Shown here: positions 1 to 64,000 of the stretch, piece after piece
How positions within the stretch are numbered: the stretch's first letter is position 1
Layout of the letters: every line of letters starts with the position of its first letter
NCBI RefSeq assembly: GCF_000959445.1
Contig: NZ_CP009632.1
Coordinates: 62,001-126,000, forward strand
Reading direction: 5' to 3'
From: Burkholderia vietnamiensis LMG 10929
GTDB lineage: Bacteria > Pseudomonadota > Gammaproteobacteria > Burkholderiales > Burkholderiaceae
Length of the DNA: 64,000 bases
Program-made: the position numbers and the translations under genes
The notes under the pieces: model-generated
Seen by the model: only the letters and a program-made list of their open reading frames with translations
The model's database searches: none
Told to the model about the DNA's origin: nothing

Positions 1-2
1 CC

Positions 3-344
3 TGCCCGCGTTGCGCCGGCACCGGCGACGAAGTGAACTGGGCAACCCGACAACTCCGCGAGATCCTGGCGCCGGTCGGCATCGAACCCGTCCTGGAAAC
101 GCGTGAGATCGACGAAGCGGCCTTCAAGACCAACCCTGCGGAGTCCAATCGTATCTGGATCGCCGGAAAGCCGATGGAAGCATGGCTGAACGGCACAGTC
201 GGCAGTAGCCGTTGCTGCGCAGTCTGCGGCGATGCGGAATGCCGCACTGTGGAGGTCGAAGGCGCGAGCTACGAGGTGATCCCGGAAGCGCTGCTAGTGA
301 AGGGCGGGGCTGATTGCGGCATTGATGCTCAATGCCCACGGTAG
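3..344 (+). CDS. DUF2703 family protein, 5'-truncated by the window edge
   Basis: The reading frame is open from the first bases of the window and begins with a Cys-Pro-Arg-Cys stretch, so the true start lies upstream; an internal GTG at position 33 is probably not the start. The remaining part carries an N-terminal CxxC, a middle segment ending in IWIAGKPME and a Cys cluster (CC-x2-C-x4-C), which is the layout of small DUF2703 proteins that often travel with arsenic resistance genes. The biochemical role is not established; the paired cysteines suggest metalloid or redox chemistry, which is inference. It lies 37 bp upstream of arsO in the same orientation, consistent with one arsenic operon. 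The C-terminal residues after about position 325 look unlike the family and may reflect an altered 3' end. Confidence 0.7.
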   Translation, partial: CPRCAGTGDEVNWATRQLREILAPVGIEPVLETREIDEAAFKTNPAESNRIWIAGKPMEAWLNGTVGSSRCCAVCGDAECRTVEVEGASYEVIPEALLVKGGADCGIDAQCPR

Positions 345-381
345 CACGCAGGATCCGAGCTAGAAAATAGGAAGGAAACAC

Positions 382-1491
382 ATGCGAATGTACGTTGACG
401 TCGTGGTGATCGGTGGCGGTCAAGCCGGACTCGCCACCGCATACTTCCTGCGCCGCGCGGGGATCGACTACGTCGTGCTAGATGACCAGAGCGCACCCGG
501 CGGCGCTTGGCGACATACGTGGGAGTCCCTGCACCTGTTCTCGCCAGCGGAATGGAGTTCACTTCCGGGCTGGCAGATGCCGATCTCGCATAGCACGTAC
601 CCGTCGCGCAACCACGTCGTCGACTATCTGGCGAATTACGAGCGTCGTTACCACCTCCCGGTTCAGCGCCCCGTTCATGTCGAAGCCGTTTCTCGCACCA
701 GCGAGGGTTTGCTTGTCACCACGGATCGCGGTGAGTGGCTGGCCCAAGCAGTCGTGAGCGCGACCGGCACCTGGAGCGCCCCCTATATCCCGGACTATCC
801 CGGACGCGAAATGTTTCGCGGTCGCCAGATTCATTCGGCGCAGTATCGCAATCCGGACGATTTAAGCGGACTTGCCGTGCTGGTCGTCGGCGGCGGCAAC
901 TCCGGTGCGCAAATCCTGGCGGAGGTATCGACGGTGTGCAGCGCCACATGGGTGACATTGCACGAGCCGGTGTTTCTGCCCGATGATGTCGACGGCCGGA
1001 TCCTGTTCGAACGCGCGACCGCCAAATGGAAAGCACTCCGTGACGGTCAGGCGACGGGGGTTCCGGTGGGCGGCTTGGGCGATGTCGTCATGGTGCCACC
1101 GGTACGAGACGCACGTACGCGAGGCGTGCTGCACACTGTGCGGCCGTTCTCGCACTTCGATGCAGACGGAGTCGTATGGGCAGATGGTTCACGCTCCCAC
1201 GTCGACGCCGTGATCTGGTGCACTGGTTTCCGTCCCTCGCTTGGCCATCTCGATGCACTGCAGATCCGCGACGCTGATGGGCTGGTGAGGACGGATGGAA
1301 CGCGCGCCAAAGACGAGCCGCGCTTGTGGCTGGTCGGCTATGGCGAATGGTGCGGTGCTGCTTCGGCCACGCTCATTGGTGTGATGCGCAGTGCACGTGA
1401 CACGGCTCGAGAAATTGCGGAATACCTGCGTTCGACTCACGAGCAAGACGCCTCAGCACCTCGCCCCGTGTCAGGAGGAGGCGTCCGTTGA
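382..1491 (+). CDS. arsO: ArsO-family flavin-dependent monooxygenase
   Basis: Product of 369 residues. It has an N-terminal FAD-binding GGGQAG at residues 11-16, a second dinucleotide motif GGGNSG at 170-175 for NAD(P)H, and between them FRGRQIHS at about 145-152, which resembles the FxGxxxH fingerprint of flavin monooxygenases. ArsO proteins are encoded in arsenic resistance operons of many bacteria; their exact substrate is unsettled. The start at 382 follows an AGGAAGGA ribosome-binding site at about 369-376; a second ATG two codons later is also possible. The gene follows a DUF2703 gene and is cut off from any downstream ars genes by an insertion sequence about 130 bp after its stop, so the operon is probably truncated here. 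Confidence 0.85.
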
Positions 1492-1619
1492 CCGCAGGTG
1501 TACTGGCAACAACGCGTTCAGGGACGCGAAATACTCGTCCATAAACGCTTGATCGACGCCACGACAAACCAGTTCTGCAACGTGCGCGTCAACGGCCTCG
1601 CTGGAGTTGCCCCTGTAAC
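1471..1619 (-). pseudogene. Possible 3' gene fragment cut by the insertion sequence
   Basis: On the minus strand an open frame runs from the IS end at about 1619 to a TGA at 1471-1473, giving about 48 residues with a plausible protein composition (for example CRGVDQAFMDEYF). It overlaps the last 20 bp of arsO in antisense. This looks like the 3' end of a gene whose upstream part was removed or displaced by the insertion. I do not recognise the family. It could be a chance open frame. Confidence 0.3.
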
Positions 1620-1638
1620 TGAGGACACACGGACACCG

Positions 1639-2532
1639 TTAGGTTGATGACACCGCATTACGCCTGAACTCGCGAGGCGAGCGGTATTTCAGGGCTTTGT
1701 GCGGGTGGCGCTCATTGTAGTGTTCGAACGCGATAGCCAGACGCGAGAGCGCCGTTGGTGCGTCGGGCTTGTCCATATAGGCGACGTAATTGTGCTTCAT
1801 GGTCTTCACGAACGATTCCGCCATGCCATTGCTCTGCGGCGAACGGACCGGTGTGGTCAGCGGCTCAAGACCCAGTTCGCGAGCGAAGCTGCGCGTGCGG
1901 TGGTCGATGTAGGCCGAGCCGTTGTCCGTCAGCCATTCGATGGACTGCGCGGCCTGCGTGGTGCCGAAGCGCTGTTCGACGGCGGCCAGCATCACGTCGC
2001 GCACCACATCACCGCTATGCCCGCCGGTCGTTGCTGCCCAGCTAATCGCCTCGCGGTCGCAGCAGTCCAGCGCAAACGTCACGCGCAGCGGCGTACCATC
2101 GTCGCACCGGAACTCGAAGCCATCGGAGCACCAGCGGGTGTTGCTGCGGTCCACGGCAACGCGACCGTCATGCCGCCGCTTGTCTTGCCGCACGCCGGGG
2201 CGGCGCAGTAGCAACTGATGCTCCCGCATGACCCGATACACGCGCTTGACGTTGATGCACGGCGCACCGCTCTGCTCCCGACTGCGGCGCAGCAGCGCCC
2301 AGACACGGCGGTAGCCGTAGGTGGGAAGGTGCGCCACATGGGCCTGAATCTCCTCGACCAGCCCGGCATCGTTGGTCACGCGGGCACGGCGACCATCGCG
2401 CCAGTCGGACGAGCGAACTCGCTTCACCGCCACGGCAGAGCGCGCCACGCCGAGAACTTCGCAGACCGTCTTCATCGGTCGTCCCCCGGCAGCAAGGGCG
2501 AGCGCGCAATCAGGTTTTATGAACGGCCCCAT
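1639..2532 (-). CDS. IS2-group transposase OrfB (DDE integrase domain)
   Basis: Product of about 297 residues in its own frame. It has an HTH_21-type region followed by a retroviral-integrase-like core. Visible catalytic acids are the Asp in WCSDGF, the Asp in TDNGSAYI and the Glu in MAESFVKT, the DDE triad. The C-terminal [20 protein letters not shown] is typical of the IS2 group. The frame is -1 relative to orfA and overlaps its end (2517-2532), so the active transposase is expected to be an OrfAB fusion made by programmed frameshifting near the AAAGAAG run of the overlap. The frameshift itself is inferred from family behaviour. Confidence 0.88.
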
Positions 2533-2864
2533 TCCACGGCTTCTTTCAGGATTTCGACCTCCAGCGTCTTCTTCCCGAGTAGCCGTTGCAGTTCCTTGAT
2601 GGCGGCGGCCAGCTCAGATGCCGGCACAACGGTTTCGCCTGCCTTCACCGCCGCCAGACTGCCTTCCTGGTATTGCTTGCGCCAGCCGAACACTTGGTTG
2701 GCGTTGACGCCGTGCCGACGTGCAACGGCCGACACCGACGCTCCCGGCTCCAATGTTTCCTGCACGATGGCGATTTTTTCTTGCGCCGTGCGCCGACGAC
2801 GGCGCTCCGGCTCGGTCAGAATTTCGATGCTTTCCACGTAATGACTAGGCTTACTGATAGGCAC
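2517..2864 (-). CDS. IS2-group transposase OrfA (helix-turn-helix)
   Basis: DNA-binding subunit of the transposase. It has an Arg-rich N-terminus, [12 protein letters not shown], a helix-turn-helix around [19 protein letters not shown], and a C-terminal leucine-zipper-like segment ([19 protein letters not shown]). I place the start at a GTG at 2864, giving about 115 residues, close to the usual size of IS2 OrfA. The longer open frame to 3002 runs past the inverted repeat at 2903 and cannot all belong to the element. An inner GTG at 2837 is another candidate start. Confidence 0.82.
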
Positions 2865-2969
2865 AAGACTATCCCTTATTTTAAGAGAGTCCTCGTGTCC
2901 TCTGATACGTGGGGCCGCTCCACACGCCATCGCGGCGCTGTGTGGCGGACGGGGCAACGTACGCCCACT

Positions 2970-3021
2970 GTAATAACATTGTGTTGACTGCTGCGAACGC
3001 ACGGTGTAACATTGTTATTAC
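2970..3021 (+). promoter_or_regulatory. Promoter of the mazEF-type pair with flanking inverted-repeat operator
   Basis: A -35 TTGACT at 2984-2989 and a -10 TAACAT at 3007-3012 are separated by 17 bp. The promoter is framed by an inverted repeat: GTAATAACATTGT at 2970-2982 and ACATTGTTATTAC at 3009-3021, matching at 12 of 13 positions when one arm is reversed. The right arm covers the -10. This is the arrangement expected for autoregulation by an antitoxin or toxin-antitoxin complex. The arms sit about 39 bp apart centre to centre. Confidence 0.65.
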
Positions 3022-3035
3022 TTTAGGGGTATGTC

Positions 3036-3284
3036 ATGAAGACGACGATTCGCAGAATGGGTAACTCGCAGGGCGTGCTGATTCCGAAGCCCGTCCTTGC
3101 GCAACTCGGGCTGGAGAGCGAAGTGGAAATGGAGGTCGAGAACGACGCGATTGTTCTGCGCCGCCCGAAGCACAAAGCCCGTGAGGGGTGGGCGGAAGCA
3201 AGCAAGGCTCTGGCCGAGAGCGGCGACGATGCGCTGGTTATGGGCGAGTTTTCGAACGCCGATGACGCGGAGCTTGCATGGTGA
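3036..3284 (+). CDS. mazE: MazE-type antitoxin (AbrB/SpoVT fold)
   Basis: Product of 82 residues. The N-terminal half, TIRRMGNSQGVLIPKPVL, is the swapped-hairpin AbrB/MazE DNA-binding fold (R-x-x-G-N-S-x-G-V-x-I-P). The acidic C-terminal half (roughly residues 50-82, ending NADDAELAW) is the usual toxin-binding tail. It should neutralise the downstream toxin and repress the shared promoter through the inverted repeat just upstream. Its stop codon overlaps the toxin start region, indicating translational coupling. Assignment as antitoxin rests on the fold and the gene pair; activity is not shown by sequence. Confidence 0.88.
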   Translation: MKTTIRRMGNSQGVLIPKPVLAQLGLESEVEMEVENDAIVLRRPKHKAREGWAEASKALAESGDDALVMGEFSNADDAELAW

Positions 3285-3598
3285 TGCGCGGGGAAGTCTG
3301 GTTGGTCGCACTCGATCCGACGCTTGGTAGCGAGATTCAAAAGACGCGCCCCTGTGTGGTCGTTTCACCTCCCGAAATGCACGACCACTTGCGCACTGTC
3401 ATCGTCGCGCCGATGACTTCCAAGGGGCGTCCAGTGCCGTTTCGGATTCCGGTTACGTTCAAGCGCAAACATGGTTTGATCCTTCTGGATCAGATTCGCG
3501 CAGTGGACAAGGTGCGCTTGGTTAAGAAAGAGGGTGCAGTTGCCGATAAAACGTTGTTGGATACCCTGCGGACCTTGCAGGAAGTCTTTGCGGAATAA
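3278..3598 (+). CDS. mazF: MazF/PemK-family endoribonuclease toxin
   Basis: Product of 106 residues with the MazF/PemK beginning MRGEVWLVALDPTLGSEI, the conserved KTRPCVVVSP strand, the RTVIVAPMTS segment and the LDQIRAVDK motif, covering the full family length. Members are sequence-specific mRNA endonucleases inhibited by their MazE partner. Two starts are possible: ATG 3278 (inside mazE) and ATG 3284, which overlaps the mazE stop as TGATG and gives the family-typical N-terminus MRGEVW; I consider 3284 likely. The pair is intact and lies in the accessory segment between an IS and unknown small genes. Confidence 0.9.
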   Translation: MVMRGEVWLVALDPTLGSEIQKTRPCVVVSPPEMHDHLRTVIVAPMTSKGRPVPFRIPVTFKRKHGLILLDQIRAVDKVRLVKKEGAVADKTLLDTLRTLQEVFAE

Positions 3599-3609
3599 AA
3601 GAGGCATAT

Positions 3610-4038
3610 ATGACCGACAAGAGTAGCAATATGGATTACCACGTAGCGGTATCACATCCGCTACATTGGGAAGCCATTGCAGGCGGGCCGCCGATCGAAA
3701 ATTCGAAGCTCGTGCCGATTTCCGAGTTGGCCGGTTACCAACTCGATCTAGTCCTGGCTCAAATCTTGGCGGTGTCGGGACGATTGAAGTCCATCGTTGT
3801 GCATCTTGGGCCGGGATACGCTGTGGCGAAAATCGAAGTAACAGAGGCTCACTCGGGAGCGCAGCCTAAGCTTTGGAGGCCGAGCGTCGATAGCGATGAC
3901 AGATTGCCATTTCGACAAGAGCTTTCGGCGTGGGACGATGCCGATCCAGTCGGGAGCCTTCGAACCTACGTGCGATCAAACGTTGGTGAATTAGCTCGTG
4001 CGCGGCATTGGATAGAGCCGACTAGACAGCAAGGGTAA
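3610..4038 (+). CDS. Hypothetical protein, loosely DUF2591-like
   Basis: Product of 142 residues starting 11 bp after the toxin gene, in the same direction, so possibly co-transcribed with it. The segment KLVPISELAGYQLDLVLAQI (about residues 33-52) resembles the SELxGxxLDxAVA opening of DUF2591 proteins found in phages and proteobacterial islands. The resemblance is weak and I claim no function. There is no signal peptide or membrane segment. GC content is clearly lower than in the regions after 6 kb. Confidence 0.55.
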   Translation: MTDKSSNMDYHVAVSHPLHWEAIAGGPPIENSKLVPISELAGYQLDLVLAQILAVSGRLKSIVVHLGPGYAVAKIEVTEAHSGAQPKLWRPSVDSDDRLPFRQELSAWDDADPVGSLRTYVRSNVGELARARHWIEPTRQQG

Positions 4039-4125
4039 GTGTCGGCCCGGCCGACACCAAGGAAAATCGGAAAACATCGTGACGAAAACGCTCGCGCTCG
4101 ATGCGCGGGCAATACGGGAAAACAG

Positions 4126-4371
4126 GTGAATAAAAAGCAGCAGGCCGAGTTGATAGCGACCCATCGAGCGCTGATCCAGATTCGCTTGCTGGCAGCTGCG
4201 ATGATGAGATCAAATGTCGCCGACGAGCAAGTAGAACGCATTTATGCAATTGCGGATGCTTTTCACGAAGTGCCCGACGCGATCGCACGAGGAACGGACT
4301 TGGATCCTTCTTTGTTTGTTCGGTGTGCGACGGACGCGGGCATTGTCGTTCCGCCTGATTACCCCGCGTAA
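4126..4371 (+). CDS. Hypothetical small protein
   Basis: The open frame begins with a GTG at 4039, directly after the previous stop. The first 29 codons are Arg-rich and low in quality, and a GTG at 4126 (product about 81 residues, beginning NKKQQAELIATHRAL) is a more credible start. The product is predicted helical and soluble. No family recognised. It follows the preceding hypothetical gene closely and shares its orientation. Confidence 0.45.
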   Translation: MNKKQQAELIATHRALIQIRLLAAAMMRSNVADEQVERIYAIADAFHEVPDAIARGTDLDPSLFVRCATDAGIVVPPDYPA

Positions 4372-4417
4372 CGAGATAGGAAAACGCTGGCGTCCGCAGG
4401 GGCTCGGCAACAATGAA

Positions 4418-5233
4418 ATGACATCGATTAATGTAGCAAGGTCCGTAAGACGGCCGGCGATCGTTACAGGCGTGGCATACCTGTTCCTGACCTCCGTGAT
4501 GACTATGTTTCGCGCGTACGACGCGGAGGCTTACATCGGCAAGTTCCCGCTCTATCCGGGCAGCGCGTCTACCGTCGCAACTCAATGGGCGTGGAACTGC
4601 ATTCAGATCCCGCTGACCGCGGTTATTGCCGTTGGACTGTTTCGTGGATGGCGCTGGGTGAGATGGTTTGCGCTCACAGTGTTTGCAGTTACGTGCGCAA
4701 TCTCAGCTCCGCTGCGGGACGTGTTGGCAGTACCAGCGTATGTGTTCGTGGTGGCTTTGAATCTTGCAGTCTACGTGCTGCTCTTCTTCGCACCAAGCGC
4801 GACGGTCTATTTTTCACGCTCGACCCAGCCCGAGCGGGCCTTCACGTTGCGGGGGGCGGTTAGCTCGACCTTGCTAATTTTCGCAACCTTTACGGCCCAC
4901 AGCATCGGCTATGCAACCTTGTGGAAAAAAGTGGACGCCTGGGCCACGTGGGGCAGCTCTGCCGTCTTTCTGTTACCGGCACTAGTGTTGAGTGCGCTTG
5001 CCCGTTGGGACCTGCGGCGTTCCGCCCGTGAAATCTCTGCGGCATTGCTGGCCGTGACTGTCACCCTGGCAAGTCTGCAGGTCACCGCCTTTTTCACGGT
5101 ACATGCCTGGAGTCCCGCTTTGATGCGCCCGCTTGGCTGGCCTAACGGTCTTCTGCTGACCGTCCTTCTAGGTATCACCGGACTTACGCTCGCGGCATGG
5201 GCCGTACGCCCGCGAAAGATCGCCGGCCCGTGA
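4418..5233 (+). CDS. Hypothetical multi-pass inner-membrane protein
   Basis: Product of about 271 residues from ATG 4418; the open frame extends upstream to 4244, but those residues are hydrophilic and overlap the previous gene. About seven hydrophobic helices are visible, for example ALTVFAVTCAISAPL, AYVFVVALNLAVYVLLFF and LLTVLLGITGLTLAAW. No catalytic or transport motif was recognised and no family is assigned. The last 37 bp overlap the open frame of the next small gene if that frame is read from its furthest upstream ATG. Confidence 0.6.
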   Translation: MTSINVARSVRRPAIVTGVAYLFLTSVMTMFRAYDAEAYIGKFPLYPGSASTVATQWAWNCIQIPLTAVIAVGLFRGWRWVRWFALTVFAVTCAISAPLRDVLAVPAYVFVVALNLAVYVLLFFAPSATVYFSRSTQPERAFTLRGAVSSTLLIFATFTAHSIGYATLWKKVDAWATWGSSAVFLLPALVLSALARWDLRRSAREISAALLAVTVTLASLQVTAFFTVHAWSPALMRPLGWPNGLLLTVLLGITGLTLAAWAVRPRKIAGP

Positions 5234-5274
5234 TCGGGGCCGGTCTGTCTACGAAATGGGAAACGGAGGACGCG

Positions 5275-5460
5275 ATGGTGTTCGACATGATGAAGTGCGA
5301 ACTGCGCGAGCTGGTCGATCTTGTTCGGCGAACGACCGAATGGGAGACGTCGGTCGCGTGCGGGAAGGTGAATCTCGCGGAAGTTTCAATTGACGCCCGT
5401 TCGACACACCATGCGCGGTTGGAGCGGATTGTAGAACTGCGCGGCAAGTACGACCTGTAA
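5275..5460 (+). CDS. Hypothetical small protein
   Basis: From ATG 5275, preceded by AAACGGAGGA, the product is 61 residues beginning MVFDMMKCELRELVDLV. A longer frame from 5197 would overlap the membrane protein gene; the strong ribosome-binding site favours 5275. Helical, charged, no recognised family. Confidence 0.5.
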   Translation: MVFDMMKCELRELVDLVRRTTEWETSVACGKVNLAEVSIDARSTHHARLERIVELRGKYDL

Positions 5461-5544
5461 CGGAAAACGGTAACGACGCGGTTTCGAAACACAATAGGCG
5501 CCAAAGCGCCCCGACCGGCTGGACGCCGAAAGAGAGATAAGAAA

Positions 5545-5736
5545 ATGGCTGTTGATACCCTCAAGCAACAAGGTGAATTCTTGGTCGAAGCATCCAAGCA
5601 GGCCATGGCTGCATTGGTTTCGGGATATGCGGCCAATGGCCGAACGATTAAAAAAGACGAAGTTGCGGACGAAGCATACGCACTCGCCGCAGCTTTGTAC
5701 GAGAAATTGAAGCGTCAAGGTTGGGTCGGTCGGTAA
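5545..5736 (+). CDS. Hypothetical small protein
   Basis: Product of 63 residues preceded by AAAGAGAGATAAG. It looks amphipathic and helical (QQGEFLVEASKQAMAALV, then DEVADEAYALAAALYEKLKRQ). No family recognised. It is the last intact-looking gene of the accessory segment before the remnants at 5738-6125. Confidence 0.5.
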   Translation: MAVDTLKQQGEFLVEASKQAMAALVSGYAANGRTIKKDEVADEAYALAAALYEKLKRQGWVGR

Positions 5737-5737
5737 T

Positions 5738-5890
5738 CTGTTCGTTCTCCGCATTGCGCTGCCGCTCATAGCGGTAGCACGTTTGGCTTATGCCAAATGC
5801 CTCGCATGCAAGCCGGATCGACACACCCCGGCTCGCTACTGCTTCTCTGGCCATCTCGCGGCGGGTAGATGGCCTCAGTCTTTTTTTGCT
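5738..5890 (-). pseudogene. Remnant of an IS3-family orfB (IS407-like) N-terminus
   Basis: On the minus strand about 50 codons encode RREMAREAVASRGVSIRLAC followed by EAFGISQTCYRYE. This is the characteristic beginning of OrfB in IS407-like elements of the IS3 family. The rest of the transposase and any orfA are absent, and the frame drifts into unrelated sequence on both sides. It marks an old insertion at the island edge. Confidence 0.7.
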
Positions 5891-5909
5891 AGCGCCTCCG
5901 CGACGATCG

Positions 5910-6125
5910 TCGCGGCAGTTGCAGGAGCGGATGCAGTCGATGCTGTTCGAGCGCAGTGCGCTGTCGCGGCAACCCGACGAAGTGATTCGGCGCGAAGTGG
6001 CGCACCTCCGCGACGCGCAGCAGATGACGCCTGACCTCGTGCTGAAAGATCCGTACATCCTCGATTTTCTTGGCCTCGACGATCGCTATCTCGAGCGCGA
6101 TCTCGAGGAGTTAAATGAACCGTGA
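5910..6125 (+). pseudogene. Fragment of a YhcG-type (DUF1016) PD-(D/E)XK nuclease
   Basis: The frame from about 5910 encodes RQLQERMQSMLFERSALS, then MTPDLVLKDPYILDFLGL and LERDLEELNEP before a stop at 6125. This corresponds to the end of the DUF1016 N-terminal domain and the beginning of the nuclease domain; the family is normally about 330-380 residues. The start is lost in the adjoining IS remnant and the nuclease core is deleted, so the gene is dead. Confidence 0.7.
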
Positions 6126-6280
6126 TCTTTCGATGTCGCCCCGACATCGGACGCCACCCCATCGGCTCCCCGCGATCAAATTCAAAATTTGTCTAGTCAT
6201 CCTGCCGATTCGACCGTGAAAACCGCACCAATTCCGTGCCCCGATTCACCACGATGAAGTGCGCTACGCGCCTGAACTTA

Positions 6281-6311
6281 GGGGATTTCCCGCGTTTCCC
6301 CGTTTTTTTTT
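6281..6311 (+). terminator. Weak intrinsic terminator candidate
   Basis: GGGGA at 6281-6285 can pair with TCCCC at 6297-6301, followed directly by a run of nine T (6303-6311). The stem is short, so confidence is limited. It would insulate the importer operon from rightward transcription out of the accessory region. Confidence 0.4.
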
Positions 6312-6348
6312 GATCGCCGCTTGTCTCTCCATTTTTCTTCTTGCATGC

Positions 6349-6360
6349 TTGTATAGACAA
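6349..6360 (+). promoter_or_regulatory. HutC-type operator candidate
   Basis: TTGTATAGACAA is a near-perfect palindrome (TTGT...ACAA) of the kind bound by HutC-family GntR regulators. It lies 60 bp upstream of the binding-protein start, and a gene for such a regulator ends the same operon (11219-11974). A related partial site is at about 6189-6200. Confidence 0.5.
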
Positions 6361-6419
6361 ATTCCTGAGGCGCTTGCTGCACCGAGGGGATTGCGAACCT
6401 CAACGCAAGGAGAAACCCC

Positions 6420-7280
6420 GTGAACGGCAAGCGCATCAACTGGGCAGTCAGGACGATCGGCATCATCGCGGCTGCGGCGGCCACACTCGCCGCGCCGGTG
6501 CAGGCGAAGGAATGGAAGACGGTGACGGTCGCGCTCGAAGGCGGCTATGCGCCGTGGAACCTCACGCTGCCGGGCGGCAAGCTCGGCGGTTTCGAGCCGG
6601 AACTGCTCGCGAACGTGTGCGAGCGCATCAAGGTGCAATGCAACATGGTCGCGCAGGACTGGGACGGCATGATTCCGGGCCTGCAGGCCGGCAAGTTCGA
6701 TGTGCTGATGGATGCGATCTCGATCACGCCGGAGCGCGAGAAGATCCTGCTGTTTTCGCGCCCGTATGCGGCCACGCCGGCGACCTTCGCCGTCACCGAT
6801 ACGAAGATCCTGCCGAAGGCGTCGCCCGCCGCGCCGGTCGTGAAGCTGACCGGTGACGCGAACGCGGACAAGCCGACCGTCGATGCGCTGCGCAAGCAGC
6901 TGAAGGGCAAGACGATCGGCATCCAGTCGGGCACCGTCTACACCAAGTTCATCAATGACAGCTTCAAGGACATCGCGTCGATCCGCGTGTACAAGACCTC
7001 GCCGGAGCGCGACCTCGATCTCGTCGCCGGCCGTATCGACGCGTCGTTCGACGACGTCACGTACTACGCGGCGAACATCGCGAAGAAGGACAACGCATCG
7101 ATCGTGCTGGCAGGCCCGAAGCTCGGCGGCCCGATCTGGGGGCCCGGCGAAGGGCTCGCGTTCCGCAAGCAGGATGCCGACCTGAAGACGAAGTTCGATA
7201 CGGCGATCGGCGCCGCACTCGCGGACGGCACCGTCAAGAAGCTCGCCGACAAGTGGTTCAAGACCGACGTCACGCCGTAA
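6420..7280 (+). CDS. Polar amino-acid-type ABC transporter substrate-binding protein
   Basis: Periplasmic solute receptor of 286 residues (SBP_bac_3 / HisJ-ArgT family). Start is a GTG at 6420 behind AAGGAG at 6408-6413. The N-terminus has basic residues, a hydrophobic stretch and an Ala-rich cleavage region ending near VQAKEW. Family features include GYAPWNL, the GFEPEL lobe and FDVLMDAISITPERE. It heads an operon with two permeases, an ATPase, a MIO-less ammonia-lyase homologue and a HutC-like regulator. By context the ligand is an imidazole amino acid; ergothioneine or another histidine betaine fits better than histidine because of the lyase. Confidence 0.88.
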   Translation: MNGKRINWAVRTIGIIAAAAATLAAPVQAKEWKTVTVALEGGYAPWNLTLPGGKLGGFEPELLANVCERIKVQCNMVAQDWDGMIPGLQAGKFDVLMDAISITPEREKILLFSRPYAATPATFAVTDTKILPKASPAAPVVKLTGDANADKPTVDALRKQLKGKTIGIQSGTVYTKFINDSFKDIASIRVYKTSPERDLDLVAGRIDASFDDVTYYAANIAKKDNASIVLAGPKLGGPIWGPGEGLAFRKQDADLKTKFDTAIGAALADGTVKKLADKWFKTDVTP

Positions 7281-7372
7281 GCGCGTGTCCGTCTGCCGTC
7301 GCGTGACCGGCCCGGCCGGCGCGCGGCGGCACGCATCATCGGAAGTCCTTCAACGTATGCCGGGAGGCACGC

Positions 7373-8095
7373 ATGGCGATTCTTGAAATGCTCGGCTTCG
7401 GAACCGACGGCTGGGGCGGTGTGCTGTTGCTCGCCGCGCTGATGACGGTCGCGCTGACGCTCGCCGCGCTGGCGGTGGGCGCCGCGATCGGCGCGGTGAT
7501 CGCGGCAGCCAAGCTGTCGCGTCACCGCAGCGCCCGCCTGCTCGGCGACCTGTACACCACCGTGTTTCGCGGCGTGCCCGAACTGCTCGTGATCTACCTG
7601 TTCTATTTCGGCGGCTCGACGCTCGTCACGGCCGTCGGCCAGTGGTTCGGCGCGGACGGCTTCATCGGCGTGCCGCCGTTCGTGATCGGCGCGCTCGCGG
7701 TCGGGATGATTTCCGGCGCGTATCAGGCCGAGGTGTATCGCGCGGCCGTGCTGGCGGTAGCGAAGGGCGAGCTCGAAGCGGCGCGCTCGATCGGCATGCC
7801 GCGCGGCATGGTGTTGCGCCGGATCCTCGTTCCGCAGGTGCTGCGCTTCGCGTTGCCCGGCATCGGCAACGTCTGGCAACTGAGCCTGAAGGACTCGGCG
7901 CTGATCTCGGTCACCGGGCTCGCGGAGCTGCTGCGCACGAGCCAGGTCGCGGCGAATTCGACGCACCAGTATTTCCTCTTCTTCGTCGCGGGCGGCGCGC
8001 TGTATCTGCTGATGACGGCCTTGTCGAACCGCGTGTTCAACCGCGCCGAAGCGCTCGTCGGCCGCTCGTTCCGCCGCAACTTCGCACGCAACTGA
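7373..8095 (+). CDS. ABC transporter permease, HisQ-like
   Basis: Inner-membrane subunit of 240 residues with about five transmembrane helices. The N-terminal part contains RGVPELLVIYLFYFGG, typical of polar amino-acid permeases. The cytoplasmic coupling segment is EAARSIGMPRGMVLRRILVP with the conserved EAA-x3-G. It follows the binding protein after 92 bp and is followed 12 bp later by the partner permease, so the two form the heterodimeric channel. Substrate cannot be read from this subunit alone. Confidence 0.88.
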   Translation: MAILEMLGFGTDGWGGVLLLAALMTVALTLAALAVGAAIGAVIAAAKLSRHRSARLLGDLYTTVFRGVPELLVIYLFYFGGSTLVTAVGQWFGADGFIGVPPFVIGALAVGMISGAYQAEVYRAAVLAVAKGELEAARSIGMPRGMVLRRILVPQVLRFALPGIGNVWQLSLKDSALISVTGLAELLRTSQVAANSTHQYFLFFVAGGALYLLMTALSNRVFNRAEALVGRSFRRNFARN

Positions 8096-8107
8096 CGGAG
8101 CGCCCGC

Positions 8108-8854
8108 ATGACCTTCGATTTCGACTTCCTCGCCGACACGCTGCGCCAGTTGCTCGCGGCCGTGCCGACCACGCTGGGCCTGTTCTTCGCGTCGCTCGTG
8201 CTCGGCGGCCTGCTGTCGCTCGTGATCGTCGCGATGCGCGTGTCGCCGCACTGGCTGCCGAACCGCTTCGCGCGCGCCTACATCCTCGTGTTTCGCGGCT
8301 CGCCGCTGCTGATCCAGATGTTTCTCGTCTACTACGGGCTCGGTCAGTTCGGCGTGATCCGCGAAAGCTTCGTGTGGCCGCTGCTGCGCGATCCCTACGC
8401 ATGCGCGGTGCTGTCGCTCGCGTTGTGCACGGCCGGCTATACGGCCGAGATCGTGCGCGGCGGGCTGATGGCCGTGCCGGTCGGGCAGATCGAGGCCGGT
8501 TATTCGATCGGGCTGTCGGGCTTCGCGCTGCTGCGCCGCGTGATAGGGCCGATCGCATTGCGCCAGTGTTTGCCCGCTTATTCGACCGAGGCCGTGCTGC
8601 TGGTCAAATCGACCGCGCTCGCGAGCCTCGTGACGGTGTGGGAGGTCACGGGCGTCGCGCAGCAGATCATCCAGCAAACCTACCGCACGACCGAGGTGTT
8701 CGTTTGTGCGGCCCTCATCTATCTGGGCCTGAACTTCATCATCGTGCGCGTGCTCGGCGCACTCGAATGGCGGCTCTCCGCGCACTTGCGCGCGCCGAAG
8801 CCGTCCGGCCCGTCCGCAGCGACGACGCACAATCCGCGGCGCGCGGCGTCCTGA
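8108..8854 (+). CDS. ABC transporter permease, HisM-like
   Basis: Second permease of 248 residues. It carries RGSPLLIQMFLVYYGL, a hallmark of the HisM/GlnP group, and a coupling loop (IEAGYSIGLSGFALLRRVI) in place of a canonical EAA motif. Five to six hydrophobic helices are visible. The C-terminal tail after about residue 225 is Ala/Arg/Pro-rich. The gene lies between the first permease and the ATPase. Confidence 0.88.
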   Translation: MTFDFDFLADTLRQLLAAVPTTLGLFFASLVLGGLLSLVIVAMRVSPHWLPNRFARAYILVFRGSPLLIQMFLVYYGLGQFGVIRESFVWPLLRDPYACAVLSLALCTAGYTAEIVRGGLMAVPVGQIEAGYSIGLSGFALLRRVIGPIALRQCLPAYSTEAVLLVKSTALASLVTVWEVTGVAQQIIQQTYRTTEVFVCAALIYLGLNFIIVRVLGALEWRLSAHLRAPKPSGPSAATTHNPRRAAS

Positions 8855-8881
8855 GCGCCCCGCCATTTCCAGGAGAATCCG

Positions 8882-9673
8882 ATGAACACCGCTGCTCCCG
8901 TTGCGCTGTCGGTCAAGAACATCCACAAGTCGTTCGGCGATCACCACGTGCTGAAGGGTATTTCGCTCGACGCGCACGAAGGCGACGTCATCTCGATCCT
9001 CGGCGCGAGCGGCTCGGGCAAGAGCACCTTCCTGCGCTGCCTGAACCTGCTGGAGACGCCCGACGACGGCTCCGTCGCGCTCGCCGGCGAGGAACTGAAG
9101 ATGAAGCGCACGCGCGACGGCAAGCTGCAGCCGGGCGACCGTCGCCAGGTCGATCGCATCCGCTCGCAGCTCGGGATGGTGTTTCAGAACTTCAACCTGT
9201 GGTCGCACATGACCGTGCTCGACAATCTGGTCGAAGGTCCGCTGCGCGTGCTGAAGCGCAGCCGCGCGGAAGCGGTCGAGGAAGCCGAGGCGCTGCTGGC
9301 GCGTGTCGGCCTCGCCGACAAGCGCGGCTACTATCCCGCGCATCTGTCCGGCGGTCAGCAGCAGCGCGTCGCGATCGCGCGCGCGCTCGCGATGCATCCG
9401 AAGGTGATGCTGTTCGACGAGCCGACGTCGGCGCTCGATCCGGAGCTGGTCGGCGAGGTGCTGCGCGTGATGCGCTCGCTCGCGGAGGAAGGGCGCACCA
9501 TGCTGGTCGTCACGCATGAAATGGGCTTCGCGCGGCACGTGTCGAATCGCGTGATGTTCCTGCATCAGGGCGAAGTCGATTGCGACGGGCCGCCCGCCGC
9601 GCTGTTCGGCGGCGAGTGTTCCGCGCGCTTCGGGCAGTTCGTGTCGAGCCACCACGACCGCGCCGCGAACTGA
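8882..9673 (+). CDS. ABC transporter ATP-binding protein, HisP-like
   Basis: Cytoplasmic ATPase of 263 residues. Walker A is GASGSGKST (about residues 41-49), the signature is LSGGQQQR, Walker B is [14 protein letters not shown] and the switch His is in VVTHEMGFA. The insertion [20 protein letters not shown] after the first strand pair is usual in HisP/GlnQ homologues. A ribosome-binding site AGGAGAA precedes the start. It powers import with the two permeases just upstream and is followed 7 bp later by the lyase homologue. Confidence 0.92.
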
Positions 9674-9680
9674 GCCCATC

Positions 9681-11174
9681 ATGACCGTCTTCCGTTCTGC
9701 ACGGCCGCTCGACTGGCGGCAGATTGCGGCCGTCGCGGCCGGCGCGTCGCTGGCGTTGACCGACGAGGCGCGCGGGCGCGTCGCGGCGGCGCGCGGGCTC
9801 GTCGACGAGATCGTCGCGCGCGGCATTCGCGCGTACGGCGTCAATACCGGCGTGGGTGCGCTGTGCGACGTGATCGTGTCGCCGGCCCAGCAGAGCACGC
9901 TGTCGCACAACATCGTGATGAGCCACGCCGTGGGTGTCGGCATGCCGCTCGGCCCGGCCGAAACGCGCGCGATCATCGCGGCGGCGATCAACAACTTCGC
10001 ACATGGGCATTCGGGCGTGCGTCCGGAGGTGGTCGATCAGCTCGTCGCGTTGCTGGAGCACGATTGCCTGCCGGAAGTGCCGGCGCACGGCTCGGTCGGC
10101 TATCTGACCCACATGGCGCACGTGGCGCTCGTGTGCATCGGCCACGGCCACGCGCGCCATCGAGGCGAGCGCATCGGCGGCGGCGACGCGCTGCGGCGCG
10201 TCGGGCGCGAGCCGCTCGCGCTCGGCGCGAAGGAAGGGCTGAGCCTCGTCAACGGCACGCCGTGCGTGACCGGGCTCGCCGCGCTCGCGCTGGCGCGCGC
10301 GGAGCGCCTGCTCGACTGGGCCGACTGGATCGCGGCGGCGAGCTTCGAGAATCTCGGCGGCCAACTGGCCGCATTCGACCCGGCGTCGCTCGCGCTGCGG
10401 ATCTCGCCCGGCATCGCGCAGGTCGGCACGCGCCTGCGGGCGATGCTCGCCGACAGCCCGCTGCTCGCCGCTGCGAGCGGGCGGCGCACGCAGGATCCGT
10501 TGAGCCTGCGCACGATCCCGCACGTGCACGGCGCGGCGCGCGACGTGTTCGCCGTGACGGCGGAAGTCGTCGATCGCGAGCTCGCGTCCGTGACCGACAA
10601 CCCGATCGTCGCCGGCACGCGCGACGCGCCGGTCGTTCATTCGCAGGCCCATGCGGTCGGCGCGGGCATCGCGCTGGCGATGGACAGCCTCGCGGCCGCG
10701 ATGGCGCAGGTCGCGGCCATCGCCGAGCGGCGGCTCGACCGTCTCGTGAATCCGCTCGTGAGCGGGCTGCCGGCGTTCCTCGCCGCGCCCGGCGGCACGT
10801 GCTCGGGCTTCATGATCGCGCAGTACACGGCGGTCGCGCTGGTCGCGCAGAACCAGCGGCTGGCGGCGCCGGCGAGCCTCGACGGCGGCATCACGTCCGG
10901 GCTGCAGGAAGATCACCTGTGCCACGCGACGCCTGCCGCGCTGAAGGCGCTCGACATCATCGAGAACGCGACGCGCGTGCTCGCGATCGAGTTGCTGGCC
11001 GCCGCGCAGGCATACGATCTGCAGGCGGGCAACACCGGGCGCGCCGCGTCGACCGATGCGCTGTGGCGCCATGTGCGCGAGCAGGTGCGGGCGTATCGCG
11101 ACGATCGGCCGCTGGCCGACGACATCGCGATCGCGGCCGCGATCGTCGCGGGGCCGCCGTTACCCGTGCGCTAG
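9681..11174 (+). CDS. Histidine-ammonia-lyase homologue lacking the MIO triad; probable ergothionase
   Basis: Product of 497 residues in the aromatic amino-acid lyase fold: YGVNTGVG (52-59), QDPLSLRTIPHVHGAARD, TDNPIV and a conserved C-terminal helical core. True histidine ammonia-lyases have GSVGASGDLAPLAH, whose Ala-Ser-Gly cyclises into the MIO electrophile. Here GSVG (137-140) is followed directly by YLTHMAH, so the triad is absent and MIO cannot form. A known MIO-free branch is ergothionase, which removes trimethylamine from ergothioneine to give thiourocanate and has been reported from a Burkholderia isolate. Coupling to a HisJQMP-type importer and a HutC-like regulator fits. Substrate assignment is inference; another betaine lyase or an inactive paralogue is possible. 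Confidence 0.7.
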   Translation: MTVFRSARPLDWRQIAAVAAGASLALTDEARGRVAAARGLVDEIVARGIRAYGVNTGVGALCDVIVSPAQQSTLSHNIVMSHAVGVGMPLGPAETRAIIAAAINNFAHGHSGVRPEVVDQLVALLEHDCLPEVPAHGSVGYLTHMAHVALVCIGHGHARHRGERIGGGDALRRVGREPLALGAKEGLSLVNGTPCVTGLAALALARAERLLDWADWIAAASFENLGGQLAAFDPASLALRISPGIAQVGTRLRAMLADSPLLAAASGRRTQDPLSLRTIPHVHGAARDVFAVTAEVVDRELASVTDNPIVAGTRDAPVVHSQAHAVGAGIALAMDSLAAAMAQVAAIAERRLDRLVNPLVSGLPAFLAAPGGTCSGFMIAQYTAVALVAQNQRLAAPASLDGGITSGLQEDHLCHATPAALKALDIIENATRVLAIELLAAAQAYDLQAGNTGRAASTDALWRHVREQVRAYRDDRPLADDIAIAAAIVAGPPLPVR

Positions 11175-11218
11175 CGGCGACGCGCAGCGGCATTCAACTT
11201 TCCTTAGGTCGAGGGCGC

Positions 11219-11974
11219 ATGAACGAAACGGAACGACACGCATCGGCACGCCGAGCGGCTGCGCCGCGCGACGACGTGCCGGCACGCGCGCTGCCGGCGT
11301 ACCAGCAGATCAAGCGCTACGTCGTGGAGCGGATCGCGAACGGCGACTGGAAGCCCGGCGGCGCGATTCCGACGGAGGCCGAGCTCGTCAAGGAATTCGG
11401 CGTGGCGCGGATGACGGTGTCGCGCGCGCTGCGCGAGCTGACCGCCGAGCGCGTGCTGACGCGCATCCAGGGCGCGGGCACGTTCGTCGAGCGGCGGCAC
11501 TACGAATCGACGGTGCTGGAAATCCGCAACATCGCGGACGAGATCGCGGAGCGCGGCCATCGGCACAGCGCGCGCGTGCTGCTGATCGAGCGCAGCGTCG
11601 AGCCGGAAGCGATCGACGCGCTGGGGCTGCGCTCGGGGCCGGTGTTCCATTCGCGCATCGTGCATTACGAGGAAGACGAGCCGATCCAGTTCGAAGATCG
11701 CTACGTGAACCCGGCCTTGTTTCCCGACTACCTCGAGCAGGACTTCACGGTCGACACGCCGAACCATTACATGGTGCGGCTCGCGCCGATCCAGCACGCC
11801 GAGTTCCGCATCTACGCGGAGAAGCCGAACGCGCAGGTGCGTCGCCATCTCGTCATGGAAATCGGCGAACCGTGCCTGCTGTTGAAGCGCCGCACGTGGG
11901 TCGGCGAGCACGTCGCCACGTCGGTCACGCTGTGGCATCCGGCGTCGCGGTTTCATCTCGCCGGGACGATGTAG
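11219..11974 (+). CDS. GntR-family regulator, HutC subfamily (UTRA domain)
   Basis: Product of 251 residues. The N-terminal winged helix (about residues 20-90) contains PAYQQIKRYV, GGAIPTEAELVKEFGVARMT and VSRALRELTAERVLTRIQGA. The C-terminal UTRA ligand domain ends with RTWVGEHVATSVTLWHPASR. HutC proteins sense urocanate and repress histidine-utilisation genes; here the expected inducer would be the product of the adjacent lyase, possibly thiourocanate. It is the last gene of the operon and probably acts at the palindrome at 6349-6360. The start codon is ATG 11219. Confidence 0.85.
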   Translation: MNETERHASARRAAAPRDDVPARALPAYQQIKRYVVERIANGDWKPGGAIPTEAELVKEFGVARMTVSRALRELTAERVLTRIQGAGTFVERRHYESTVLEIRNIADEIAERGHRHSARVLLIERSVEPEAIDALGLRSGPVFHSRIVHYEEDEPIQFEDRYVNPALFPDYLEQDFTVDTPNHYMVRLAPIQHAEFRIYAEKPNAQVRRHLVMEIGEPCLLLKRRTWVGEHVATSVTLWHPASRFHLAGTM

Positions 11975-12085
11975 CGATCGGCCTGCCGCGCGCGCGGCGT
12001 GGCGGCGTCGTCACTTCGCCGCGCGCACATCGAACCGGAGCGGCGGCGTGCCGGTCCGGTTCGCGTCGCGCACAGCGCGCGACGG

Positions 12086-13108
12086 TCAGTGCGCGTCGAC
12101 CAAGCGCGGATCGATATACGTGTCGACGTCCTGCGCCTGCTTGTACACCGCGTTGCGCACGTTGAACGCGTTGGCGTTACGCGTCGAGCCGTAGATCGAA
12201 TCGAGCCCGTCGCCCTTGCGGAACGCGCGCTTCGCGGCCGCCTCGTCGAGCAGGTGGGTGCCCTTCAGCAGTGGCAGATATTGCTCCGGCTTGAGGCCGA
12301 CGCGCGCCGACATGATCTTGACCGCATCGGCCTGCGTCTTCGGATCGTTGATGTAGGCGACGCAGCGATACCAGACCTTGACGATCTTCGCCCAGTCGGC
12401 GCGACGCGCGGCGAGGCTCGCCGGCGCGACCGTGATCGCATCGTAGATCAGCCCCGGCGCATCGGCCGACGTGAAGATCGCCCGCGCGCCCGGTGCGCGC
12501 TTCAACGCCTCGCCGGCGTTCGGCTGCCATGCGGCCACCGCGGCGATGTCGGACGACGAACCGAGCACCTGCGGCAGTTCGTTGGTCTTCGCGTTCACGA
12601 GCGTGACGTCGCCGTCCTTGAGCCCGTGCTTCTGCAGCGCGGTTTCGAGCAGCAGATGATCGACGAGGCCCAGCTCGACGCCGACCTTCTTGCCTTTCAG
12701 CGCCTCGACGGTGCGCACCGGCGGCTTCGCGACGATCATGTCGTTGCCGGCCGAATAGTCGGTCAGCAGCACCATCACGTTCTTCGCGCCGGACGCGCCG
12801 GTCACGAGCGCGTCGCCGTTGGTCGCGGCGACCGCGTCGAGCTTGCCCGCGGAGAACGCATCGAGCGACGCCGAATAATCGAACCATTCGAAATCGACGT
12901 CGACGCCGGCTTCCTTGAACCAGCCCTTGTCGAGCGCGACCTGGAAGGCGACCCAGCCCGGCCAGTCGCTGTAGCCGATCTTCAGCGGCGCGGCCGCGTG
13001 CGCGGCGGGTGCGGCCCACAGCGCGGCGGCCGCGGCGGCGGCCCCCAATGCATGACGGATGAGACGGAAGGACGGCAGGCGGCGCAACGCCGAGGCGGGA
13101 CGGGTCAT
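12086..13108 (-). CDS. ABC transporter substrate-binding protein of the guanidine/urea locus
   Basis: Periplasmic binding protein of 340 residues in the NMT1/SsuA-TauA group. It has a long Ala-rich signal peptide ending around AAHAAAPLKIGY, then GWVAFQVALDKGWFKEAGVD and the ASLDAFSAGKLDAVA segment typical of the group. The gene is transcribed away from the main operon and has its own guanidine-I riboswitch (13249-13361) in its leader. Its permease and ATPase partners are the last two genes of the divergent operon (21255-23186). The ligand is therefore likely guanidine or a derivative, though annotation pipelines would call it urea- or nitrate/taurine-type. Confidence 0.85.
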   Translation of the reverse strand: MTRPASALRRLPSFRLIRHALGAAAAAAALWAAPAAHAAAPLKIGYSDWPGWVAFQVALDKGWFKEAGVDVDFEWFDYSASLDAFSAGKLDAVAATNGDALVTGASGAKNVMVLLTDYSAGNDMIVAKPPVRTVEALKGKKVGVELGLVDHLLLETALQKHGLKDGDVTLVNAKTNELPQVLGSSSDIAAVAAWQPNAGEALKRAPGARAIFTSADAPGLIYDAITVAPASLAARRADWAKIVKVWYRCVAYINDPKTQADAVKIMSARVGLKPEQYLPLLKGTHLLDEAAAKRAFRKGDGLDSIYGSTRNANAFNVRNAVYKQAQDVDTYIDPRLVDAH

Positions 13109-13248
13109 CGTTGTTCTCCAGGAGACCGGGATCGGGATCGTCGATACGGATCGTGTGCGAGCACACGGTCCGGCTGCGTGACCGGTTCCTGCGGATGCGG
13201 AACGGACGGGCGGCCACGGAGAGGCGCGACGGCCGTTGCCATCGCCAA

Positions 13249-13361
13249 TCTCCCGGGCTTTTGTCCCGCCGTGTAGCGCGCGGGCGTCCGTTTTCGTGAT
13301 CGGACGCCCGCGCGCCGGGCTGCTCTCGGACCAGACGTTCGATGAACCGGAACCCTAGCGA
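13249..13361 (-). ncRNA. Guanidine-I riboswitch (ykkC) controlling the binding-protein gene
   Basis: Read on the minus strand, the leader contains CTAGGGTTCCGG (from 13358), then CTGGTCCGAGAGC, a very long hairpin and finally ACGGCGGGACAAAAGCCCGG plus GAGA ending near 13249. These are the conserved blocks of the ykkC subtype 1 (guanidine-I) aptamer in the right order. The variable helix has a perfect 15-bp stem (13276-13290 with 13301-13315). The coding start is 140 nt further downstream. The class senses guanidinium and turns genes on. Confidence 0.92.
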
Positions 13362-13852
13362 CCCTAAGATGCGACACCGCCGCACCTCTCGGCGTCATGT
13401 CGAGCGAGAAGCGTGCCAATCGATGCCGATCGGTGTCGGTCGCGCGCGGTCGCACTCGGCCGTGCGACTCAACGGCGTCGTGCGCTGCGCTGAAGTTCGA
13501 TGAAGCGTGCGGCGAACAGCGCGCTCAGGGCGCGCCGGAGCAGGTCGAGCTTGTTCATGAAGGAGCGGATGGCGAGTGGCGTCGCTGCGATTTTCAGCAA
13601 TGCCCATGCCATCGGGTATCGCGCGGCCCGCGCACGTGAAGCCCAGGTGGGGCGCACTGAGCCGGTGCGCCGGCGCGTGCGCATGGTGCGCCGCACGCCC
13701 GCCGCGAGGGCAAGCGTCTGCCGGGCTGCTCGAGCATGCCGCGCCGTCGCGGGTTGTCGTGCGGGCGCCGGGCAGTCTTCATGCGTCGGCTGGCACGCAA
13801 CTCGCTTCATCGACCCCCGAGAGGTGCGAAGCAATTTGCATCATCTTCAGGA
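13362..13852. other. Intergenic region between the two divergent riboswitches
   Basis: About 490 bp with no gene I can support. A minus-strand open frame (13469-13834) has a hydrophobic C-terminal part (MAWALLKIAATPLAIRSFM), but its N-terminal half is Arg/Ala-rich and no family is recognised. Promoters for both leaders must lie here; no convincing -35/-10 pair was found by eye. Confidence 0.5.
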
Positions 13853-13980
13853 TCGCTAGGGTTCCGGTCGTGTGGCGCAGGCGCGCCGCGCGATGTCTGG
13901 TCCGAGAGCAATCCGGTCTTGCCTTCGCCTCGACGAGAGGAAACGGCGAGGCTCCACGGAGGGATAAAAGCCCGGGAGGT
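13853..13980 (+). ncRNA. Guanidine-I riboswitch (ykkC) controlling the degradation operon
   Basis: CTAGGGTTCCG at 13856-13866, CTGGTCCGAGAG at about 13896-13907 and CACGGAGGGATAAAAGCCCG followed by GGAGGT (ending 13980) match the conserved blocks of the guanidine-I aptamer in order and spacing. It lies 57 nt upstream of the first DUF1989 gene. No clear terminator stem with a U-run separates it from the start codon, so translational or Rho-linked control is as likely as intrinsic termination. Confidence 0.93.
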
Positions 13981-14037
13981 CGCGATGTCGTTCGGTCGCC
14001 CTCTCACGCCCTTTGTCCAACCGACCCCGGAGCCGTC

Positions 14038-14793
14038 ATGTCGCCGAGCCCCCAAGCCGTTCTCGCCCCGCCGCCACACATCGGGTGGGAAGCCTTGATT
14101 CCCGCCGGAACCCACTGGTCCGGCATCCTGCGCCGCGGCCTCGCGCTGCGCATCGTCGATATCGAAGGCGGCGCGAACCTGTCCGCCGTCTTTCATCGCC
14201 AGGAAGATCTGCTCGAACGCTACAACATGGCCGATACGCTGAAGGCGCAGCACACCGCGCATCTGACGCGCGGTCATGCGCTGTACACGGACATGGGTCG
14301 CGTGATCGCGTCGATCACGGCCGACACGCTGGGCTGGCACGACCCGCTCGGCGGCGTCGGCGATGCGCGGCTCTTTGCGAGCAAGTACGGCACGACGTCG
14401 TATCAGGCCGTGCGCAACGCGATGGTCCGCAACGGCCGCGACAGCCTCGTGCTCGAGCTCGCGAAATACGGCTTGTCGGCGCGCGACCTCGCGGCGAACG
14501 TCAACTTCTTCAGCAGGCTCGACACCGGCGACGACGGCGCGCTCGATTTCGTCGTCGGACATTCGCCGGCCGGCAGCACGCTCGACCTGCGCTTCGAGAT
14601 GAACACGCTCGCGGCGTTCTCGACCGCGCCGCATCCGCTCGACCCGCGCGCCGACTATGCGCCGAAGCCCGTGAAGCTGATCGCCTACCGCGCGTATCCG
14701 GCCGACGGCGCGGCACCCGACGACGACCCGTGCCGGTGCGCCTGCGCGGAAAACACGCGCGGCTTCGCCAACACCGACCGTCTGTTCGCCTAA
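14038..14793 (+). CDS. DUF1989 protein, first subunit gene (urea-carboxylase-associated / carboxyguanidine deiminase)
   Basis: Product of 251 residues starting at ATG 14038, just after the riboswitch; the open frame extends further upstream through the aptamer but that part is not coding. DUF1989 features are GTHWSGILRRGLALRIVD, NMADTLKAQHT and a C-terminal Cys-rich DDDPCRCACAENTRG. Homologues were first named urea-carboxylase-associated proteins and were later shown to act as a two-subunit carboxyguanidine deiminase (CgdAB) in guanidine degradation. The second subunit gene starts 11 bp downstream. Role here is inferred from the family, the operon and the riboswitch. Confidence 0.88.
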   Translation: MSPSPQAVLAPPPHIGWEALIPAGTHWSGILRRGLALRIVDIEGGANLSAVFHRQEDLLERYNMADTLKAQHTAHLTRGHALYTDMGRVIASITADTLGWHDPLGGVGDARLFASKYGTTSYQAVRNAMVRNGRDSLVLELAKYGLSARDLAANVNFFSRLDTGDDGALDFVVGHSPAGSTLDLRFEMNTLAAFSTAPHPLDPRADYAPKPVKLIAYRAYPADGAAPDDDPCRCACAENTRGFANTDRLFA

Positions 14794-14804
14794 GGAGCGC
14801 CGCC

Positions 14805-15461
14805 ATGCCGATCATCGAAAGCCGTCTCGACCCGCGCGACGCGATCCACGACACCACGCTGCCCGCGGGCGAACCGTGGCTGCACGACCTGAAGCGCGGC
14901 CAGATCTTCCGGATCCTCGACCTCGAAGGCAACCAGGCCGTCGACACGCTGTTCTACCGCACCGACGACACCGACGAACGCTATAGCGCGCAGGACACGA
15001 TCCGCGCGCAGCGCAACCTGTACCTGAGCGCCGGCAGCGTGCTGCTGTCGAGCCGCGGCAACCCGATGGCGACGATCGTCGCCGACACCTGCGGGCGTCA
15101 TGACACGCTCGGCGGCGCGTGCGCGGCTGAGAGCAACAGCGTGCGCTACGCGCTCGACAAGCGCTACATGCACAACTGCCGCGACAGCTTCCTCAACGCG
15201 ATCACGCACTGCGCGTGCGGTGCCGGCGCAGGGCTCACGAAGCGCGACCTCGTCGGCAACGTCAACTTCTTCATGAACGTGCCCGTCACGCCGAGCGGCG
15301 GGCTCACGTTCGAGGACGGCATCTCGGCGCCCGGCAAGTACGTCGAGATGCGCGCGGAGATGGACGTCACGGTGCTGATCTCGAACTGCCCGCAGCTGAA
15401 CAATCCGTGCAACGGCTACAACCCGACGCCGGTGCGCCTGCTCGTCTGGGAGGCCCGATGA
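14805..15461 (+). CDS. DUF1989 protein, second subunit gene
   Basis: Product of 218 residues, homologous to the preceding protein. It has [34 protein letters not shown] and [17 protein letters not shown], and conserved Cys/His positions including [10 protein letters not shown] and [17 protein letters not shown], likely metal-binding. The two DUF1989 proteins presumably form one enzyme that converts carboxyguanidine to allophanate. ATG 14805 follows TAAGGAGCG, which serves both as stop and ribosome-binding site. The carboxylase gene starts about 130 bp downstream. Confidence 0.88.
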
Positions 15462-15588
15462 ACGGCCTGCACGCTCACGATCGTTCGACGCGCGGCCGCC
15501 TCCGCCACGCCGCCCGGATAGTTGCGCGCGCAGCGATGCGCGGCGCATGCCGCGCTACGCCCATCGGCGCCGCCGCGCGGGAGGCAGC

Positions 15589-18500
15589 ATGAGATTCGCC
15601 AAAGTCCTCGTCGCGAACCGCGGCGAAATCGCGTGCCGCGTGATCCGGACGCTGAAGCGCCTCGGCATCGCGTCCGTCGCGATCTATTCCGATGCCGATC
15701 GCGACGCGCGCCACGTGGCGCTCGCCGACGAAGCGATACGCGTCGGCCCCGCGCCGGCCGCCGACAGCTATCTGAACGTCGCGGCGATCCTCGCGGCCGC
15801 GCACGCAACCGGCGCGCAGGCCGTGCATCCCGGCTACGGCTTCCTGTCCGAGCATGCGGGCTTCGCCGACGCATGCGAGGCGGCCGGCCTGCGTTTCATC
15901 GGCCCGCGCGGCGAGCACATGCGCGCGTTCGGCCTCAAGCACACCGCGCGCGAGCTTGCCGCCGCGCACGGCGTCGCGCTGCTGCCCGGCACCGGGCTGC
16001 TCGGCGACGTCGCGGCGGCGCTTGCCGCAGCCGATGCGATCGGCTATCCGGTGATGCTCAAGAGCACGGCCGGCGGCGGCGGCATCGGCATGTCGCTGTG
16101 CCGCGATGCGGCGCAGCTCGACGCGGCGTTTGACTCCGTCGTGAGGCTCGGCAACGTGAACTTCGCGCATGCGGGCGTCTATCTGGAGAAGTTCGTCGAG
16201 CATGCGCGGCACATCGAAGTGCAGATTTTCGGCGACGGCCGCGGCGGCGCGATCGCGCTCGGCGAGCGCGATTGCTCGGTGCAGCGGCGCAACCAGAAGG
16301 TGATCGAGGAAACGCCCGCGCCCGACTTGACCGCCGCCGAACGCGACGCGCTGCACGCGAGCGCGGTGCGGCTCGCGCGCGCGGTCGGCTACGCGTCGGC
16401 CGGCACGGTCGAGTTCGTGTTCGACGCGAGCGCGCGGCACTTCTATTTTCTCGAGGTCAACACGCGCTTGCAGGTCGAGCATTGCGTGACCGAAGCGGTG
16501 ACGGGCATCGATCTCGTCGAATGGATGATCCTGCAGGCCGAAGGCGATCTGCCGCCGCTCGACGCGCTCGCCGTCGCGCCGCGCGGCGCGAGCATCCAGG
16601 TGCGGCTCTACGCGGAGGACCCGAACAAGCAGTTCCAGCCGAGCGCGGGGCTGCTCACGCACGTCGCGTTTCCCGACGACGTGCGCGTCGACGGCTGGAT
16701 CGAGGCGGGCACGGAGATCAGCGCGCATTACGATCCGCTGCTCGCGAAACTGATCGTGCGCGGCGACACGCGCCGCGATGCGCTGGCCGCGCTGCAGGCC
16801 GCGCTGGCGCGCACCGAGCTGTACGGGATCGAGACCAACCTCGACTACCTGCGCGCGATCGCCGGCTCGGACACGTTCGCGCACGGCGCGCCGACCACCG
16901 CGTTCCTGTCGCGCTTCGCGTTCGCGCCGCATACGATCGACGTGCTCGACGGCGGCATGCAGACCACCGTGCAGCAGGCGCCGGGGCGCGTCGGCTACTG
17001 GAGCGTCGGCGTGCCGCCGTCGGGGCCGATGGACGACCGCGCGTTCGACCTCGCGAACGCGCTGCTCGGCAACCCGCGCGACGCGGCCGGGCTCGAATTC
17101 ACGATGGTCGGCGCGACGCTGCGCTTCAACACGGCGACGCTGTTCGTGCTCGGCGGCGCGCCGCTCGCGGCGACCCTCGACGGCGAGCCTGCGCCGTTCT
17201 GGCAGGTGTTGCGCGCGCGGCCGGGCGCGGTGCTGAAGCTCGGCGGCGTGACCGGCGCGGGCGTGCGCGCATGCCTCGCGGTGAAAGGCGGGCTGCAGGT
17301 GCCCGACTATCTCGGCAGCAAGGCGACCTTCACGCTCGGCCAGTTCGGCGGCCACGCGGGGCGCGCGCTGCGCCGCGGCGACGTGCTGCACCTGCACGCC
17401 GTCGCCGCGCGCGGCGACGCCGGTGCGACGCTGCCCGCGGCCGAGATTCCCGCGCTCACGCATGCGTGGACGCTCGGCGTGCTCGACGGTCCGCACGGTG
17501 CGCCGGACTTCTTCACGCCGGACGACATCGCGATGCTCTACGGCACGCAATGGACGGTTCACTACAACTCTAGCCGCACGGGCGTGCGGCTGATCGGCCC
17601 GAAGCCGCAATGGGCGCGGGCCGACGGCGGCGAGGCCGGCCTGCATCCGTCGAACATCCACGACAACGCATACGCGATCGGCGCCGTCGATTTCACCGGC
17701 GACATGCCGGTGATCCTCGGCCCGGACGGGCCGAGCCTCGGCGGCTTCGTGTGTCCGGTCACGGTCGTGCGCGACGAGCTGTGGAAGCTCGGCCAGCTGC
17801 GGCCGGGCGATACCGTGCAGTTCGTGCGCGTGGCGGCGGACGTGGTGTCGGCGTTGCCGGGTGGGGCGGCCGACGGCGCTATAGCCTCGAATACCGCCGA
17901 AACAGATGCGGCCGCGAGTAGTGCGACGCAAACCTTCGTCACGGCCCCGGCCGCCGCGCTCGCGCCCGCCGCGCCGGCCGTCATAACCGGCTCGACCGCC
18001 GAGCCCAGCGAGCCCGGCGACTGCATACTGGCGCGCGACGCATCGGCCGGCGGCGGCATCGGCGTCGTCTACCGGCGCTCCGGCGATCGCAACGTGCTCG
18101 TCGAATACGGGCCGCTCGTGCTCGACCTGAACCTGCGTTTTCGCGTGCATGCGCTGATGTGCTGGCTCGACGCGCATCGTCTGCCCGGCATGCTCGACCT
18201 GACGCCGGGCATCCGTTCGCTGCAGGTGCAGTTCGACCCGCGCACGCTGCCGCTCGATGCGCTGCTCGTGCATCTGCAGGCCGCCGAGCGCGAACTGCCC
18301 GACGTAACCGACATGCGCGTGCCGAACCGCATCGTGCATCTGCCGCTGTCGTGGGACGATCCGTCGACCCGCGTCGCGATCGAGCGCTACATGCAATCGG
18401 TGCGGCCCGATGCGCCGTGGTGCCCGAGCAACATCGAGTTCATCCGCCGCATCAACGGCCTCGCCCACATCGACGACGTGAAGCGCATCGTGTTCGACGC

Positions 18501-19302
18501 GCGCTATCTGGTGATGGGGCTCGGCGACGTCTATCTCGGCGCGCCCGTCGCGACGCCGATCGATCCGCGGCACCGGCTCGTGACCACCAAATACAACCCC
18601 GCCCGCACGTGGACGCCCGAGAATGCGGTCGGCATCGGCGGCGCGTACCTGTGCGTGTACGGGATGGAAGGGCCGGGCGGCTACCAGTTCGTCGGCCGCA
18701 CGGTGCAGATGTGGAACCGTCATCGGACCACGCGCGAATTCGAAGCCGGCAAGCCGTGGCTGCTGCGCTTCTTCGATGAGATTCGCTTCTACGAAGTGAG
18801 CGAAGCGGAGCTGAGCGCGCTGCGCGCGGATTTCATCGCGGGCCGCGCGGCGCTGAAGATCGAGGAATCGGTATTCGACCTGCGCGCATACAACGGCTTC
18901 CTGCGCGACGAGGCCGATTCGATCGCCGCGTTCAAGGCCTCGCAGCAGGCCGCGTTCGACGCGGAGCGCGAGCGCTGGCGCGCGGCCGGGCATGCGGAAT
19001 ACGTCGGCGACGCCGAGCCGGGCGACGCGCAAGCGGCGCGCGTCGCGGGCGCGCTCGACGCTACGCAGCGCGCGATTGCGGCGGACGTGTCGGGCAGCGT
19101 CTGGAAGGTGCTGGTCGAAGCCGGCGAGCGCGTGACCGAAGGTCAGGTCGTCGCGATCGTCGAGTCGATGAAGATGGAGGTGGCGGTGACGGCAACGGAA
19201 AGCGGCACGATCGAGACGATCGATTGCGCGCCGGGCGCGGCGGTGGTGGCCGGGCAGCGGCTGATGGTGATGAAGGCGGGCGCCGCCGAGGAGGTCGCAT
19301 GA
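15589..19302 (+). CDS. Biotin-dependent urea/guanidine carboxylase
   Basis: Product of 1237 residues. In order: biotin carboxylase (about 1-450, [19 protein letters not shown]-grasp loop [22 protein letters not shown]), KipI/KipA-like segments of the carboxyltransferase (about 460-1100, [37 protein letters not shown]) and a C-terminal biotinyl domain with VESMKMEV, biotinyl Lys at residue 1195. It carboxylates urea, or more probably guanidine here given the riboswitch and DUF1989 partners, using ATP and bicarbonate. A low-complexity linker rich in Ala/Thr (about 760-800) separates the two carboxyltransferase parts. The start ATG 15589 has GGGAGGCAG before it; its stop overlaps the next start (ATGA). 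Confidence 0.92.
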
Positions 19303-21191
19303 GCACGACGCAACCTTCGATTCTGCCGGGGCTGCATTCGATCGCCGAACTGCGCGCGCGCTATGCGGCGGGCGAGCTGACGCCGCATGCGCTCGTCGAG
19401 GCGATCGCCGCGCATTTCGACGCGGGCGATCCGCACCATGCGTGGATCAGGCCGCTCACGCTCGCGGAGATGAGCGAGTATGCGCACGCGCTCGCCGCGC
19501 GCGACCCCGCATCGTTGCCGCTTTACGGCGTGCCGTTCGCGATCAAGGACAACATCGACCTCGCCGGCATCCCGACCACGGCCGGCTGTCCGGCCTATGC
19601 GTATACGCCCGAACGCAGCGCGCCGGTCGTCGCGCGGCTGATCGCGGCCGGCGCGATTCCGATCGGCAAGACCAATCTCGACCAGTTCGCGACGGGGTTG
19701 TCGGGGCAGCGCTCGCCTTACGGCGCGTGCCGCAATGCGCTCGACCCGCGCTACGCGTCGGGCGGCTCGAGCTCCGGCTCGGCGGTGGCCGTCGCGCTCG
19801 GCGTCGCAACGTTCTCGCTCGGCACCGACACGGCCGGCTCGGGCCGCGTGCCGGCCGCGTTCCACGGGCTCGTCGGGCTCAAGCCGACGCGCGGCGTGTT
19901 GAGCACGCTCGGCGTCGTGCCGGCGTGCCGCTCGCTCGATTGCGTATCGGTGTTCGCCCGTTCGCCGGCCGATGCGCGCGCGGTGTTCGACGTCGCGCAG
20001 GGCGTCGCCGAACGCGATCCGTATGGGCGCGCATGGCAGCCGCTGCTCGACGCCCATGGCGTGCGCGCGCGGCCGGCGCCGCCGCTCGGGCAACTGCGCT
20101 TCGGCGTGCCGCGCGCCGATCAGCTCGAGTTCTACGGCGACGCGTCGTATCGCGCTGCATGGGACGCGGCGCTCGTCCGATTGCGCGCGACCGGCGCGCG
20201 AGTCGTCGAGATCGACTTCGGCCCGTTTCTGTCCGCCGCGCGGCTGCTGTACGGCGGCCCGTGGGTGGCCGAACGCGTCGCCGCGATCGGCGCGTTTGCC
20301 GCGCGGCAGCCCGATGCGCTGCATCCGGTGATCCGCGAAATCCTCGGCGGCGCCTCGCGCTTCAGCGCGGCCGATGCGTTCGCGGCGTTCGACCAGCTCG
20401 CGACGCTGCGCGTCGACGCGGCTGCCGCGTGGGAAGGGCTCGACGCGATCGCGATGCCGACCTCGCCGACGACCGCGACCGTCGACGCGCTCGAAGCCGA
20501 TCCGATCGCGATCAACTCGCGCTTCGGCTACTACACGAACTTCGTGAACCTGCTCGATCTGTCGGCGATCGCGGTGCCTGCCGGCACCTGCGAAACCGGG
20601 CCGCATGCGGGCCTGCCGTTCGGGATCACGTTCGTCGGCCGCGCGCACGACGACGCGCGCCTGCTCGATCTCGCGCAGGCGTGGGGCGACGGCGTCGGTC
20701 ACGCCGACGGTGCGGTCGCTGCGACGTCGGCGGCCGCGTCGATAGCCGCGTCGATGGCCGCAAATCGCGCCTGCGCCGGCTTCGTGCGCGTGGCCGTCGT
20801 CGGTGCGCATCTGCGCGGCGAACCGTTGAACGGCGAGCTCACGCAGCGCGGCGCGCGCTTCGTCGCCGAGACCACGACCGCGCCCGCCTATCGCCTGTAC
20901 GCGCTGTCCGCCGCGACCAGCGGCGGCGTCGCGAAACCGGGCCTCGTGCGCGTGCCGGCCGGCGGCGCGCCGATCGCGGTGGAGGTCTGGGAAATGCCGG
21001 TCGACGCGTACGGCAGCTTCGTCGCCGGCATCGCGGCGCCGCTCGGCATCGGCACGCTGACGCTCGCGGACGGCGCGACGGTGCAGGGCTTCGTCTGCGA
21101 AAGCGCGGCGCTCGACGATGCGCAGGACATCACGCGCTTCGGCGGCTGGCGCGCTTATCGCGCGCAGGCCGCGAGCCGCGCGCTGCAATGA
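19299..21191 (+). CDS. atzF: Allophanate hydrolase
   Basis: Product of 630 residues. The N-terminal amidase domain has the Ser-cisSer-Lys triad: Lys83 in [10 protein letters not shown], Ser in GGSSSGSA (about 157-158) and Ser181 in [10 protein letters not shown]. The C-terminal domain (about 480-630) has [20 protein letters not shown] and [14 protein letters not shown], typical of allophanate hydrolases and absent from ordinary amidases. It converts allophanate to ammonia and CO2, the last step of urea carboxylase or guanidine carboxylase pathways. ATG 19299 overlaps the carboxylase stop by 4 bp. Confidence 0.93.
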
Positions 21192-21254
21192 ACGTCCGGT
21201 CGCGCGGGGCTGCGGCCTGCGCGCGACCGGCACCCAAACGATACGGAGATTTCC

Positions 21255-22229
21255 ATGTCAACGACCCGCAATACGACCGGATGGCTCGCCGTGCGCCGCG
21301 AACTGACGACGCGCGGCAAGTGGACGCTCGGCATCGCGTCCTTCTTACTGCCGTTCGCCGTCTGGTGCCTGGTCAGCTACGTGCCGTTCATTTGGCATCC
21401 GCAAATGCGCATCACGAATCCCGGCAGCGTCGACTATTTCCAGACCGGCATGCAGATCGACCGCGACGTGTTCGACGACGAGCTCGCGCATGCGCGCGCC
21501 ACGCACGCGGCCGTGCCGGAGGGCGTGCGCGCGAATCCGGTGTACCTGCCGGCGCCGCATCAGGTGCTGCGCGCGTTCTATACCGCGTTCACGACGCCGC
21601 CCGCGTCGCGCGACGGCGTGTGGCTGCACGAGAGCCTGTGGCACAGCATCCGGATCATCTTCTGGGGCTTCGTGATTTCGTCCGCGATCGGCGTGCCGCT
21701 CGGCATCGTGTGCGGCACGTTCAGCGCGCTCGCGCGGCTGCAGGAGCCGTTCCTCGAATTCTTCCGCTACCTGCCGGCCCCGGCGTTCGGCGCGCTGATG
21801 GTCGCGATCCTCGGCATCTACGACGCGCCGAAGATCGCCATCATCGTGATCGGTACGCTGTTCCAGCAGGTGCTGATCGTCGCGAACACCACGCGCAAGC
21901 TCGAATACGGGCTGTTCGAGGCCGCGATGACGCTCGGCACCAACAAGCTGAAGCTGCTCACGCACGTCGTGATTCCGGGCGTGCTGCCCGACCTGTATCG
22001 CGACCAGCGCATCCTGCTCGGCTGGGCATGGACCTACCTGATCGTCGCGGAGCTCGTCGGCACCAGCTCGGGCATCACCTGGTACATCAGCCAGCAGGCG
22101 CGCTACCAGCATTTCGACAACGTCTACGCGGCGATCCTGATGATCGGGATCATCGGCGTCGGCACCGATCTCGCGCTCGGCGCGCTCGGCCGCCGGCTGT
22201 TTCCGTGGGACCGCACGCTCAAAGCGTGA
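21255..22229 (+). CDS. ABC transporter permease of the guanidine/urea locus
   Basis: Membrane subunit of 324 residues in the SsuC/TauC class. After a first hydrophobic helix (IASFLLPFAVWCLVSYVPF) there is an unusually long periplasmic insertion (about residues 40-120) before the core helices; long N-terminal insertions are common in this locus type. The coupling segment is FEAAMTLGTNKLKLLTHVVI with EAA-x3-G. It is followed by its ATPase gene and works with the binding protein encoded at 12086-13108. Confidence 0.88.
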   Translation: MSTTRNTTGWLAVRRELTTRGKWTLGIASFLLPFAVWCLVSYVPFIWHPQMRITNPGSVDYFQTGMQIDRDVFDDELAHARATHAAVPEGVRANPVYLPAPHQVLRAFYTAFTTPPASRDGVWLHESLWHSIRIIFWGFVISSAIGVPLGIVCGTFSALARLQEPFLEFFRYLPAPAFGALMVAILGIYDAPKIAIIVIGTLFQQVLIVANTTRKLEYGLFEAAMTLGTNKLKLLTHVVIPGVLPDLYRDQRILLGWAWTYLIVAELVGTSSGITWYISQQARYQHFDNVYAAILMIGIIGVGTDLALGALGRRLFPWDRTLKA

Positions 22230-22274
22230 CGCCCGCTCGCGCATACCCATCGACCGATCGTTGCAGAGGCCATC

Positions 22275-23186
22275 ATGCAGAACCCGCAAGCCGTTCCCGA
22301 TTACCTGATTCAATCCGACGCGGTGCGCGAGCGCTTCGCGCGGCTCAAGGCCCGCGACGTGATCCTCGACGTGCGGCACGTCGGCAAGCGTTTCGCGACG
22401 CCGCAGGGCGAGTGCGCCGCGCTCGACGACATCAGCTTCCGCACGCACCGGCGCGAGTTCGTCTGCGTGATCGGCCCGTCGGGCTGCGGCAAGTCGACGT
22501 TGATCCGCATCCTGGCCGGGCTCGACACGCAGACGAGCGGTGAGGTGCTGCTCGACGGCAAGCCGGTGCAGGGGCCGGGCGCCGATCGCGGGATGGTGTT
22601 TCAGGGCTACACGCTGTTTCCGTGGCTCACCGTGAAGAAGAACGTGATGTTCGGCCTGCGGATGAACGGCAGCAGCAGCGGCGAGGCCGAGCGCGAGGCG
22701 CTGCAGTGGCTCGATCTGGTCGGGCTCACGCGCTTCGCCGACGTGTATCCGCACCAGCTGTCGGGCGGGATGAAGCAGCGCGTCGCGATCGCGCGCTCGC
22801 TCGCGAACCGCCCGCGCATCCTGCTGATGGACGAGCCGTTCGGCGCGCTCGACGCGCAGACGCGCGCGAAGATGCAGGCGCACCTGCTCGACATCTGGCG
22901 CAACATCGACGTGACGATCCTGTTCATCACGCACGATCTCGACGAGGCGATCCTGCTGGCGGACCGGATTCTGGTGCTGAAGGCGAATCCGGGCTCGGTG
23001 CACGAGTTGATCGAGGTGCCGGTGCCGCGGCCGCGCGACGGCTCGCAGGTCAATGCGCCGGAGTTCATCGCGACGAAGGCGCGGCTCGACGCGCTGATCC
23101 ATCCGAAGGAAGCCGCACCGGCGGACGACGACGGCGTCAGGCCGCACATGATTCGGATGACCGACGTGGCGGATAACGTCGAGTAG
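22275..23186 (+). CDS. ABC transporter ATP-binding protein of the guanidine/urea locus
   Basis: ATPase of 303 residues in the SsuB/TauB class. An N-terminal extension of about 30 residues precedes the nucleotide-binding domain. Walker A is GPSGCGKST, the Q-loop is [14 protein letters not shown], the signature is [16 protein letters not shown], Walker B is [14 protein letters not shown] and the switch His is in [10 protein letters not shown]-terminal tail of about 60 residues follows the core. It ends the riboswitch-controlled operon. Confidence 0.9.
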
Positions 23187-23670
23187 CGGTTCGATTCGTG
23201 GCGAGTGCGTGGCGTCGGCTTGCGGGCGTGGTTTGTACACACGGCGGGGACGATCACGCTTTCGCGATGAACGCGGGCGGGTTCGGATAGCAACGCGTCG
23301 TCGCGTCGAAATGGCCGGGTCGTCCGCCAGGCGATGGCCGTGTGTCTCGTGCTGCTCGACGGTGCACCGTCGCGCGCTCGGCGCGACGCGTGCTATCGCG
23401 GCGGTCGCGATGCCGATGGCGGCACGCTGACAGGCGCAACGCGAGCCGCCCACCGGGCGGCGTGTTCGAGTTGCGCCCGCGCCGAACGCGGCCGCGAGAC
23501 GGTCGCCGATCGACAAGCCGCGCCCGCCCCAATACAACGAGCGGCACGGGCACCGCAGGCGCGCCGCGCGCGTTGAGCCAACACCGCGAACGGCGAACAC
23601 CGATGCGACGGGTCGATGACTTCGCCTCAGAGATTGCGAGTCGTCCACCGTCGCGCGTGCGGCCGGCGCA

Positions 23671-23699
23671 AGCTACGGCGTCGGCCGCACGCCGTAGCT
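23671..23699 (+). terminator. Perfect hairpin, possible transcription terminator
   Basis: AGCTACGGCGT (23671-23681) and ACGCCGTAGCT (23689-23699) form an 11-bp perfect stem around a 7-nt loop. There is no T-run on either strand, so intrinsic termination would be atypical. It lies 485 bp after the preceding operon. Confidence 0.35.
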
Positions 23700-24077
23700 G
23701 TTGCCGTCAACAAGCCGAACGTTCGCCCCAGCGCGGGCGCGTGCCAAGTGCTCGGCGCCGCTCACATTGCCCTTCCAGCGCACGCTGATGCGAGTGCGGG
23801 CTTCCCTCTCTCCATCGTTCGATCGGTCGCGATTCGTCTTCACCCCTGGCGCGGCCCACGTGTCCGTCCATCAATGAGCCTCCTCAGCGCGCGCGAACAC
23901 GCCGGCAAGCGGCGCCGGGTCGAACGCGACGCCATTTCCATGAATACCGAAATACGGGAATTCGCGATGTATCGCAGCCTGACGGGCGGCGGCGGGACAG
24001 CAATCTGAACCACAGGAATTCGCAATTTCACCGGGTAAACGTGAATCCGTTCAGCCGCCGTTGTCAATAGCGATAGT

Positions 24078-24106
24078 TTGACAAATCCCGTATTTCGGGA
24101 TTAAAG
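24078..24106 (+). promoter_or_regulatory. Promoter with palindromic operator inside the spacer
   Basis: A -35 TTGACA at 24078-24083 and a weak -10 TTAAAG at 24101-24106 are 17 bp apart. The spacer is occupied by the palindrome AATCCCG-TATTT-CGGGATT (24084-24102) with perfect 7-bp arms. A regulator bound there would block RNA polymerase. The IclR-type gene at 33347-34075 at the end of the cluster is the obvious candidate. This placement also argues against the GTG at 24106 as start of the next gene. Confidence 0.6.
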
Positions 24107-24141
24107 TGAATTCCACTTCGTCACCCACCCAGAGCCGCCGA

Positions 24142-25734
24142 ATGGAAATCCCACACCTGGACACCGATGCCCGAACCCGCGATGGCGCTAGCATCGTGCT
24201 CGAAACGGCGCGCGAGCGCGGCGTCGACGTCTGTTTCGCGAATCCAGGCACGACGGAAATGCCGTTCGTCGTCGCGCTCGATCGCGTGGCGGGCGTGCGT
24301 CCGATCCTGGGGCTGTTCGAGGGCGTCTGCACCGGCGCCGCGGACGGTTACGGCCGGATGGCCGGCAAGCCCGCGATGACGCTGCTGCACCTCGGGCCGG
24401 GCCACGCGAACGGCATCGCCAACCTTCACAACGCCCGCCGTGCCCGCACGCCGATCCTGAACATCGTCGGCGATCACGCGCGCGCGCATCTGAAATACGA
24501 CGCGCCGCTCACCTCCGACATCGAATCGCTCGCGCGGCCGGTGTCGGTCTGGTATCGCAGCGTCGCGCATGCCGACGATCTGGCGCGCGACACCGCCGCC
24601 GCGATCGCGGCAGCGACCGCGGCGGCCTCGGGCGTCGCGACGCTGGTGCTGCCGGTCGATCTGCAGTCGGCGGCCGTGAACGAAACCGCATCGCAGCCGC
24701 GTGCGCAGGCCGCACCGGCCCCTGCCGCACCCGCATTCGACGCGGCCCGGCTCGCACGGGTCGCGGACCTGTTGCGCACCGGCGTGCCCGCGGTGCTGCT
24801 GCTGGGCGCCCGAGCGCTGTCCGCGCGCGGCCAGAAGGCGGCAGCGCGGATTGCGGCGGCCACCGGCGCGGCTTGTTTCGGCGAAACCTTTCCCGCCCGC
24901 GCGGAGCGCGGCGGCGGCCTGCCGGACATCGACCGGCTGCCGTACTTTCCCGAGCCGGCGCGCGCGGCCCTCGCCGGGCGCAAGGTCGTGCTCGCCGGCG
25001 CGCTCGCGCCCGTCACGTACTTCGCATACGAAGGCATCCCGGGCGAGCTCGCGCCGCCCGAGGACCTCGTCACGCTGGCCGATCCGGGCGAGGCGGCCGA
25101 CGCGGCGCTGGAAGCGCTCGCCGAAGCCGTCGGCGCGACGGCCGACGTCGACGGCGTGCGCGTCGCACGCTGGAACGTCGAAGCCGGGCCGCTGACGCCG
25201 CAGACGGCCGGGCGCGTGCTGGCCGACGCGCTGCCGGACGACGCGATCGTGTCGATCGAAGGCGGCACCTGCGGGTATCCGTTCGTGACGGCGTCGGCGC
25301 GCGCGCGCCGGCACACGATCCTCACGAACACCGGCGGGGCGATCGGCCAGGGGCTGCCGGTCGCGCTCGGCGCCGCCGTCGCATGCCCGGCGCGCCGCGT
25401 GTTCGCGCTGCAATCCGACGGCAGCGCGCAGTACACGATCCAGGCGCTGTGGACGATGGCGCGCGAGCGTCTGCCGATCGTGATGCTGATCGCATCGAAC
25501 CGGCGCTACGCGATCCTGCAGACGGAACTCGCGCGCAACGGCCAGCCGGCCGACACGCCGCACGCGAGCCGGCTGACGCTGCTGGACGATCCGCCGATCG
25601 ACTGGCTCGCGCTGTCGGCCGGCTACGGCGTGCCGGCCGAGCGCGTGAGCACGACGCAGGCGCTGTCGCGCGCGCTGGACGACGCGCTCGCGCACACCGA
25701 CGGGCCGCGCCTCATCGAGATGTGCCTCGCCTAA
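24142..25734 (+). CDS. TPP-dependent enzyme, acetolactate-synthase/benzoylformate-decarboxylase-like
   Basis: Product of 530 residues. The N-terminal pyrimidine-binding domain has ANPGTTEMPFV with the catalytic Glu39, and the C-terminal domain has the diphosphate motif as SDG (about 425-427) followed by VMLIASNRRYAIL, a variant of GDG-x-NN seen in annotated acetolactate-synthase-like paralogues. It may decarboxylate or ligate a 2-oxo acid; the substrate is unknown. I use ATG 24142 because the promoter lies immediately upstream; the frame is open to GTG 24106. First gene of a nine-gene operon with hydroxylase, VOC and hydrolase genes, suggesting a ring-cleavage or side-chain degradation step. 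Confidence 0.82.
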   Translation: MEIPHLDTDARTRDGASIVLETARERGVDVCFANPGTTEMPFVVALDRVAGVRPILGLFEGVCTGAADGYGRMAGKPAMTLLHLGPGHANGIANLHNARRARTPILNIVGDHARAHLKYDAPLTSDIESLARPVSVWYRSVAHADDLARDTAAAIAAATAAASGVATLVLPVDLQSAAVNETASQPRAQAAPAPAAPAFDAARLARVADLLRTGVPAVLLLGARALSARGQKAAARIAAATGAACFGETFPARAERGGGLPDIDRLPYFPEPARAALAGRKVVLAGALAPVTYFAYEGIPGELAPPEDLVTLADPGEAADAALEALAEAVGATADVDGVRVARWNVEAGPLTPQTAGRVLADALPDDAIVSIEGGTCGYPFVTASARARRHTILTNTGGAIGQGLPVALGAAVACPARRVFALQSDGSAQYTIQALWTMARERLPIVMLIASNRRYAILQTELARNGQPADTPHASRLTLLDDPPIDWLALSAGYGVPAERVSTTQALSRALDDALAHTDGPRLIEMCLA

Positions 25735-25782
25735 GCGGGCGCTTGCCCGCTCCATCAATCCCGACTCTCATCATTTCTCGCC

Positions 25783-26595
25783 ATGGATCTGCAACTCAAC
25801 GGAAAGGCCGCGTTCATCACCGGCGGCAGCATGGGCATCGGCAAGGCCGTTGCGCTGGAGCTGGCCCGCGAAGGCGTCAACGTCACGATCGCGGCGCGGC
25901 GCATGGAACACCTGGAGGCCGCCGCCGCCGAGCTTCGCACGGCGCTCGAACCGCTCGGCAGCGCCGCGGGCGCGATCCTGCCGGTCACGCTCGACACGAC
26001 CGACATGCGCTCCATCGAAGCGGCGATGGCGGCCAGCGTCGAACGCTTCGGACGCCTCGACGTCCTGCTCAACGGCGCCGCGCATCCGGGCGGGCTGGTG
26101 CGCGCGGAGCTGGAGCATGCGGACCCGCAAGGCCTGCTGCAGGACATCGACATCAAGGTGATCGGCTACCTGCGCTGCGCGAAGGCGGCCGCGCCGTACA
26201 TGCGCCGCAACGGCTTCGGCCGGATCGTGAACGTCGGCGGCCTGACGGGCCGCGGCAGCAAGCAGCTGTCCGGCATGCGCAACGTGGCGATCGTGCATCT
26301 GACCAAGACGCTGTCCGATCAGCTCGGGCCGTTCGGCATCACGGTGAACACGATTCATCCGGGCGTGGTCGAGACGCCGCACATCCACGAACTCTACGAG
26401 AAGGAAGCGCACAAGCAGGGGCTGACGGCCGCCGAGGTCGAGGCCAACTACGTCAAGGCGACGCCGATCCGGCGCGTGCTGCAGCCCGAGGAGATGGGCT
26501 GGATCGTCGCGTTTCTCGCGTCGCCGAAAGCCGGCTCGATCACCGGCGAGTCGATCGGCTGCGACGGCGGGCTCACCCGCGGCATCTTCCTCTGA
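25783..26595 (+). CDS. SDR-family protein with missing catalytic residues
   Basis: Product of 270 residues with a Rossmann fold: TGGSMGIG at 13-20, VLLNGAA at about 94-100 in place of NNAG, and GFGRIVNVGG. In active short-chain dehydrogenases a Tyr-x3-Lys motif lies just before the helix that ends in LTK. Here that place reads SGMRN (163-167), so Tyr is Ser and Lys is Asn; there is no Tyr at all between residues 140 and 175, and the usual Ser is Gly. NAD(P) binding seems kept but classical oxidoreductase chemistry is unlikely. It may be a lyase, isomerase or binding protein. Same operon, 48 bp after the TPP enzyme. Confidence 0.8.
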   Translation: MDLQLNGKAAFITGGSMGIGKAVALELAREGVNVTIAARRMEHLEAAAAELRTALEPLGSAAGAILPVTLDTTDMRSIEAAMAASVERFGRLDVLLNGAAHPGGLVRAELEHADPQGLLQDIDIKVIGYLRCAKAAAPYMRRNGFGRIVNVGGLTGRGSKQLSGMRNVAIVHLTKTLSDQLGPFGITVNTIHPGVVETPHIHELYEKEAHKQGLTAAEVEANYVKATPIRRVLQPEEMGWIVAFLASPKAGSITGESIGCDGGLTRGIFL

Positions 26596-26636
26596 TTTCC
26601 CCGACTTCCCCGACTTCCCGACACAAGGAGCTTCCC

Positions 26637-27674
26637 ATGACCGCAACCGTACTGGTCGCCACGGCCGGACAAGGCATCCTGCGCTCGAACGACGACGGCA
26701 AGACCTGGCATCGCCTCGGCCTGACCGAGCCGATCGAGTTCGACGGCATCGTGCGCGCGCTCGCCGTGGACCCGGCCACGCCGTCGCGCGTGTATGCCGG
26801 CGCCGATGCGGGACTGTGCATCAGCGACGACGGCGGCGCGCACTGGTATCGCCCCGCGAACGCGCTGAACGGGCAGACCGTCTGGTCCATCGCGATCGAT
26901 CCGGCGAACCCGGCGGTGCTCTACGCGGGCACCGGCGCGCCGTCGCGGGCCGCGCTTTACAAGTCGACCGACGCCGGCATGAGCTGGACGCCGACGGCGC
27001 CCGTATTCCCCGAGTTCTGCTCCGGCGTCAACCGGCCGCGCCTGCTGACGATCTGCGTCGACCCGAGCGAGAGCCGCAATGTGTGGTACGGCGTCGAGGA
27101 AGGCGGTGCATGGCGCAGCCGCGACGCCGGCGCGACCTGGGCGCGGGTGGACGGCCCCGGCACCGCGATCCGCAACAGCGACATTCACGCGATCGCCGTG
27201 TTGCCCGCGACGGCCGATACCGCGAAGACCACGCTGCTGCTGACGGTGAACGCCGTGTACGTGAGCGATGACGACGGACGGACGTGGGACGGCGAGCTGT
27301 CGCGCGAGCGTTTCGACGGGCTGTACTACACCCGCACGGTCGTGCCGCTGGCGACGCCCGACGGCGCACTGCTGATGGCGATCGGCGACGGCACGCCGGG
27401 CACGCAAAGCCGCATCTACCGCTCGACCGACCGCGGCCGCGCCTGGCGCGAGACGGACCTGCAGACGCCGCCGAACTCGACGTTCTGGGCGTTCGGCGTC
27501 CACGGCGCGCGCCCGGAGCTCGTCTATGCGGGCACCAAGTACGGCCACCTGTTCCGCTCGCGCGACGGCGGCCGGAACTGGACCAAGGAATGGCGCGATT
27601 TCAGCGAGATCACGGCGGTCGCATGGACGCCGTTCGAAGCGCCGCTCGTGGCCCATGCGCAATCCACGCACTGA
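26637..27674 (+). CDS. Seven-Asp-box beta-propeller (BNR/sialidase-like) protein
   Basis: Product of 345 residues from ATG 26637 behind ACAAGGAG. Seven Asp-boxes of the form S-x-D-x-G-x-x-W recur about every 45-53 residues, at about 17-24, 63-70, 110-117, 161-168, 210-217, 263-270 and 308-315. The pattern predicts a full seven-bladed propeller that uses nearly the entire chain. There is no signal peptide, so it should be cytoplasmic, and the Arg triad of sialidases is not evident. Databases label such proteins exo-alpha-sialidase or glycosyl hydrolase, which is probably wrong here. Position inside a catabolic operon suggests a lactonase-like or isomerase role; this is inference. Confidence 0.8.
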   Translation: MTATVLVATAGQGILRSNDDGKTWHRLGLTEPIEFDGIVRALAVDPATPSRVYAGADAGLCISDDGGAHWYRPANALNGQTVWSIAIDPANPAVLYAGTGAPSRAALYKSTDAGMSWTPTAPVFPEFCSGVNRPRLLTICVDPSESRNVWYGVEEGGAWRSRDAGATWARVDGPGTAIRNSDIHAIAVLPATADTAKTTLLLTVNAVYVSDDDGRTWDGELSRERFDGLYYTRTVVPLATPDGALLMAIGDGTPGTQSRIYRSTDRGRAWRETDLQTPPNSTFWAFGVHGARPELVYAGTKYGHLFRSRDGGRNWTKEWRDFSEITAVAWTPFEAPLVAHAQSTH

Positions 27675-27686
27675 CCGGAGCCCGCG

Positions 27687-28202
27687 ATGACGTCATCCGA
27701 CTTCCGGCAGCAGGCCGAACGCGCGAACGCGAGCGGCCGGCCGATGCCGACGCCGCACGTCCAGCGCACCCACCTGTCGCTGTTCGTGCGCGATCCGGTG
27801 CGCTCGAGCACCTGGTACGCCGACGTGCTCGGCATGAAGGAAACCGCGCGCGGCGATCAGTGGGTGTTCATGTCGTTCGGACAGAAGCATCACGACATCG
27901 CGCTGATCCGCGCGGCGTCCGATGCGGAGCTCGGCACGATCGGGCTGCAGCACTACGGCCTCGAAATCGCGGGCGGGCTGACCGAGCTGCGCCGCCTGTA
28001 CGGCATGCTGATCCGCCGCCACGTGCCGATCGTCAAGATCACCGATCACAAGGTGGGCATCGGCGTGTACTTCAACGATCCGGACGGCAACCGCCTCGAG
28101 TTCTTCTGCGAGACCGTCACCGACGACGAGGAAGGCAAGCGCGTGCTCAACCGCTACCACGCGCCGAGCGATCCGACGCAGCTCGAACCGCTGTTCGACT
28201 AG
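27687..28202 (+). CDS. VOC-superfamily protein, extradiol-dioxygenase/glyoxalase-like
   Basis: Product of 171 residues. Metal-ligand candidates are the His in QRTHLSLFV near the N-terminus, the His in LQHYGLEI and the Glu in NRLEFFCET, the usual two-His-one-Glu set of vicinal-oxygen-chelate enzymes. The length fits a two-module single-domain protein rather than a full-size extradiol dioxygenase of about 300 residues. Within this operon it is the best candidate for ring opening after the FAD hydroxylase. It starts 12 bp after the propeller gene. Confidence 0.82.
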   Translation: MTSSDFRQQAERANASGRPMPTPHVQRTHLSLFVRDPVRSSTWYADVLGMKETARGDQWVFMSFGQKHHDIALIRAASDAELGTIGLQHYGLEIAGGLTELRRLYGMLIRRHVPIVKITDHKVGIGVYFNDPDGNRLEFFCETVTDDEEGKRVLNRYHAPSDPTQLEPLFD

Positions 28203-28265
28203 CGTCGCCGCCGCCGTTGCCGCTCCGAACCACCGCATATCCACACCATTGACCAGGGAATCCCG

Positions 28266-28871
28266 ATGAGCAAGACCGCCAATTTCGAAGGTTTTCATAT
28301 CCGCAAGTGGTACACGCAGATCGAGGATTCGCTCGCGAACGAGACCGGCCAGCTGGCCGACGGCGAACCGCTGCGCAAGATCGTGATCGCGGCGGCCGTC
28401 CACAATCCGTACGCCGGGCGTTTCAGCGAGAACCTCGACGACCTCGTGCGTCCGTCGCCCGCGCTCGGCCGCGAGTTCGCGCGACGCATCGAAGCGCTCG
28501 CGGCGGGGCGCGCGATCGAGAGCTACGGCAAGGCGTGTCTCGTCGGCTCGGCGGGCGAGTACGAGCACGGCAACGCGTTCCTCACGTCGATCTTCGCCGA
28601 ACCGATCCGCGCGGCGCTCGGCGGCGGCAAGGCGTGGGTGCCGTCGAGCGGCAAGCGCGGCCCGATCAACACGGTGATCGACGTGCCGCTCGCGCACAAG
28701 GACGCGCTGTACGTGCGCTCGCACTACGACACCGTCACCTGCCTGTTCCCCGATGCGCCGAACGACGACGAAGTGCTGGTGATCTTCGCGTTCGCGACGC
28801 GCGGCCGCCTGCATGCGCGGCTCGGCGGGCTGAAGGCGAGCGAGATCGTCGGCCGCGACGGTCTGGTCTGA
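28266..28871 (+). CDS. DUF1185 (amino acid synthesis family) protein
   Basis: Product of 201 residues matching the DUF1185 layout over its full length: FHIRKWYTQIEDSLANETG, LRKIVIAAAVHNPYAGRFSE, GKACLVGSAGEYEHGNAFL, WVPSSGKRGPINTVIDVPLA and a C-terminal DEVLVIFAFATRGR. The family label amino acid synthesis has no firm biochemical support. Members recur in uncharacterised catabolic clusters with hydroxylases and VOC proteins. It is co-directional with its neighbours and separated by 63 and 27 bp. Confidence 0.8.
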   Translation: MSKTANFEGFHIRKWYTQIEDSLANETGQLADGEPLRKIVIAAAVHNPYAGRFSENLDDLVRPSPALGREFARRIEALAAGRAIESYGKACLVGSAGEYEHGNAFLTSIFAEPIRAALGGGKAWVPSSGKRGPINTVIDVPLAHKDALYVRSHYDTVTCLFPDAPNDDEVLVIFAFATRGRLHARLGGLKASEIVGRDGLV

Positions 28872-28898
28872 ATGCTGGCGCGGCGCGGAGGGCGAACG

Positions 28899-29786
28899 AT
28901 GAACCGGGCATCCGGAACCGATGGATGGATCGTCAGCGACGGCTTGCGGCTGCACTACGTCAGCTGGGGACGCGACGATGCGCCGGCCGTGGTGATGCTG
29001 CATGGCCTGCGCAGCTACGCGCAGACGTGGGCCGACGCGGCGCGTGCGCTGACCGACCGCTACCGCGTCGTCGCGCTCGATCAGCGCGGGCGCGGCGCGA
29101 GCGACTGGGATCCGCGGCGCGAATACTACGCGGCGGCCTATGTGCGCGATCTCGACGCGCTGGTACGGGCGCTCGGCCTGCGGCGCTTCGTGCTCGTGGG
29201 CCATTCGATGGGCGGCGCCAACGCGTTCGTCTATGCGGGCCGCGATCCGGAGCGGCTCGCCGGCCTCGTGATCGAAGACATGGGCCCCGGTGCGTCCGTC
29301 GGCTCGCACGGATCGGCGCGCATCAAGCGCGAGCTGCTGGAAACGCCCGACGGGTTCGCGACGTGGGCCGACGCGCGCGCGTTCTGGTGCCGCCAGCGGC
29401 CGAACCTGCCGGAGGCGGCGCTCGATTCCCGCGTCGCGCATTCGCTGCGGGAGGACGCGCCCGGACGCATCGTCTGGCGGCACGACGCCGCGGGAATCGC
29501 GGCCGCGCGGCTCGCCGCGACGCCCGAGCAACTGGTCGACCTGTGGCCGCTGATACGGAGCCTGCGGGTGCCGACGCTGCTGCTGCGCGGCGGCGATTCG
29601 GACTTTCTATCCGCGCAGGTCGCGGCCGACATGAGCGCGGCCAACGCCGTGATCGAGCGGGTCGATATCGCGGGCGCGACGCACTACGTGCATGACGATC
29701 GGCCCGCGGCGTTCAACGGCGCATTGCGCGAATGGCTCGACCGTCTCGACGATCCGGCATGGCGCGCGGGGGAGCGGGGCGCATGA
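28899..29786 (+). CDS. Alpha/beta-fold hydrolase
   Basis: Product of about 295 residues from ATG 28899 behind GCGGAGGG; an ATG nine codons upstream is less likely. It has the oxyanion loop HGLRSYAQTW, the nucleophile elbow GHSMGG, an acid candidate in GGDSDF and the catalytic His in ATHYVHDD. MhpC-like enzymes of this fold hydrolyse C-C bonds of ring-cleavage products, and others hydrolyse esters. The downstream hydroxylase gene overlaps by ATGA, so the two are translationally coupled. Confidence 0.83.
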   Translation: MNRASGTDGWIVSDGLRLHYVSWGRDDAPAVVMLHGLRSYAQTWADAARALTDRYRVVALDQRGRGASDWDPRREYYAAAYVRDLDALVRALGLRRFVLVGHSMGGANAFVYAGRDPERLAGLVIEDMGPGASVGSHGSARIKRELLETPDGFATWADARAFWCRQRPNLPEAALDSRVAHSLREDAPGRIVWRHDAAGIAAARLAATPEQLVDLWPLIRSLRVPTLLLRGGDSDFLSAQVAADMSAANAVIERVDIAGATHYVHDDRPAAFNGALREWLDRLDDPAWRAGERGA

Positions 29787-31412
29787 AAGCGGACAACCGG
29801 AACCGGACCTCGGTCGCGATCGTCGGCGCGGGGCCGAACGGCGCGGCGCTGGCGAACCTGCTCGGCCTGTATGGCGTCGATACGGTCGTGGTCGAGCGGG
29901 CGCCGCAGATCGTCGACTTCCCGCGCGCGGTCGGCATCGACGACGAAGCGCTGCGGCTGTTCCAGACCGCCGGCGTGGCCGACGAGCTGAGTCGCGACAT
30001 CATCCAGAACGTGCCGTTGCGGATGTTCAATGCGCGCGGCGAATGCTTCGCCGACGTGCGTCCGTCGGTCCGCGAGTTCGGCTGGTGGCGACGCAACATC
30101 TTCATGCAGCACCTGGCCGAGCGCACGTTGCGCGACGCGCTGGCGCGCTATCCGCACGTGTCGCTGCGCACCGGCGAGGAAGTCGTCGGGCTGGAGCAGG
30201 ACGACGCGCACGTGACGCTGCGGGTGCAGGGCGCCGACGGGCAGCACTACGCGCTCGACGCCGATTACGTGGTGGCGGCCGACGGCGGGCGCAGTCCGCT
30301 GCGCGAGATGCTCGGCATCCCGCTCGCCGGCACGACGCATCCGATGAAGTGGGTCGTGGTCGACGTGAAGAACGCCGGCCTCGACCAGCCCTGCACCGCG
30401 CTGAACTGCGACCCGCGCCGCCCGAACGTGTGCATCTATCTGCCGTTCAACTACCGGCGCTGGGAATTTCTCGTGTTTCCGCACGAGGACGAACAGGCGA
30501 TCGCGCAACCGGAGTCGATACGCGCACTGATCGCACCGTACGTCGAAGACGTCGAGCGGCTGGAGATCGTCCGGGCGCGCACCTACACGCATCACTCGCG
30601 CGTGGCGGAGCGCTTCGTCGCGGGCCGCATAGCGCTCGTCGGCGATGCCGCGCACCTGAGCCCGCCGTGGATCGGGCAAGGGCTGAATGCGGGCCTGCGC
30701 GACGTGGGCAACCTCGCGTGGAAGCTGGCCGGGATCGTCCACGGTAGGTTGAACCCCGGCGTGCTCGCGACCTACGAATCGGAGCGCCGCGCCCATGCGA
30801 AGGCGATGATCGACCTCGCGGACACGTTCGGCGCGATGCTGATGCCGACCAGCCGTCCGGTCGCATTCCTGCGCGATCGGCTGCTCGCGGCCGCGCGGTT
30901 TGCGCCGGGCCTGAAGGACTACGTGCTGCAAATGCGTTTCAAGCCGATGCCGAGCTATACGCGCGGGGTCGTGGTGACGGGCGCATCGGATGCGTCGGGC
31001 GCGATCGGCCGGATGATCGTCCAGCCCGACGTCGAAACGGCCGACGGTGTGCGCCGCAAGCTCGACGACGTGCTCGGCCCGTGGTTTTCGATCATCGGCT
31101 GGCAATGCGATCCGCAAGCGAGCCTGAGCGACGACGATCGCGCGTTCTGGACCGCGCTGGGCGCGAAGTTCGTGCAGATCGTCCGGTCGCGCAGCGGCAC
31201 GTGCCGCGAGCAGCGCATCGCGAGCGCGCACGGCAGCGAGTGCGTCGAAGACGTCGACAACGCGATGGCCGACTGGTTCGACCGGCATGCGGGGCCGCTG
31301 GTCGTCGTCCGTCCGGACCGGTACGTCGCCGCGCAGACCGACGCGGTCGGCATCGCCGGCGTGACGGCCGCGTTCCGCGCATTCGCGCCGCAGCAGCAAG
31401 CGGAGGCCGCGC

Positions 31413-31423
<11 letters not shown>
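29783..31423 (+). CDS. FAD-dependent aromatic hydroxylase, MhpA-like
   Basis: Product of 546 residues. FAD-binding GAGPNGAALANLLG lies at about 15-28, the DG motif is VVAADGGRSPLR and the GD motif is GDAAHLSPPWIGQGLNAG. The C-terminal part (about 430-546) resembles the thioredoxin-like tail of 3-(3-hydroxyphenyl)propionate and 3-hydroxycinnamate hydroxylases. It should hydroxylate a phenolic ring next to an existing hydroxyl using NAD(P)H and O2. The exact phenol is unknown. Start ATG 29783 overlaps the hydrolase stop, and its stop overlaps the NIPSNAP start. Confidence 0.88.
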
Positions 31424-33303
<1,880 letters not shown>

Positions 33304-33346
33304 CCGACGGACGCCTGCCGCCGATCGTGCGCGGCGCGGCGCGTGT

Positions 33347-34075
33347 TCAGGTGGCTGCGCCGATCTGCGCGGTGGCGTCGATCAGCAGTTTGCCGAGCAC
33401 CTGCTCGTCGAACAGCGCGAAGTGCTCGGCGCGGAACACGAGCGACAGGCTGCTGTTGATTTCGCCGCTGCTGGCCGTGCGGATCGGTGCGGCGATACCG
33501 ACGAAACCCGCGTCGAGTTCGCCGCGCGAAATCCAGTAGCCGGACTCGACGATCTGCTGGCAGTGGCGCCAGAACGCGGTCCAGTCGGTCGCGAATTCGC
33601 CGAGCTCCGCGTTGTGTCGTTCGTGCAGGCGCTTCAGGCGCGCGCGCGACATCGCGGCGACGATCACCTTCGACGAGGCGCCGACGAACAGCGGCATGAT
33701 GCGGCCGCGCCCGAAGCCCAGCTGCAGGTTTTCGGCGCCGGACTCGTGCATCACGTTGATGATCTGCTCGTCGAATAGCGTCGACACCAGCGCGTCGCCG
33801 CCGGTGACCTGGACCAGATGCTGAATCACCGGTTTCGCGGCATTCAGCGTCGGGTCGGACTGCCGCATGTTGTAGTCGAGATGGATGATGCGCGGCCCGA
33901 GCGTATAGCGGCCATTGCTGCCGACGAGCAGGCCGACGGACGCCAGTTCCTTCACGTAGCGGTAGCACGTGGTGCGCGAGAAGCCCATGTGTTCGGCGAT
34001 CTCCTCGGCGGTCATCGACGTCGCGGACGACGAGAAGACGTCAAGGATGGACAGCATTTTGGTCAGGCTCGACAT
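33347..34075 (-). CDS. IclR-family transcriptional regulator
   Basis: Product of 242 residues. The N-terminal winged helix-turn-helix contains KMLSILDVFSSSATSMTAEE and HMGFSRTTCYRYVKELA; the C-terminal IclR effector domain covers about 75-240. The gene is convergent with the catabolic operon and divergent from a porin gene. It is the most likely controller of both, acting on the CCCG-N5-CGGG palindromes. The pairing of this regulator with that motif is inferred from location only. Confidence 0.87.
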   Translation of the reverse strand: MSSLTKMLSILDVFSSSATSMTAEEIAEHMGFSRTTCYRYVKELASVGLLVGSNGRYTLGPRIIHLDYNMRQSDPTLNAAKPVIQHLVQVTGGDALVSTLFDEQIINVMHESGAENLQLGFGRGRIMPLFVGASSKVIVAAMSRARLKRLHERHNAELGEFATDWTAFWRHCQQIVESGYWISRGELDAGFVGIAAPIRTASSGEINSSLSLVFRAEHFALFDEQVLGKLLIDATAQIGAAT

Positions 34076-34286
34076 GACGTGATCCGGGTTCAGACGGGTT
34101 GCGGCAACCGAACGAGCGGCGCGACGGCGTTGCAGCGCAAGCGGGCCGGCGCACGCTGCCGCTGCGCCGGCGACAGGGCCGTAGTCTAACTGAAGTCGGT
34201 CGCGCGGCGCCCGACCGCAGGGCGCGCAGCACCGACCAGCAACGACGGATTTCGATAGGCATCCCTACATGAAGAGGAGAGTGAAG

Positions 34287-35342
34287 ATGAAGACGTGGAT
34301 CCGCGTGCTGGCAATCTACGGATGCGGCAGCGCCGTGCCGGCGTTCGCGCAATCGAGCGTGACGCTCTATGGTTCGCTGGACACCGGCGTCACCTATACG
34401 AGCAATGTGGCGTCGGCGCCGCGCGGCGGCCGCCAGCTCGCGTTGCAGGCCGGCGTGGCGCGCAACGACGTGTGGGGGCTGACGGGCCGGGAGGATCTCG
34501 GCGGCGCGAGCGTTGCGGTCTTCCGGCTCGAAAGCCAGTTCCAGACCTCCGACGGCACGCTCACCGTGCCGGGCGCCGCGTTCAGTTCGCAAGCGTACGT
34601 CGGGCTCGGCGGGGACTGGGGAACCGTGACGCTCGGCCGCCAGTTCGATTTCGTCGGCGATCTGATGCCGGCCTTCGCGATCGGCGCGAATACGCCGGCC
34701 GGCCTGCTTGCATGGGGCTTGCCGGCGAATGCGTCGGCCGGCGGCGCGCTCGACAACCGCGTCTGGGGCGTGCAGGTGAACAACGCGGTGAAGTACGTGA
34801 GTCCGACCTTCGGCGGCGTGTCGTTCGGCGGCATGTGGGGGTTCGGCAACGTACCGGGCACGGTCGCGCGCAGCAGCGTGCAGAGCGCGATGGTGTCGTA
34901 CACGCATGGTGCGTTCAGCGCCGCGCTGGTGTATTTCGGCCAGCACGACGTGACCTCCGGCGGCAATCTCCGCAACTTCTCGGGCGGCGCCGGCTACGAC
35001 GTCGGCCGGCTGCGTGTGTTCGGCATGGTGTCGGACGTGCGGATCAGCGCGGCCGCACCGCTGCGGGCCACGACCTACGATGCCGGGCTGACCTATGCAG
35101 TGACGCCGTCGCTGCAACTTGGCGGCGGCTTCCAGTTCCAGCAACGCGGCGGCGATACGGGCTCGGCCAACCAGCTCACGCTGACGGCCGACTATTCGCT
35201 GTCGAAACGGACCGGCCTGTATGCGGTATTCGCGCGCGGGCACGACAGCGCGTACGGCGCACAGGTCGAGGCCGCGCTCGGCGGCGCGGCGTCGGGGTCG
35301 ACCCAGAGCGCGGTCCGCGTGGGCCTGCGCCACCAGTTCTGA
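34287..35342 (+). CDS. Gram-negative outer-membrane porin (Burkholderia type)
   Basis: Product of 351 residues. A signal peptide ends at VPAFAQSSVTLYG, the typical junction of Burkholderia porins, and the last residue is Phe (VGLRHQF), as needed for outer-membrane assembly. The body has the alternating strands of a 16-stranded trimeric porin with YVGLGGDWGTVTLGRQFD and NAVKYVSPTFGG. I use ATG 34287 behind GAAGAGGAGAG; an in-frame ATG at 34269 is possible. It is divergent from the IclR gene and probably admits the pathway substrate. Confidence 0.9.
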   Translation: MKTWIRVLAIYGCGSAVPAFAQSSVTLYGSLDTGVTYTSNVASAPRGGRQLALQAGVARNDVWGLTGREDLGGASVAVFRLESQFQTSDGTLTVPGAAFSSQAYVGLGGDWGTVTLGRQFDFVGDLMPAFAIGANTPAGLLAWGLPANASAGGALDNRVWGVQVNNAVKYVSPTFGGVSFGGMWGFGNVPGTVARSSVQSAMVSYTHGAFSAALVYFGQHDVTSGGNLRNFSGGAGYDVGRLRVFGMVSDVRISAAAPLRATTYDAGLTYAVTPSLQLGGGFQFQQRGGDTGSANQLTLTADYSLSKRTGLYAVFARGHDSAYGAQVEAALGGAASGSTQSAVRVGLRHQF

Positions 35343-35402
35343 CGGTGCGGCGCGCGACGGCCGGCACGCGCAACGCGCGGCCGCCGTCGCGCCGCGCGCA
35401 TG

Positions 35403-36560
35403 TCAGAAGCGATGCATCATCCCGATGCGCAACGCGAGCTGGTTGCGGCCCGACGACTGTCCGGCGGTGCCGAGCACGTGCGCATGGTCGAAGTCGGTGC
35501 CGGTGTTGCCGGTCGCATGCTGGTACGCACCCTGGATGTACGTGGAGGTCCGCTTGCTGAGGTCGTAGTCGAGCATCATCGACAGCTGGTGCCAGCTCGG
35601 CGAGGCGTCGCCCGCCGCCGTCGCGACGCGCGCGTGCGTATAGGTGTAGGCGGCGCCGAACCACACGTCGGGCAGCAGGAAATACTGGCCGTTGACCTCG
35701 AAATTGTCGAACTTCCACGCGTTCTGCGAGCCCGTCGCAGGCTGGTTCGTGAAGTAGACGTTCGCCTCGGGGCTGTAGACGTCGACGTGCGAATAGGCGG
35801 CGGACAGCGTCAGCTTGTCATTGAACTTGTACGACGTGCCGACGTCGATGTTCTGCTGCGAACGGCCGCTGAAAACCGTATCGTCGCTCGACAACGCGCC
35901 GGCCGTCGTCGCGCCGCCGTTGTTGGCCTTCAGATACGCGACGGCGGCGGAGAACGCACCGGCCTGGTACTGCATCGCGGCGCTGTAGACGCGGTTGCGG
36001 GCGAAGCCGCCCGCCTGATTCGAGAGCCCGTAGAGCACTTCGCCCTTGAAGCCGCCGTACGCCGGCGACACGTACTTGACGCTGTTCTGGATGCGGTAGT
36101 CCCAGTCGGCGTTGTCGTTGTCGTACGGGTGGGCGCCGAAGTCGCCGAGCCAGTTGCCGGCGGCCGCGAACGGGCTCCACATGTCGAGCGTGGGGTCGTA
36201 CTGACGGCCCAGCGTGAGTGTGCCGAAGCGATCGGAATCGAGCCCGACGTAGGCCTGCCGGCCGAACATCCGTGACGCGACGCCGAGCGCGCCGGTGCTC
36301 GCGTTGAAACCGTTCTCGAGCTGGAAGATCGCTCGCAGGCCGCCGCCGAGATCTTCCGTCCCCTTCAGCCCCCAGTTGCTGCCGACGGTGTCGCCGCTGA
36401 CCATCTGGTAGGCGCGGCTTCCGGCCGCGTTGCTCGTGAAATTGATGCCTTGGTCAATCGATCCGTAAAGCGTCACGCTGCTCTGCGCGTGAGCGCCCAG
36501 GTTGAACCCCATCGCGCAGGCCGCCGTGACGGCCGCTACGGCCGCAATCCTCTTTTTCAT
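35403..36560 (-). CDS. Gram-negative outer-membrane porin (Burkholderia type)
   Basis: Product of 385 residues starting MKKRIAAVAAVTAACAMGFN with cleavage after AHAQ, then SSVTLYGSIDQGINF. It ends RIGMMHRF with the terminal Phe. Diagnostic segments are YVGLDSDRFGTLTLGRQYD and NSVKYVSPAYGGFKGEVLYG. It is convergent with the other porin and shares only family-level similarity, so this is not a recent duplication. The open frame extends upstream to 36614 but the signal peptide fixes the start at 36560. Confidence 0.9.
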   Translation of the reverse strand: MKKRIAAVAAVTAACAMGFNLGAHAQSSVTLYGSIDQGINFTSNAAGSRAYQMVSGDTVGSNWGLKGTEDLGGGLRAIFQLENGFNASTGALGVASRMFGRQAYVGLDSDRFGTLTLGRQYDPTLDMWSPFAAAGNWLGDFGAHPYDNDNADWDYRIQNSVKYVSPAYGGFKGEVLYGLSNQAGGFARNRVYSAAMQYQAGAFSAAVAYLKANNGGATTAGALSSDDTVFSGRSQQNIDVGTSYKFNDKLTLSAAYSHVDVYSPEANVYFTNQPATGSQNAWKFDNFEVNGQYFLLPDVWFGAAYTYTHARVATAAGDASPSWHQLSMMLDYDLSKRTSTYIQGAYQHATGNTGTDFDHAHVLGTAGQSSGRNQLALRIGMMHRF

Positions 36561-36744
36561 TGTCGATCTCCGGGTGACGCAGGAATGGCAGCCCGCGTCG
36601 CGACGGGCACGCACGCGCCTCCCGCCGGATCAAGACCCGCCATCGGTTAGTAAGACGAAAGACGTGACGTGGAACGAGCCGGGCCGCGACGAGCGGCCCG
36701 GTGGTGAAGCGTCGGGTGGTGCGCGCAGGCGCGCGGCGACGGCG

Positions 36745-37308
36745 TTACAGCATGCGTCGCAACACGTCGTTCTCGCGGTTCGGATCGAAGAAGCGGTGCT
36801 TCAGCGCGGCGAGCACGTGCAGCACGACGAGCGCGAGCAGCGTGTAGGCGAGCGTCCTGTGCAGCCACTGGAACGCGACGAACCAGTGGTCGTTCTTCGC
36901 CAGCAGCTCGGGCACGCGCAGACCGAAGAACGGCACGCCGTCGCTCTGCGTATAGGTGCTCGACATCGAATAGCCCATCAACGGCACGACGACGGCCAGC
37001 GCGTACAGCAGGTAATGGGCGAGCTTGGCGAGCTTGCGGTCGAGTTTCGGCAGGCTCGCCGGCAGCGGCGGCAACGTCTGCGTCGAGCGGATCGCCAGTT
37101 GGGTCAGGACCACCAGCAGCGTGAGCACGCCGAATTCCTTGTGGGTCGGGTAGTACCAGTCGAATTTGGCGGGCAGGTTGTCGTCGAGCCGGACCATCGT
37201 CCAGCCGGTCCACAGCTGCGCACCGATCAGGATCGCCCTGAGCCAGTGAAGAAGCCGAAGCGTGAGCGGATACTTGTGCGCCGGGATTGCAATAGCCTGG
37301 TCGTTCAT
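36745..37308 (-). CDS. Cytochrome b561-type membrane protein
   Basis: Product of 187 residues with four hydrophobic helices. Candidate haem ligands are His in LRLLHWLRAIL, YPTHKEFGVL, LAHYLLYAL and LHRTLAYTLLALVVLHVLAA. The family shuttles electrons across the inner membrane or reduces quinone or superoxide. It begins MNDQAIAIPAHKYPLTLRLLHW. It lies downstream of the aminotransferase in the same orientation after 163 bp, so it could share its transcript. No specific partner is evident. Confidence 0.85.
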   Translation of the reverse strand: MNDQAIAIPAHKYPLTLRLLHWLRAILIGAQLWTGWTMVRLDDNLPAKFDWYYPTHKEFGVLTLLVVLTQLAIRSTQTLPPLPASLPKLDRKLAKLAHYLLYALAVVVPLMGYSMSSTYTQSDGVPFFGLRVPELLAKNDHWFVAFQWLHRTLAYTLLALVVLHVLAALKHRFFDPNRENDVLRRML

Positions 37309-37471
37309 CTGGATGGTCTCTCGTGTAGGCACAACTGCGAAGGGCGGGATGTCGAACGCCTGCTTCGACATCCCGCGCCGTATGGGACAACCCGCGCCGG
37401 GCCGATGCCCCGACCGCCGCGCGGCGCACGCGCCGTCGAGACGACGCGCGTGCGGCCGATGCGCCGCGTCG

Positions 37472-38836
37472 TCAGGCGATCGCTCGCGCGTCCGCGCAGC
37501 ATTCCTGCAGCGCGTCGCGCAGCGCATGCGCGATGAGGTCGGTCTCCTTCGGCTGCAGCGTCAACGGCGGCGACATCACGATCTTGTTGGCGATCGCCCG
37601 GACCAGCACGCCGCGCTTGCGTGCGGCATCCGCCACGCGCGCCGCGAACCCCTTGCCGGGATCGAGCGGCGTGCGGCTCGCCTTGTCGGTCACGAGATCG
37701 AGCGCCAGCATCAGCCCCTTGCCGCGCACGTCGCCGACCGTTTCGAAGTCGCGCGTCAACGGCAGCAACTGCTCGAGCAGGCGTTGGCCCATGCGCGCCG
37801 CGTTGCCCGGAAGATCCTCGGCTTCGACGATGTCGAGTACGGCGAGCGACGCGGCGCAGGCGAGCGGATGGCCGCTGTACGTATAGCCGTGCATGACGAC
37901 GTGCGAGAAGCCCGCGCCGTGCTCGATCGCTTGCGCGATCCGGCCGTTGTACAGCGTCGCGCCGAGCGGCACGTAGCCGGCCGAAATCCCCTTGGCGACG
38001 CACAGGATGTCGGCGGCGACGCCCCAGCCGCGGCTGCCGAGCATGCTGCCGGTGCGACCGAAGCCGGTCACCACTTCGTCGGCGATCAGCAGGATGCCGT
38101 GCCGGTCGCATACGTTCCGCACGCGCGCCCAGTAGCTGGCCGGCGGGACGATCAGGCCGCCGGCGCCCTGCACCGGCTCCGCGACGAACGCCGCGATGGT
38201 CTGCTGGCCATGAAAGGCGATCGTGTCCTCCAGTTGCCGGATGCAGTGTTCGACCAGCTGGTCCGGATCATCGCAGTTCCACGGATTGCGATACAGCCAC
38301 GGGGTATCCAGCAGCACGCAGCCGGGCAGCAACGGACCGTGATTGTAGTGGTAGACGCCGTTGCCGCCGATCGACGTGCCGCCCATGTGCACGCCGTGAT
38401 AGCCGTTGCGCAGCGACAGGAACTTCGTGCGCGACGGCTCGCCCGCGGCGACCCAGTACTGGCGCGCCATCTTCAGCGCGGTCTCGATCGCGTCGGAGCC
38501 GCCGCTGCCGAACATGACGCGCTGCATGTCCTCCTGCTCGAACATCGCGCACAGGCGGTCGGCCAGATCGTAGACGCGCGGGTGGGCCACGCCGTCGAAG
38601 GTCTGATAGTAGGACAGCTCGTCCATCTGGCGCGCGATCGCGGCCTTCACTTCCGGCCGGTTGTGGCCGACGTTGACGTTCCACAGGCCGCCGACGCCGT
38701 CGAGCATGCGGTGGCCTTCGACGTCGTACACGTAGTTGCCGTCGCCGCGGGCGATGATGACCGTCGGGGTCGTATGCCCGGCCGCGGCCGAGCTCATCGG
38801 GTGCCAGAATCGCTTTTGTCGCTTTTGGTAGTCCAT
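37472..38836 (-). CDS. Class III (PLP-dependent) aminotransferase
   Basis: Product of 454 residues from ATG 38836 (MDYQKRQKRFWHPMSS). It is an omega-aminotransferase-type enzyme with GSGGSDAIETALKMARQYW, the PLP-contact LIADEVVTGFGRTG and the Schiff-base Lys in CVAKGISAGYVPLGA. It probably transfers an amino group from an amine or omega-amino acid to pyruvate or a similar acceptor. The aldehyde dehydrogenase gene sits 55 bp upstream in the same operon, giving an amine to aldehyde to acid sequence. The substrate is not identifiable from sequence. Confidence 0.87.
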   Translation of the reverse strand: MDYQKRQKRFWHPMSSAAAGHTTPTVIIARGDGNYVYDVEGHRMLDGVGGLWNVNVGHNRPEVKAAIARQMDELSYYQTFDGVAHPRVYDLADRLCAMFEQEDMQRVMFGSGGSDAIETALKMARQYWVAAGEPSRTKFLSLRNGYHGVHMGGTSIGGNGVYHYNHGPLLPGCVLLDTPWLYRNPWNCDDPDQLVEHCIRQLEDTIAFHGQQTIAAFVAEPVQGAGGLIVPPASYWARVRNVCDRHGILLIADEVVTGFGRTGSMLGSRGWGVAADILCVAKGISAGYVPLGATLYNGRIAQAIEHGAGFSHVVMHGYTYSGHPLACAASLAVLDIVEAEDLPGNAARMGQRLLEQLLPLTRDFETVGDVRGKGLMLALDLVTDKASRTPLDPGKGFAARVADAARKRGVLVRAIANKIVMSPPLTLQPKETDLIAHALRDALQECCADARAIA

Positions 38837-38891
38837 GAGGTATCTCTCTTCAAGTGCGTGAACACGGTGCGGCGCGGCGTGCGCCGCGACA

Positions 38892-40355
38892 TCACAGCGC
38901 GGCCGTGACGATCTTTTCCTCGAGGTACGAATCGAGCGCGGCCTTCGACAGGTCACGCCCGATTCCGCTTTGCCGGGTGCCGCCCCACGGCAGGCGCGCA
39001 TCGATCGGGCTCCATGCGTTGATGGCGACCGCACCGACGTCGAGCCGTTCGGCGACGCGGTGCGCGGTGCCGACATCCTGCGTCCAGACCGAGGCGGACA
39101 GGCCGAACGGCGTGTCGTTGGCGATCCGGATCGCATCGTCCTCGGTCTCGAACGGCATCACCATGCCGACCGGGCCGAACACTTCTTCGCGCGCGATGCG
39201 CATGCCCGGATGCACGCCGCCGAGTATCGTCGGGCGCATGAAGCAGCCGCGCGGCGGCACCTGTTCGTCGCCGGCGAGCATGACCGCGCCTTCGGCCAGC
39301 GCCGCCGCGACGTGCGCCCGCACGCGTGCGAGATGCCGCGGGTTGATGAGCGCGCCCATCTGCACGCCGGCCTCGGTCGGCGGCCCGACGCGGATGGTGC
39401 GTGCCGCGTCGGCGAGCCGCGCTTCGAGTGCGTCCGCGATCGACCGGTGCGCGAGCACGCGCGAGCCGGCCGCACACGTCTGCCCCTGGTTCGCGAACAT
39501 GCCGGCCACCAGCGACGGGATCGCGCGGTCGAGATCGGCATCCGCGAAGACGATCTGCGCGGCCTTGCCGCCGAGCTCGAGCGTGACGCGCTTGAAGGTG
39601 CGCGCCGCATCGCAGGCGATCGTGCGGCCGACTTCGGTACTGCCGGTGAAACTGATCTTGCTGACGAGCGGATGCGCGACGAGCGCAGCGCCGACCTCGG
39701 CGCCCATGCCGTGCACGATGTTGACGACGCCGGCCGGCAGGCCGGCTTCGCACGCGAGCTTGCCGAGCCGCGCCACGGCGAGCGGCGCATCCTCGGACGG
39801 CTTGATCACCACCGGGCAGCCGGCCGCGAGTGCCGGTGCGAGCTTCCATACGGCGATCATCAGCGGCGCGTTCCACGGCACGATCTGGCCGGCGACGCCG
39901 ACCGGCGCGCGCCGCGTGTAACTGAGCGTCGGGCGGCCCATGAAGCCGTCGGTCGGGATCGTCCGGCCCTCGAGCTTGTCGGCCCATCCGGCGAAATAGC
40001 GCAGCGTGTCGATGGTCATCGGCAGGTCCATCATGCGCATCTCGGCCGGCGGCCGCCCTTGTTCGACGGCGAGCAGGCTCTCCAGCGCTTCGCTTTCGCG
40101 CTCGACGAGGTCCGCCAGCCGATACAGCCAGCGGGCGCGGGCCGCGCCGCCGGCGCGGGCCGCGCCGCCGGCGCGGGCCCATGCGTCGTCGTGCAATGCG
40201 TCGTGGGCGGCGCGCACGGCGCGATCGACGTCGTCGGCGCTCGAGGCGGGAACGGTGCAGATGCGGTCTCCGGTCGCGGGCGCCAGCTTGTCGAAGGTGC
40301 GGCCGGTGGAGGCATCGCAATGCCGGCCGCCGATCAGGTTCTGGATTTTCATCAT
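38892..40355 (-). CDS. NAD-dependent aldehyde dehydrogenase
   Basis: Product of 487 residues with catalytic Cys in NQGQTCAAGSR, Glu in LELGGKA, FTGSTEVGRT and the C-terminal PWGGTRQSGIGRDL. It resembles betaine-aldehyde or aminobutyraldehyde dehydrogenases. Near residues 61-73 an in-frame 18-bp tandem repeat encodes ARAGGAARAGGAARA, an expansion relative to the usual short linker. It is the first gene of the operon with the aminotransferase, and its upstream region carries the 21-bp element shared with the permease gene. Confidence 0.88.
   Translation of the reverse strand: MMKIQNLIGGRHCDASTGRTFDKLAPATGDRICTVPASSADDVDRAVRAAHDALHDDAWARAGGAARAGGAARARWLYRLADLVERESEALESLLAVEQGRPPAEMRMMDLPMTIDTLRYFAGWADKLEGRTIPTDGFMGRPTLSYTRRAPVGVAGQIVPWNAPLMIAVWKLAPALAAGCPVVIKPSEDAPLAVARLGKLACEAGLPAGVVNIVHGMGAEVGAALVAHPLVSKISFTGSTEVGRTIACDAARTFKRVTLELGGKAAQIVFADADLDRAIPSLVAGMFANQGQTCAAGSRVLAHRSIADALEARLADAARTIRVGPPTEAGVQMGALINPRHLARVRAHVAAALAEGAVMLAGDEQVPPRGCFMRPTILGGVHPGMRIAREEVFGPVGMVMPFETEDDAIRIANDTPFGLSASVWTQDVGTAHRVAERLDVGAVAINAWSPIDARLPWGGTRQSGIGRDLSKAALDSYLEEKIVTAAL
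40134..40179 (-). repeat. In-frame 18-bp tandem repeat inside the aldehyde dehydrogenase gene
   Basis: Period 18 holds exactly from 40134 to 40179, about 2.5 copies, encoding repeats of AGGAAR. The length keeps the frame, so copy-number changes would lengthen or shorten a surface linker without inactivating the gene. Confidence 0.75.
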
Positions 40356-40465
40356 GGTGTCCGTGTGTCACAGGTACGAAGCGTCGGGCCGATCGGGCGG
40401 GGCGATGACGGCTGCCACGGCCGCGGTCCAACGTCGGATTCACTGTATGTCGATGAAACGGCGCG

Positions 40466-40517
40466 CGTTGTCCGCTATCGGCAATCGCTGCCGCGCGTAT
40501 CGGTCAGGGAATACCCG
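40466..40517. promoter_or_regulatory. Shared regulatory element upstream of the aldehyde dehydrogenase
   Basis: A 21-bp block (40466-40486, core TTGTCCGCTATCGGCAAT) followed by CAGGGAATACCCG (40505-40517). The same two blocks, in the same orientation, are at 42295-42345. It lies 110-160 bp upstream of the minus-strand gene starting at 40355. The split arrangement suits an AraC/XylS-type activator such as the one encoded at 42372-43388. Confidence 0.6.
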
Positions 40518-40643
40518 TGCCGACGGCGGCGCGACGCGTCTATGCATAGACGCATAGACGCGCCCGCGGTGGGATTGCGGTGGGATTGCGGCGCGGCGGC
40601 AGCGCCGGCGGCAGCGGGCAGCGCTGCGCGCGCCGGGCCGCGC

Positions 40644-42083
40644 TTACTGGGCGGCGCGCCCGAGTTCGCGGTACAGGTCGGGATCGCTGCGCTTCAATCG
40701 CAATGCGGCGCGAATGCCGAGCGCGCCGATGGCGAGCAGGAAATACGGAAACATCGCGACGAACGCGGAGTCCGATCCGCTCAGCACCGACAGGTTGCGC
40801 ACCACCAGCACGAGACATGCGCCGAGCGCGACCACGCTGACGAGCGGCGCGATCAGGCGGTGCACGATCGAGGCGTCCCGATGGTCGCGCGCGAAGAAGG
40901 CGATCACCGACGTCGCCACGAGGATCTGCACGGCGATGATGCCGATCGTCGCGAGCGCGCTCATCCACGAGAACACGATGGCGAACGGGTCGAGCCGGAA
41001 CGCGGCCGAGCCGACGATCGCCGCGAGCGCGATCACCGTCTGCACCTTGCCCGCGACGTCGGGGCAGCGATGCACGGGACACGTATGGCCGAGCTTGCGC
41101 CACAGCACGCGTTCCCGCCCCATCGCGTAGAAATAGCGCGTGATCGTGTTGTGGAACGACAGGATGGCCGCGAACAGGCTCGTGACGAGCAGCACGTTCA
41201 TCGCATCGGTGGCGATGTTGCCGAGCAGCCGGCTGCTGACGGCGAACCACAGATTGGCCGGATCGCGGGCCGCTTGCGCGGCGATGTGGCCTTCGCCCCA
41301 CGCCTCGACGATCGCCCATGACGACAGCGCGTAGAACACCATGATGAGGATCACGGCCAGGTACGTCGCGCGCGGGATCGTGCGCTTCGGGTCGCGCGCT
41401 TCCTCGGAGAAGATGGCAGTGGCCTCGAAGCCCATGTACGAGCCGAGGACGAACACGAGCGCGGTGCCGAGGCCCGGCACGAACACCGCCGCGGGCATGA
41501 ACGGCCTCGCGCTGAAGCCGCCGGCAGTCGCGCCGTGCGCGACGATCGCGACGTCGAGCAGCATCACGATCGCGATCTCGCCGAGCATCAGCAGGCCGAG
41601 CAGCCGTCCGCTGAACTCGATGTGTCGCGCGCCGCAGAGATGCACGGCGGCGACGCAGGCCAGCGCGAACGCCCACCACGGCACGTCGACGCCGTAATGC
41701 TGCTGGACGGCGTTGTTGAGAAAGAAGCCGAACATGCTGTAGATCGCGATCTGCACCGCGTTGTACGCGACGATCGCGACGAATGCGCCGCCCACGCCGA
41801 CGGGCCGCCCGAGCCCGTTCGCGATGTACGCATAGAAGGCGCCCGCGTTGGAGATATGCCGGCTCATCGCCGCGTATCCGATGCTGAAGATCAGGTACAT
41901 CACGCCGGCCAGCACGAAGACGCCGGGCACGCCGGGGCCGTTGCCGAGCGAGAACGCCGCCGGTGTCGCGCCGACCATCGCGGTGAGCGGCGCGGCCGCG
42001 GCGACGACGAAGAAGACGATGTGTGAGAGTCCGACCGCGTTCCTGCTGAGCCCCGCGTCGGACCGGGATGACGATTCGTTCAT
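40644..42083 (-). CDS. APC-superfamily amino acid/amine permease
   Basis: Inner-membrane transporter of 479 residues with about twelve hydrophobic helices. The first helix pair contains SHIVFFVVAAAAPLTAMVGATP, the usual entry of the APC group, followed by GNGPGVPGVF. A conserved SYMGFEATAIFSEEARDPKRT loop is present. Given the neighbouring aminotransferase and aldehyde dehydrogenase, it likely imports an amine or amino acid. It has 288 bp of upstream DNA with its own copy of the shared 21-bp element. Confidence 0.88.
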   Translation of the reverse strand: MNESSSRSDAGLSRNAVGLSHIVFFVVAAAAPLTAMVGATPAAFSLGNGPGVPGVFVLAGVMYLIFSIGYAAMSRHISNAGAFYAYIANGLGRPVGVGGAFVAIVAYNAVQIAIYSMFGFFLNNAVQQHYGVDVPWWAFALACVAAVHLCGARHIEFSGRLLGLLMLGEIAIVMLLDVAIVAHGATAGGFSARPFMPAAVFVPGLGTALVFVLGSYMGFEATAIFSEEARDPKRTIPRATYLAVILIMVFYALSSWAIVEAWGEGHIAAQAARDPANLWFAVSSRLLGNIATDAMNVLLVTSLFAAILSFHNTITRYFYAMGRERVLWRKLGHTCPVHRCPDVAGKVQTVIALAAIVGSAAFRLDPFAIVFSWMSALATIGIIAVQILVATSVIAFFARDHRDASIVHRLIAPLVSVVALGACLVLVVRNLSVLSGSDSAFVAMFPYFLLAIGALGIRAALRLKRSDPDLYRELGRAAQ

Positions 42084-42294
42084 GAGTAGTCCCGCTGGCC
42101 GGATCGTCCGTCAGGAAGCGACCACGGCATGCCTGATCAATGTCCGTGCGCCGCGGGACCATCCTGACGATCCGGCAACGGGTGCTGCCGTGCGGCGACG
42201 ACACAGGTGTGTGCTTCGACGGCCGCCCGGTCACGCATCTGGTGCATGCGTGCGAACGGGCCGACGCCAGAATTTAGGGTGCCGAAATCCGGGA

Positions 42295-42345
42295 CGTTGT
42301 CCGCTATCGGCAATCCGCGCGCGCCGTGCGGCAGGGAATTACCCG
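42295..42345. promoter_or_regulatory. Shared regulatory element upstream of the permease
   Basis: The second copy of the 21-bp block (42295-42315) and its partner CAGGGAATTACCCG (42332-42345). It is directly preceded by CCGAAATCCGGG (42282-42293), which resembles the palindrome family found near 24 kb. It lies 210-260 bp upstream of the permease start. Confidence 0.6.
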
Positions 42346-42371
42346 GATACGGCGCGCGGCGGCGCGACGGT

Positions 42372-43388
42372 TCAGCTCAGGCGCGGCGTGTGCGACGGCA
42401 GCTCGTGGAAATGTTGCTGGTAGTACGCGGAGAAGCGCCCGAAATGGCAAAAGCCGAATTGCGCCGCCGCGTCGCCGATCCGCATCGTCTCGGGTGTCGT
42501 CATCAGGAAGCGGCGCACCGCGTTGAGCCGGATCGAGCGCAGGTAGGCGGTCGGCGTGGTGCCGACGACGTTCTGAAAGCTGTATTGCAGCGTGCGGCGG
42601 CTGATTCGGAGGTGATGGCAGAGATCGATCACCGTCGGCACGTCGTCGCATTCCAGTGCGATTTCCTGGCTGCGCCGCACGATGTAGCTTTGCGTCGACG
42701 CCGACGGCAGCGCGCCCGCATCCGCTTCGTCCGACTGTACGAGGTCGAGCAGGATGCCGACCACGTTATGGGCGAGCACGCGTTCGTCGAACGCGTCGCG
42801 GGCCGTGAGCGAACCGTGGTCGAGCGCCTGGCATAGCACGCGCTCGAGGCCGTCCAGCGCCGTGCGGTAGCGCACCGGCGAGATCGGCAGCACCGGTTGC
42901 CGGAGTACGCGCGCGGGCAGGTTCGCCAGTTCGTCGAGCGCGTGATCGGCCGTGAGCGTGCGGTCGATCGTGAAGGCGAGCACTTCGGTGTCGCACGGAA
43001 GATGCGCGACGAACTCTTCGCCGCCGCGCAGCGTGAGCAGGCTCGGACGCGCGACGGTGCGCCCCTGCACGATCGGTGCGGCCGTGTTCGCGATCGGCAG
43101 CGCGAAGCAGAGGCGGCCGCGCGGCGCGAGGCCGTGCTGCATGACACGCTGGTTGATCCGTTCGCGGAACACGTGAAAGCGCTGGCCGGCGACCTGGCGC
43201 AGCGTCGTCGTGGCGATGCCCGGACTGATCTGGTCGTAGTGCTGCGACCAGTTCACGATGGCCTGCGAATGGAGGAAGACGTCCGAGAAGCAGCGGGATT
43301 CGGCATGCAGGTTCATGGTGTCGCTGAGGCGCCCCATCTCAAATTCAATGCCGGCCGAAGCCGGCTCATGCTGCCCGTCGCGGGTCAC
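42372..43388 (-). CDS. AraC-family transcriptional regulator
   Basis: Product of 338 residues. The N-terminal two thirds are a ligand-binding region of the kind seen in EutR-like regulators. The C-terminal 100 residues hold two helix-turn-helix motifs, with TVIDLCHHLRISRRTLQYSF and RIGDAAAQFGFCHFGRFSAY. It lies upstream of the permease and dehydrogenase genes in the same orientation and probably binds the duplicated 21-bp element. In-frame start alternatives exist within the first 25 codons (for example MGRLSDTMN). Confidence 0.86.
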   Translation of the reverse strand: MTRDGQHEPASAGIEFEMGRLSDTMNLHAESRCFSDVFLHSQAIVNWSQHYDQISPGIATTTLRQVAGQRFHVFRERINQRVMQHGLAPRGRLCFALPIANTAAPIVQGRTVARPSLLTLRGGEEFVAHLPCDTEVLAFTIDRTLTADHALDELANLPARVLRQPVLPISPVRYRTALDGLERVLCQALDHGSLTARDAFDERVLAHNVVGILLDLVQSDEADAGALPSASTQSYIVRRSQEIALECDDVPTVIDLCHHLRISRRTLQYSFQNVVGTTPTAYLRSIRLNAVRRFLMTTPETMRIGDAAAQFGFCHFGRFSAYYQQHFHELPSHTPRLS

Positions 43389-44167
43389 GGGAATCGCGCA
43401 ATGCGCGGCCCGCCGCGGCGTTGCGCTGAAGGCGGCCGGTCACAGGACCGGTCGTGCAGACGATCATATCCAGAAAAAAACCGCGGGGTGACGCGGTCTG
43501 CGGGGACCGTAATGAAGTGAAGCGACCGCTGGAAACGGGACCGACCGCGGGTGCTGGCTGCCGTAATCGTCCACGTCGTGTCGGTGAATCCCATTATAGA
43601 GGATTCAATTTAATGTCGAGAGCGGGTTTACGCATGGTGTCGCCGGGTAGTGCTGGCGCCGCCGCGACGGGCGAGAGCGCGGATCGAAGACAGGGCGGAA
43701 GGCGTCGCCTTCGAGTGGGGGTAGACGCGCGCGGACGGCAAATCGCGCCGTTCTCCGCGCCGACCGCCTCGGGGCCCCACCCGTTACCGGGCGCCGGGCA
43801 GAGCGCCGCCGGCCCGAATCTCGCGTCGCCCGTGCTCCGCCGCCGCGCGCGGGCCGTAGGCGGCGTGAAGCAAGCTGCTCGTCTCGCCGGCTTGGTTGAT
43901 GACTGAAGCCAGATTCCCGATTCCGGGACATTGATGAATGAGGTGGGGATTGAATCTCATGTAAACCACCTATTAGTACCAAATTACGGGATTCATATAA
44001 TCAGTTCATGCGGCCTGGCATCGGTGCCCGTTCGCTCGACGCGTTTCGGCATGCCGGGGCGCGGCTTCATCGGGGCAGCCGTCCGGACGCCAGGACGACG
44101 GCCTCGCCCCCTGCCATGCGGCGGCGAGCGGCTGCCGCGAGCGACGTTCATCTTCCGGGAGCCGTCG
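43389..44167. other. Intergenic region between the AraC gene and an MFS gene
   Basis: About 780 bp, AT-richer than its neighbours in two patches (43570-43620 and 43910-44010). It holds a perfect 7-bp-arm palindrome TGAATCC-N9-GGATTCA (43585-43607) covering a minus-strand TATAAT, a TCCCG-ATTC-CGGGA palindrome (43915-43928), and a promoter with -35 TTAGTA (43973-43978) and -10 TATAAT (43996-44001). No gene supported. Confidence 0.55.
43973..44001 (+). promoter_or_regulatory. Promoter of the MFS gene with CGGGATT half-site in the spacer
   Basis: TTAGTA at 43973-43978 and TATAAT at 43996-44001 with a 17-bp spacer. The spacer contains AATTACGGGATT (43982-43993), the same half-site and the same position as in the promoter at 24078-24106, and a full TCCCG-N4-CGGGA palindrome lies 50 bp upstream. 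This suggests common control. Confidence 0.5.
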
Positions 44168-45481
44168 ATGTCCGAGTCATCCTCTGCGTTCCTGTATCGC
44201 CGGGTCGCGCTGCGCGTGCTTCCGTTTCTGTTCGTCTGCTACGTGGTCAACTTCATCGACCGCGTGAACATCGGCTTCGCCAAGCTGCAGTTCCTGCAGG
44301 ACCTCGGCCTGAGCGAGGCCGCGTTCGGTGCCGCGACGGCCATCTTTTTCATCAGCTACGCGGCGTTCGAGGTACCGAGCAATCTGGTGCTGGCGCGGAT
44401 CGGCGCGAGCCGGACGCTGATGCGCATCATGGTGCTGTGGGGGCTGTGCACGATCGCGCAGATGTTCGCGACGGGCAGCGTGTCGCTGTACGTCGTGCGC
44501 TTTCTGCTCGGCGCGGCCGAGGCCGGCTTCTTTCCGGGCCTCATCCTGTATCTGTCGTACTGGTTTCCGGATGCCGTGCGCGCGCGCGTGAACAGCGTGC
44601 TGCTGCTCGCCGTGCCAGTGGCCGGAATGATCGGCGGGCCGTTGTCCGGCTGGATCATGGCGCACCTGCAGGACGCGCTCGGGTTGCGCGGCTGGCAGTG
44701 GCTGTTTCTGATCGAAGGTCTGCCGGCCATCGCGCTGGGCCTGATCGCGCCGCTGATGCTGAGCGACCGGCCGGAACAGGCGGCGTGGCTGTCGGCCGCG
44801 GACCGGCACGCGCTGTCGCGCGACCTGCAGGCCGAGCGGGCCGCTGCCGTCGTCGGGCACGACGGGGCCGGCGTGCTCGACGTTCTCCGCAACGGGCGCG
44901 TGCTCGGGCTCGCGGCGATCTATTTCTGCGTCTACGTCGGGATGGGCGCGGTGACGTTCTGGTCGCCGTCGGTGTTGAAGGCGTCCGGGGTGGCGACCGT
45001 GTCCGGCGTCGGCTGGCTGTCCGGGCTGATTTCGGTCTTCACGATGATCGGCAACGTCGCGATCGCGTGGAGTTCGGACCGGCACGGCGAGCGGCGCTGG
45101 CATACGGTCGCGTGCATGCTCGTCACCGCGTGCAGCCTGCTGCTCCTGCGGTTCGCGGCCGGGCACGTCTGGATGACCGTGACGCTGCTGGCCGTCGCGC
45201 AGCTGTGCGCGTTCACCGTGCCGATCGTGTTCTGGACGATTCCGGCGGCGCAGCTCACCGGCCGCGCCGCGGCGGCGGGCATCGCGGCGATCAGCATGCT
45301 CGGCTCGCTCGGCGGCGCGTTCAGTTCGTGGCTCGTCGGCGTGCTGTTCACGCGCACCGGCGCGCCGTATGCGGGGCTGGCGGTGGTTGCGATGCTGCTG
45401 ATGCTCGGCGCGCTGCTGGTGACGAACCTGGTGCCGCGCACACTGCGGTCGCCGCGCGTGAGCGGCGAGCGCGCAGCGTAG
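44168..45481 (+). CDS. MFS transporter, anion:cation symporter group
   Basis: Product of 437 residues from ATG 44168 (MSESSSAFLYRRVALRVLPF); the frame is open upstream to 43931 but crosses the promoter. Twelve helices are visible. FIDRVNIGFAKLQFLQDLGL and RFLLGAAEAGFFPGLILYLSYWFP are hallmarks of the ACS family, which imports organic and sugar acids. It faces the XylX-like gene convergently. The palindromes upstream link it, by inference, to the IclR-controlled catabolic operon rather than to its physical neighbours. Confidence 0.87.
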   Translation: MSESSSAFLYRRVALRVLPFLFVCYVVNFIDRVNIGFAKLQFLQDLGLSEAAFGAATAIFFISYAAFEVPSNLVLARIGASRTLMRIMVLWGLCTIAQMFATGSVSLYVVRFLLGAAEAGFFPGLILYLSYWFPDAVRARVNSVLLLAVPVAGMIGGPLSGWIMAHLQDALGLRGWQWLFLIEGLPAIALGLIAPLMLSDRPEQAAWLSAADRHALSRDLQAERAAAVVGHDGAGVLDVLRNGRVLGLAAIYFCVYVGMGAVTFWSPSVLKASGVATVSGVGWLSGLISVFTMIGNVAIAWSSDRHGERRWHTVACMLVTACSLLLLRFAAGHVWMTVTLLAVAQLCAFTVPIVFWTIPAAQLTGRAAAAGIAAISMLGSLGGAFSSWLVGVLFTRTGAPYAGLAVVAMLLMLGALLVTNLVPRTLRSPRVSGERAA

Positions 45482-45511
45482 CCGCGGCATGACGCTGCGC
45501 GGCAGGCAGCC

Positions 45512-46702
45512 TCACTTGCCGAGCAGGCCGCGCGCCGCGAGGTTCGCATACAGCGCGCGCACGCCGAAGCTCCATGGCGCGATCTCCGTGCACAGCCGCA
45601 CGGTGTTCACGAGCGCGCCGAGCGCGGGCGTCGCGATCGTCACGCGGTCGCCGAGGTGGTGCGTAAAGCCGGCGCCCGGCGCGTCGCGATCCTGGATCGG
45701 CGAGAACATCGTGCCGAGGAACAGCATGAAACCGTCCGGGTACTGGTGATGCGCGCCGCAGGTCTGGGCGACGAGATCGGTCGGGTCGCGGCTGATCTCG
45801 CGCATGTGGCTGATGCCGTCGAGCACGAAACCGTCATCGGCGCCTTCGACGCGCAGCGACACGCTGGCCTGCCGCACGCCGTCGAGCGTGAAGCCGTCGG
45901 CGAACAGCCGCACGAACGGGCCGATCGCGCACGAGCCGTTGTTGTCCTTGCATTTGCCGAGCAGCAGCGCCGAGCGGCCTTCGATGTCGCGCAGGTTGAC
46001 GTCGTTGCCGAGCGTCGCGCCGACCGGCCGGCCGTCGCTGGCGACGGCCAGCACGATCTCCGGTTCCGGGTTGTTCCATACCGATGCCGGCAGCAAGCCG
46101 ACGTCCGCGCCGAAACCCACCGCCGACATCGGCTGCGCCTTGGAGAACACCTCGGCGTCGGGGCCGATGCCGACCTCCATGTATTGCGACCACGCGCCGC
46201 GCCGCTCGAGTTCCGCCTTCAGGCGCAGCGCGGCGTCCGAGCCGGGCACGATTTTCGACAGATCGGTGCCGAGCGTCGCGGTGATCGCTTCGCGCACCTC
46301 GCGCGCTCGCGCGGGATCGCCGCCGGCCTGTTCCTCGATCACGCGCTCGATCAGGCTGACGGCGAACGTGACGCCGCAGGCCTTGATGGCCTGCACGTCG
46401 CACGGCGCGAGCAGCTGCGCCGCACCGGACGCGCCGGGCGTGCCGTCGAGCGCGGCCTGCAGCAGCGGCTCGACGCGGCCGAGCGATTCGCCCGGCGCGC
46501 TGCGTGCGAGGTCGGCGGCGTCGGCGCGGTCGAACAGGTCCGCGGTGGTCGGCACGGTGCGCGTGATGTCGATCAGTTCGCCGCCGCGCACGGCGACGAC
46601 GCTCGGGCCCGCTTGGGCGCCGTCGTGCCGCCATACGCGGCCGATCAGCAGCGCCTGCGCGAGATCGTGCGGCAGGCAGTCGGAGACGGAAAGAGTACGC
46701 AT
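45512..46702 (-). CDS. xylX: Fumarylacetoacetase-family dehydratase, XylX-like
   Basis: Product of 396 residues from ATG 46702 (MRTLSVSDCLPHDLAQALLI). It is a long FAH-family protein with SVWNNPEPEIVLAVASDG, GNDVNLRDIEGRSALLLGKCKDNNGSCAIGP and the C-terminal PDGFMLFLGTMFSP. The length and the pairing with a xylonate-dehydratase homologue match XylX, the 2-keto-3-deoxy-D-xylonate dehydratase of the Weimberg pathway, which gives 2-oxoglutarate semialdehyde. The last enzyme of that route is not beside it in this window. A related pentonate or hexonate is possible. Confidence 0.75.
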   Translation of the reverse strand: MRTLSVSDCLPHDLAQALLIGRVWRHDGAQAGPSVVAVRGGELIDITRTVPTTADLFDRADAADLARSAPGESLGRVEPLLQAALDGTPGASGAAQLLAPCDVQAIKACGVTFAVSLIERVIEEQAGGDPARAREVREAITATLGTDLSKIVPGSDAALRLKAELERRGAWSQYMEVGIGPDAEVFSKAQPMSAVGFGADVGLLPASVWNNPEPEIVLAVASDGRPVGATLGNDVNLRDIEGRSALLLGKCKDNNGSCAIGPFVRLFADGFTLDGVRQASVSLRVEGADDGFVLDGISHMREISRDPTDLVAQTCGAHHQYPDGFMLFLGTMFSPIQDRDAPGAGFTHHLGDRVTIATPALGALVNTVRLCTEIAPWSFGVRALYANLAARGLLGK

Positions 46703-46734
46703 GATGAGCTCGGTTGGAGTCGTGGGACGTTGGA

Positions 46735-48516
46735 TCAATGCGAATGGCGCGGATTGCCGTGCCGTTCGATCACCTTGAGATACAGCGTGGCCGGCTCGAG
46801 GCAGCCGCCGGTGGACAGCTGGCCCACGAAGCGGCGATACAGCTCCTGCCACGGCGTTTGCGCCGGCGGCGCGGCGAACGTCGCGGTTTCGCGGCGCCGC
46901 GCGAGTTCCGCTTCGTCGACGAGCACGTCGACGGTCCGGCGGTTCAGGTCGACGCGGATGCGGTCGTCGGTGCGCAGCAGCGCGAGGCCGCCGCCCACCG
47001 CCGCTTCCGGCGACATGTTCAGGATCGACGGGCTGGCCGACGTGCCGCTCTGGCGTCCGTCGCCCATGCACGGCAGCGACGTCACGCCGCGCTTCACCAG
47101 CGCTGCGGGCGGCGCCATGTTGACGACCTCCGCACTGCCCGGGTAGCCGACCGTGCCGCAGCCGCGGATCACCAGGATGCAGCGCTCGTCGATGTTCAGT
47201 TGCGGATCGTCGATGCGCGCGCGGTAGTCCTCGGGGCCATCGAACACGATCGCGCGTGCGTCGAAGGTGTTCTCGGCACCCGGCTCGGCGAGGTAGGTCT
47301 GACGGAACGCGTCGCCCACCACCGACATCTTCATGATCGCGCTGTCGAAGAAGTTGCCCGACAGCACGATGAAGCCCGCGCCGTGCTTGAGCGGCGCATC
47401 GGGCGTGCGGATCACGTCGCGATCGGCGGGCGGCGCGGCATCGGCGATCGCGCCGATCGGCCGGCCGGACACCGTCATGCAATCGCGCCGCAGCAGGCCG
47501 GCCGCATCGAGCTGGCGCAGCACCGCGGGCACGCCGCCGGCGCGATGGAAGCTCTCGCCGAGATATTCGCCGGCCGGCATGCAGTTGACGAGCAGCGGCA
47601 CGGCTTCGCCGAAGCGCTGCCAGTCGTCGAGGCTCAGCTCGACGCCCATGTGGCGCGCGATCGCGATCAGGTGCGGCGGGCAGTTGGTCGACGCACCGAG
47701 CGCGGACGCGACGACGATCGCGTTCTCGAACGCGGCGCGCGTCATGATCTGCGACGGACGCACGTCGTCGCGCACCAGCTCGACCGCGCGCTTGCCGGTC
47801 GCGTAGGCCATCTGGCCGCGCTCGCGGTAGGCGGCCGGAATGCTCGCGCAGCCCGGCAGCGACATGCCGAGCGCCTCGGCGAGGCTGTTCATCGACAGCG
47901 CGGTGCCCATCGTGTTGCAGTGCCCGATCGACGGCGACGCCGCGGTGGTCAGCGCCATGAATCCTTCGTAGTCGATCTCGCCTGCCGCGAGCAGGTTGCG
48001 CGCGTGCCAGATCACCGTGCCTGAGCCGACGCGCTTGCCGTCGTGCCAGCCGTCGAGCATCGGCCCGCCCGACAGCACGATGGCCGGCATGTCGACGGTG
48101 GCCGCGGCCATCAGGCAGGCGGGGGTGGTCTTGTCGCAGCCGGTGGTCAGCACCACGCCGTCCAGCGGAAAGCCGTGCAGCACTTCCACCAGCCCTAGGT
48201 AAGCGAGGTTGCGGTCGAGCGCGGCGGTGGGCCGGCGGCTCTGCTCGGCGAGCGGGTGCACCGGGAACTCCATCGGAATGCCGCCCGCGTCGCGAATGCC
48301 GGCGCGCACGCGCTCGGCCAGTTCGAGATGGTGGCGGTTGCACGGCGCGAGGTCGCTGCCGGTCTGCGCGATGCCGATGATCGGGCGACCCGACTGCAGC
48401 TCGTCGCGCGTCAACCCGTAGTTCATGAAGCGCTCGACATAGAGCGCCGTCATGTCCGCATGCGCGGGATCGTCGAACCACTCCTGGCTGCGCAGGCGGC
48501 GTGGGGTGTTTGCCAT
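46735..48516 (-). CDS. xylD: Sugar-acid dehydratase of the IlvD/Edd family, xylonate-dehydratase type
   Basis: Product of 593 residues, the usual size for XylD. It begins MANTPRRLRSQEWFDDPAHA. Iron-sulfur ligand candidates are the Cys in DLAPCNRHHL, TTGCDKTTPA and GHCNTMGTA. The close match of the N-terminal 150 residues, as I recall the Caulobacter enzyme, supports D-xylonate as substrate; L-arabinonate and galactonate dehydratases are near relatives. It dehydrates the sugar acid to a 2-keto-3-deoxy acid, which the XylX-like product would take. The gap to the xylX start is 32 bp, so one operon. A GTTACCGGTAAC operator lies 63 bp upstream of the start. Confidence 0.83.
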   Translation of the reverse strand: MANTPRRLRSQEWFDDPAHADMTALYVERFMNYGLTRDELQSGRPIIGIAQTGSDLAPCNRHHLELAERVRAGIRDAGGIPMEFPVHPLAEQSRRPTAALDRNLAYLGLVEVLHGFPLDGVVLTTGCDKTTPACLMAAATVDMPAIVLSGGPMLDGWHDGKRVGSGTVIWHARNLLAAGEIDYEGFMALTTAASPSIGHCNTMGTALSMNSLAEALGMSLPGCASIPAAYRERGQMAYATGKRAVELVRDDVRPSQIMTRAAFENAIVVASALGASTNCPPHLIAIARHMGVELSLDDWQRFGEAVPLLVNCMPAGEYLGESFHRAGGVPAVLRQLDAAGLLRRDCMTVSGRPIGAIADAAPPADRDVIRTPDAPLKHGAGFIVLSGNFFDSAIMKMSVVGDAFRQTYLAEPGAENTFDARAIVFDGPEDYRARIDDPQLNIDERCILVIRGCGTVGYPGSAEVVNMAPPAALVKRGVTSLPCMGDGRQSGTSASPSILNMSPEAAVGGGLALLRTDDRIRVDLNRRTVDVLVDEAELARRRETATFAAPPAQTPWQELYRRFVGQLSTGGCLEPATLYLKVIERHGNPRHSH

Positions 48517-48578
48517 GGCGAGGCTGTCTCCGAATAGGACTGTCGTGCGGGACAGTCGTGCGTTGTGCGTGCCGGATA

Positions 48579-48590
48579 GTTACCGGTAAC
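48579..48590. promoter_or_regulatory. LacI-type operator upstream of the dehydratase operon
   Basis: GTTACCGGTAAC is a perfect 12-bp palindrome. Similar sites are at 49970-49980 and 50032-50047 in front of the MFS gene, and a weaker ATACCGGT is at 49846-49853 before the LacI gene itself. Confidence 0.75.
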
Positions 48591-48769
48591 ATCGAGCGGA
48601 TGTTAGCACGGTGGTTTTGCGTTGCGGAAGGGAATTTGCGCGGAAGGCGGCGGGGCGTTCGTGGCAGGGCGTCGCGCGTTCGCGCGTGGCGGAGCGGGCC
48701 GGCGGCGCGCTCGTGTCGACCGACGGCGGCCGGGCGGCGGGCTGCCGGCGCGCCGCGGCGGTCAGCGCG

Positions 48770-49807
48770 TCACGCGCTTTCGCGCGCGACGATCGTGTAG
48801 TCGATCCGGATGCTGCGCGATTCGAGCGGCTCGCCGCCGTCGCGCGCGTGCAGCGCGGCCAGCAGCGCCTCGCCCGTGTGCAGGCCGATGCCGTACGCAT
48901 CGACCGACACCGTCGTGATGGTCGGATGGCAGCAGGTCGCCACTTCGAAGTTGCCGAAACCGGCCACGGCGATGTCGGCCGGCACGGCCAGCCCGCGCCG
49001 GTGACACTCCATGATCGCGCCGAACGCCGACATGTCGCTCACGCACATCACCGCATCGGTGTCCGGCCATTTGTCCAGCAGCGCGGCCATCGCGGGGCCG
49101 CCGTGGCTCATCGTGATCGGCGAATCGCCGAGCCGCACGACGCGCGGTTCGCCCAGTGCGAGCGCCTTGATTTCGGCCTGATAGCCCTTGAGCCGGTCCA
49201 GGCCGCGGCGGTCCAGTTCGCTCGCGCCGCCGAGAAAGCCGATGCGCCGATAGCCACGCTCGGCCAGATGCCGCACCATCGCGCGCGCCGCGCGCACGTT
49301 CGAGAACCCGACCGCGGTGTCGATCGGGCGCGTGGGCAGATCCCACATCTCGACCACCGGAATGGCCGAGCGCGCCAGCAGCTTGCGCGTCGCGTCGGTG
49401 TGCTGCGCGCCGGTCAGCGCGACGCAGCGCGGCTGGTGGCGCAGCATCGAGCGCACCAGCCGTTCTTCGCGTTCGAGGTCGTAGTCGGTATCGCCGAGCA
49501 GCAGTTGCAGCCCGTGCGGTTCGAGCGCATCGGTGAGGCCGCGCACGGTGTCCGAGAAGTTGGAGCTCGACAGCGACGGCACCAGCACCGCGACGAATTC
49601 CGAACGGCCCGACGATAGCGCGCCGGCCGCGGCATCGGCGACGTAGCCGAGCTGGTCGATGGCGCGGCACACCCGTTCACGCGTATCGGCGGCCACGCTG
49701 TGGCCGGCGAGCACGCGCGACACGGTCATCTTCGATACGCCGGCCAGGCGCGCTACGTCGGACATGCGGGGCGGCCCGGCGGGCCGGACGGCGGTGGGAC
49801 TGGGCAT
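48770..49807 (-). CDS. LacI/GalR-family transcriptional regulator
   Basis: Product of about 345 residues. The N-terminal helix-turn-helix and hinge (MSDVARLAGVSKMTVSRVLA, then RERVCRAIDQLGYV) precede a periplasmic-binding-protein-like effector domain (GYRRIGFLGGASELDRRGL). Sequence style is closest to GntR-type LacI repressors for sugar acids. Starts at 49807 or 49831 are both possible; I prefer 49807 because the extra residues add nothing family-like. It separates the dehydratase operon from the MFS gene and most likely represses both through the TTACCGGTAA sites. Confidence 0.88.
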   Translation of the reverse strand: MPSPTAVRPAGPPRMSDVARLAGVSKMTVSRVLAGHSVAADTRERVCRAIDQLGYVADAAAGALSSGRSEFVAVLVPSLSSSNFSDTVRGLTDALEPHGLQLLLGDTDYDLEREERLVRSMLRHQPRCVALTGAQHTDATRKLLARSAIPVVEMWDLPTRPIDTAVGFSNVRAARAMVRHLAERGYRRIGFLGGASELDRRGLDRLKGYQAEIKALALGEPRVVRLGDSPITMSHGGPAMAALLDKWPDTDAVMCVSDMSAFGAIMECHRRGLAVPADIAVAGFGNFEVATCCHPTITTVSVDAYGIGLHTGEALLAALHARDGGEPLESRSIRIDYTIVARESA

Positions 49808-49969
49808 CGGAATTGCGAGCGGAAGAAGCATGTGAAGGCTACATCATACCGGTGCCGGATCGCGTGCCGAGCGGCGCCCGCGCGCCCGTTGCCGCCGCGC
49901 GCGTACTAGGGAAACCACTCGGCGGCCGGCGCTTGAACTGGCCGGTCCCGGCGTGCTACGTTGCTGGGC

Positions 49970-50047
49970 GTTACCGGTATCAGAGCGCCGGTGGCATCCG
50001 TCGCCCCGTCGGCGGATTTTTTTGCCGCAGGATGTTATCGGTAACAT
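49970..50047. promoter_or_regulatory. Two LacI-type operators upstream of the MFS gene
   Basis: GTTACCGGTAT at 49970-49980 and ATGTTATCGGTAACAT at 50032-50047. The second is a near-perfect 16-bp palindrome with one mismatch. They are about 65 bp apart, compatible with looping, and precede the MFS start by 59 bp. Confidence 0.7.
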
Positions 50048-50105
50048 CGCCGGCCCGGCGAGCGTGCCGATGCGAAGAAGACCTACACAATCAGGAGACG
50101 AACGG

Positions 50106-51452
50106 ATGCCAACCATCACACAGACCGCGGCTGCGCCGGCCGCGGCCGACTTGTCCGAAGACGCCGTCTATCGCAGGGTGATGCGGCGCATCCTGCCCTT
50201 GCTGCTGCTGTGCTACGTCGTCGCGTATCTGGACCGCGTCAACGTGGGCTTCGCGAAGCTGCAGATGCTCGACGACCTGAGCCTGAGCGACGGCGTCTAT
50301 GCGCTCGGCGCCAGCATCTTTTTCTGGGGCTATTTCCTGTTCGAGATGCCCAGCAACCTGCTGCTGCATCGCTACGGTGCGCGCTTCTGGATCGCGCGGA
50401 TCATGATCACGTGGGGCATCGTGTCGTCGTCGATGGCGTTCATCGTGCCGCTCGCGCAGTTCTTCCACGTGCAGACGTCGACGATGTTCTACGCGCTGCG
50501 CTTCCTGCTCGGCCTGTGCGAAGCCGGCTTTTTCCCGGGCGTCATCCTGTACATGAACTACTGGTTCCCGGCGCGTCGCCAGAGCGTCGCGATGTCGGGC
50601 TTCCTGGTCGCGATTCCGCTGAGCCTGACGCTCGGCAGCGTGGTGTCCGGCTGGCTGATGGAGCAGACGCACGGGCTGTCGGGTATGAGCGGCTGGCAGT
50701 GGATGCTGCTGCTCGAGGGCCTGCCGTCGATCGTGGTCGCGTTCGTCGTGCTGGCATTCCTCGGCGACGGTCCGCAGTCGGCGAAATGGCTGTCCGCCGA
50801 CGAGAAGGCGCTGCTCGCGCGCAACCTCGAACGCGAGGCCGCGCACAAGTCGCACCGTGTCGGCGTCGCGCTGCGCAGCCCGCGCGTGTGGCTGCTGACC
50901 TTCATCCTGCTCACGTTCAACACCGGCTTCTACGGGCTGGCGTTCTGGCTGCCGTCGATCATCCGCGCGTCCGGCGTGCGCAGCCCGCTGCATATCGGGC
51001 TGCTCACCGCGATTCCGTATCTGACGGCCATTTTCGCGATGCTGTGGAACGCATCGCACTCGCGCAAGACCGGCGAGCGCCGGCTGCATGCGGCGATTCC
51101 CGCGTTGATCGGCGGCGTCGGCCTGATCGCGAGCGCCGCGTGCGCGCAGAACGTGGCGCTGTCGATCGTGTTCCTGACCATCGCGACCTGCGCGATCCTC
51201 GCGCTGATGCCGATCTACTGGACGTTCCCCGGCCAGATCCTGTCGGGCACGGCGGCGGCCGCCGGCATCGCGCTGATCAATTCGGTGGGCAACCTGTCCG
51301 GCTTCACGGGCTCGATGATCACCGGCATCGCAAAGGAAATGACCGGCAACATCAACAACGGCACCTATGCGCTCGGTGCGTGCCTGCTGATCAGCTGCGT
51401 GCTGATCCTGTCGATTCCGCGCAGCATCCTGGTGCCGCCGGCCGAGCGGTAG
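50106..51452 (+). CDS. MFS transporter, sugar-acid/anion symporter group
   Basis: Product of 448 residues from ATG 50106, preceded by CAGGAGACGA. Twelve helices; YLDRVNVGFAKLQMLDDLSL and RFLLGLCEAGFFPGVILYMNYWFP mark the ACS family. Control by the same operators as the dehydratase genes makes it the probable importer of the pentonate. It is related to, but distinct from, the MFS protein at 44168-45481. An upstream open frame to 49953 crosses the operators and is not coding. Confidence 0.88.
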   Translation: MPTITQTAAAPAAADLSEDAVYRRVMRRILPLLLLCYVVAYLDRVNVGFAKLQMLDDLSLSDGVYALGASIFFWGYFLFEMPSNLLLHRYGARFWIARIMITWGIVSSSMAFIVPLAQFFHVQTSTMFYALRFLLGLCEAGFFPGVILYMNYWFPARRQSVAMSGFLVAIPLSLTLGSVVSGWLMEQTHGLSGMSGWQWMLLLEGLPSIVVAFVVLAFLGDGPQSAKWLSADEKALLARNLEREAAHKSHRVGVALRSPRVWLLTFILLTFNTGFYGLAFWLPSIIRASGVRSPLHIGLLTAIPYLTAIFAMLWNASHSRKTGERRLHAAIPALIGGVGLIASAACAQNVALSIVFLTIATCAILALMPIYWTFPGQILSGTAAAAGIALINSVGNLSGFTGSMITGIAKEMTGNINNGTYALGACLLISCVLILSIPRSILVPPAER

Positions 51453-51521
51453 CACGGCGTGGTCGCATGCGGCGCGGCGGGCGACCTGCCGTATTCCCGG
51501 CGCGCCGCCGCCCGACCACCC

Positions 51522-52838
51522 TCACGCAGGCGAAGCGGCGCGTTCGGCGGCGCCTCCGCTGCGATACAGCGCAAGCGTCGCGCACAGCCCGCAGCACGCG
51601 GCGAAACTGAGCCAGTAGCCGGGCGCCGCCTTGTCGCCGGTCAGCTCGATCAGATAGGTCGACACCGCGGGCGTGAAGCCGCCGAACACCGCGGTGGCGA
51701 GGCTGAACGCCAGCGAGAAGCCGGCCACCCGAACGTTGGCGGGCATGATTTCGGTGAGTGCGGCGACCATCGCGCCGTTGTACATGCCGAAGAAGAACGA
51801 CAGCCATAACAGCACGGCCAGCATGCGGCCGAAGCTCGGTGCGCCGGCGAGCCACGCGAGCGCCGGGTATGACGTCGCGATCGCCAGGACCGTCACGGCG
51901 ACGAGAATCGGCTTGCGGCCGATGCGGTCCGACAGCGCGCCGCCGACCGGCAGCCACACGAAATTCGACAGGCCGACGCACAACGTGACGATCAGGCTGT
52001 CGGCGGTGGAGAGCTTGAGAACCGCCTTGCCGAACGTCGGCGTGTAGACCGTGATCAGGTAGAACGTGGTCGTGGTCATTGCGACGAGCAGCATGCCGGC
52101 GAACACGGTCCGCCAGTTCTTCAGCATCGTCGCGAAGACTTCGCGCGCCCGCGGCCGGTGGGTGCGCGCGGTGAACTCTGCGGTTTCCTGCAGCGAGCGG
52201 CGCAGCAGGAAGATCGCCGGCACGATCGCGCAACCGATGAAGAACGGAATGCGCCAGCCCCATGCGCCGATCTCCTGGCTCGTCAGCAGATGATTGAGCA
52301 GATAGCCGATGGCCGCCGCGACGACGATCGCGACCTGCTGGCTCGCGGACTGCCAGCTCGTGTAGAAGCCCTTGTGGCCCGGCGTCGCCATTTCCGCCAG
52401 ATAGACGGACACGCCGCCCAGTTCCGCGCCCGCGGAGAAGCCCTGCAGCAGCCGCCCGAGCAGCACCAGCACGGGCGCGGCGACGCCGATCGTCGCATAG
52501 CCCGGCACGCATGCGATGAGCACCGTCCCGCTCGCCATGATCGACAGCGTGACGATCAGGCCTTTGCGCCGTCCCACTTCGTCGATGTAGGCGCCGAGCA
52601 CGATCGCGCCGAGCGGACGCATCAGGAAGCCGGCGCCGAATACGGCGAACGTCAGCAGCAGCGACGCGAATTCGCTCGCCGTCGGAAAGAAGACCCGCGA
52701 GATCGTGGTCGCGTAGAAGCCGAACAGGAAGAAGTCGAATTGCTCGAGAAAATTGCCGCTGGTCACGCGCAGGACCGCGCCGAGCTTCGACGGGCGGGCG
52801 GCGGCGCGAACCGGCGCGTCTGACGGTAAGCGATGCAT
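51522..52838 (-). CDS. tcuC: Tricarballylate/citrate:proton symporter (MHS family)
   Basis: Product of 438 residues from ATG 52838. It is an MFS protein of the metabolite:H+ symporter group with [20 protein letters not shown] in the first helix, [13 protein letters not shown] in the loop after helix 2 and [21 protein letters not shown]. Position 65 bp downstream of tcuB and the tcuR-tcuA-tcuB order match the tricarballylate locus of Salmonella, where TcuC imports tricarballylate. Citrate or another tricarboxylate remains possible. It converges with the upstream MFS gene. Confidence 0.87.
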
Positions 52839-52903
52839 GAGTTGTCTCCTATGGTGTGGTGGGCGGATCTGGCGCGATGCCGATCCGCCTCGCATGGCCC
52901 GGA

Positions 52904-54121
52904 TCAGTCCGGGCTCGGTTGCAGGCGAGCGGCCTGCCGCTTCTCGATCGACGCCTTGAGCAGTGCGGCGCAGCGAAAGACGCCGTGCGCGAATTTTCCG
53001 TACGGCAACGTGACGAACAGCGCCATCACGATGCCGAGGTGGACGGCAAGCAGGCACGCCATCGCGCCGCTGTCACGCCACGCGAGCAGCGCCAGCCCCG
53101 AAGTGCTCACGAGCATCAGCAGCGCGATGAAGCCGCGATCCATCGGGCGCTGCTTCGGATCGGTCCGCGCCGGGTCGCGCCGCAGGTTGAGCCAGAGCAG
53201 GCCGGCCGGGCCGATCAGCAGGCCGATTCCGCCCGCCGTCCCGAGCAGCACGGGGACGCTCGCGAACGCATACGGCGCATGCAGGTTCAGCGCGTAGTGA
53301 TAGAAGGTGGCCGTCACGGTGGCCGCGAAGCACAGCATGAAGCCGTAGAACGTGAAGTGATGGAAGCGGCGTCGCGCAAGCGTGAACGCATCGTCCGCCT
53401 CGTTGCAGCCGTCGCCGTGGCCGCCGCCGAGATAGGTCAGCGCGAGCGCGTGCTGCGCCGCTTCCGCCACGGCCGGGACGCTCGCCGTGCCGGCCGACAC
53501 GTCGCGCCAGAACCGTTTCACGCCGTTGCCGAGCGCGAGCATCGCGAGGCCGAACACGCCGCCGAACATCGCCGCCAGCAGGTTGTGCGGAAACACCGCA
53601 TAGAAGTTGCCGTGCGCCGCGTCGCTCAGCAGCGACCCGTTCAGCGCGGCGCCGAGTATCAGGAACAGCGCGAGCCCGACGGCGAGCGCGAGCGCGATGG
53701 TGAGTCCGTTGCGCTGATAGAGCTTGCCCATCGGCGCCGGCCACGCGTACTCGACGTAGGTATCGAAGCGGACCTGCGCCATCGCCTTCGGCACGTTGAC
53801 GGCGAACGCGTGCGGCGGCGCGTACTGGCATGCGTGATAGCACGCGCCGCAGTTGTGGCACAGGTTCGCGAGGTAGTTGACGTCCGCCTTGGCGAACGCC
53901 ATCCGGCGCGTCATGGCGGGGAAGACCGCGCAGAATCCCTCGCAATAGCGGCACGCATTGCAGATGCTCATCTGCCGCGCGACTTCGGCCTCGTTGTCGG
54001 TGACGGGCTGCAGGCGAATGACCGGCCGGCCGGCGGCGTGCGCGGCGGGTTCGGCGCGCTCGGTGCGAGCGACGCGCGCGGCCGGCGGCGCGTCGTGAAT
54101 GCGTTCTTCAAGATTCTGCAC
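52904..54121 (-). CDS. tcuB: TcuB, iron-sulfur/haem membrane protein of tricarballylate oxidation
   Basis: Product of 405 residues. The N-terminal third has two ferredoxin-like Cys clusters, [11 protein letters not shown] and [11 protein letters not shown], for 4Fe-4S centres. The rest has about six membrane helices with His candidates in [12 protein letters not shown] and [10 protein letters not shown]. TcuB (also called CitB) passes electrons from the FADH2 of TcuA to the quinone pool. Its start overlaps the tcuA end by 14 bp, so the two are coupled. Confidence 0.9.
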
Positions 54122-55514
54122 GTTGAACTCCAGTCGATTGCGCGGCCTTCGCCGCCTGAGTGCCGGCGATACGTCCGAACGCGGTGCCGATCGACATGCC
54201 GACGCCGGCCGTATAGCCCTTGCCGAGCACGTTGCCGGCCATCATTTCGCCCGCGACGAACAGGTTGTCGCTCGGTTGCCCGCCGAAATGGACTTGTGCG
54301 CGCTCGTTGACCTTGAGCCCCAGGTACGTGAACGTGATGCCCGGTCGCAGCGCGTAGCCGAAGAACGGCGGGGTGTCGAGCGGGCGCGCCCAGTGGGTTT
54401 TCGCCGGCGTGAGCCCTTCGGTGCGGCAGTCGTCGAGCGTCGTGTGGTCGAAGGTGCCGCCGCGGCAGGCCGCGTTGTAGGCGTTCAGCGTGGCGACGAA
54501 CGCGTGCTCGGGCAGCTTCAGGCCGCGCGCGAGTTCCGGCAGCGAATCGGCCCGGACGCCGGGAAACACCGGCGGCATGAAGCGTCCGAGCGCCTTTGCG
54601 TCGATGATCGAGTAGGCGATCTGGCCCGGCTGCCGCGCGACGAGCCGGCCCCAGATCGCATAGCGCTTCGGCCAGAAGTCTTCCCCTTCGTCATAGAAGC
54701 GCTCTGCGTCGCGGTTGACGACGACGCCCAGCGACACGCAGTCGATGCGCGTGCAGATGCCGCCGTCGTACAGCGGCGCGCGGGCGTCGATCGCGACGCA
54801 ATGCGATTGTGACGGATCGCCGATCGCGTCCGCGCCGGCGTCGATCATGTAGCGCAGCAGCACGCCCTGATTGAAGCGCGTGCCGCGGATCAGGAAGTTG
54901 TCGGCGGGCCACTCGCCGCGCTCGTCTTGTCCCCACGCTTCGCGCAACCATGCGCGATTGGATTCGAAGCCGCCTGCCGCGAGCACGCAGCTGCGTGCCT
55001 CGAAGCGTTGCGCGCCGCTGCGCGCGGCCACGAAGCGCGTGCCGTCGAGCTCGATCGCGTCGACCGGCGTGTCGTAGCGGATCTGCACGCCGAGCGCTTC
55101 GGCGCTGCGGTAATAGGCGTTCACGAGCGCCTTGCCGCCGCCCATGAAGAAGGCGTTGGTGCGCGCGACGTGCAGCGCGCCGGACAGCGGCGGCTGAAAG
55201 CGCACGCCATGCGCCTGCATCCACGGACGACAGGTCGACGACGCGCGGATCACGAGCCGCGCCAGCGCCTCGTCGGTGATGCCGCCGGTCACCTTCAGCA
55301 GGTCCTGCCAGTATTCCTCTTCGGGATAGGCGCCGATCAGCACGTCCTGCGGCGCGTCGTGCATGCAACGCAGATTGCGGGTGTGCTGCGAGTTGCCGCC
55401 GCGCCATTCGCGCGGGGCCGATTCGAGCAGCAGCACCGAAGCGCCTGCTTCGCGCGCCATCAGCGCGGCGCAGAGCGCGGCATTGCCGCCGCCGATCACG
55501 AGTACGTCGACCAT
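54108..55514 (-). CDS. tcuA: TcuA, FAD-dependent tricarballylate dehydrogenase
   Basis: Product of 468 residues. FAD-binding [17 protein letters not shown] is at residues 8-24 and the C-terminal [19 protein letters not shown] matches the succinate-dehydrogenase/fumarate-reductase flavoprotein fold. It oxidises tricarballylate to cis-aconitate. The assignment rests on the flavoprotein family, on fusion-like coupling to tcuB and on the neighbouring tcuR and tcuC. Confidence 0.9.
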
Positions 55515-55611
55515 CTGAGTTGTCTCCTTTGAGACGCGACTCTACGGATCGACGCGACACGCCGCCATCACGCGGACGGCAACACGTCTTCAGTTTTCGT
55601 GAAGGGAAGGG

Positions 55612-56535
55612 CTACGTGCGCAGCGTGGCGCCCGGCCAGCGGCCGGCCGCGACGATTTCGCGCGCCACGTCGGCGAGTACGACGCGCGCGGCCAGCCCGG
55701 CCGGCGACAGCTCGTCGTCGGACACGCTCGCGATCAGGTTGGGCCGCGTCGCATGTGCGTCGGCAATCGGAACGCTCGCGAGCGCCGCATTCTCGAGCCG
55801 CGCGAGCGCCGCGCCCGGCTGGATGGTCGCGCCGAGGCCGCCGCGCACCGCGTCCATCAGCATCGCGAGGCCGTCGACTTCGGCGGTGATGTGCGGCGTA
55901 AAGCCGGTGCGCGCGAACGCGGCATCGAGCAGCGCGCGCAAGCCATGCGGGCCGCTGGGCAGGATCAGCGGCAGCGCGCCGAGCTGCGCGAGACCCACGG
56001 GCGACCCTTCGGGCATGCCGGGCTGGCCGGCGCAGCCGATCACGAACAGATGCTCGTCGAGCAGCGGCATGACGCTCCAGCGCTGCGCGGGCTCCTCGCG
56101 GAACAGCACGGCCAGGTCGATCTGCCGCGCGCTCAGCATCGCGCCGAGGTAGCCGGACAGGCTCTCGACCATGCGCAGCCGCACCTCGGGATAGCGCTGC
56201 CGCATCGCCTTCATGAACGCGAGGCCGAGCACGCCCGTGGTGCTCGGCGCGAGCCCCACGCTGACGTGCCCGGACAGGCGCGCCTGACGGGCGGCGAGCG
56301 CCGCATCGTCGATGTGGCGCAACGCGAGCTGCGCCTGTCGCCAGAAGGCGAGCCCCGCGTCGGTCGGCACGACGCCCGTGGAGGTTCGCTGCAGCAGGCG
56401 CGTGGACAACTCGCTCTCGAGCCGGCTGATCTGCTGGCTCAGCGCCGACGTCACGACGCCGAGCTCCAGCGCCGCCTTGCCCATGCTGCCGTGCTCGACC
56501 ACGCAGACGAAATAGCGCAGTTGCCTGAGTTCCAT
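55612..56535 (-). CDS. tcuR: LysR-family regulator of the tcu genes
   Basis: Product of 307 residues from ATG 56535 (MELRQLRYFVCVVEHGSMGK); an ATG ten codons upstream is less likely. The N-terminal helix-turn-helix contains ELGVVTSALSQQISRLESEL, followed by a periplasmic-binding-like effector domain. It lies 97 bp upstream of tcuA in the same direction, as in the known tcuRABC order, and by analogy activates the operon in response to tricarballylate. Confidence 0.87.
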   Translation of the reverse strand: MELRQLRYFVCVVEHGSMGKAALELGVVTSALSQQISRLESELSTRLLQRTSTGVVPTDAGLAFWRQAQLALRHIDDAALAARQARLSGHVSVGLAPSTTGVLGLAFMKAMRQRYPEVRLRMVESLSGYLGAMLSARQIDLAVLFREEPAQRWSVMPLLDEHLFVIGCAGQPGMPEGSPVGLAQLGALPLILPSGPHGLRALLDAAFARTGFTPHITAEVDGLAMLMDAVRGGLGATIQPGAALARLENAALASVPIADAHATRPNLIASVSDDELSPAGLAARVVLADVAREIVAAGRWPGATLRT

Positions 56536-56828
56536 CGATGCCTCGAATTGATGCGACGGCGACATTGTCGCAGCCGACGCGCGATGCGTCGCGGGAATCG
56601 CTTTCCGATCGCCACCGGATCGCTACCGGATCGCCGGTGCGCATGAACGTCGCGACTCGAATCCCGCAGCGGAGCGGTTCTCTTTTTGTCGTTATTCGCA
56701 TGCGCTCAAGCGCGCATCGATTCATGGATGAACCGCGCCGCGCTATTGCGATATTCGATTATTCATGGATGAAACGGGCGAATGATTTGCTCGCGCAGAA
56801 AATCGCCCGCCGCGTGTGATCTCGCAAT

Positions 56829-56867
56829 CCGTAACGTATCTGCGTTACGGCGTGTCGTTACGTAACG
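56829..56867 (+). promoter_or_regulatory. Palindromic upstream activator sites for the exopolysaccharide promoter
   Basis: CCGTAACG-TATCTG-CGTTACGG (56829-56850) has perfect 8-bp arms. Six bases later CGTTACGTAACG (56856-56867) is a perfect 12-bp palindrome. A weaker AACGTTAC is at 56891-56898. Located about 130-170 bp before the sigma-54 element, they fit binding sites of an NtrC-type enhancer-binding protein. Confidence 0.65.
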
Positions 56868-56995
56868 GCCGAGAACGCGGCATTCGCGCAAACGTTACAC
56901 TGGCCTGTTTCGATTTATTCAGATTATTGGCCCGCACACCTAGGTCATTGGTTTATCGATGGTTTTCCGCGCTGCAGCATCAGAATGCGCAGCGG

Positions 56996-57011
56996 TGGCA
57001 TGGAACCTGCA
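56996..57011 (+). promoter_or_regulatory. Sigma-54-type promoter of the exopolysaccharide operon
   Basis: TGGCATGGAACCTGCA keeps the invariant GG (56997-56998) and GC (57009-57010) with exactly 10 bp between them. It matches TGGCACG-N4-TTGCA at all but two positions. Transcription would begin near 57022, leaving a leader of about 450 nt before the first gene. Confidence 0.65.
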
Positions 57012-57471
57012 TTAAATGCCCCGTGCCGCAGTAGTTAATACCATAACGTTAGACCAACCATGAATTACACAAGCATTCCGATCACCGGCCGCGCCGTGGG
57101 GGCAAGGCGGCCGGGGCTGGGCCTTCAATCGACGGAGCAGGTCCGCTCGCGCGTCCGTTGCGGATTGCTGCGGCACGGCATGTCCGTCGCCCCATTTCGT
57201 GTTACCGAGCCGTTTTCCGCGCCTGCACATAACGGTGCGATGCGCGCTTTCGAGCAGGCTGCAGTGCGTTCAACGTCCGCATGGCCCTCGCGAATCGTGG
57301 CGTGGGTCCGCTAGTCGCGAATTCGATTTCATAAGGGCATTCGAATTAATTGATTGGTTCGCGCGAATGAATCGCATTCGCGGCGAATGTGCGATGCATC
57401 GGGATACCGAGGGCTTAACGCGTCCGGCATTTCCGTGCATGCGAAAACAGCTTGCATTGAGGAGCGCAAAA

Positions 57472-58998
57472 ATGGGCGAACTCGCTTCCATCGGTAATGC
57501 GCGCATTGCCGATTCGGATCTGCACGAACCCGGCCGCGGCGGCGCCGCCGCCGCGGTCGTGCCGGTGATCCTGGCCGGCGGCGCGGGCACGCGGCTGTGG
57601 CCGATGTCGCGCGAGCAGCATCCGAAGCAGCTGACGCAGCTCGTCGGCGACGAATCGTTGCTGGAATCGACGCTGCGTCGCGTGCGCGGTCTGTCCGCGA
57701 CCTTCGAGCTGGCCGCTGCGCAGGTGGTGTGCGGCGACGCGCATCGGCACATCACGGTGCGCCAGCTCGCGGCGAGCGAGCTGCGCGCGCAGGTGATCGT
57801 CGAGCCGGCGCGGCGCGACACGGCGCCCGCCATGACGCTCGCGGCCGAACTTGCGCGCGTGCGGCACGGCGATGCGGTGCTGGCGGTGATGCCGGCCGAT
57901 CACGCGATCGCCGATACGGCCGCGTTCGAGCGCGCGATGGAGACGGCGTTGCGCTACGCGCAGCTCGGTTGCCTCGCGACGCTCGGCGTGCGGCCGACGC
58001 ATGCCGATTCGGGCTTCGGCTATCTGCGCACCGGCATGCCGGTGGCGCTGGACGGCGCCGCGGGCGCGTTCGCGCTCGATGCGTTCGTCGAGAAGCCCGC
58101 GCCGGAAATCGCCGCGCATTACGTCGCGTCCGGGTCGCACTGGTGGAACAGCGGGATCTACGTCGTGCGCGCCAGCGTGTGGCTGCGTGCGATCGCCGCG
58201 CTTGCGCCGGAGATTCATCACGCGTGCGTCGCCGCGATCCGCGACGGCGCCGCCGCGGCGGACTGCTTCCATCCGGCCGCGCAGCCGTTCGCCGCGTGTC
58301 CGTCGAACTCGATCGACTACGCGGTGATGGAGCGGCTCTCGTCGCTCGCCGAACCGCCGGCGGCCGTCGCGGTGCCGCTCGACGCCGGCTGGTCCGATCT
58401 CGGTTCGTGGGACGCCGTGTGGGCCGCGCTCGACAAGGACGCGAACGGCAACGCCGGACGCGGGCGCGTGATGTTCGAGGACGCAGCCGCGTGCTACGCG
58501 CATTCCGAGGGCCGGCTCGTCGCGTGCGTCGGCGTCAGCAACGTGGCGGTGGTCGAGACGCCCGATGCGGTGCTGGTGGTGAACCGCGAGCAGGTTCAGG
58601 GCGTCAAGTCGCTGGTGGCACGGATCAAGGCCGAACGCGGCGCGGAAGCCGACACGCATCGGCTGGTGCGGCGTCCGTGGGGCTGTTACGACTCGGTCGA
58701 TCGCGGCGAGCGCTTTCAGGTGAAGCGGATCGTCGTCGATCCGGGCGCGCGTCTGTCGTTGCAGATGCATCACCATCGCGCCGAACACTGGACCGTCGTG
58801 AAAGGCACCGCGGCCGTCACGCGCGGCGACGAGCAGTTCCTGCTCGGCGAGAACGAATCGATGTACATCCCGATGGGCGTGCGCCACCGGCTCGAAAACC
58901 CGGGGCGGCTGCCGCTGGAAATCATCGAAGTGCAGACCGGCAGCTATCTCGGCGAAGACGACATCGTCCGCTTCGACGACGCCTACGGACGCGTGTGA
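57472..58998 (+). CDS. manC: Bifunctional mannose-1-phosphate guanylyltransferase / mannose-6-phosphate isomerase
   Basis: Product of 508 residues from ATG 57472 behind GAGGAGCG. The N-terminal nucleotidyltransferase has the pyrophosphorylase loop GGAGTRLWPMSREQHPKQ (about 32-49) and VMPADHAI. The C-terminal cupin has RPWGCYDSVDRGERFQVKRI and PGARLSLQMHHHRAEHWTVV, the metal-binding isomerase centre. It makes GDP-mannose for exopolysaccharide, like BceA of the cepacian pathway. It is the first gene of the operon and has a longer N-terminus than typical homologues (about 25 extra residues). The frame is open to 57199 but the ribosome-binding site fixes the start. Confidence 0.92.
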   Translation: MGELASIGNARIADSDLHEPGRGGAAAAVVPVILAGGAGTRLWPMSREQHPKQLTQLVGDESLLESTLRRVRGLSATFELAAAQVVCGDAHRHITVRQLAASELRAQVIVEPARRDTAPAMTLAAELARVRHGDAVLAVMPADHAIADTAAFERAMETALRYAQLGCLATLGVRPTHADSGFGYLRTGMPVALDGAAGAFALDAFVEKPAPEIAAHYVASGSHWWNSGIYVVRASVWLRAIAALAPEIHHACVAAIRDGAAAADCFHPAAQPFAACPSNSIDYAVMERLSSLAEPPAAVAVPLDAGWSDLGSWDAVWAALDKDANGNAGRGRVMFEDAAACYAHSEGRLVACVGVSNVAVVETPDAVLVVNREQVQGVKSLVARIKAERGAEADTHRLVRRPWGCYDSVDRGERFQVKRIVVDPGARLSLQMHHHRAEHWTVVKGTAAVTRGDEQFLLGENESMYIPMGVRHRLENPGRLPLEIIEVQTGSYLGEDDIVRFDDAYGRV

Positions 58999-59039
58999 CC
59001 GCGATTGCGGCGCGCTCGTGCGCCGCGTGGAGAAAGCCC

Positions 59040-60410
59040 ATGTTTGGAGTTCAGTCGATGGTGGCGCGCGTGCTCGACGCGGTGGTCGTGGTGGCCGCGG
59101 CGGCCGTCGCGTCGCATGTGCGCTTCGCCGATGACCCGCTCGGCCGATCCGACGCGATGGTCGTGCCGTTCGTCGTGATGCTGACGCTCGCCGTGTTTCC
59201 AGCCTTGCAGGTGTATCAGTCGTGGCGCGGGCGCTCGTGGATCGCGATGATCAGCCGCATCAGCGCCGCGTGGATCGCGGTGCAGGCCTGCAACCTGGTG
59301 CTGCTGTTCGCGCTGCATCGGGCCGATCAGGTGTCGCGCCTGTGGTTCGCGTACTGGACCGGCATCGCCGGATGTGGATTCATCGCGATGCGCATGCTCG
59401 CGTATGCGATGCTCGCGCGCGTCAGGCATGCGGGCCTGAACCTGCGCAAGGTGGCGATCGTCGGCAGCGGCGCCTATGCGGTGCGCGTGATCGAGACGCT
59501 CGCGCTGTCGCCCGCGAGCGGCTTTCGCCCGGTGCTGTTCCACGATCCGGCCGGCGCGTCCAACGGCGTGCTTCCGGCGATCACCGACTTCGCCGCGTTC
59601 GCCGCGGCCGTGCGCGCCGAAGCGGCCACCGAAATCTGGCTCGCCGTGCCGATCTGCGAGGAGCGCACGATCCGGCGCGTGTTGAAGGCGTTCGGCGACG
59701 ACCTCGTCAACATCCGCTTCATGCCGGACATGCGCAGCATTGCGTGGCTCGGCGGCACGATGATGGATCTGGTCGGGATGCCCGCGATCAATCTGGTCGC
59801 GTCGCCGATGTCGCATCGCGCGCTGCTGCAGAAGGCGCTGTTCGACCGCGTGTTCGCGGCGGCGGCGCTCGTCGCGCTCGCGCCGCTGCTTGGCGCGATC
59901 GCCGTCGCGGTGAAGCTGTCGTCGCCGGGCCCGGTGCTGTTTATGCAGTATCGGAAAGGCGCGGACGGCCGCGTCTTCCGCATCTACAAGTTCCGCACCA
60001 TGCGCGTACACGCCGACCCGGCCGGCGTCGTGCGTCAGGCCACGCGCGGCGATGCGCGCATCACGCGGGTCGGCGCATTCCTGCGCCGCACGAGCCTCGA
60101 CGAACTGCCGCAGTTCTTCAACGTGCTGCGCGGCGACATGTCGGTCGTCGGGCCGCGGCCGCATGCGATCGAGCACGACGATCTGTACCGGCCGCTCGTC
60201 GACGGCTACATCCATCGCTACCGGATCAAGCCCGGTATCACCGGCTGGGCGCAGGTCAACGGCTATCGCGGCGAAACCGACCAACTCGACAAGATGGTCG
60301 GGCGCGTCCAGCACGACCTCTATTACCTGCGCAACTGGTCCTTCGGGCTCGACATGCGAATCGTCGCGGCCACGGTGCTGAAGGGCTTCGTGCATCCGAA
60401 CGCGTACTGA
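59040..60410 (+). CDS. Undecaprenyl-phosphate sugar phosphotransferase (WbaP/BceB type)
   Basis: Product of 456 residues. About four or five N-terminal helices are followed by a CoA-binding-like cytoplasmic domain (KVAIVGSGAYAVRVIETL), another hydrophobic segment (FAAAALVALAPLLGAIAVAV) and the catalytic bacterial-transferase domain with FMQYRKGADGRVFRIYKFRT, RRTSLDELPQFFNVL and GDMSVVGPRP. It loads the first hexose-1-phosphate, usually glucose, onto undecaprenyl phosphate and so starts each repeat unit. Position after the GDP-mannose enzyme matches bceA-bceB, but no UDP-glucose dehydrogenase follows here as it does in the bce cluster. Confidence 0.9.
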   Translation: MFGVQSMVARVLDAVVVVAAAAVASHVRFADDPLGRSDAMVVPFVVMLTLAVFPALQVYQSWRGRSWIAMISRISAAWIAVQACNLVLLFALHRADQVSRLWFAYWTGIAGCGFIAMRMLAYAMLARVRHAGLNLRKVAIVGSGAYAVRVIETLALSPASGFRPVLFHDPAGASNGVLPAITDFAAFAAAVRAEAATEIWLAVPICEERTIRRVLKAFGDDLVNIRFMPDMRSIAWLGGTMMDLVGMPAINLVASPMSHRALLQKALFDRVFAAAALVALAPLLGAIAVAVKLSSPGPVLFMQYRKGADGRVFRIYKFRTMRVHADPAGVVRQATRGDARITRVGAFLRRTSLDELPQFFNVLRGDMSVVGPRPHAIEHDDLYRPLVDGYIHRYRIKPGITGWAQVNGYRGETDQLDKMVGRVQHDLYYLRNWSFGLDMRIVAATVLKGFVHPNAY

Positions 60411-60418
60411 GGCCGCCC

Positions 60419-60871
60419 ATGATCGAACGCATTCTGATCGTTTGCGACGGCAACGCGTGCCGCAGCCCGATGGCGAGCGCGATGCTCGCGCGGGCGCTGC
60501 CGTTCATCCAGGTGCGCAGCGCGGGACTGATCGCGCTGGCCGGGCGGCCCGCCGCGCAGGCCGCGATCGACGCGATGCGCGCGCGTGGCTTCGACCTCAC
60601 GCCGCATATCGCGCAGCCCGTGCATCTGGGCCACGTGCGCGCCTCGCAGCTGATTCTCGCGATGACGCTCGTCCAGTGCCGCGAAATCGAACGCCGCTAT
60701 CCGTTTGCGCGCGGCCGCGTGTTCCAGCTCGACCACGCGACCAAGCGCGATATCGAGGATCCGGTCGGCAAGTCGGCGGACGTGTTCGACGCCGTGGCCG
60801 CCCATATCGAGCGCGCGGTCGCGCAGTGGATCGCACGCATTCCGGCCGCCGCCGCACATGGAGGCGCGTGA
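60419..60871 (+). CDS. Low-molecular-weight protein tyrosine phosphatase (Wzb type)
   Basis: Product of 150 residues. The P-loop is C9-DGNAC-R15-S, the CX5R signature, and the general acid lies in DIEDPVGKS, a DP motif. Such enzymes dephosphorylate the Tyr-rich tail of the Wzc-type kinase and thereby tune polymer export. The partner Wzc-like gene starts at 62639 in the same operon. Its stop overlaps the next start as TGATG-type coupling. Confidence 0.9.
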   Translation: MIERILIVCDGNACRSPMASAMLARALPFIQVRSAGLIALAGRPAAQAAIDAMRARGFDLTPHIAQPVHLGHVRASQLILAMTLVQCREIERRYPFARGRVFQLDHATKRDIEDPVGKSADVFDAVAAHIERAVAQWIARIPAAAAHGGA

Positions 60872-61263
60872 TGCGACGGCGCGCGCTGCGGTTCGCGATG
60901 CTCGCGTGCGCGATCGGCGCAGCGGCGCCGCACGGCGGTGCGTGTGCGGCCGCTGCGCTGACGGTGTCCGCGCGTGGGCTCGCCGGCCTCGCGAACGTCG
61001 CGCCGTCGCGCGCGGATGGCCTGCGTGGCGCGCGTGCAAAGCCGGCGGCCGCGTCCGGCGTTGCCGTGCCGGCAGCCGGCGATTACGCGCTGCTGCCGAT
61101 CGAGCGGCGCATGCGTGCGTTCTCGCTCGACGCGCCCGACCTGCCGGGCGTGCCGCGCGCCGGCCACGCGCGCCGCGTCGCGGTTCCGACTCGCGGCGCG
61201 CAGGACGGTGCGCGCGACGACTGGCCCGGCCTCGCGCCACCGTGGGCTCGCTCGCCATGGTGA
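60871..61263 (+). CDS. Hypothetical secreted protein in the exopolysaccharide operon
   Basis: Product of 130 residues. The N-terminus [20 protein letters not shown] looks like a signal peptide with a possible cleavage after the Ala-rich stretch near residue 30. The mature part is rich in Ala, Arg, Gly and Pro and shows no family motif. Translational overlap with the phosphatase gene supports it being real. It could be a periplasmic accessory protein; no function is claimed. Confidence 0.5.
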
Positions 61264-61381
61264 CCGACCGCAACGCATGCGAGCGGCGCGCACGGACGCT
61301 CGCCGTCGCGCAACGAAACGAGAGCCGCCGTGCGCCTGCTGCCGCGACGGACGCAACGACAGCCCGACATACGAGGCCGCA

Positions 61382-62584
61382 ATGAATCGAGCATCAGACG
61401 TTGTATCGACCGCAGGCCGTTGGGGCCGCCGAGGCCGACCGGGCCGTTGGGGCCGCGCGCTGGCGCCGCTCGCGCTGTCCGTTGTCGTGGCCGGCTGCGC
61501 GGTCGCACCGGGCATGCGGATGAACGACGCGCCGGCCCTTCAGCTGAGCAGTGCGCGCAACGGCGAGCCGGCGCGGGCGCTCGACGTGCCGATCCGCGAG
61601 ATCGACGTCGACCTGCTGCAGCGGATGCGCGACGGCGACGGCGGCGACGCCGGCGACCGGTCGGCGAACGTCGATGCGCTGCTGGCCGAGCGTGGGAAGG
61701 GCGGTTACCGCATCGGCGCGGGCGACGTGCTGCAGATCACGGTGTGGGACCACCCGGAGCTGTCCGCGGCGGCGCCGACCACCCAGACGTCGTCGACGCA
61801 ACGGCCGAGCGACCCGGTCGGTGGCTTCGTCGTCGACGAGAACGGCAGCGTGCAGTTTCCGTATGTCGGCACGGTCGCGGTTACAGGCAGGACGACGACC
61901 GAGGTGCGCGATGCGTTCCGCGTCTCGCTCGCGAAAACGTTCCGCGATCCGCAGGTCACCGTGCGCGTCACGTCGTACCGGAGCCAGCAGGTCTACGTCG
62001 AAGGCGAGGTGCGCAATCCCGGCAACCAGCCGATCAACGACGTGCCGATGACGCTCATCGAGGCGCTCGATCGTGCGGGCGGCCTGCAGCCCACCGCCGA
62101 CCGCAGCCGGATCGAGCTGCTGCGCGGCGACGCGCGCTACGTGCTCGACCTGTCGCGGCTCGTCGCGCGGCGGATCGACCCGGCGCGCATCCTGCTGCGC
62201 AATCGCGACGTGCTGCGCGTGCAGTCGCGCGAGGACAGCGGCGCATACGTGATGGGCGAGGTCACGAAGCCGACGCTCGCGCTACCGCTGCGCGACGGGT
62301 CGCTCACGCTCGGCGACGCGTTGCAGCAGGCCGGCAGCTTCAACAGCGGCACGGCCGACACCGCGCAGGTGTACGTGATCCGCGCGCGCGGCTCGCGTAC
62401 GCCGGACGTGTTCCATCTCGACGCGAAGTCGCCGGTCGCGATGGTCCTCGCGAACGACTTCAGGCTCGCGCCGAAGGACGTCGTCTATGTCGACGGCAAC
62501 GGCCTCGTGCGCTTCAGCCGCGTGCTGTCGCTGCTGCTGCCCGCGATCAATGCCGGCATGACCGGCGCGCTTGTCGCGAAATGA
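61382..62584 (+). CDS. Outer-membrane polysaccharide export lipoprotein (Wza/BceE type)
   Basis: Product of 400 residues from ATG 61382. A twin-Arg-like basic N-terminus is followed by a lipobox VAGC with Cys39, then the PES domain ([38 protein letters not shown]) and two SLBB-type domains ([37 protein letters not shown]). These proteins form the octameric channel that exports capsule or exopolysaccharide. The frame is open upstream to 60974 but overlaps the preceding gene. Confidence 0.9.
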
Positions 62585-62638
62585 GCGCCCGCCGCGTCGC
62601 AGCGACCGCGCTGTAACCCGATAGACACTGGATTCGCC

Positions 62639-64000
62639 ATGAACGACCTCTCCGAAGCACGGCTCTACGACGCGGCGTTGTACGACGATGCGCCGCTCTC
62701 GTCCTACGTCGACATCGTGCTGGCGCGCTGGCGCCTCGTGCTCGGCATCGCGGCCGGCGTGTTCCTGCTGGGCCTGCTGTACGCGGTGTTCGCGACGCCG
62801 GTGTATCGGGTCGACGCGACGATCCAGGTCAACGAATCGACCGCCGCCGGCAACTCGCCGCTGCACGACATCGCGGCGCTGCTCGACAACGGCAGCACGA
62901 CCGCCGCCGAACTCGAGCTCGTGCGTGCGCGCATGGTGATCGACGCGGTCGTCACCAAGCAGCATCTGAACCTCGTCGCCGAGCCGCGCTATGTCCCGCT
63001 GATCGGCCGCTGGGTCGCGCGCCGCTATCGCGGCGAAGGCATCGCGCCGCCGCTGTGGGGCCTGTCGCGCTTCGCGTGGGGCGGCGAGCGGTTCGACGTC
63101 GCGACGTTCGAGACGGCCGGCGCGACGAGCCACGACGGCGTCGATGCGCTGGACGGGCTGTGGTTCACCGTGACCGCGCTGGACGGCGGCCGCTACATGC
63201 TGCGGGACGACGACGACGCCATCGTGCTGAGCGGCGCGGTCGGCGCACCGGCGCATGGCGAGTACCAGGGCAAGCCGCTGACGCTGCTGGTCGCGGCGCT
63301 CGACGCGCGCCCCGGCACGACGTTCCGGCTCAAGCGCATCCCGCAGATCGAGGCCGTCGCGCAACTGCAGGACGATCTGAGCGTCGAGGAAAAGGCGAAG
63401 CAGTCGGGGATCCTGTCGGTCACGCTCGAGGGCGACGACAAGGTGCGCATCAGGGAGATCCTGAAGGCGGTGGTGGACGGCTACGTCGCGCAGAACCGCG
63501 ACTACCGGAGCAAGGAGGCGGCCGCCACGCTCGAGTCGCTGAAGATCAGCATGCCGGCGGTCGAGCAGACGCTGAAGGACGCCGAGGAGCGCTACGCGAA
63601 GTTCCGCGCGCGCACGCGCACGGTCGATCTCGACGAGCAGGGCAAGCTGCTGCTCGGCCAGGAAGTCGACATCGACACGCGCATGCTCGAACTCAAGCAA
63701 AGGCGCGTCGACCTGATCGCGCGCTTCGCCGACGGTCATCCGGCCGTGCAGGCGCTCGATGCGAACCTCGCCGAACTCGCGGGCAAGGCGGCGGAACTGC
63801 GCACGCGCGAAGCGAGGCTGCCCGATACGGAGCGCGAGGGCCTCGCGGTGCTGCGCGACGTGCGCGTGAACACCGAGCTGTACACCAACCTGCTCAACAC
63901 CGCGCAGCAGCTGAACATCGCGAAGCAGAGCGAGATCGGCAACGTCCGCGCGGTCGACCAGCCGGTGCTGCCGGTGAAGCCGGTCAAGCCCAAGCGCTTG
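62639..64000 (+). CDS. Wzc/BceF-type chain-length and export protein, 3'-truncated by the window edge
   Basis: Starts at ATG 62639 (MNDLSEARLYDAALYDDAPL); 454 residues are visible and the frame is open at the window end. The N-terminal Wzz domain has one membrane helix (LVLGIAAGVFLLGLLYAVF), then VYRVDATIQVNESTAAGNS. A long coiled-coil region covers about 280-420, followed by PVLPVKPVKPKRL, where the second helix and the Tyr-kinase domain would begin. The kinase part is outside the window. It pairs with the phosphatase at 60419-60871 and the export lipoprotein just upstream. Confidence 0.9.
   Translation, partial: MNDLSEARLYDAALYDDAPLSSYVDIVLARWRLVLGIAAGVFLLGLLYAVFATPVYRVDATIQVNESTAAGNSPLHDIAALLDNGSTTAAELELVRARMVIDAVVTKQHLNLVAEPRYVPLIGRWVARRYRGEGIAPPLWGLSRFAWGGERFDVATFETAGATSHDGVDALDGLWFTVTALDGGRYMLRDDDDAIVLSGAVGAPAHGEYQGKPLTLLVAALDARPGTTFRLKRIPQIEAVAQLQDDLSVEEKAKQSGILSVTLEGDDKVRIREILKAVVDGYVAQNRDYRSKEAAATLESLKISMPAVEQTLKDAEERYAKFRARTRTVDLDEQGKLLLGQEVDIDTRMLELKQRRVDLIARFADGHPAVQALDANLAELAGKAAELRTREARLPDTEREGLAVLRDVRVNTELYTNLLNTAQQLNIAKQSEIGNVRAVDQPVLPVKPVKPKRL

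Follow-up and report, generated by a model that had tools for sequence, protein, structure and literature searches.

Related systems

In histidine ammonia-lyase (HAL, encoded by hutH), the residue triad that forms the MIO cofactor and Tyr280 are both essential. The closest described MIO-free enzyme is the ergothionase of Treponema denticola (PDB 6s7j/6s7q), which shares the PF00221 fold with the lyase described here, carries Leu at the HAL Tyr280 position as that lyase does, and eliminates trimethylamine from a histidine-derived betaine; we propose the same type of reaction for our lyase. Another such betaine is hercynine (N-alpha-trimethyl-L-histidine, histidine betaine), the precursor of ergothioneine, which occurs in fungi, mycobacteria and cyanobacteria. 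In the open-access literature that we searched for a hercynine-degrading enzyme (lyase, catabolism, utilisation, degradation), no paper was found. Among importers, the nopaline (NocT) and octopine (OccJ) systems and HisJQMP belong to the same ABC importer class as the importer of our locus, and opine-binding proteins accept N-substituted amino acids. Finally, Pseudomonas HutC has been described as binding TGTA-N2-TACA and being displaced by urocanate (PMC12977541).

Organisation of the operon

The DNA analysed was a stretch of 64,000 nucleotides from Burkholderia vietnamiensis, referred to as the window. It contains an operon of six genes, all on the + strand and separated by gaps of 7–92 bases. 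The first four encode the full polar amino acid importer that an earlier note on this DNA had recognised: a binding protein of the SBP_bac_3 family (6420..7280, GTG start; PF00497, 116.8 bits), a HisQ-like permease (7373..8095; PF00528; HisQ model 178 bits, below the cut-off of 319), a HisM/ArtM-like permease (8108..8854; PF00528; ArtM 169 and HisM 153 bits, both below their cut-offs) and a HisP-like ATPase (8882..9673; PF00005; HisP model 361 bits, below the cut-off of 466). These are followed by a MIO-less aromatic amino acid lyase homologue (9681..11174; PF00221, 496 bits), which the tree, the active-site comparison and an AlphaFold2 model lead us to propose as a putative hercynine trimethylamine-lyase, and by a GntR/HutC-type repressor (11219..11974). 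The reading of the locus as a self-contained unit for uptake and cleavage under HutC-type control, built around a MIO-free lyase, was supported, with a histidine-derived betaine as the probable substrate.

The lyase and histidine ammonia-lyase

The lyase gene encodes 497 amino acids from an ATG start. As had been noticed, its product has no Ala-Ser-Gly: G137-S-V-G140 joins Y141-L-T-H-M-A-H147 directly (codons at 10089..10121, + strand, with the gap between residues 140 and 141), and in alignment with canonical HutH it is short by exactly these three residues, the next Asp being replaced by Tyr. The substrate-side motifs YGVNTGVG, SLRTIPHVHGA and TDNPIV were also present as claimed. The pattern GSVGYL[ST]HMAH was found in all of 121 proteins (the window lyase and the 120 listed of 6425 matches), and GS[VA]GYL.H in all 62 loci of the lyase clade. 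These loci were drawn from the best 80 of 595 matches, with eight selected plasmid loci added; many belong to rhizobia, and they are not independent of one another. The gene is under purifying selection, with a dN/dS of 0.12–0.30 against 29/29 orthologues. Because the homologues and loci agree and dN/dS is low, the loss of the triad cannot be put down to faulty assembly, and the possibility of a sequencing deletion in a MIO-containing lyase can be set aside. The two other PF00221 genes of the B. vietnamiensis genome retain ASG.

We compared the lyase to HAL to determine which features of the active site are shared. Both the Pfam model and the fold place it in PF00221; its AlphaFold2 model (mean pLDDT 91.5) has the predicted fold of HAL (Foldseek TM 0.92), it is about 36% identical to Pseudomonas HAL, and most substrate-side residues are common to both. 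HAL residues Y53, H83, Q277 and R283 are conserved in 62/62 lyase-clade loci, N195 in 61/62 and E414 in 61/61, which argues for a substrate with an imidazole. The differences lie elsewhere. The MIO-forming Ala/Cys-Ser-Gly, present in 35/35 MIO-bearing rows (33 ASG and 2 CSG), is absent from the window lyase; the Tyr280 position, Tyr in the same 35 rows, is Leu in 62/62 rows of the clade; and the score against the curated hutH model (450.1 bits) falls below the cut-off of 539.15. The N of the NFH motif is also mostly His in the clade.

Comparison with ergothionases

The earlier note had proposed that the operon scavenges ergothioneine and senses thiourocanate. In that case the lyase would cut trimethylamine off ergothioneine, and the resulting thiourocanate would either leave the cell or be consumed by some undescribed route. 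The absence of the MIO triad and the Leu at the Tyr280 position, both shared with the Treponema ergothionase, are consistent with this, as is the sister relationship of the two MIO-less groups in the tree (93/95), and ergothionase activity has been described in Burkholderia (PMC13405746). However, in the alignment and tree that the note had called for, the window lyase fell in a clade of its own, here called GYL (support 100/99), and not among the ergothionases (ERG + AAD, 100/100); placing it inside the ergothionase clade was rejected by the AU test (p 2.2e-9). Its sequence also matches a true histidine lyase better than it does the Treponema ergothionase (281.6 vs 168.3 bits). The tree is compatible with either one or two losses of MIO; ergothionase has lost one residue at the MIO site, as against three in the window lyase.

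Residues shared among ergothionase-type proteins tell the same way. GE[GA]D, NKD and K383 were found in 17/17 ergothionase-type rows (Treponema and Burkholderiaceae) and not in the window lyase, which has GYL, LCD, NGT and Y382 in place of GE[GA]D, NKD, SxN and K383. A row from S. meliloti pSymA likewise lacks K383 and GE[GA]D. It should be noted that Lys383 is also missing from HALs, so its absence excludes an ergothionase but says no more.

Urocanase counts were also compared. The genus itself has ergothionase-type loci, which differ in look from the window locus, and 11/11 of its ergothionase genomes carry two urocanases, the second one beside the ergothionase gene; of the four listed ergothionase genomes from other genera, one (G139) has a single urocanase and three have two, on contigs other than that of the ergothionase gene. 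The B. vietnamiensis genome encodes one urocanase, and the search for a thiourocanate hydratase (a urocanase paralogue) elsewhere in the genome returned nothing beyond it; this single urocanase argues that the substrate is not ergothioneine. There is also no second urocanase or thiohydantoin-desulfurase-like gene near the window locus, unlike at ergothionase loci, the relatives of the lyase being linked to hut genes instead. One urocanase was likewise found in 20/21 examined genomes with a GYL lyase and no listed ergothionase (the exception, G177, has a second urocanase adjoining an ergothionase-type gene), and three genomes (G181, G059 and G032) carry both lyases. We therefore retain the idea of a MIO-free betaine lyase from the earlier note and consider ergothioneine an unlikely substrate, and with it thiourocanate an unlikely signal.

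Genomic neighbourhoods of related lyases

We examined the neighbourhoods of the 62 clade loci, mostly with flanks of about 10 kb, and labelled hut genes by their best BLAST matches to one annotated Rhizobium operon. A hut catabolic gene lay within the flanks of 23 loci, and 18 loci had a hutU. All were outside Burkholderia, Paraburkholderia and Trinickia (0/15 loci, vs 23/47 elsewhere), so the hut link rests on relatives (50–66% identical by tblastn). In seven loci the lyase lies inside a hut operon (L077, L078, L081, L118, L100, L102 and L103). That of a Rhodoferax MAG (L100) reads hutU-SBP-permease-permease-ATPase-lyase-hutI-hutF-hutG, with the five-gene order of the window amid hut genes, and its urocanase is the only one found in the MAG. 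These neighbourhoods point to urocanate as the likely product of the lyase.

The Salinicola corii operon reads hutU-BCCT-lyase-hutI-hutG, with the lyase as its only HutH-like protein. Of the other PF00221 genes of this draft genome, one is PAL-like and has Gln in place of HAL Glu414, and one is of another MIO-less type; a canonical HutH was thus not found in the draft. This operon, together with the strong likeness to HutH, the predicted HAL fold and the hut linkage, would fit a histidine ammonia-lyase that does its work without MIO, either alongside HutH or in its place. Against such an enzyme stand the loss of both the triad and Tyr280, the canonical HutH encoded in the same operon as the lyase at L077, L078, L081 and L118, and the betaine-type transporters described below, which it would leave unexplained. 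We regard it as very improbable.

Transporters and the binding protein

The transporters adjacent to the lyase were of two kinds: BCCT or OpuAC/ProX proteins in 12/62 loci and an importer of the window type in 31/62, with both at none and neither at 19. Although the betaine-type transporters score under most exact-function cut-offs, their interchange with the window-type importer points to a betaine as the predicted substrate. The window binding protein, paired here with a lyase, is closest to the nopaline- and octopine-binding proteins among solved chains (212 and 208 bits, with HisJ and LAO at about 100–104). By eye it seems to have an Asp where HisJ binds the ammonium group, which would speak against the hercynine reading.

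This likeness to opine binders, the hut linkage of relatives and the many loci from rhizobia and agrobacteria could also suit another N-alpha-substituted histidine being converted to urocanate, for instance a histidine opine such as histopine, or histidine that is only partly methylated. The 12 loci in which betaine-type transporters replace the window-type importer speak against this, and on chemical grounds an uncharged secondary amine would be a poor leaving group without MIO; we consider such a substrate quite unlikely.

Proposed function

With urocanate as the product and a betaine as the substrate, the compound that follows is hercynine. We therefore consider it likely that the operon, controlled by HutC, serves to take up hercynine and to turn it into urocanate by eliminating trimethylamine without MIO. 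Hercynine would be imported by the binding protein and the HisQMP-like importer, and the lyase would take the beta proton and expel trimethylamine, giving urocanate for the ordinary Hut pathway, which in B. vietnamiensis is encoded on another replicon. MIO would be dispensable, since trimethylamine is a good leaving group as it stands and ammonia is not. Computation established the anatomy of the operon, the loss of the triad, the separate clade, the common operator, the hut linkage of relatives, the interchange of the importer with betaine-type transporters and the single urocanase. From these we infer the substrate, the products, the catalytic mechanism and the effector. A point against the hercynine reading is that the B. 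vietnamiensis genome encodes EgtD, so that hercynine is probably synthesised in the cell and would be drained by an unregulated lyase.

More broadly, we lean towards an undescribed route from hercynine to urocanate and trimethylamine in a MIO-free clade that spans Burkholderiales, Rhizobiales and halophilic gammaproteobacteria and whose members usually carry the label of histidine or aromatic amino acid lyases. In Salinicola such a lyase would have taken the place of HutH at the head of the Hut pathway. The clade and the ergothionases may each have lost MIO independently, when trimethylamine became the leaving group. If this is true, a gene family annotated as histidine ammonia-lyase is a betaine lyase that releases trimethylamine, bacteria of soil and roots have a dedicated route to feed on histidine betaine, and the clade makes it possible to test why an enzyme may dispense with its cofactor, the idea being that the substrate supplies the leaving group itself. 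The MIO-less relatives would then fall into three or more types (GYL, ergothionase and AAD).

HutC-type control

The regulator had been called HutC-type, and with GntR and UTRA domains and 282.1 bits against the curated HutC model (TIGR02018, cut-off 220) it is. The HutC encoded in the hut operon is its paralogue, with about 50% identity. The palindrome reported upstream is also real, TTGTATAGACAA being an exact match at 6349..6360. The pattern derived from it, TTGTMTAKACAA, has three exact sites in the 6.93-Mb genome, one of them in the canonical hutH promoter, and this predicted common operator suggests that the operon and hut belong to the same regulon. Urocanate, a known HutC effector, would release the repressor from its operator, and HutC regulons would need re-reading if the proposed function holds.

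A candidate site (≤1 mismatch) lies upstream of the binding-protein ORF or at its start in 15/15 Burkholderia, Paraburkholderia and Trinickia loci, and is exact in 13. Seven of these have two sites (≤1 mismatch) 161–173 bases apart (L054–L056, L058, L059, L095 and L105), one (L061) has two candidate operators 285 apart, and the seven others have one. In the window, a possible second, degenerate operator, TTGTCTAGTCAT, with two mismatches, lies at 6189..6200, 160 bases before the exact site.

The MIO-less lyase and its operon

The six-gene operon at 6420-11974 on the forward strand encodes a PF00221 lyase, a HutC-type repressor and, as an earlier note had described, a complete importer made up of a binding protein, two permeases and an ATPase. 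Alignment bore out that note's claim of a MIO-less lyase: Ala-Ser-Gly, which forms the MIO cofactor, comprises exactly the residues missing from the lyase (9681-11174). The triad was absent from 121/121 homologues examined (the window and 120 listed of 6425 matches) and from all 62 loci of the window-lyase clade, GYL (named for its motif). Two lyase paralogues in the LMG 10929 assembly (6.93 Mb, 4 contigs) retain it. The lyase gene is under purifying selection (dN/dS 0.12–0.30 in 29/29 comparisons), and an orthologue at ≥ 90% identity was found in 16 of 24 same-genus genomes among the matches listed, with LMG 10929 counted among the 24. The closest homologue among the matches listed is a B. 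vietnamiensis protein (95%).

Relationship to ergothionases

We built a tree with the MIO columns excluded from hand-picked rows, including 24 of the 62 GYL loci, the window and 17 histidine ammonia-lyases (HALs), after removing 10 near-identical rows of 66. GYL lyases formed a single branch (25 rows, support 100/99), and ergothionases formed another together with a third MIO-less type, AAD (11 rows, 100/100); these branches were sisters (93/95), and the Treponema row sat on a long branch. Placement of the window lyase among the ergothionases, the relatives which the earlier note had favoured, was rejected, as forcing it into their branch was 84 log units worse (P = 2e−9). A constrained tree in which MIO was lost twice separately was not rejected (P = 0.129). 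NKD, GE[GA]D and Lys383, present in 17/17 ergothionase-type rows, are missing from the GYL lyase, and the Tyr at the Lys383 position of the window lyase is also usual in HALs (23/35). On these sequences, the window lyase is not an ergothionase by descent. In a sequence search of solved structures it scored 281.6 bits to histidine lyase vs 168.3 bits to Treponema ergothionase; the first match of two other MIO-less rhizobial lyases was the ergothionase. PMC13405746 gives an accession for the assayed Burkholderia sp. HME13 ergothionase, BLAST of which returned HAL/PAL/TAL names only.

Searching 299 family genomes with the Treponema chain gave at least 15 clear relatives (262–271 bits; next match listed 241), 11 of which, among the matches listed, are from the same genus as the window. 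All 11 of these genomes carry a second urocanase gene, with ~2 kb separating the matched stretches. The LMG 10929 genome, where the earlier note had proposed looking for a urocanase paralogue, has a single urocanase, adjoining canonical hutH. We also counted urocanases in 24 of the 39 other genomes with a full-length window-type orthologue. Three (G181, G059 and G032) contain both lyase types, and 20 of the 21 without an ergothionase among the matches listed have one urocanase; in the exception, G177, the second urocanase adjoins an ergothionase-type gene absent from the matches listed in the Treponema-chain search. Not all ergothionase-type genes match the picture of a second urocanase nearby: genome G139 has one urocanase, and in group g3 (three genomes) both urocanases are on contigs other than that of the ergothionase-type gene. 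The ergothionase-type locus L153 also encodes an S-Me-THD (thiohydantoin desulfurase-like) family protein, an amidohydrolase and an M20 hydrolase, a set consistent with the ergothioneine pathway.

Gene neighbourhoods

We surveyed 80 named loci (the best 80 of 595 confirmed matches) and eight chosen plasmid loci, 62 of which contain a GYL lyase, naming each gene after its best BLAST match among the genes of the window and those of an annotated Rhizobium hut operon. Hut catabolic genes were found in the flanks examined at 23/62 GYL loci, although the loci are related and neighbourhood counts are not independent: 0/15 in Burkholderia, Paraburkholderia and Trinickia and 23/47 elsewhere, with hutF the only such gene in three of the 23 (L065-L067). 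A HutC-type gene was found at 49/62. Gene orders included hutF-lyase-hutI-hutH-hutG-hutU (L077, L078, L081 and L118), hutU-BCCT-lyase-hutI-hutG (Salinicola L102 and L103) and, in L100, the window's order (binding protein, two permeases, ATPase, lyase) inserted between hutU and hutI. Of 12 genomes with such loci that we examined, 11 have one urocanase each; two were found in Thalassospira G207, where the first shares a contig with the lyase and the second adjoins canonical hutH.

The window-type importer was found at 31 GYL loci, a betaine-type transporter at 12, both at 0 and neither at 19. Upstream of the lyase lie a ProX-ProW-ProV-type importer within the hut operon of L118, a BCCT gene in Halomonas litopenaei (L104), and an OpuAC-type importer with a HutC gene in two agrobacterial loci (L088 and L094). 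That two unrelated transporter classes interchange beside one enzyme points to a ligand which is at once a betaine and a histidine derivative.

In Rhizobium sp. ACO-34A (L045:10031-17727), a GYL lyase accompanies genes annotated as aldehyde dehydrogenases, a 2Fe-2S protein, a phosphate binding protein and a fatty acid desaturase; neither transporter class nor hut genes were found at this locus, where the lyase may serve another purpose.

Active site and proposed substrate

With HAL positions numbered after the Pseudomonas enzyme, Tyr53, His83, Gln277 and Arg283 are conserved in 62/62 GYL rows, Asn195 in 61/62 and Glu414 in 61/61 (one row is truncated). The Tyr280 position is Leu in 62/62, as in ergothionase-type rows, vs Tyr in 35/35 MIO-bearing rows; at the NFH-motif Asn position, 55 of the 62 rows have His, 6 have Asn and 1 has Gln. 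Given these conserved residues, the Tyr280 change and the triad loss, the part of the site for imidazole and carboxylate resembles that of a histidine lyase, with the amine-leaving side emptied. The predicted monomer model (mean pLDDT 91.5) has the HAL fold; HALs match it slightly better than ergothionase, a comparison which does not discriminate substrates.

The operon most likely serves the uptake of hercynine (N-alpha-trimethyl-L-histidine) and its cleavage to urocanate and trimethylamine. Hercynine would be bound by the binding protein, imported and split by the lyase, with the urocanate passing to the Hut enzymes and also lifting HutC-type repression. Ammonia lyases require MIO for amine departure; trimethylammonium would leave unaided, in room that the triad deletion and Tyr280 to Leu would create. 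Binding proteins can discriminate hercynine from ergothioneine, the affinity of Streptococcus EgtUC for hercynine being ~10,000-fold weaker (PMC9732360). The genome encodes an EgtD (C3:787270-788184), which scores 421.8 bits against the hercynine synthase family model TIGR03438 and exceeds its cut-off, so hercynine is probably also synthesised by the host; tight control of the operon would then make sense, and the lyase may have an internal role. A literature search confined to open-access papers found no hercynine lyase.

Regulation

The HutC-type palindrome reported upstream recurs elsewhere. The exact operator pattern, derived from the window's palindrome, occurs at three places in the genome: before canonical hutH, before the window operon and at one unexplained site (C3:2934037-2934048; L161:8037) with no recognised target gene. 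Allowing one mismatch gave 10 places genome-wide vs 2 for the reversed pattern. At ≤ 1 mismatch, a site was found at the binding-protein gene in 15/15 Burkholderia-type loci (exact in 13) and was missing from the majority of rhizobial loci, so the rhizobial operator sequence may differ. Four regulators in the genome score above the HutC cut-off, each a candidate for the window operator. In Pseudomonas, the HutC target is TGTA-N2-TACA, from which urocanate displaces the protein (PMC12977541).

Other MIO-less lyases and flanking genes

AAD-type lyases, with the motif GSIGAAD or GSLGAAD, were found at L050:9863-11368 (Rhizobium sp. SU303), adjoining a HutC-type gene and an annotated glycine betaine binding protein gene, and at L102:13981-15519 (Salinicola), downstream of the hut/BCCT operon. 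They have Arg at HAL His83, Val/Ala at Asn195 and Lys at ergothionase Lys383, and their substrate is perhaps another aromatic betaine. On S. meliloti pSymA (L049:9797-11437), an ergothionase-type gene annotated hutH lacks Lys383; nearby are an ABC importer and an annotated dimethylsulfoniopropionate lyase gene.

Upstream of the window operon, remnant coding stretches (5648-6125) gave weak matches, below cut-off, to a YhcG nuclease domain (forward strand) and a helix-turn-helix domain (reverse strand). Adjoining the operon at 12086-23186 is a urea-carboxylase-type system comprising an NMT1-type binding protein, UAAP1, UAAP2, urea carboxylase, allophanate hydrolase and an ABC importer; gene sets of this type often target guanidine.
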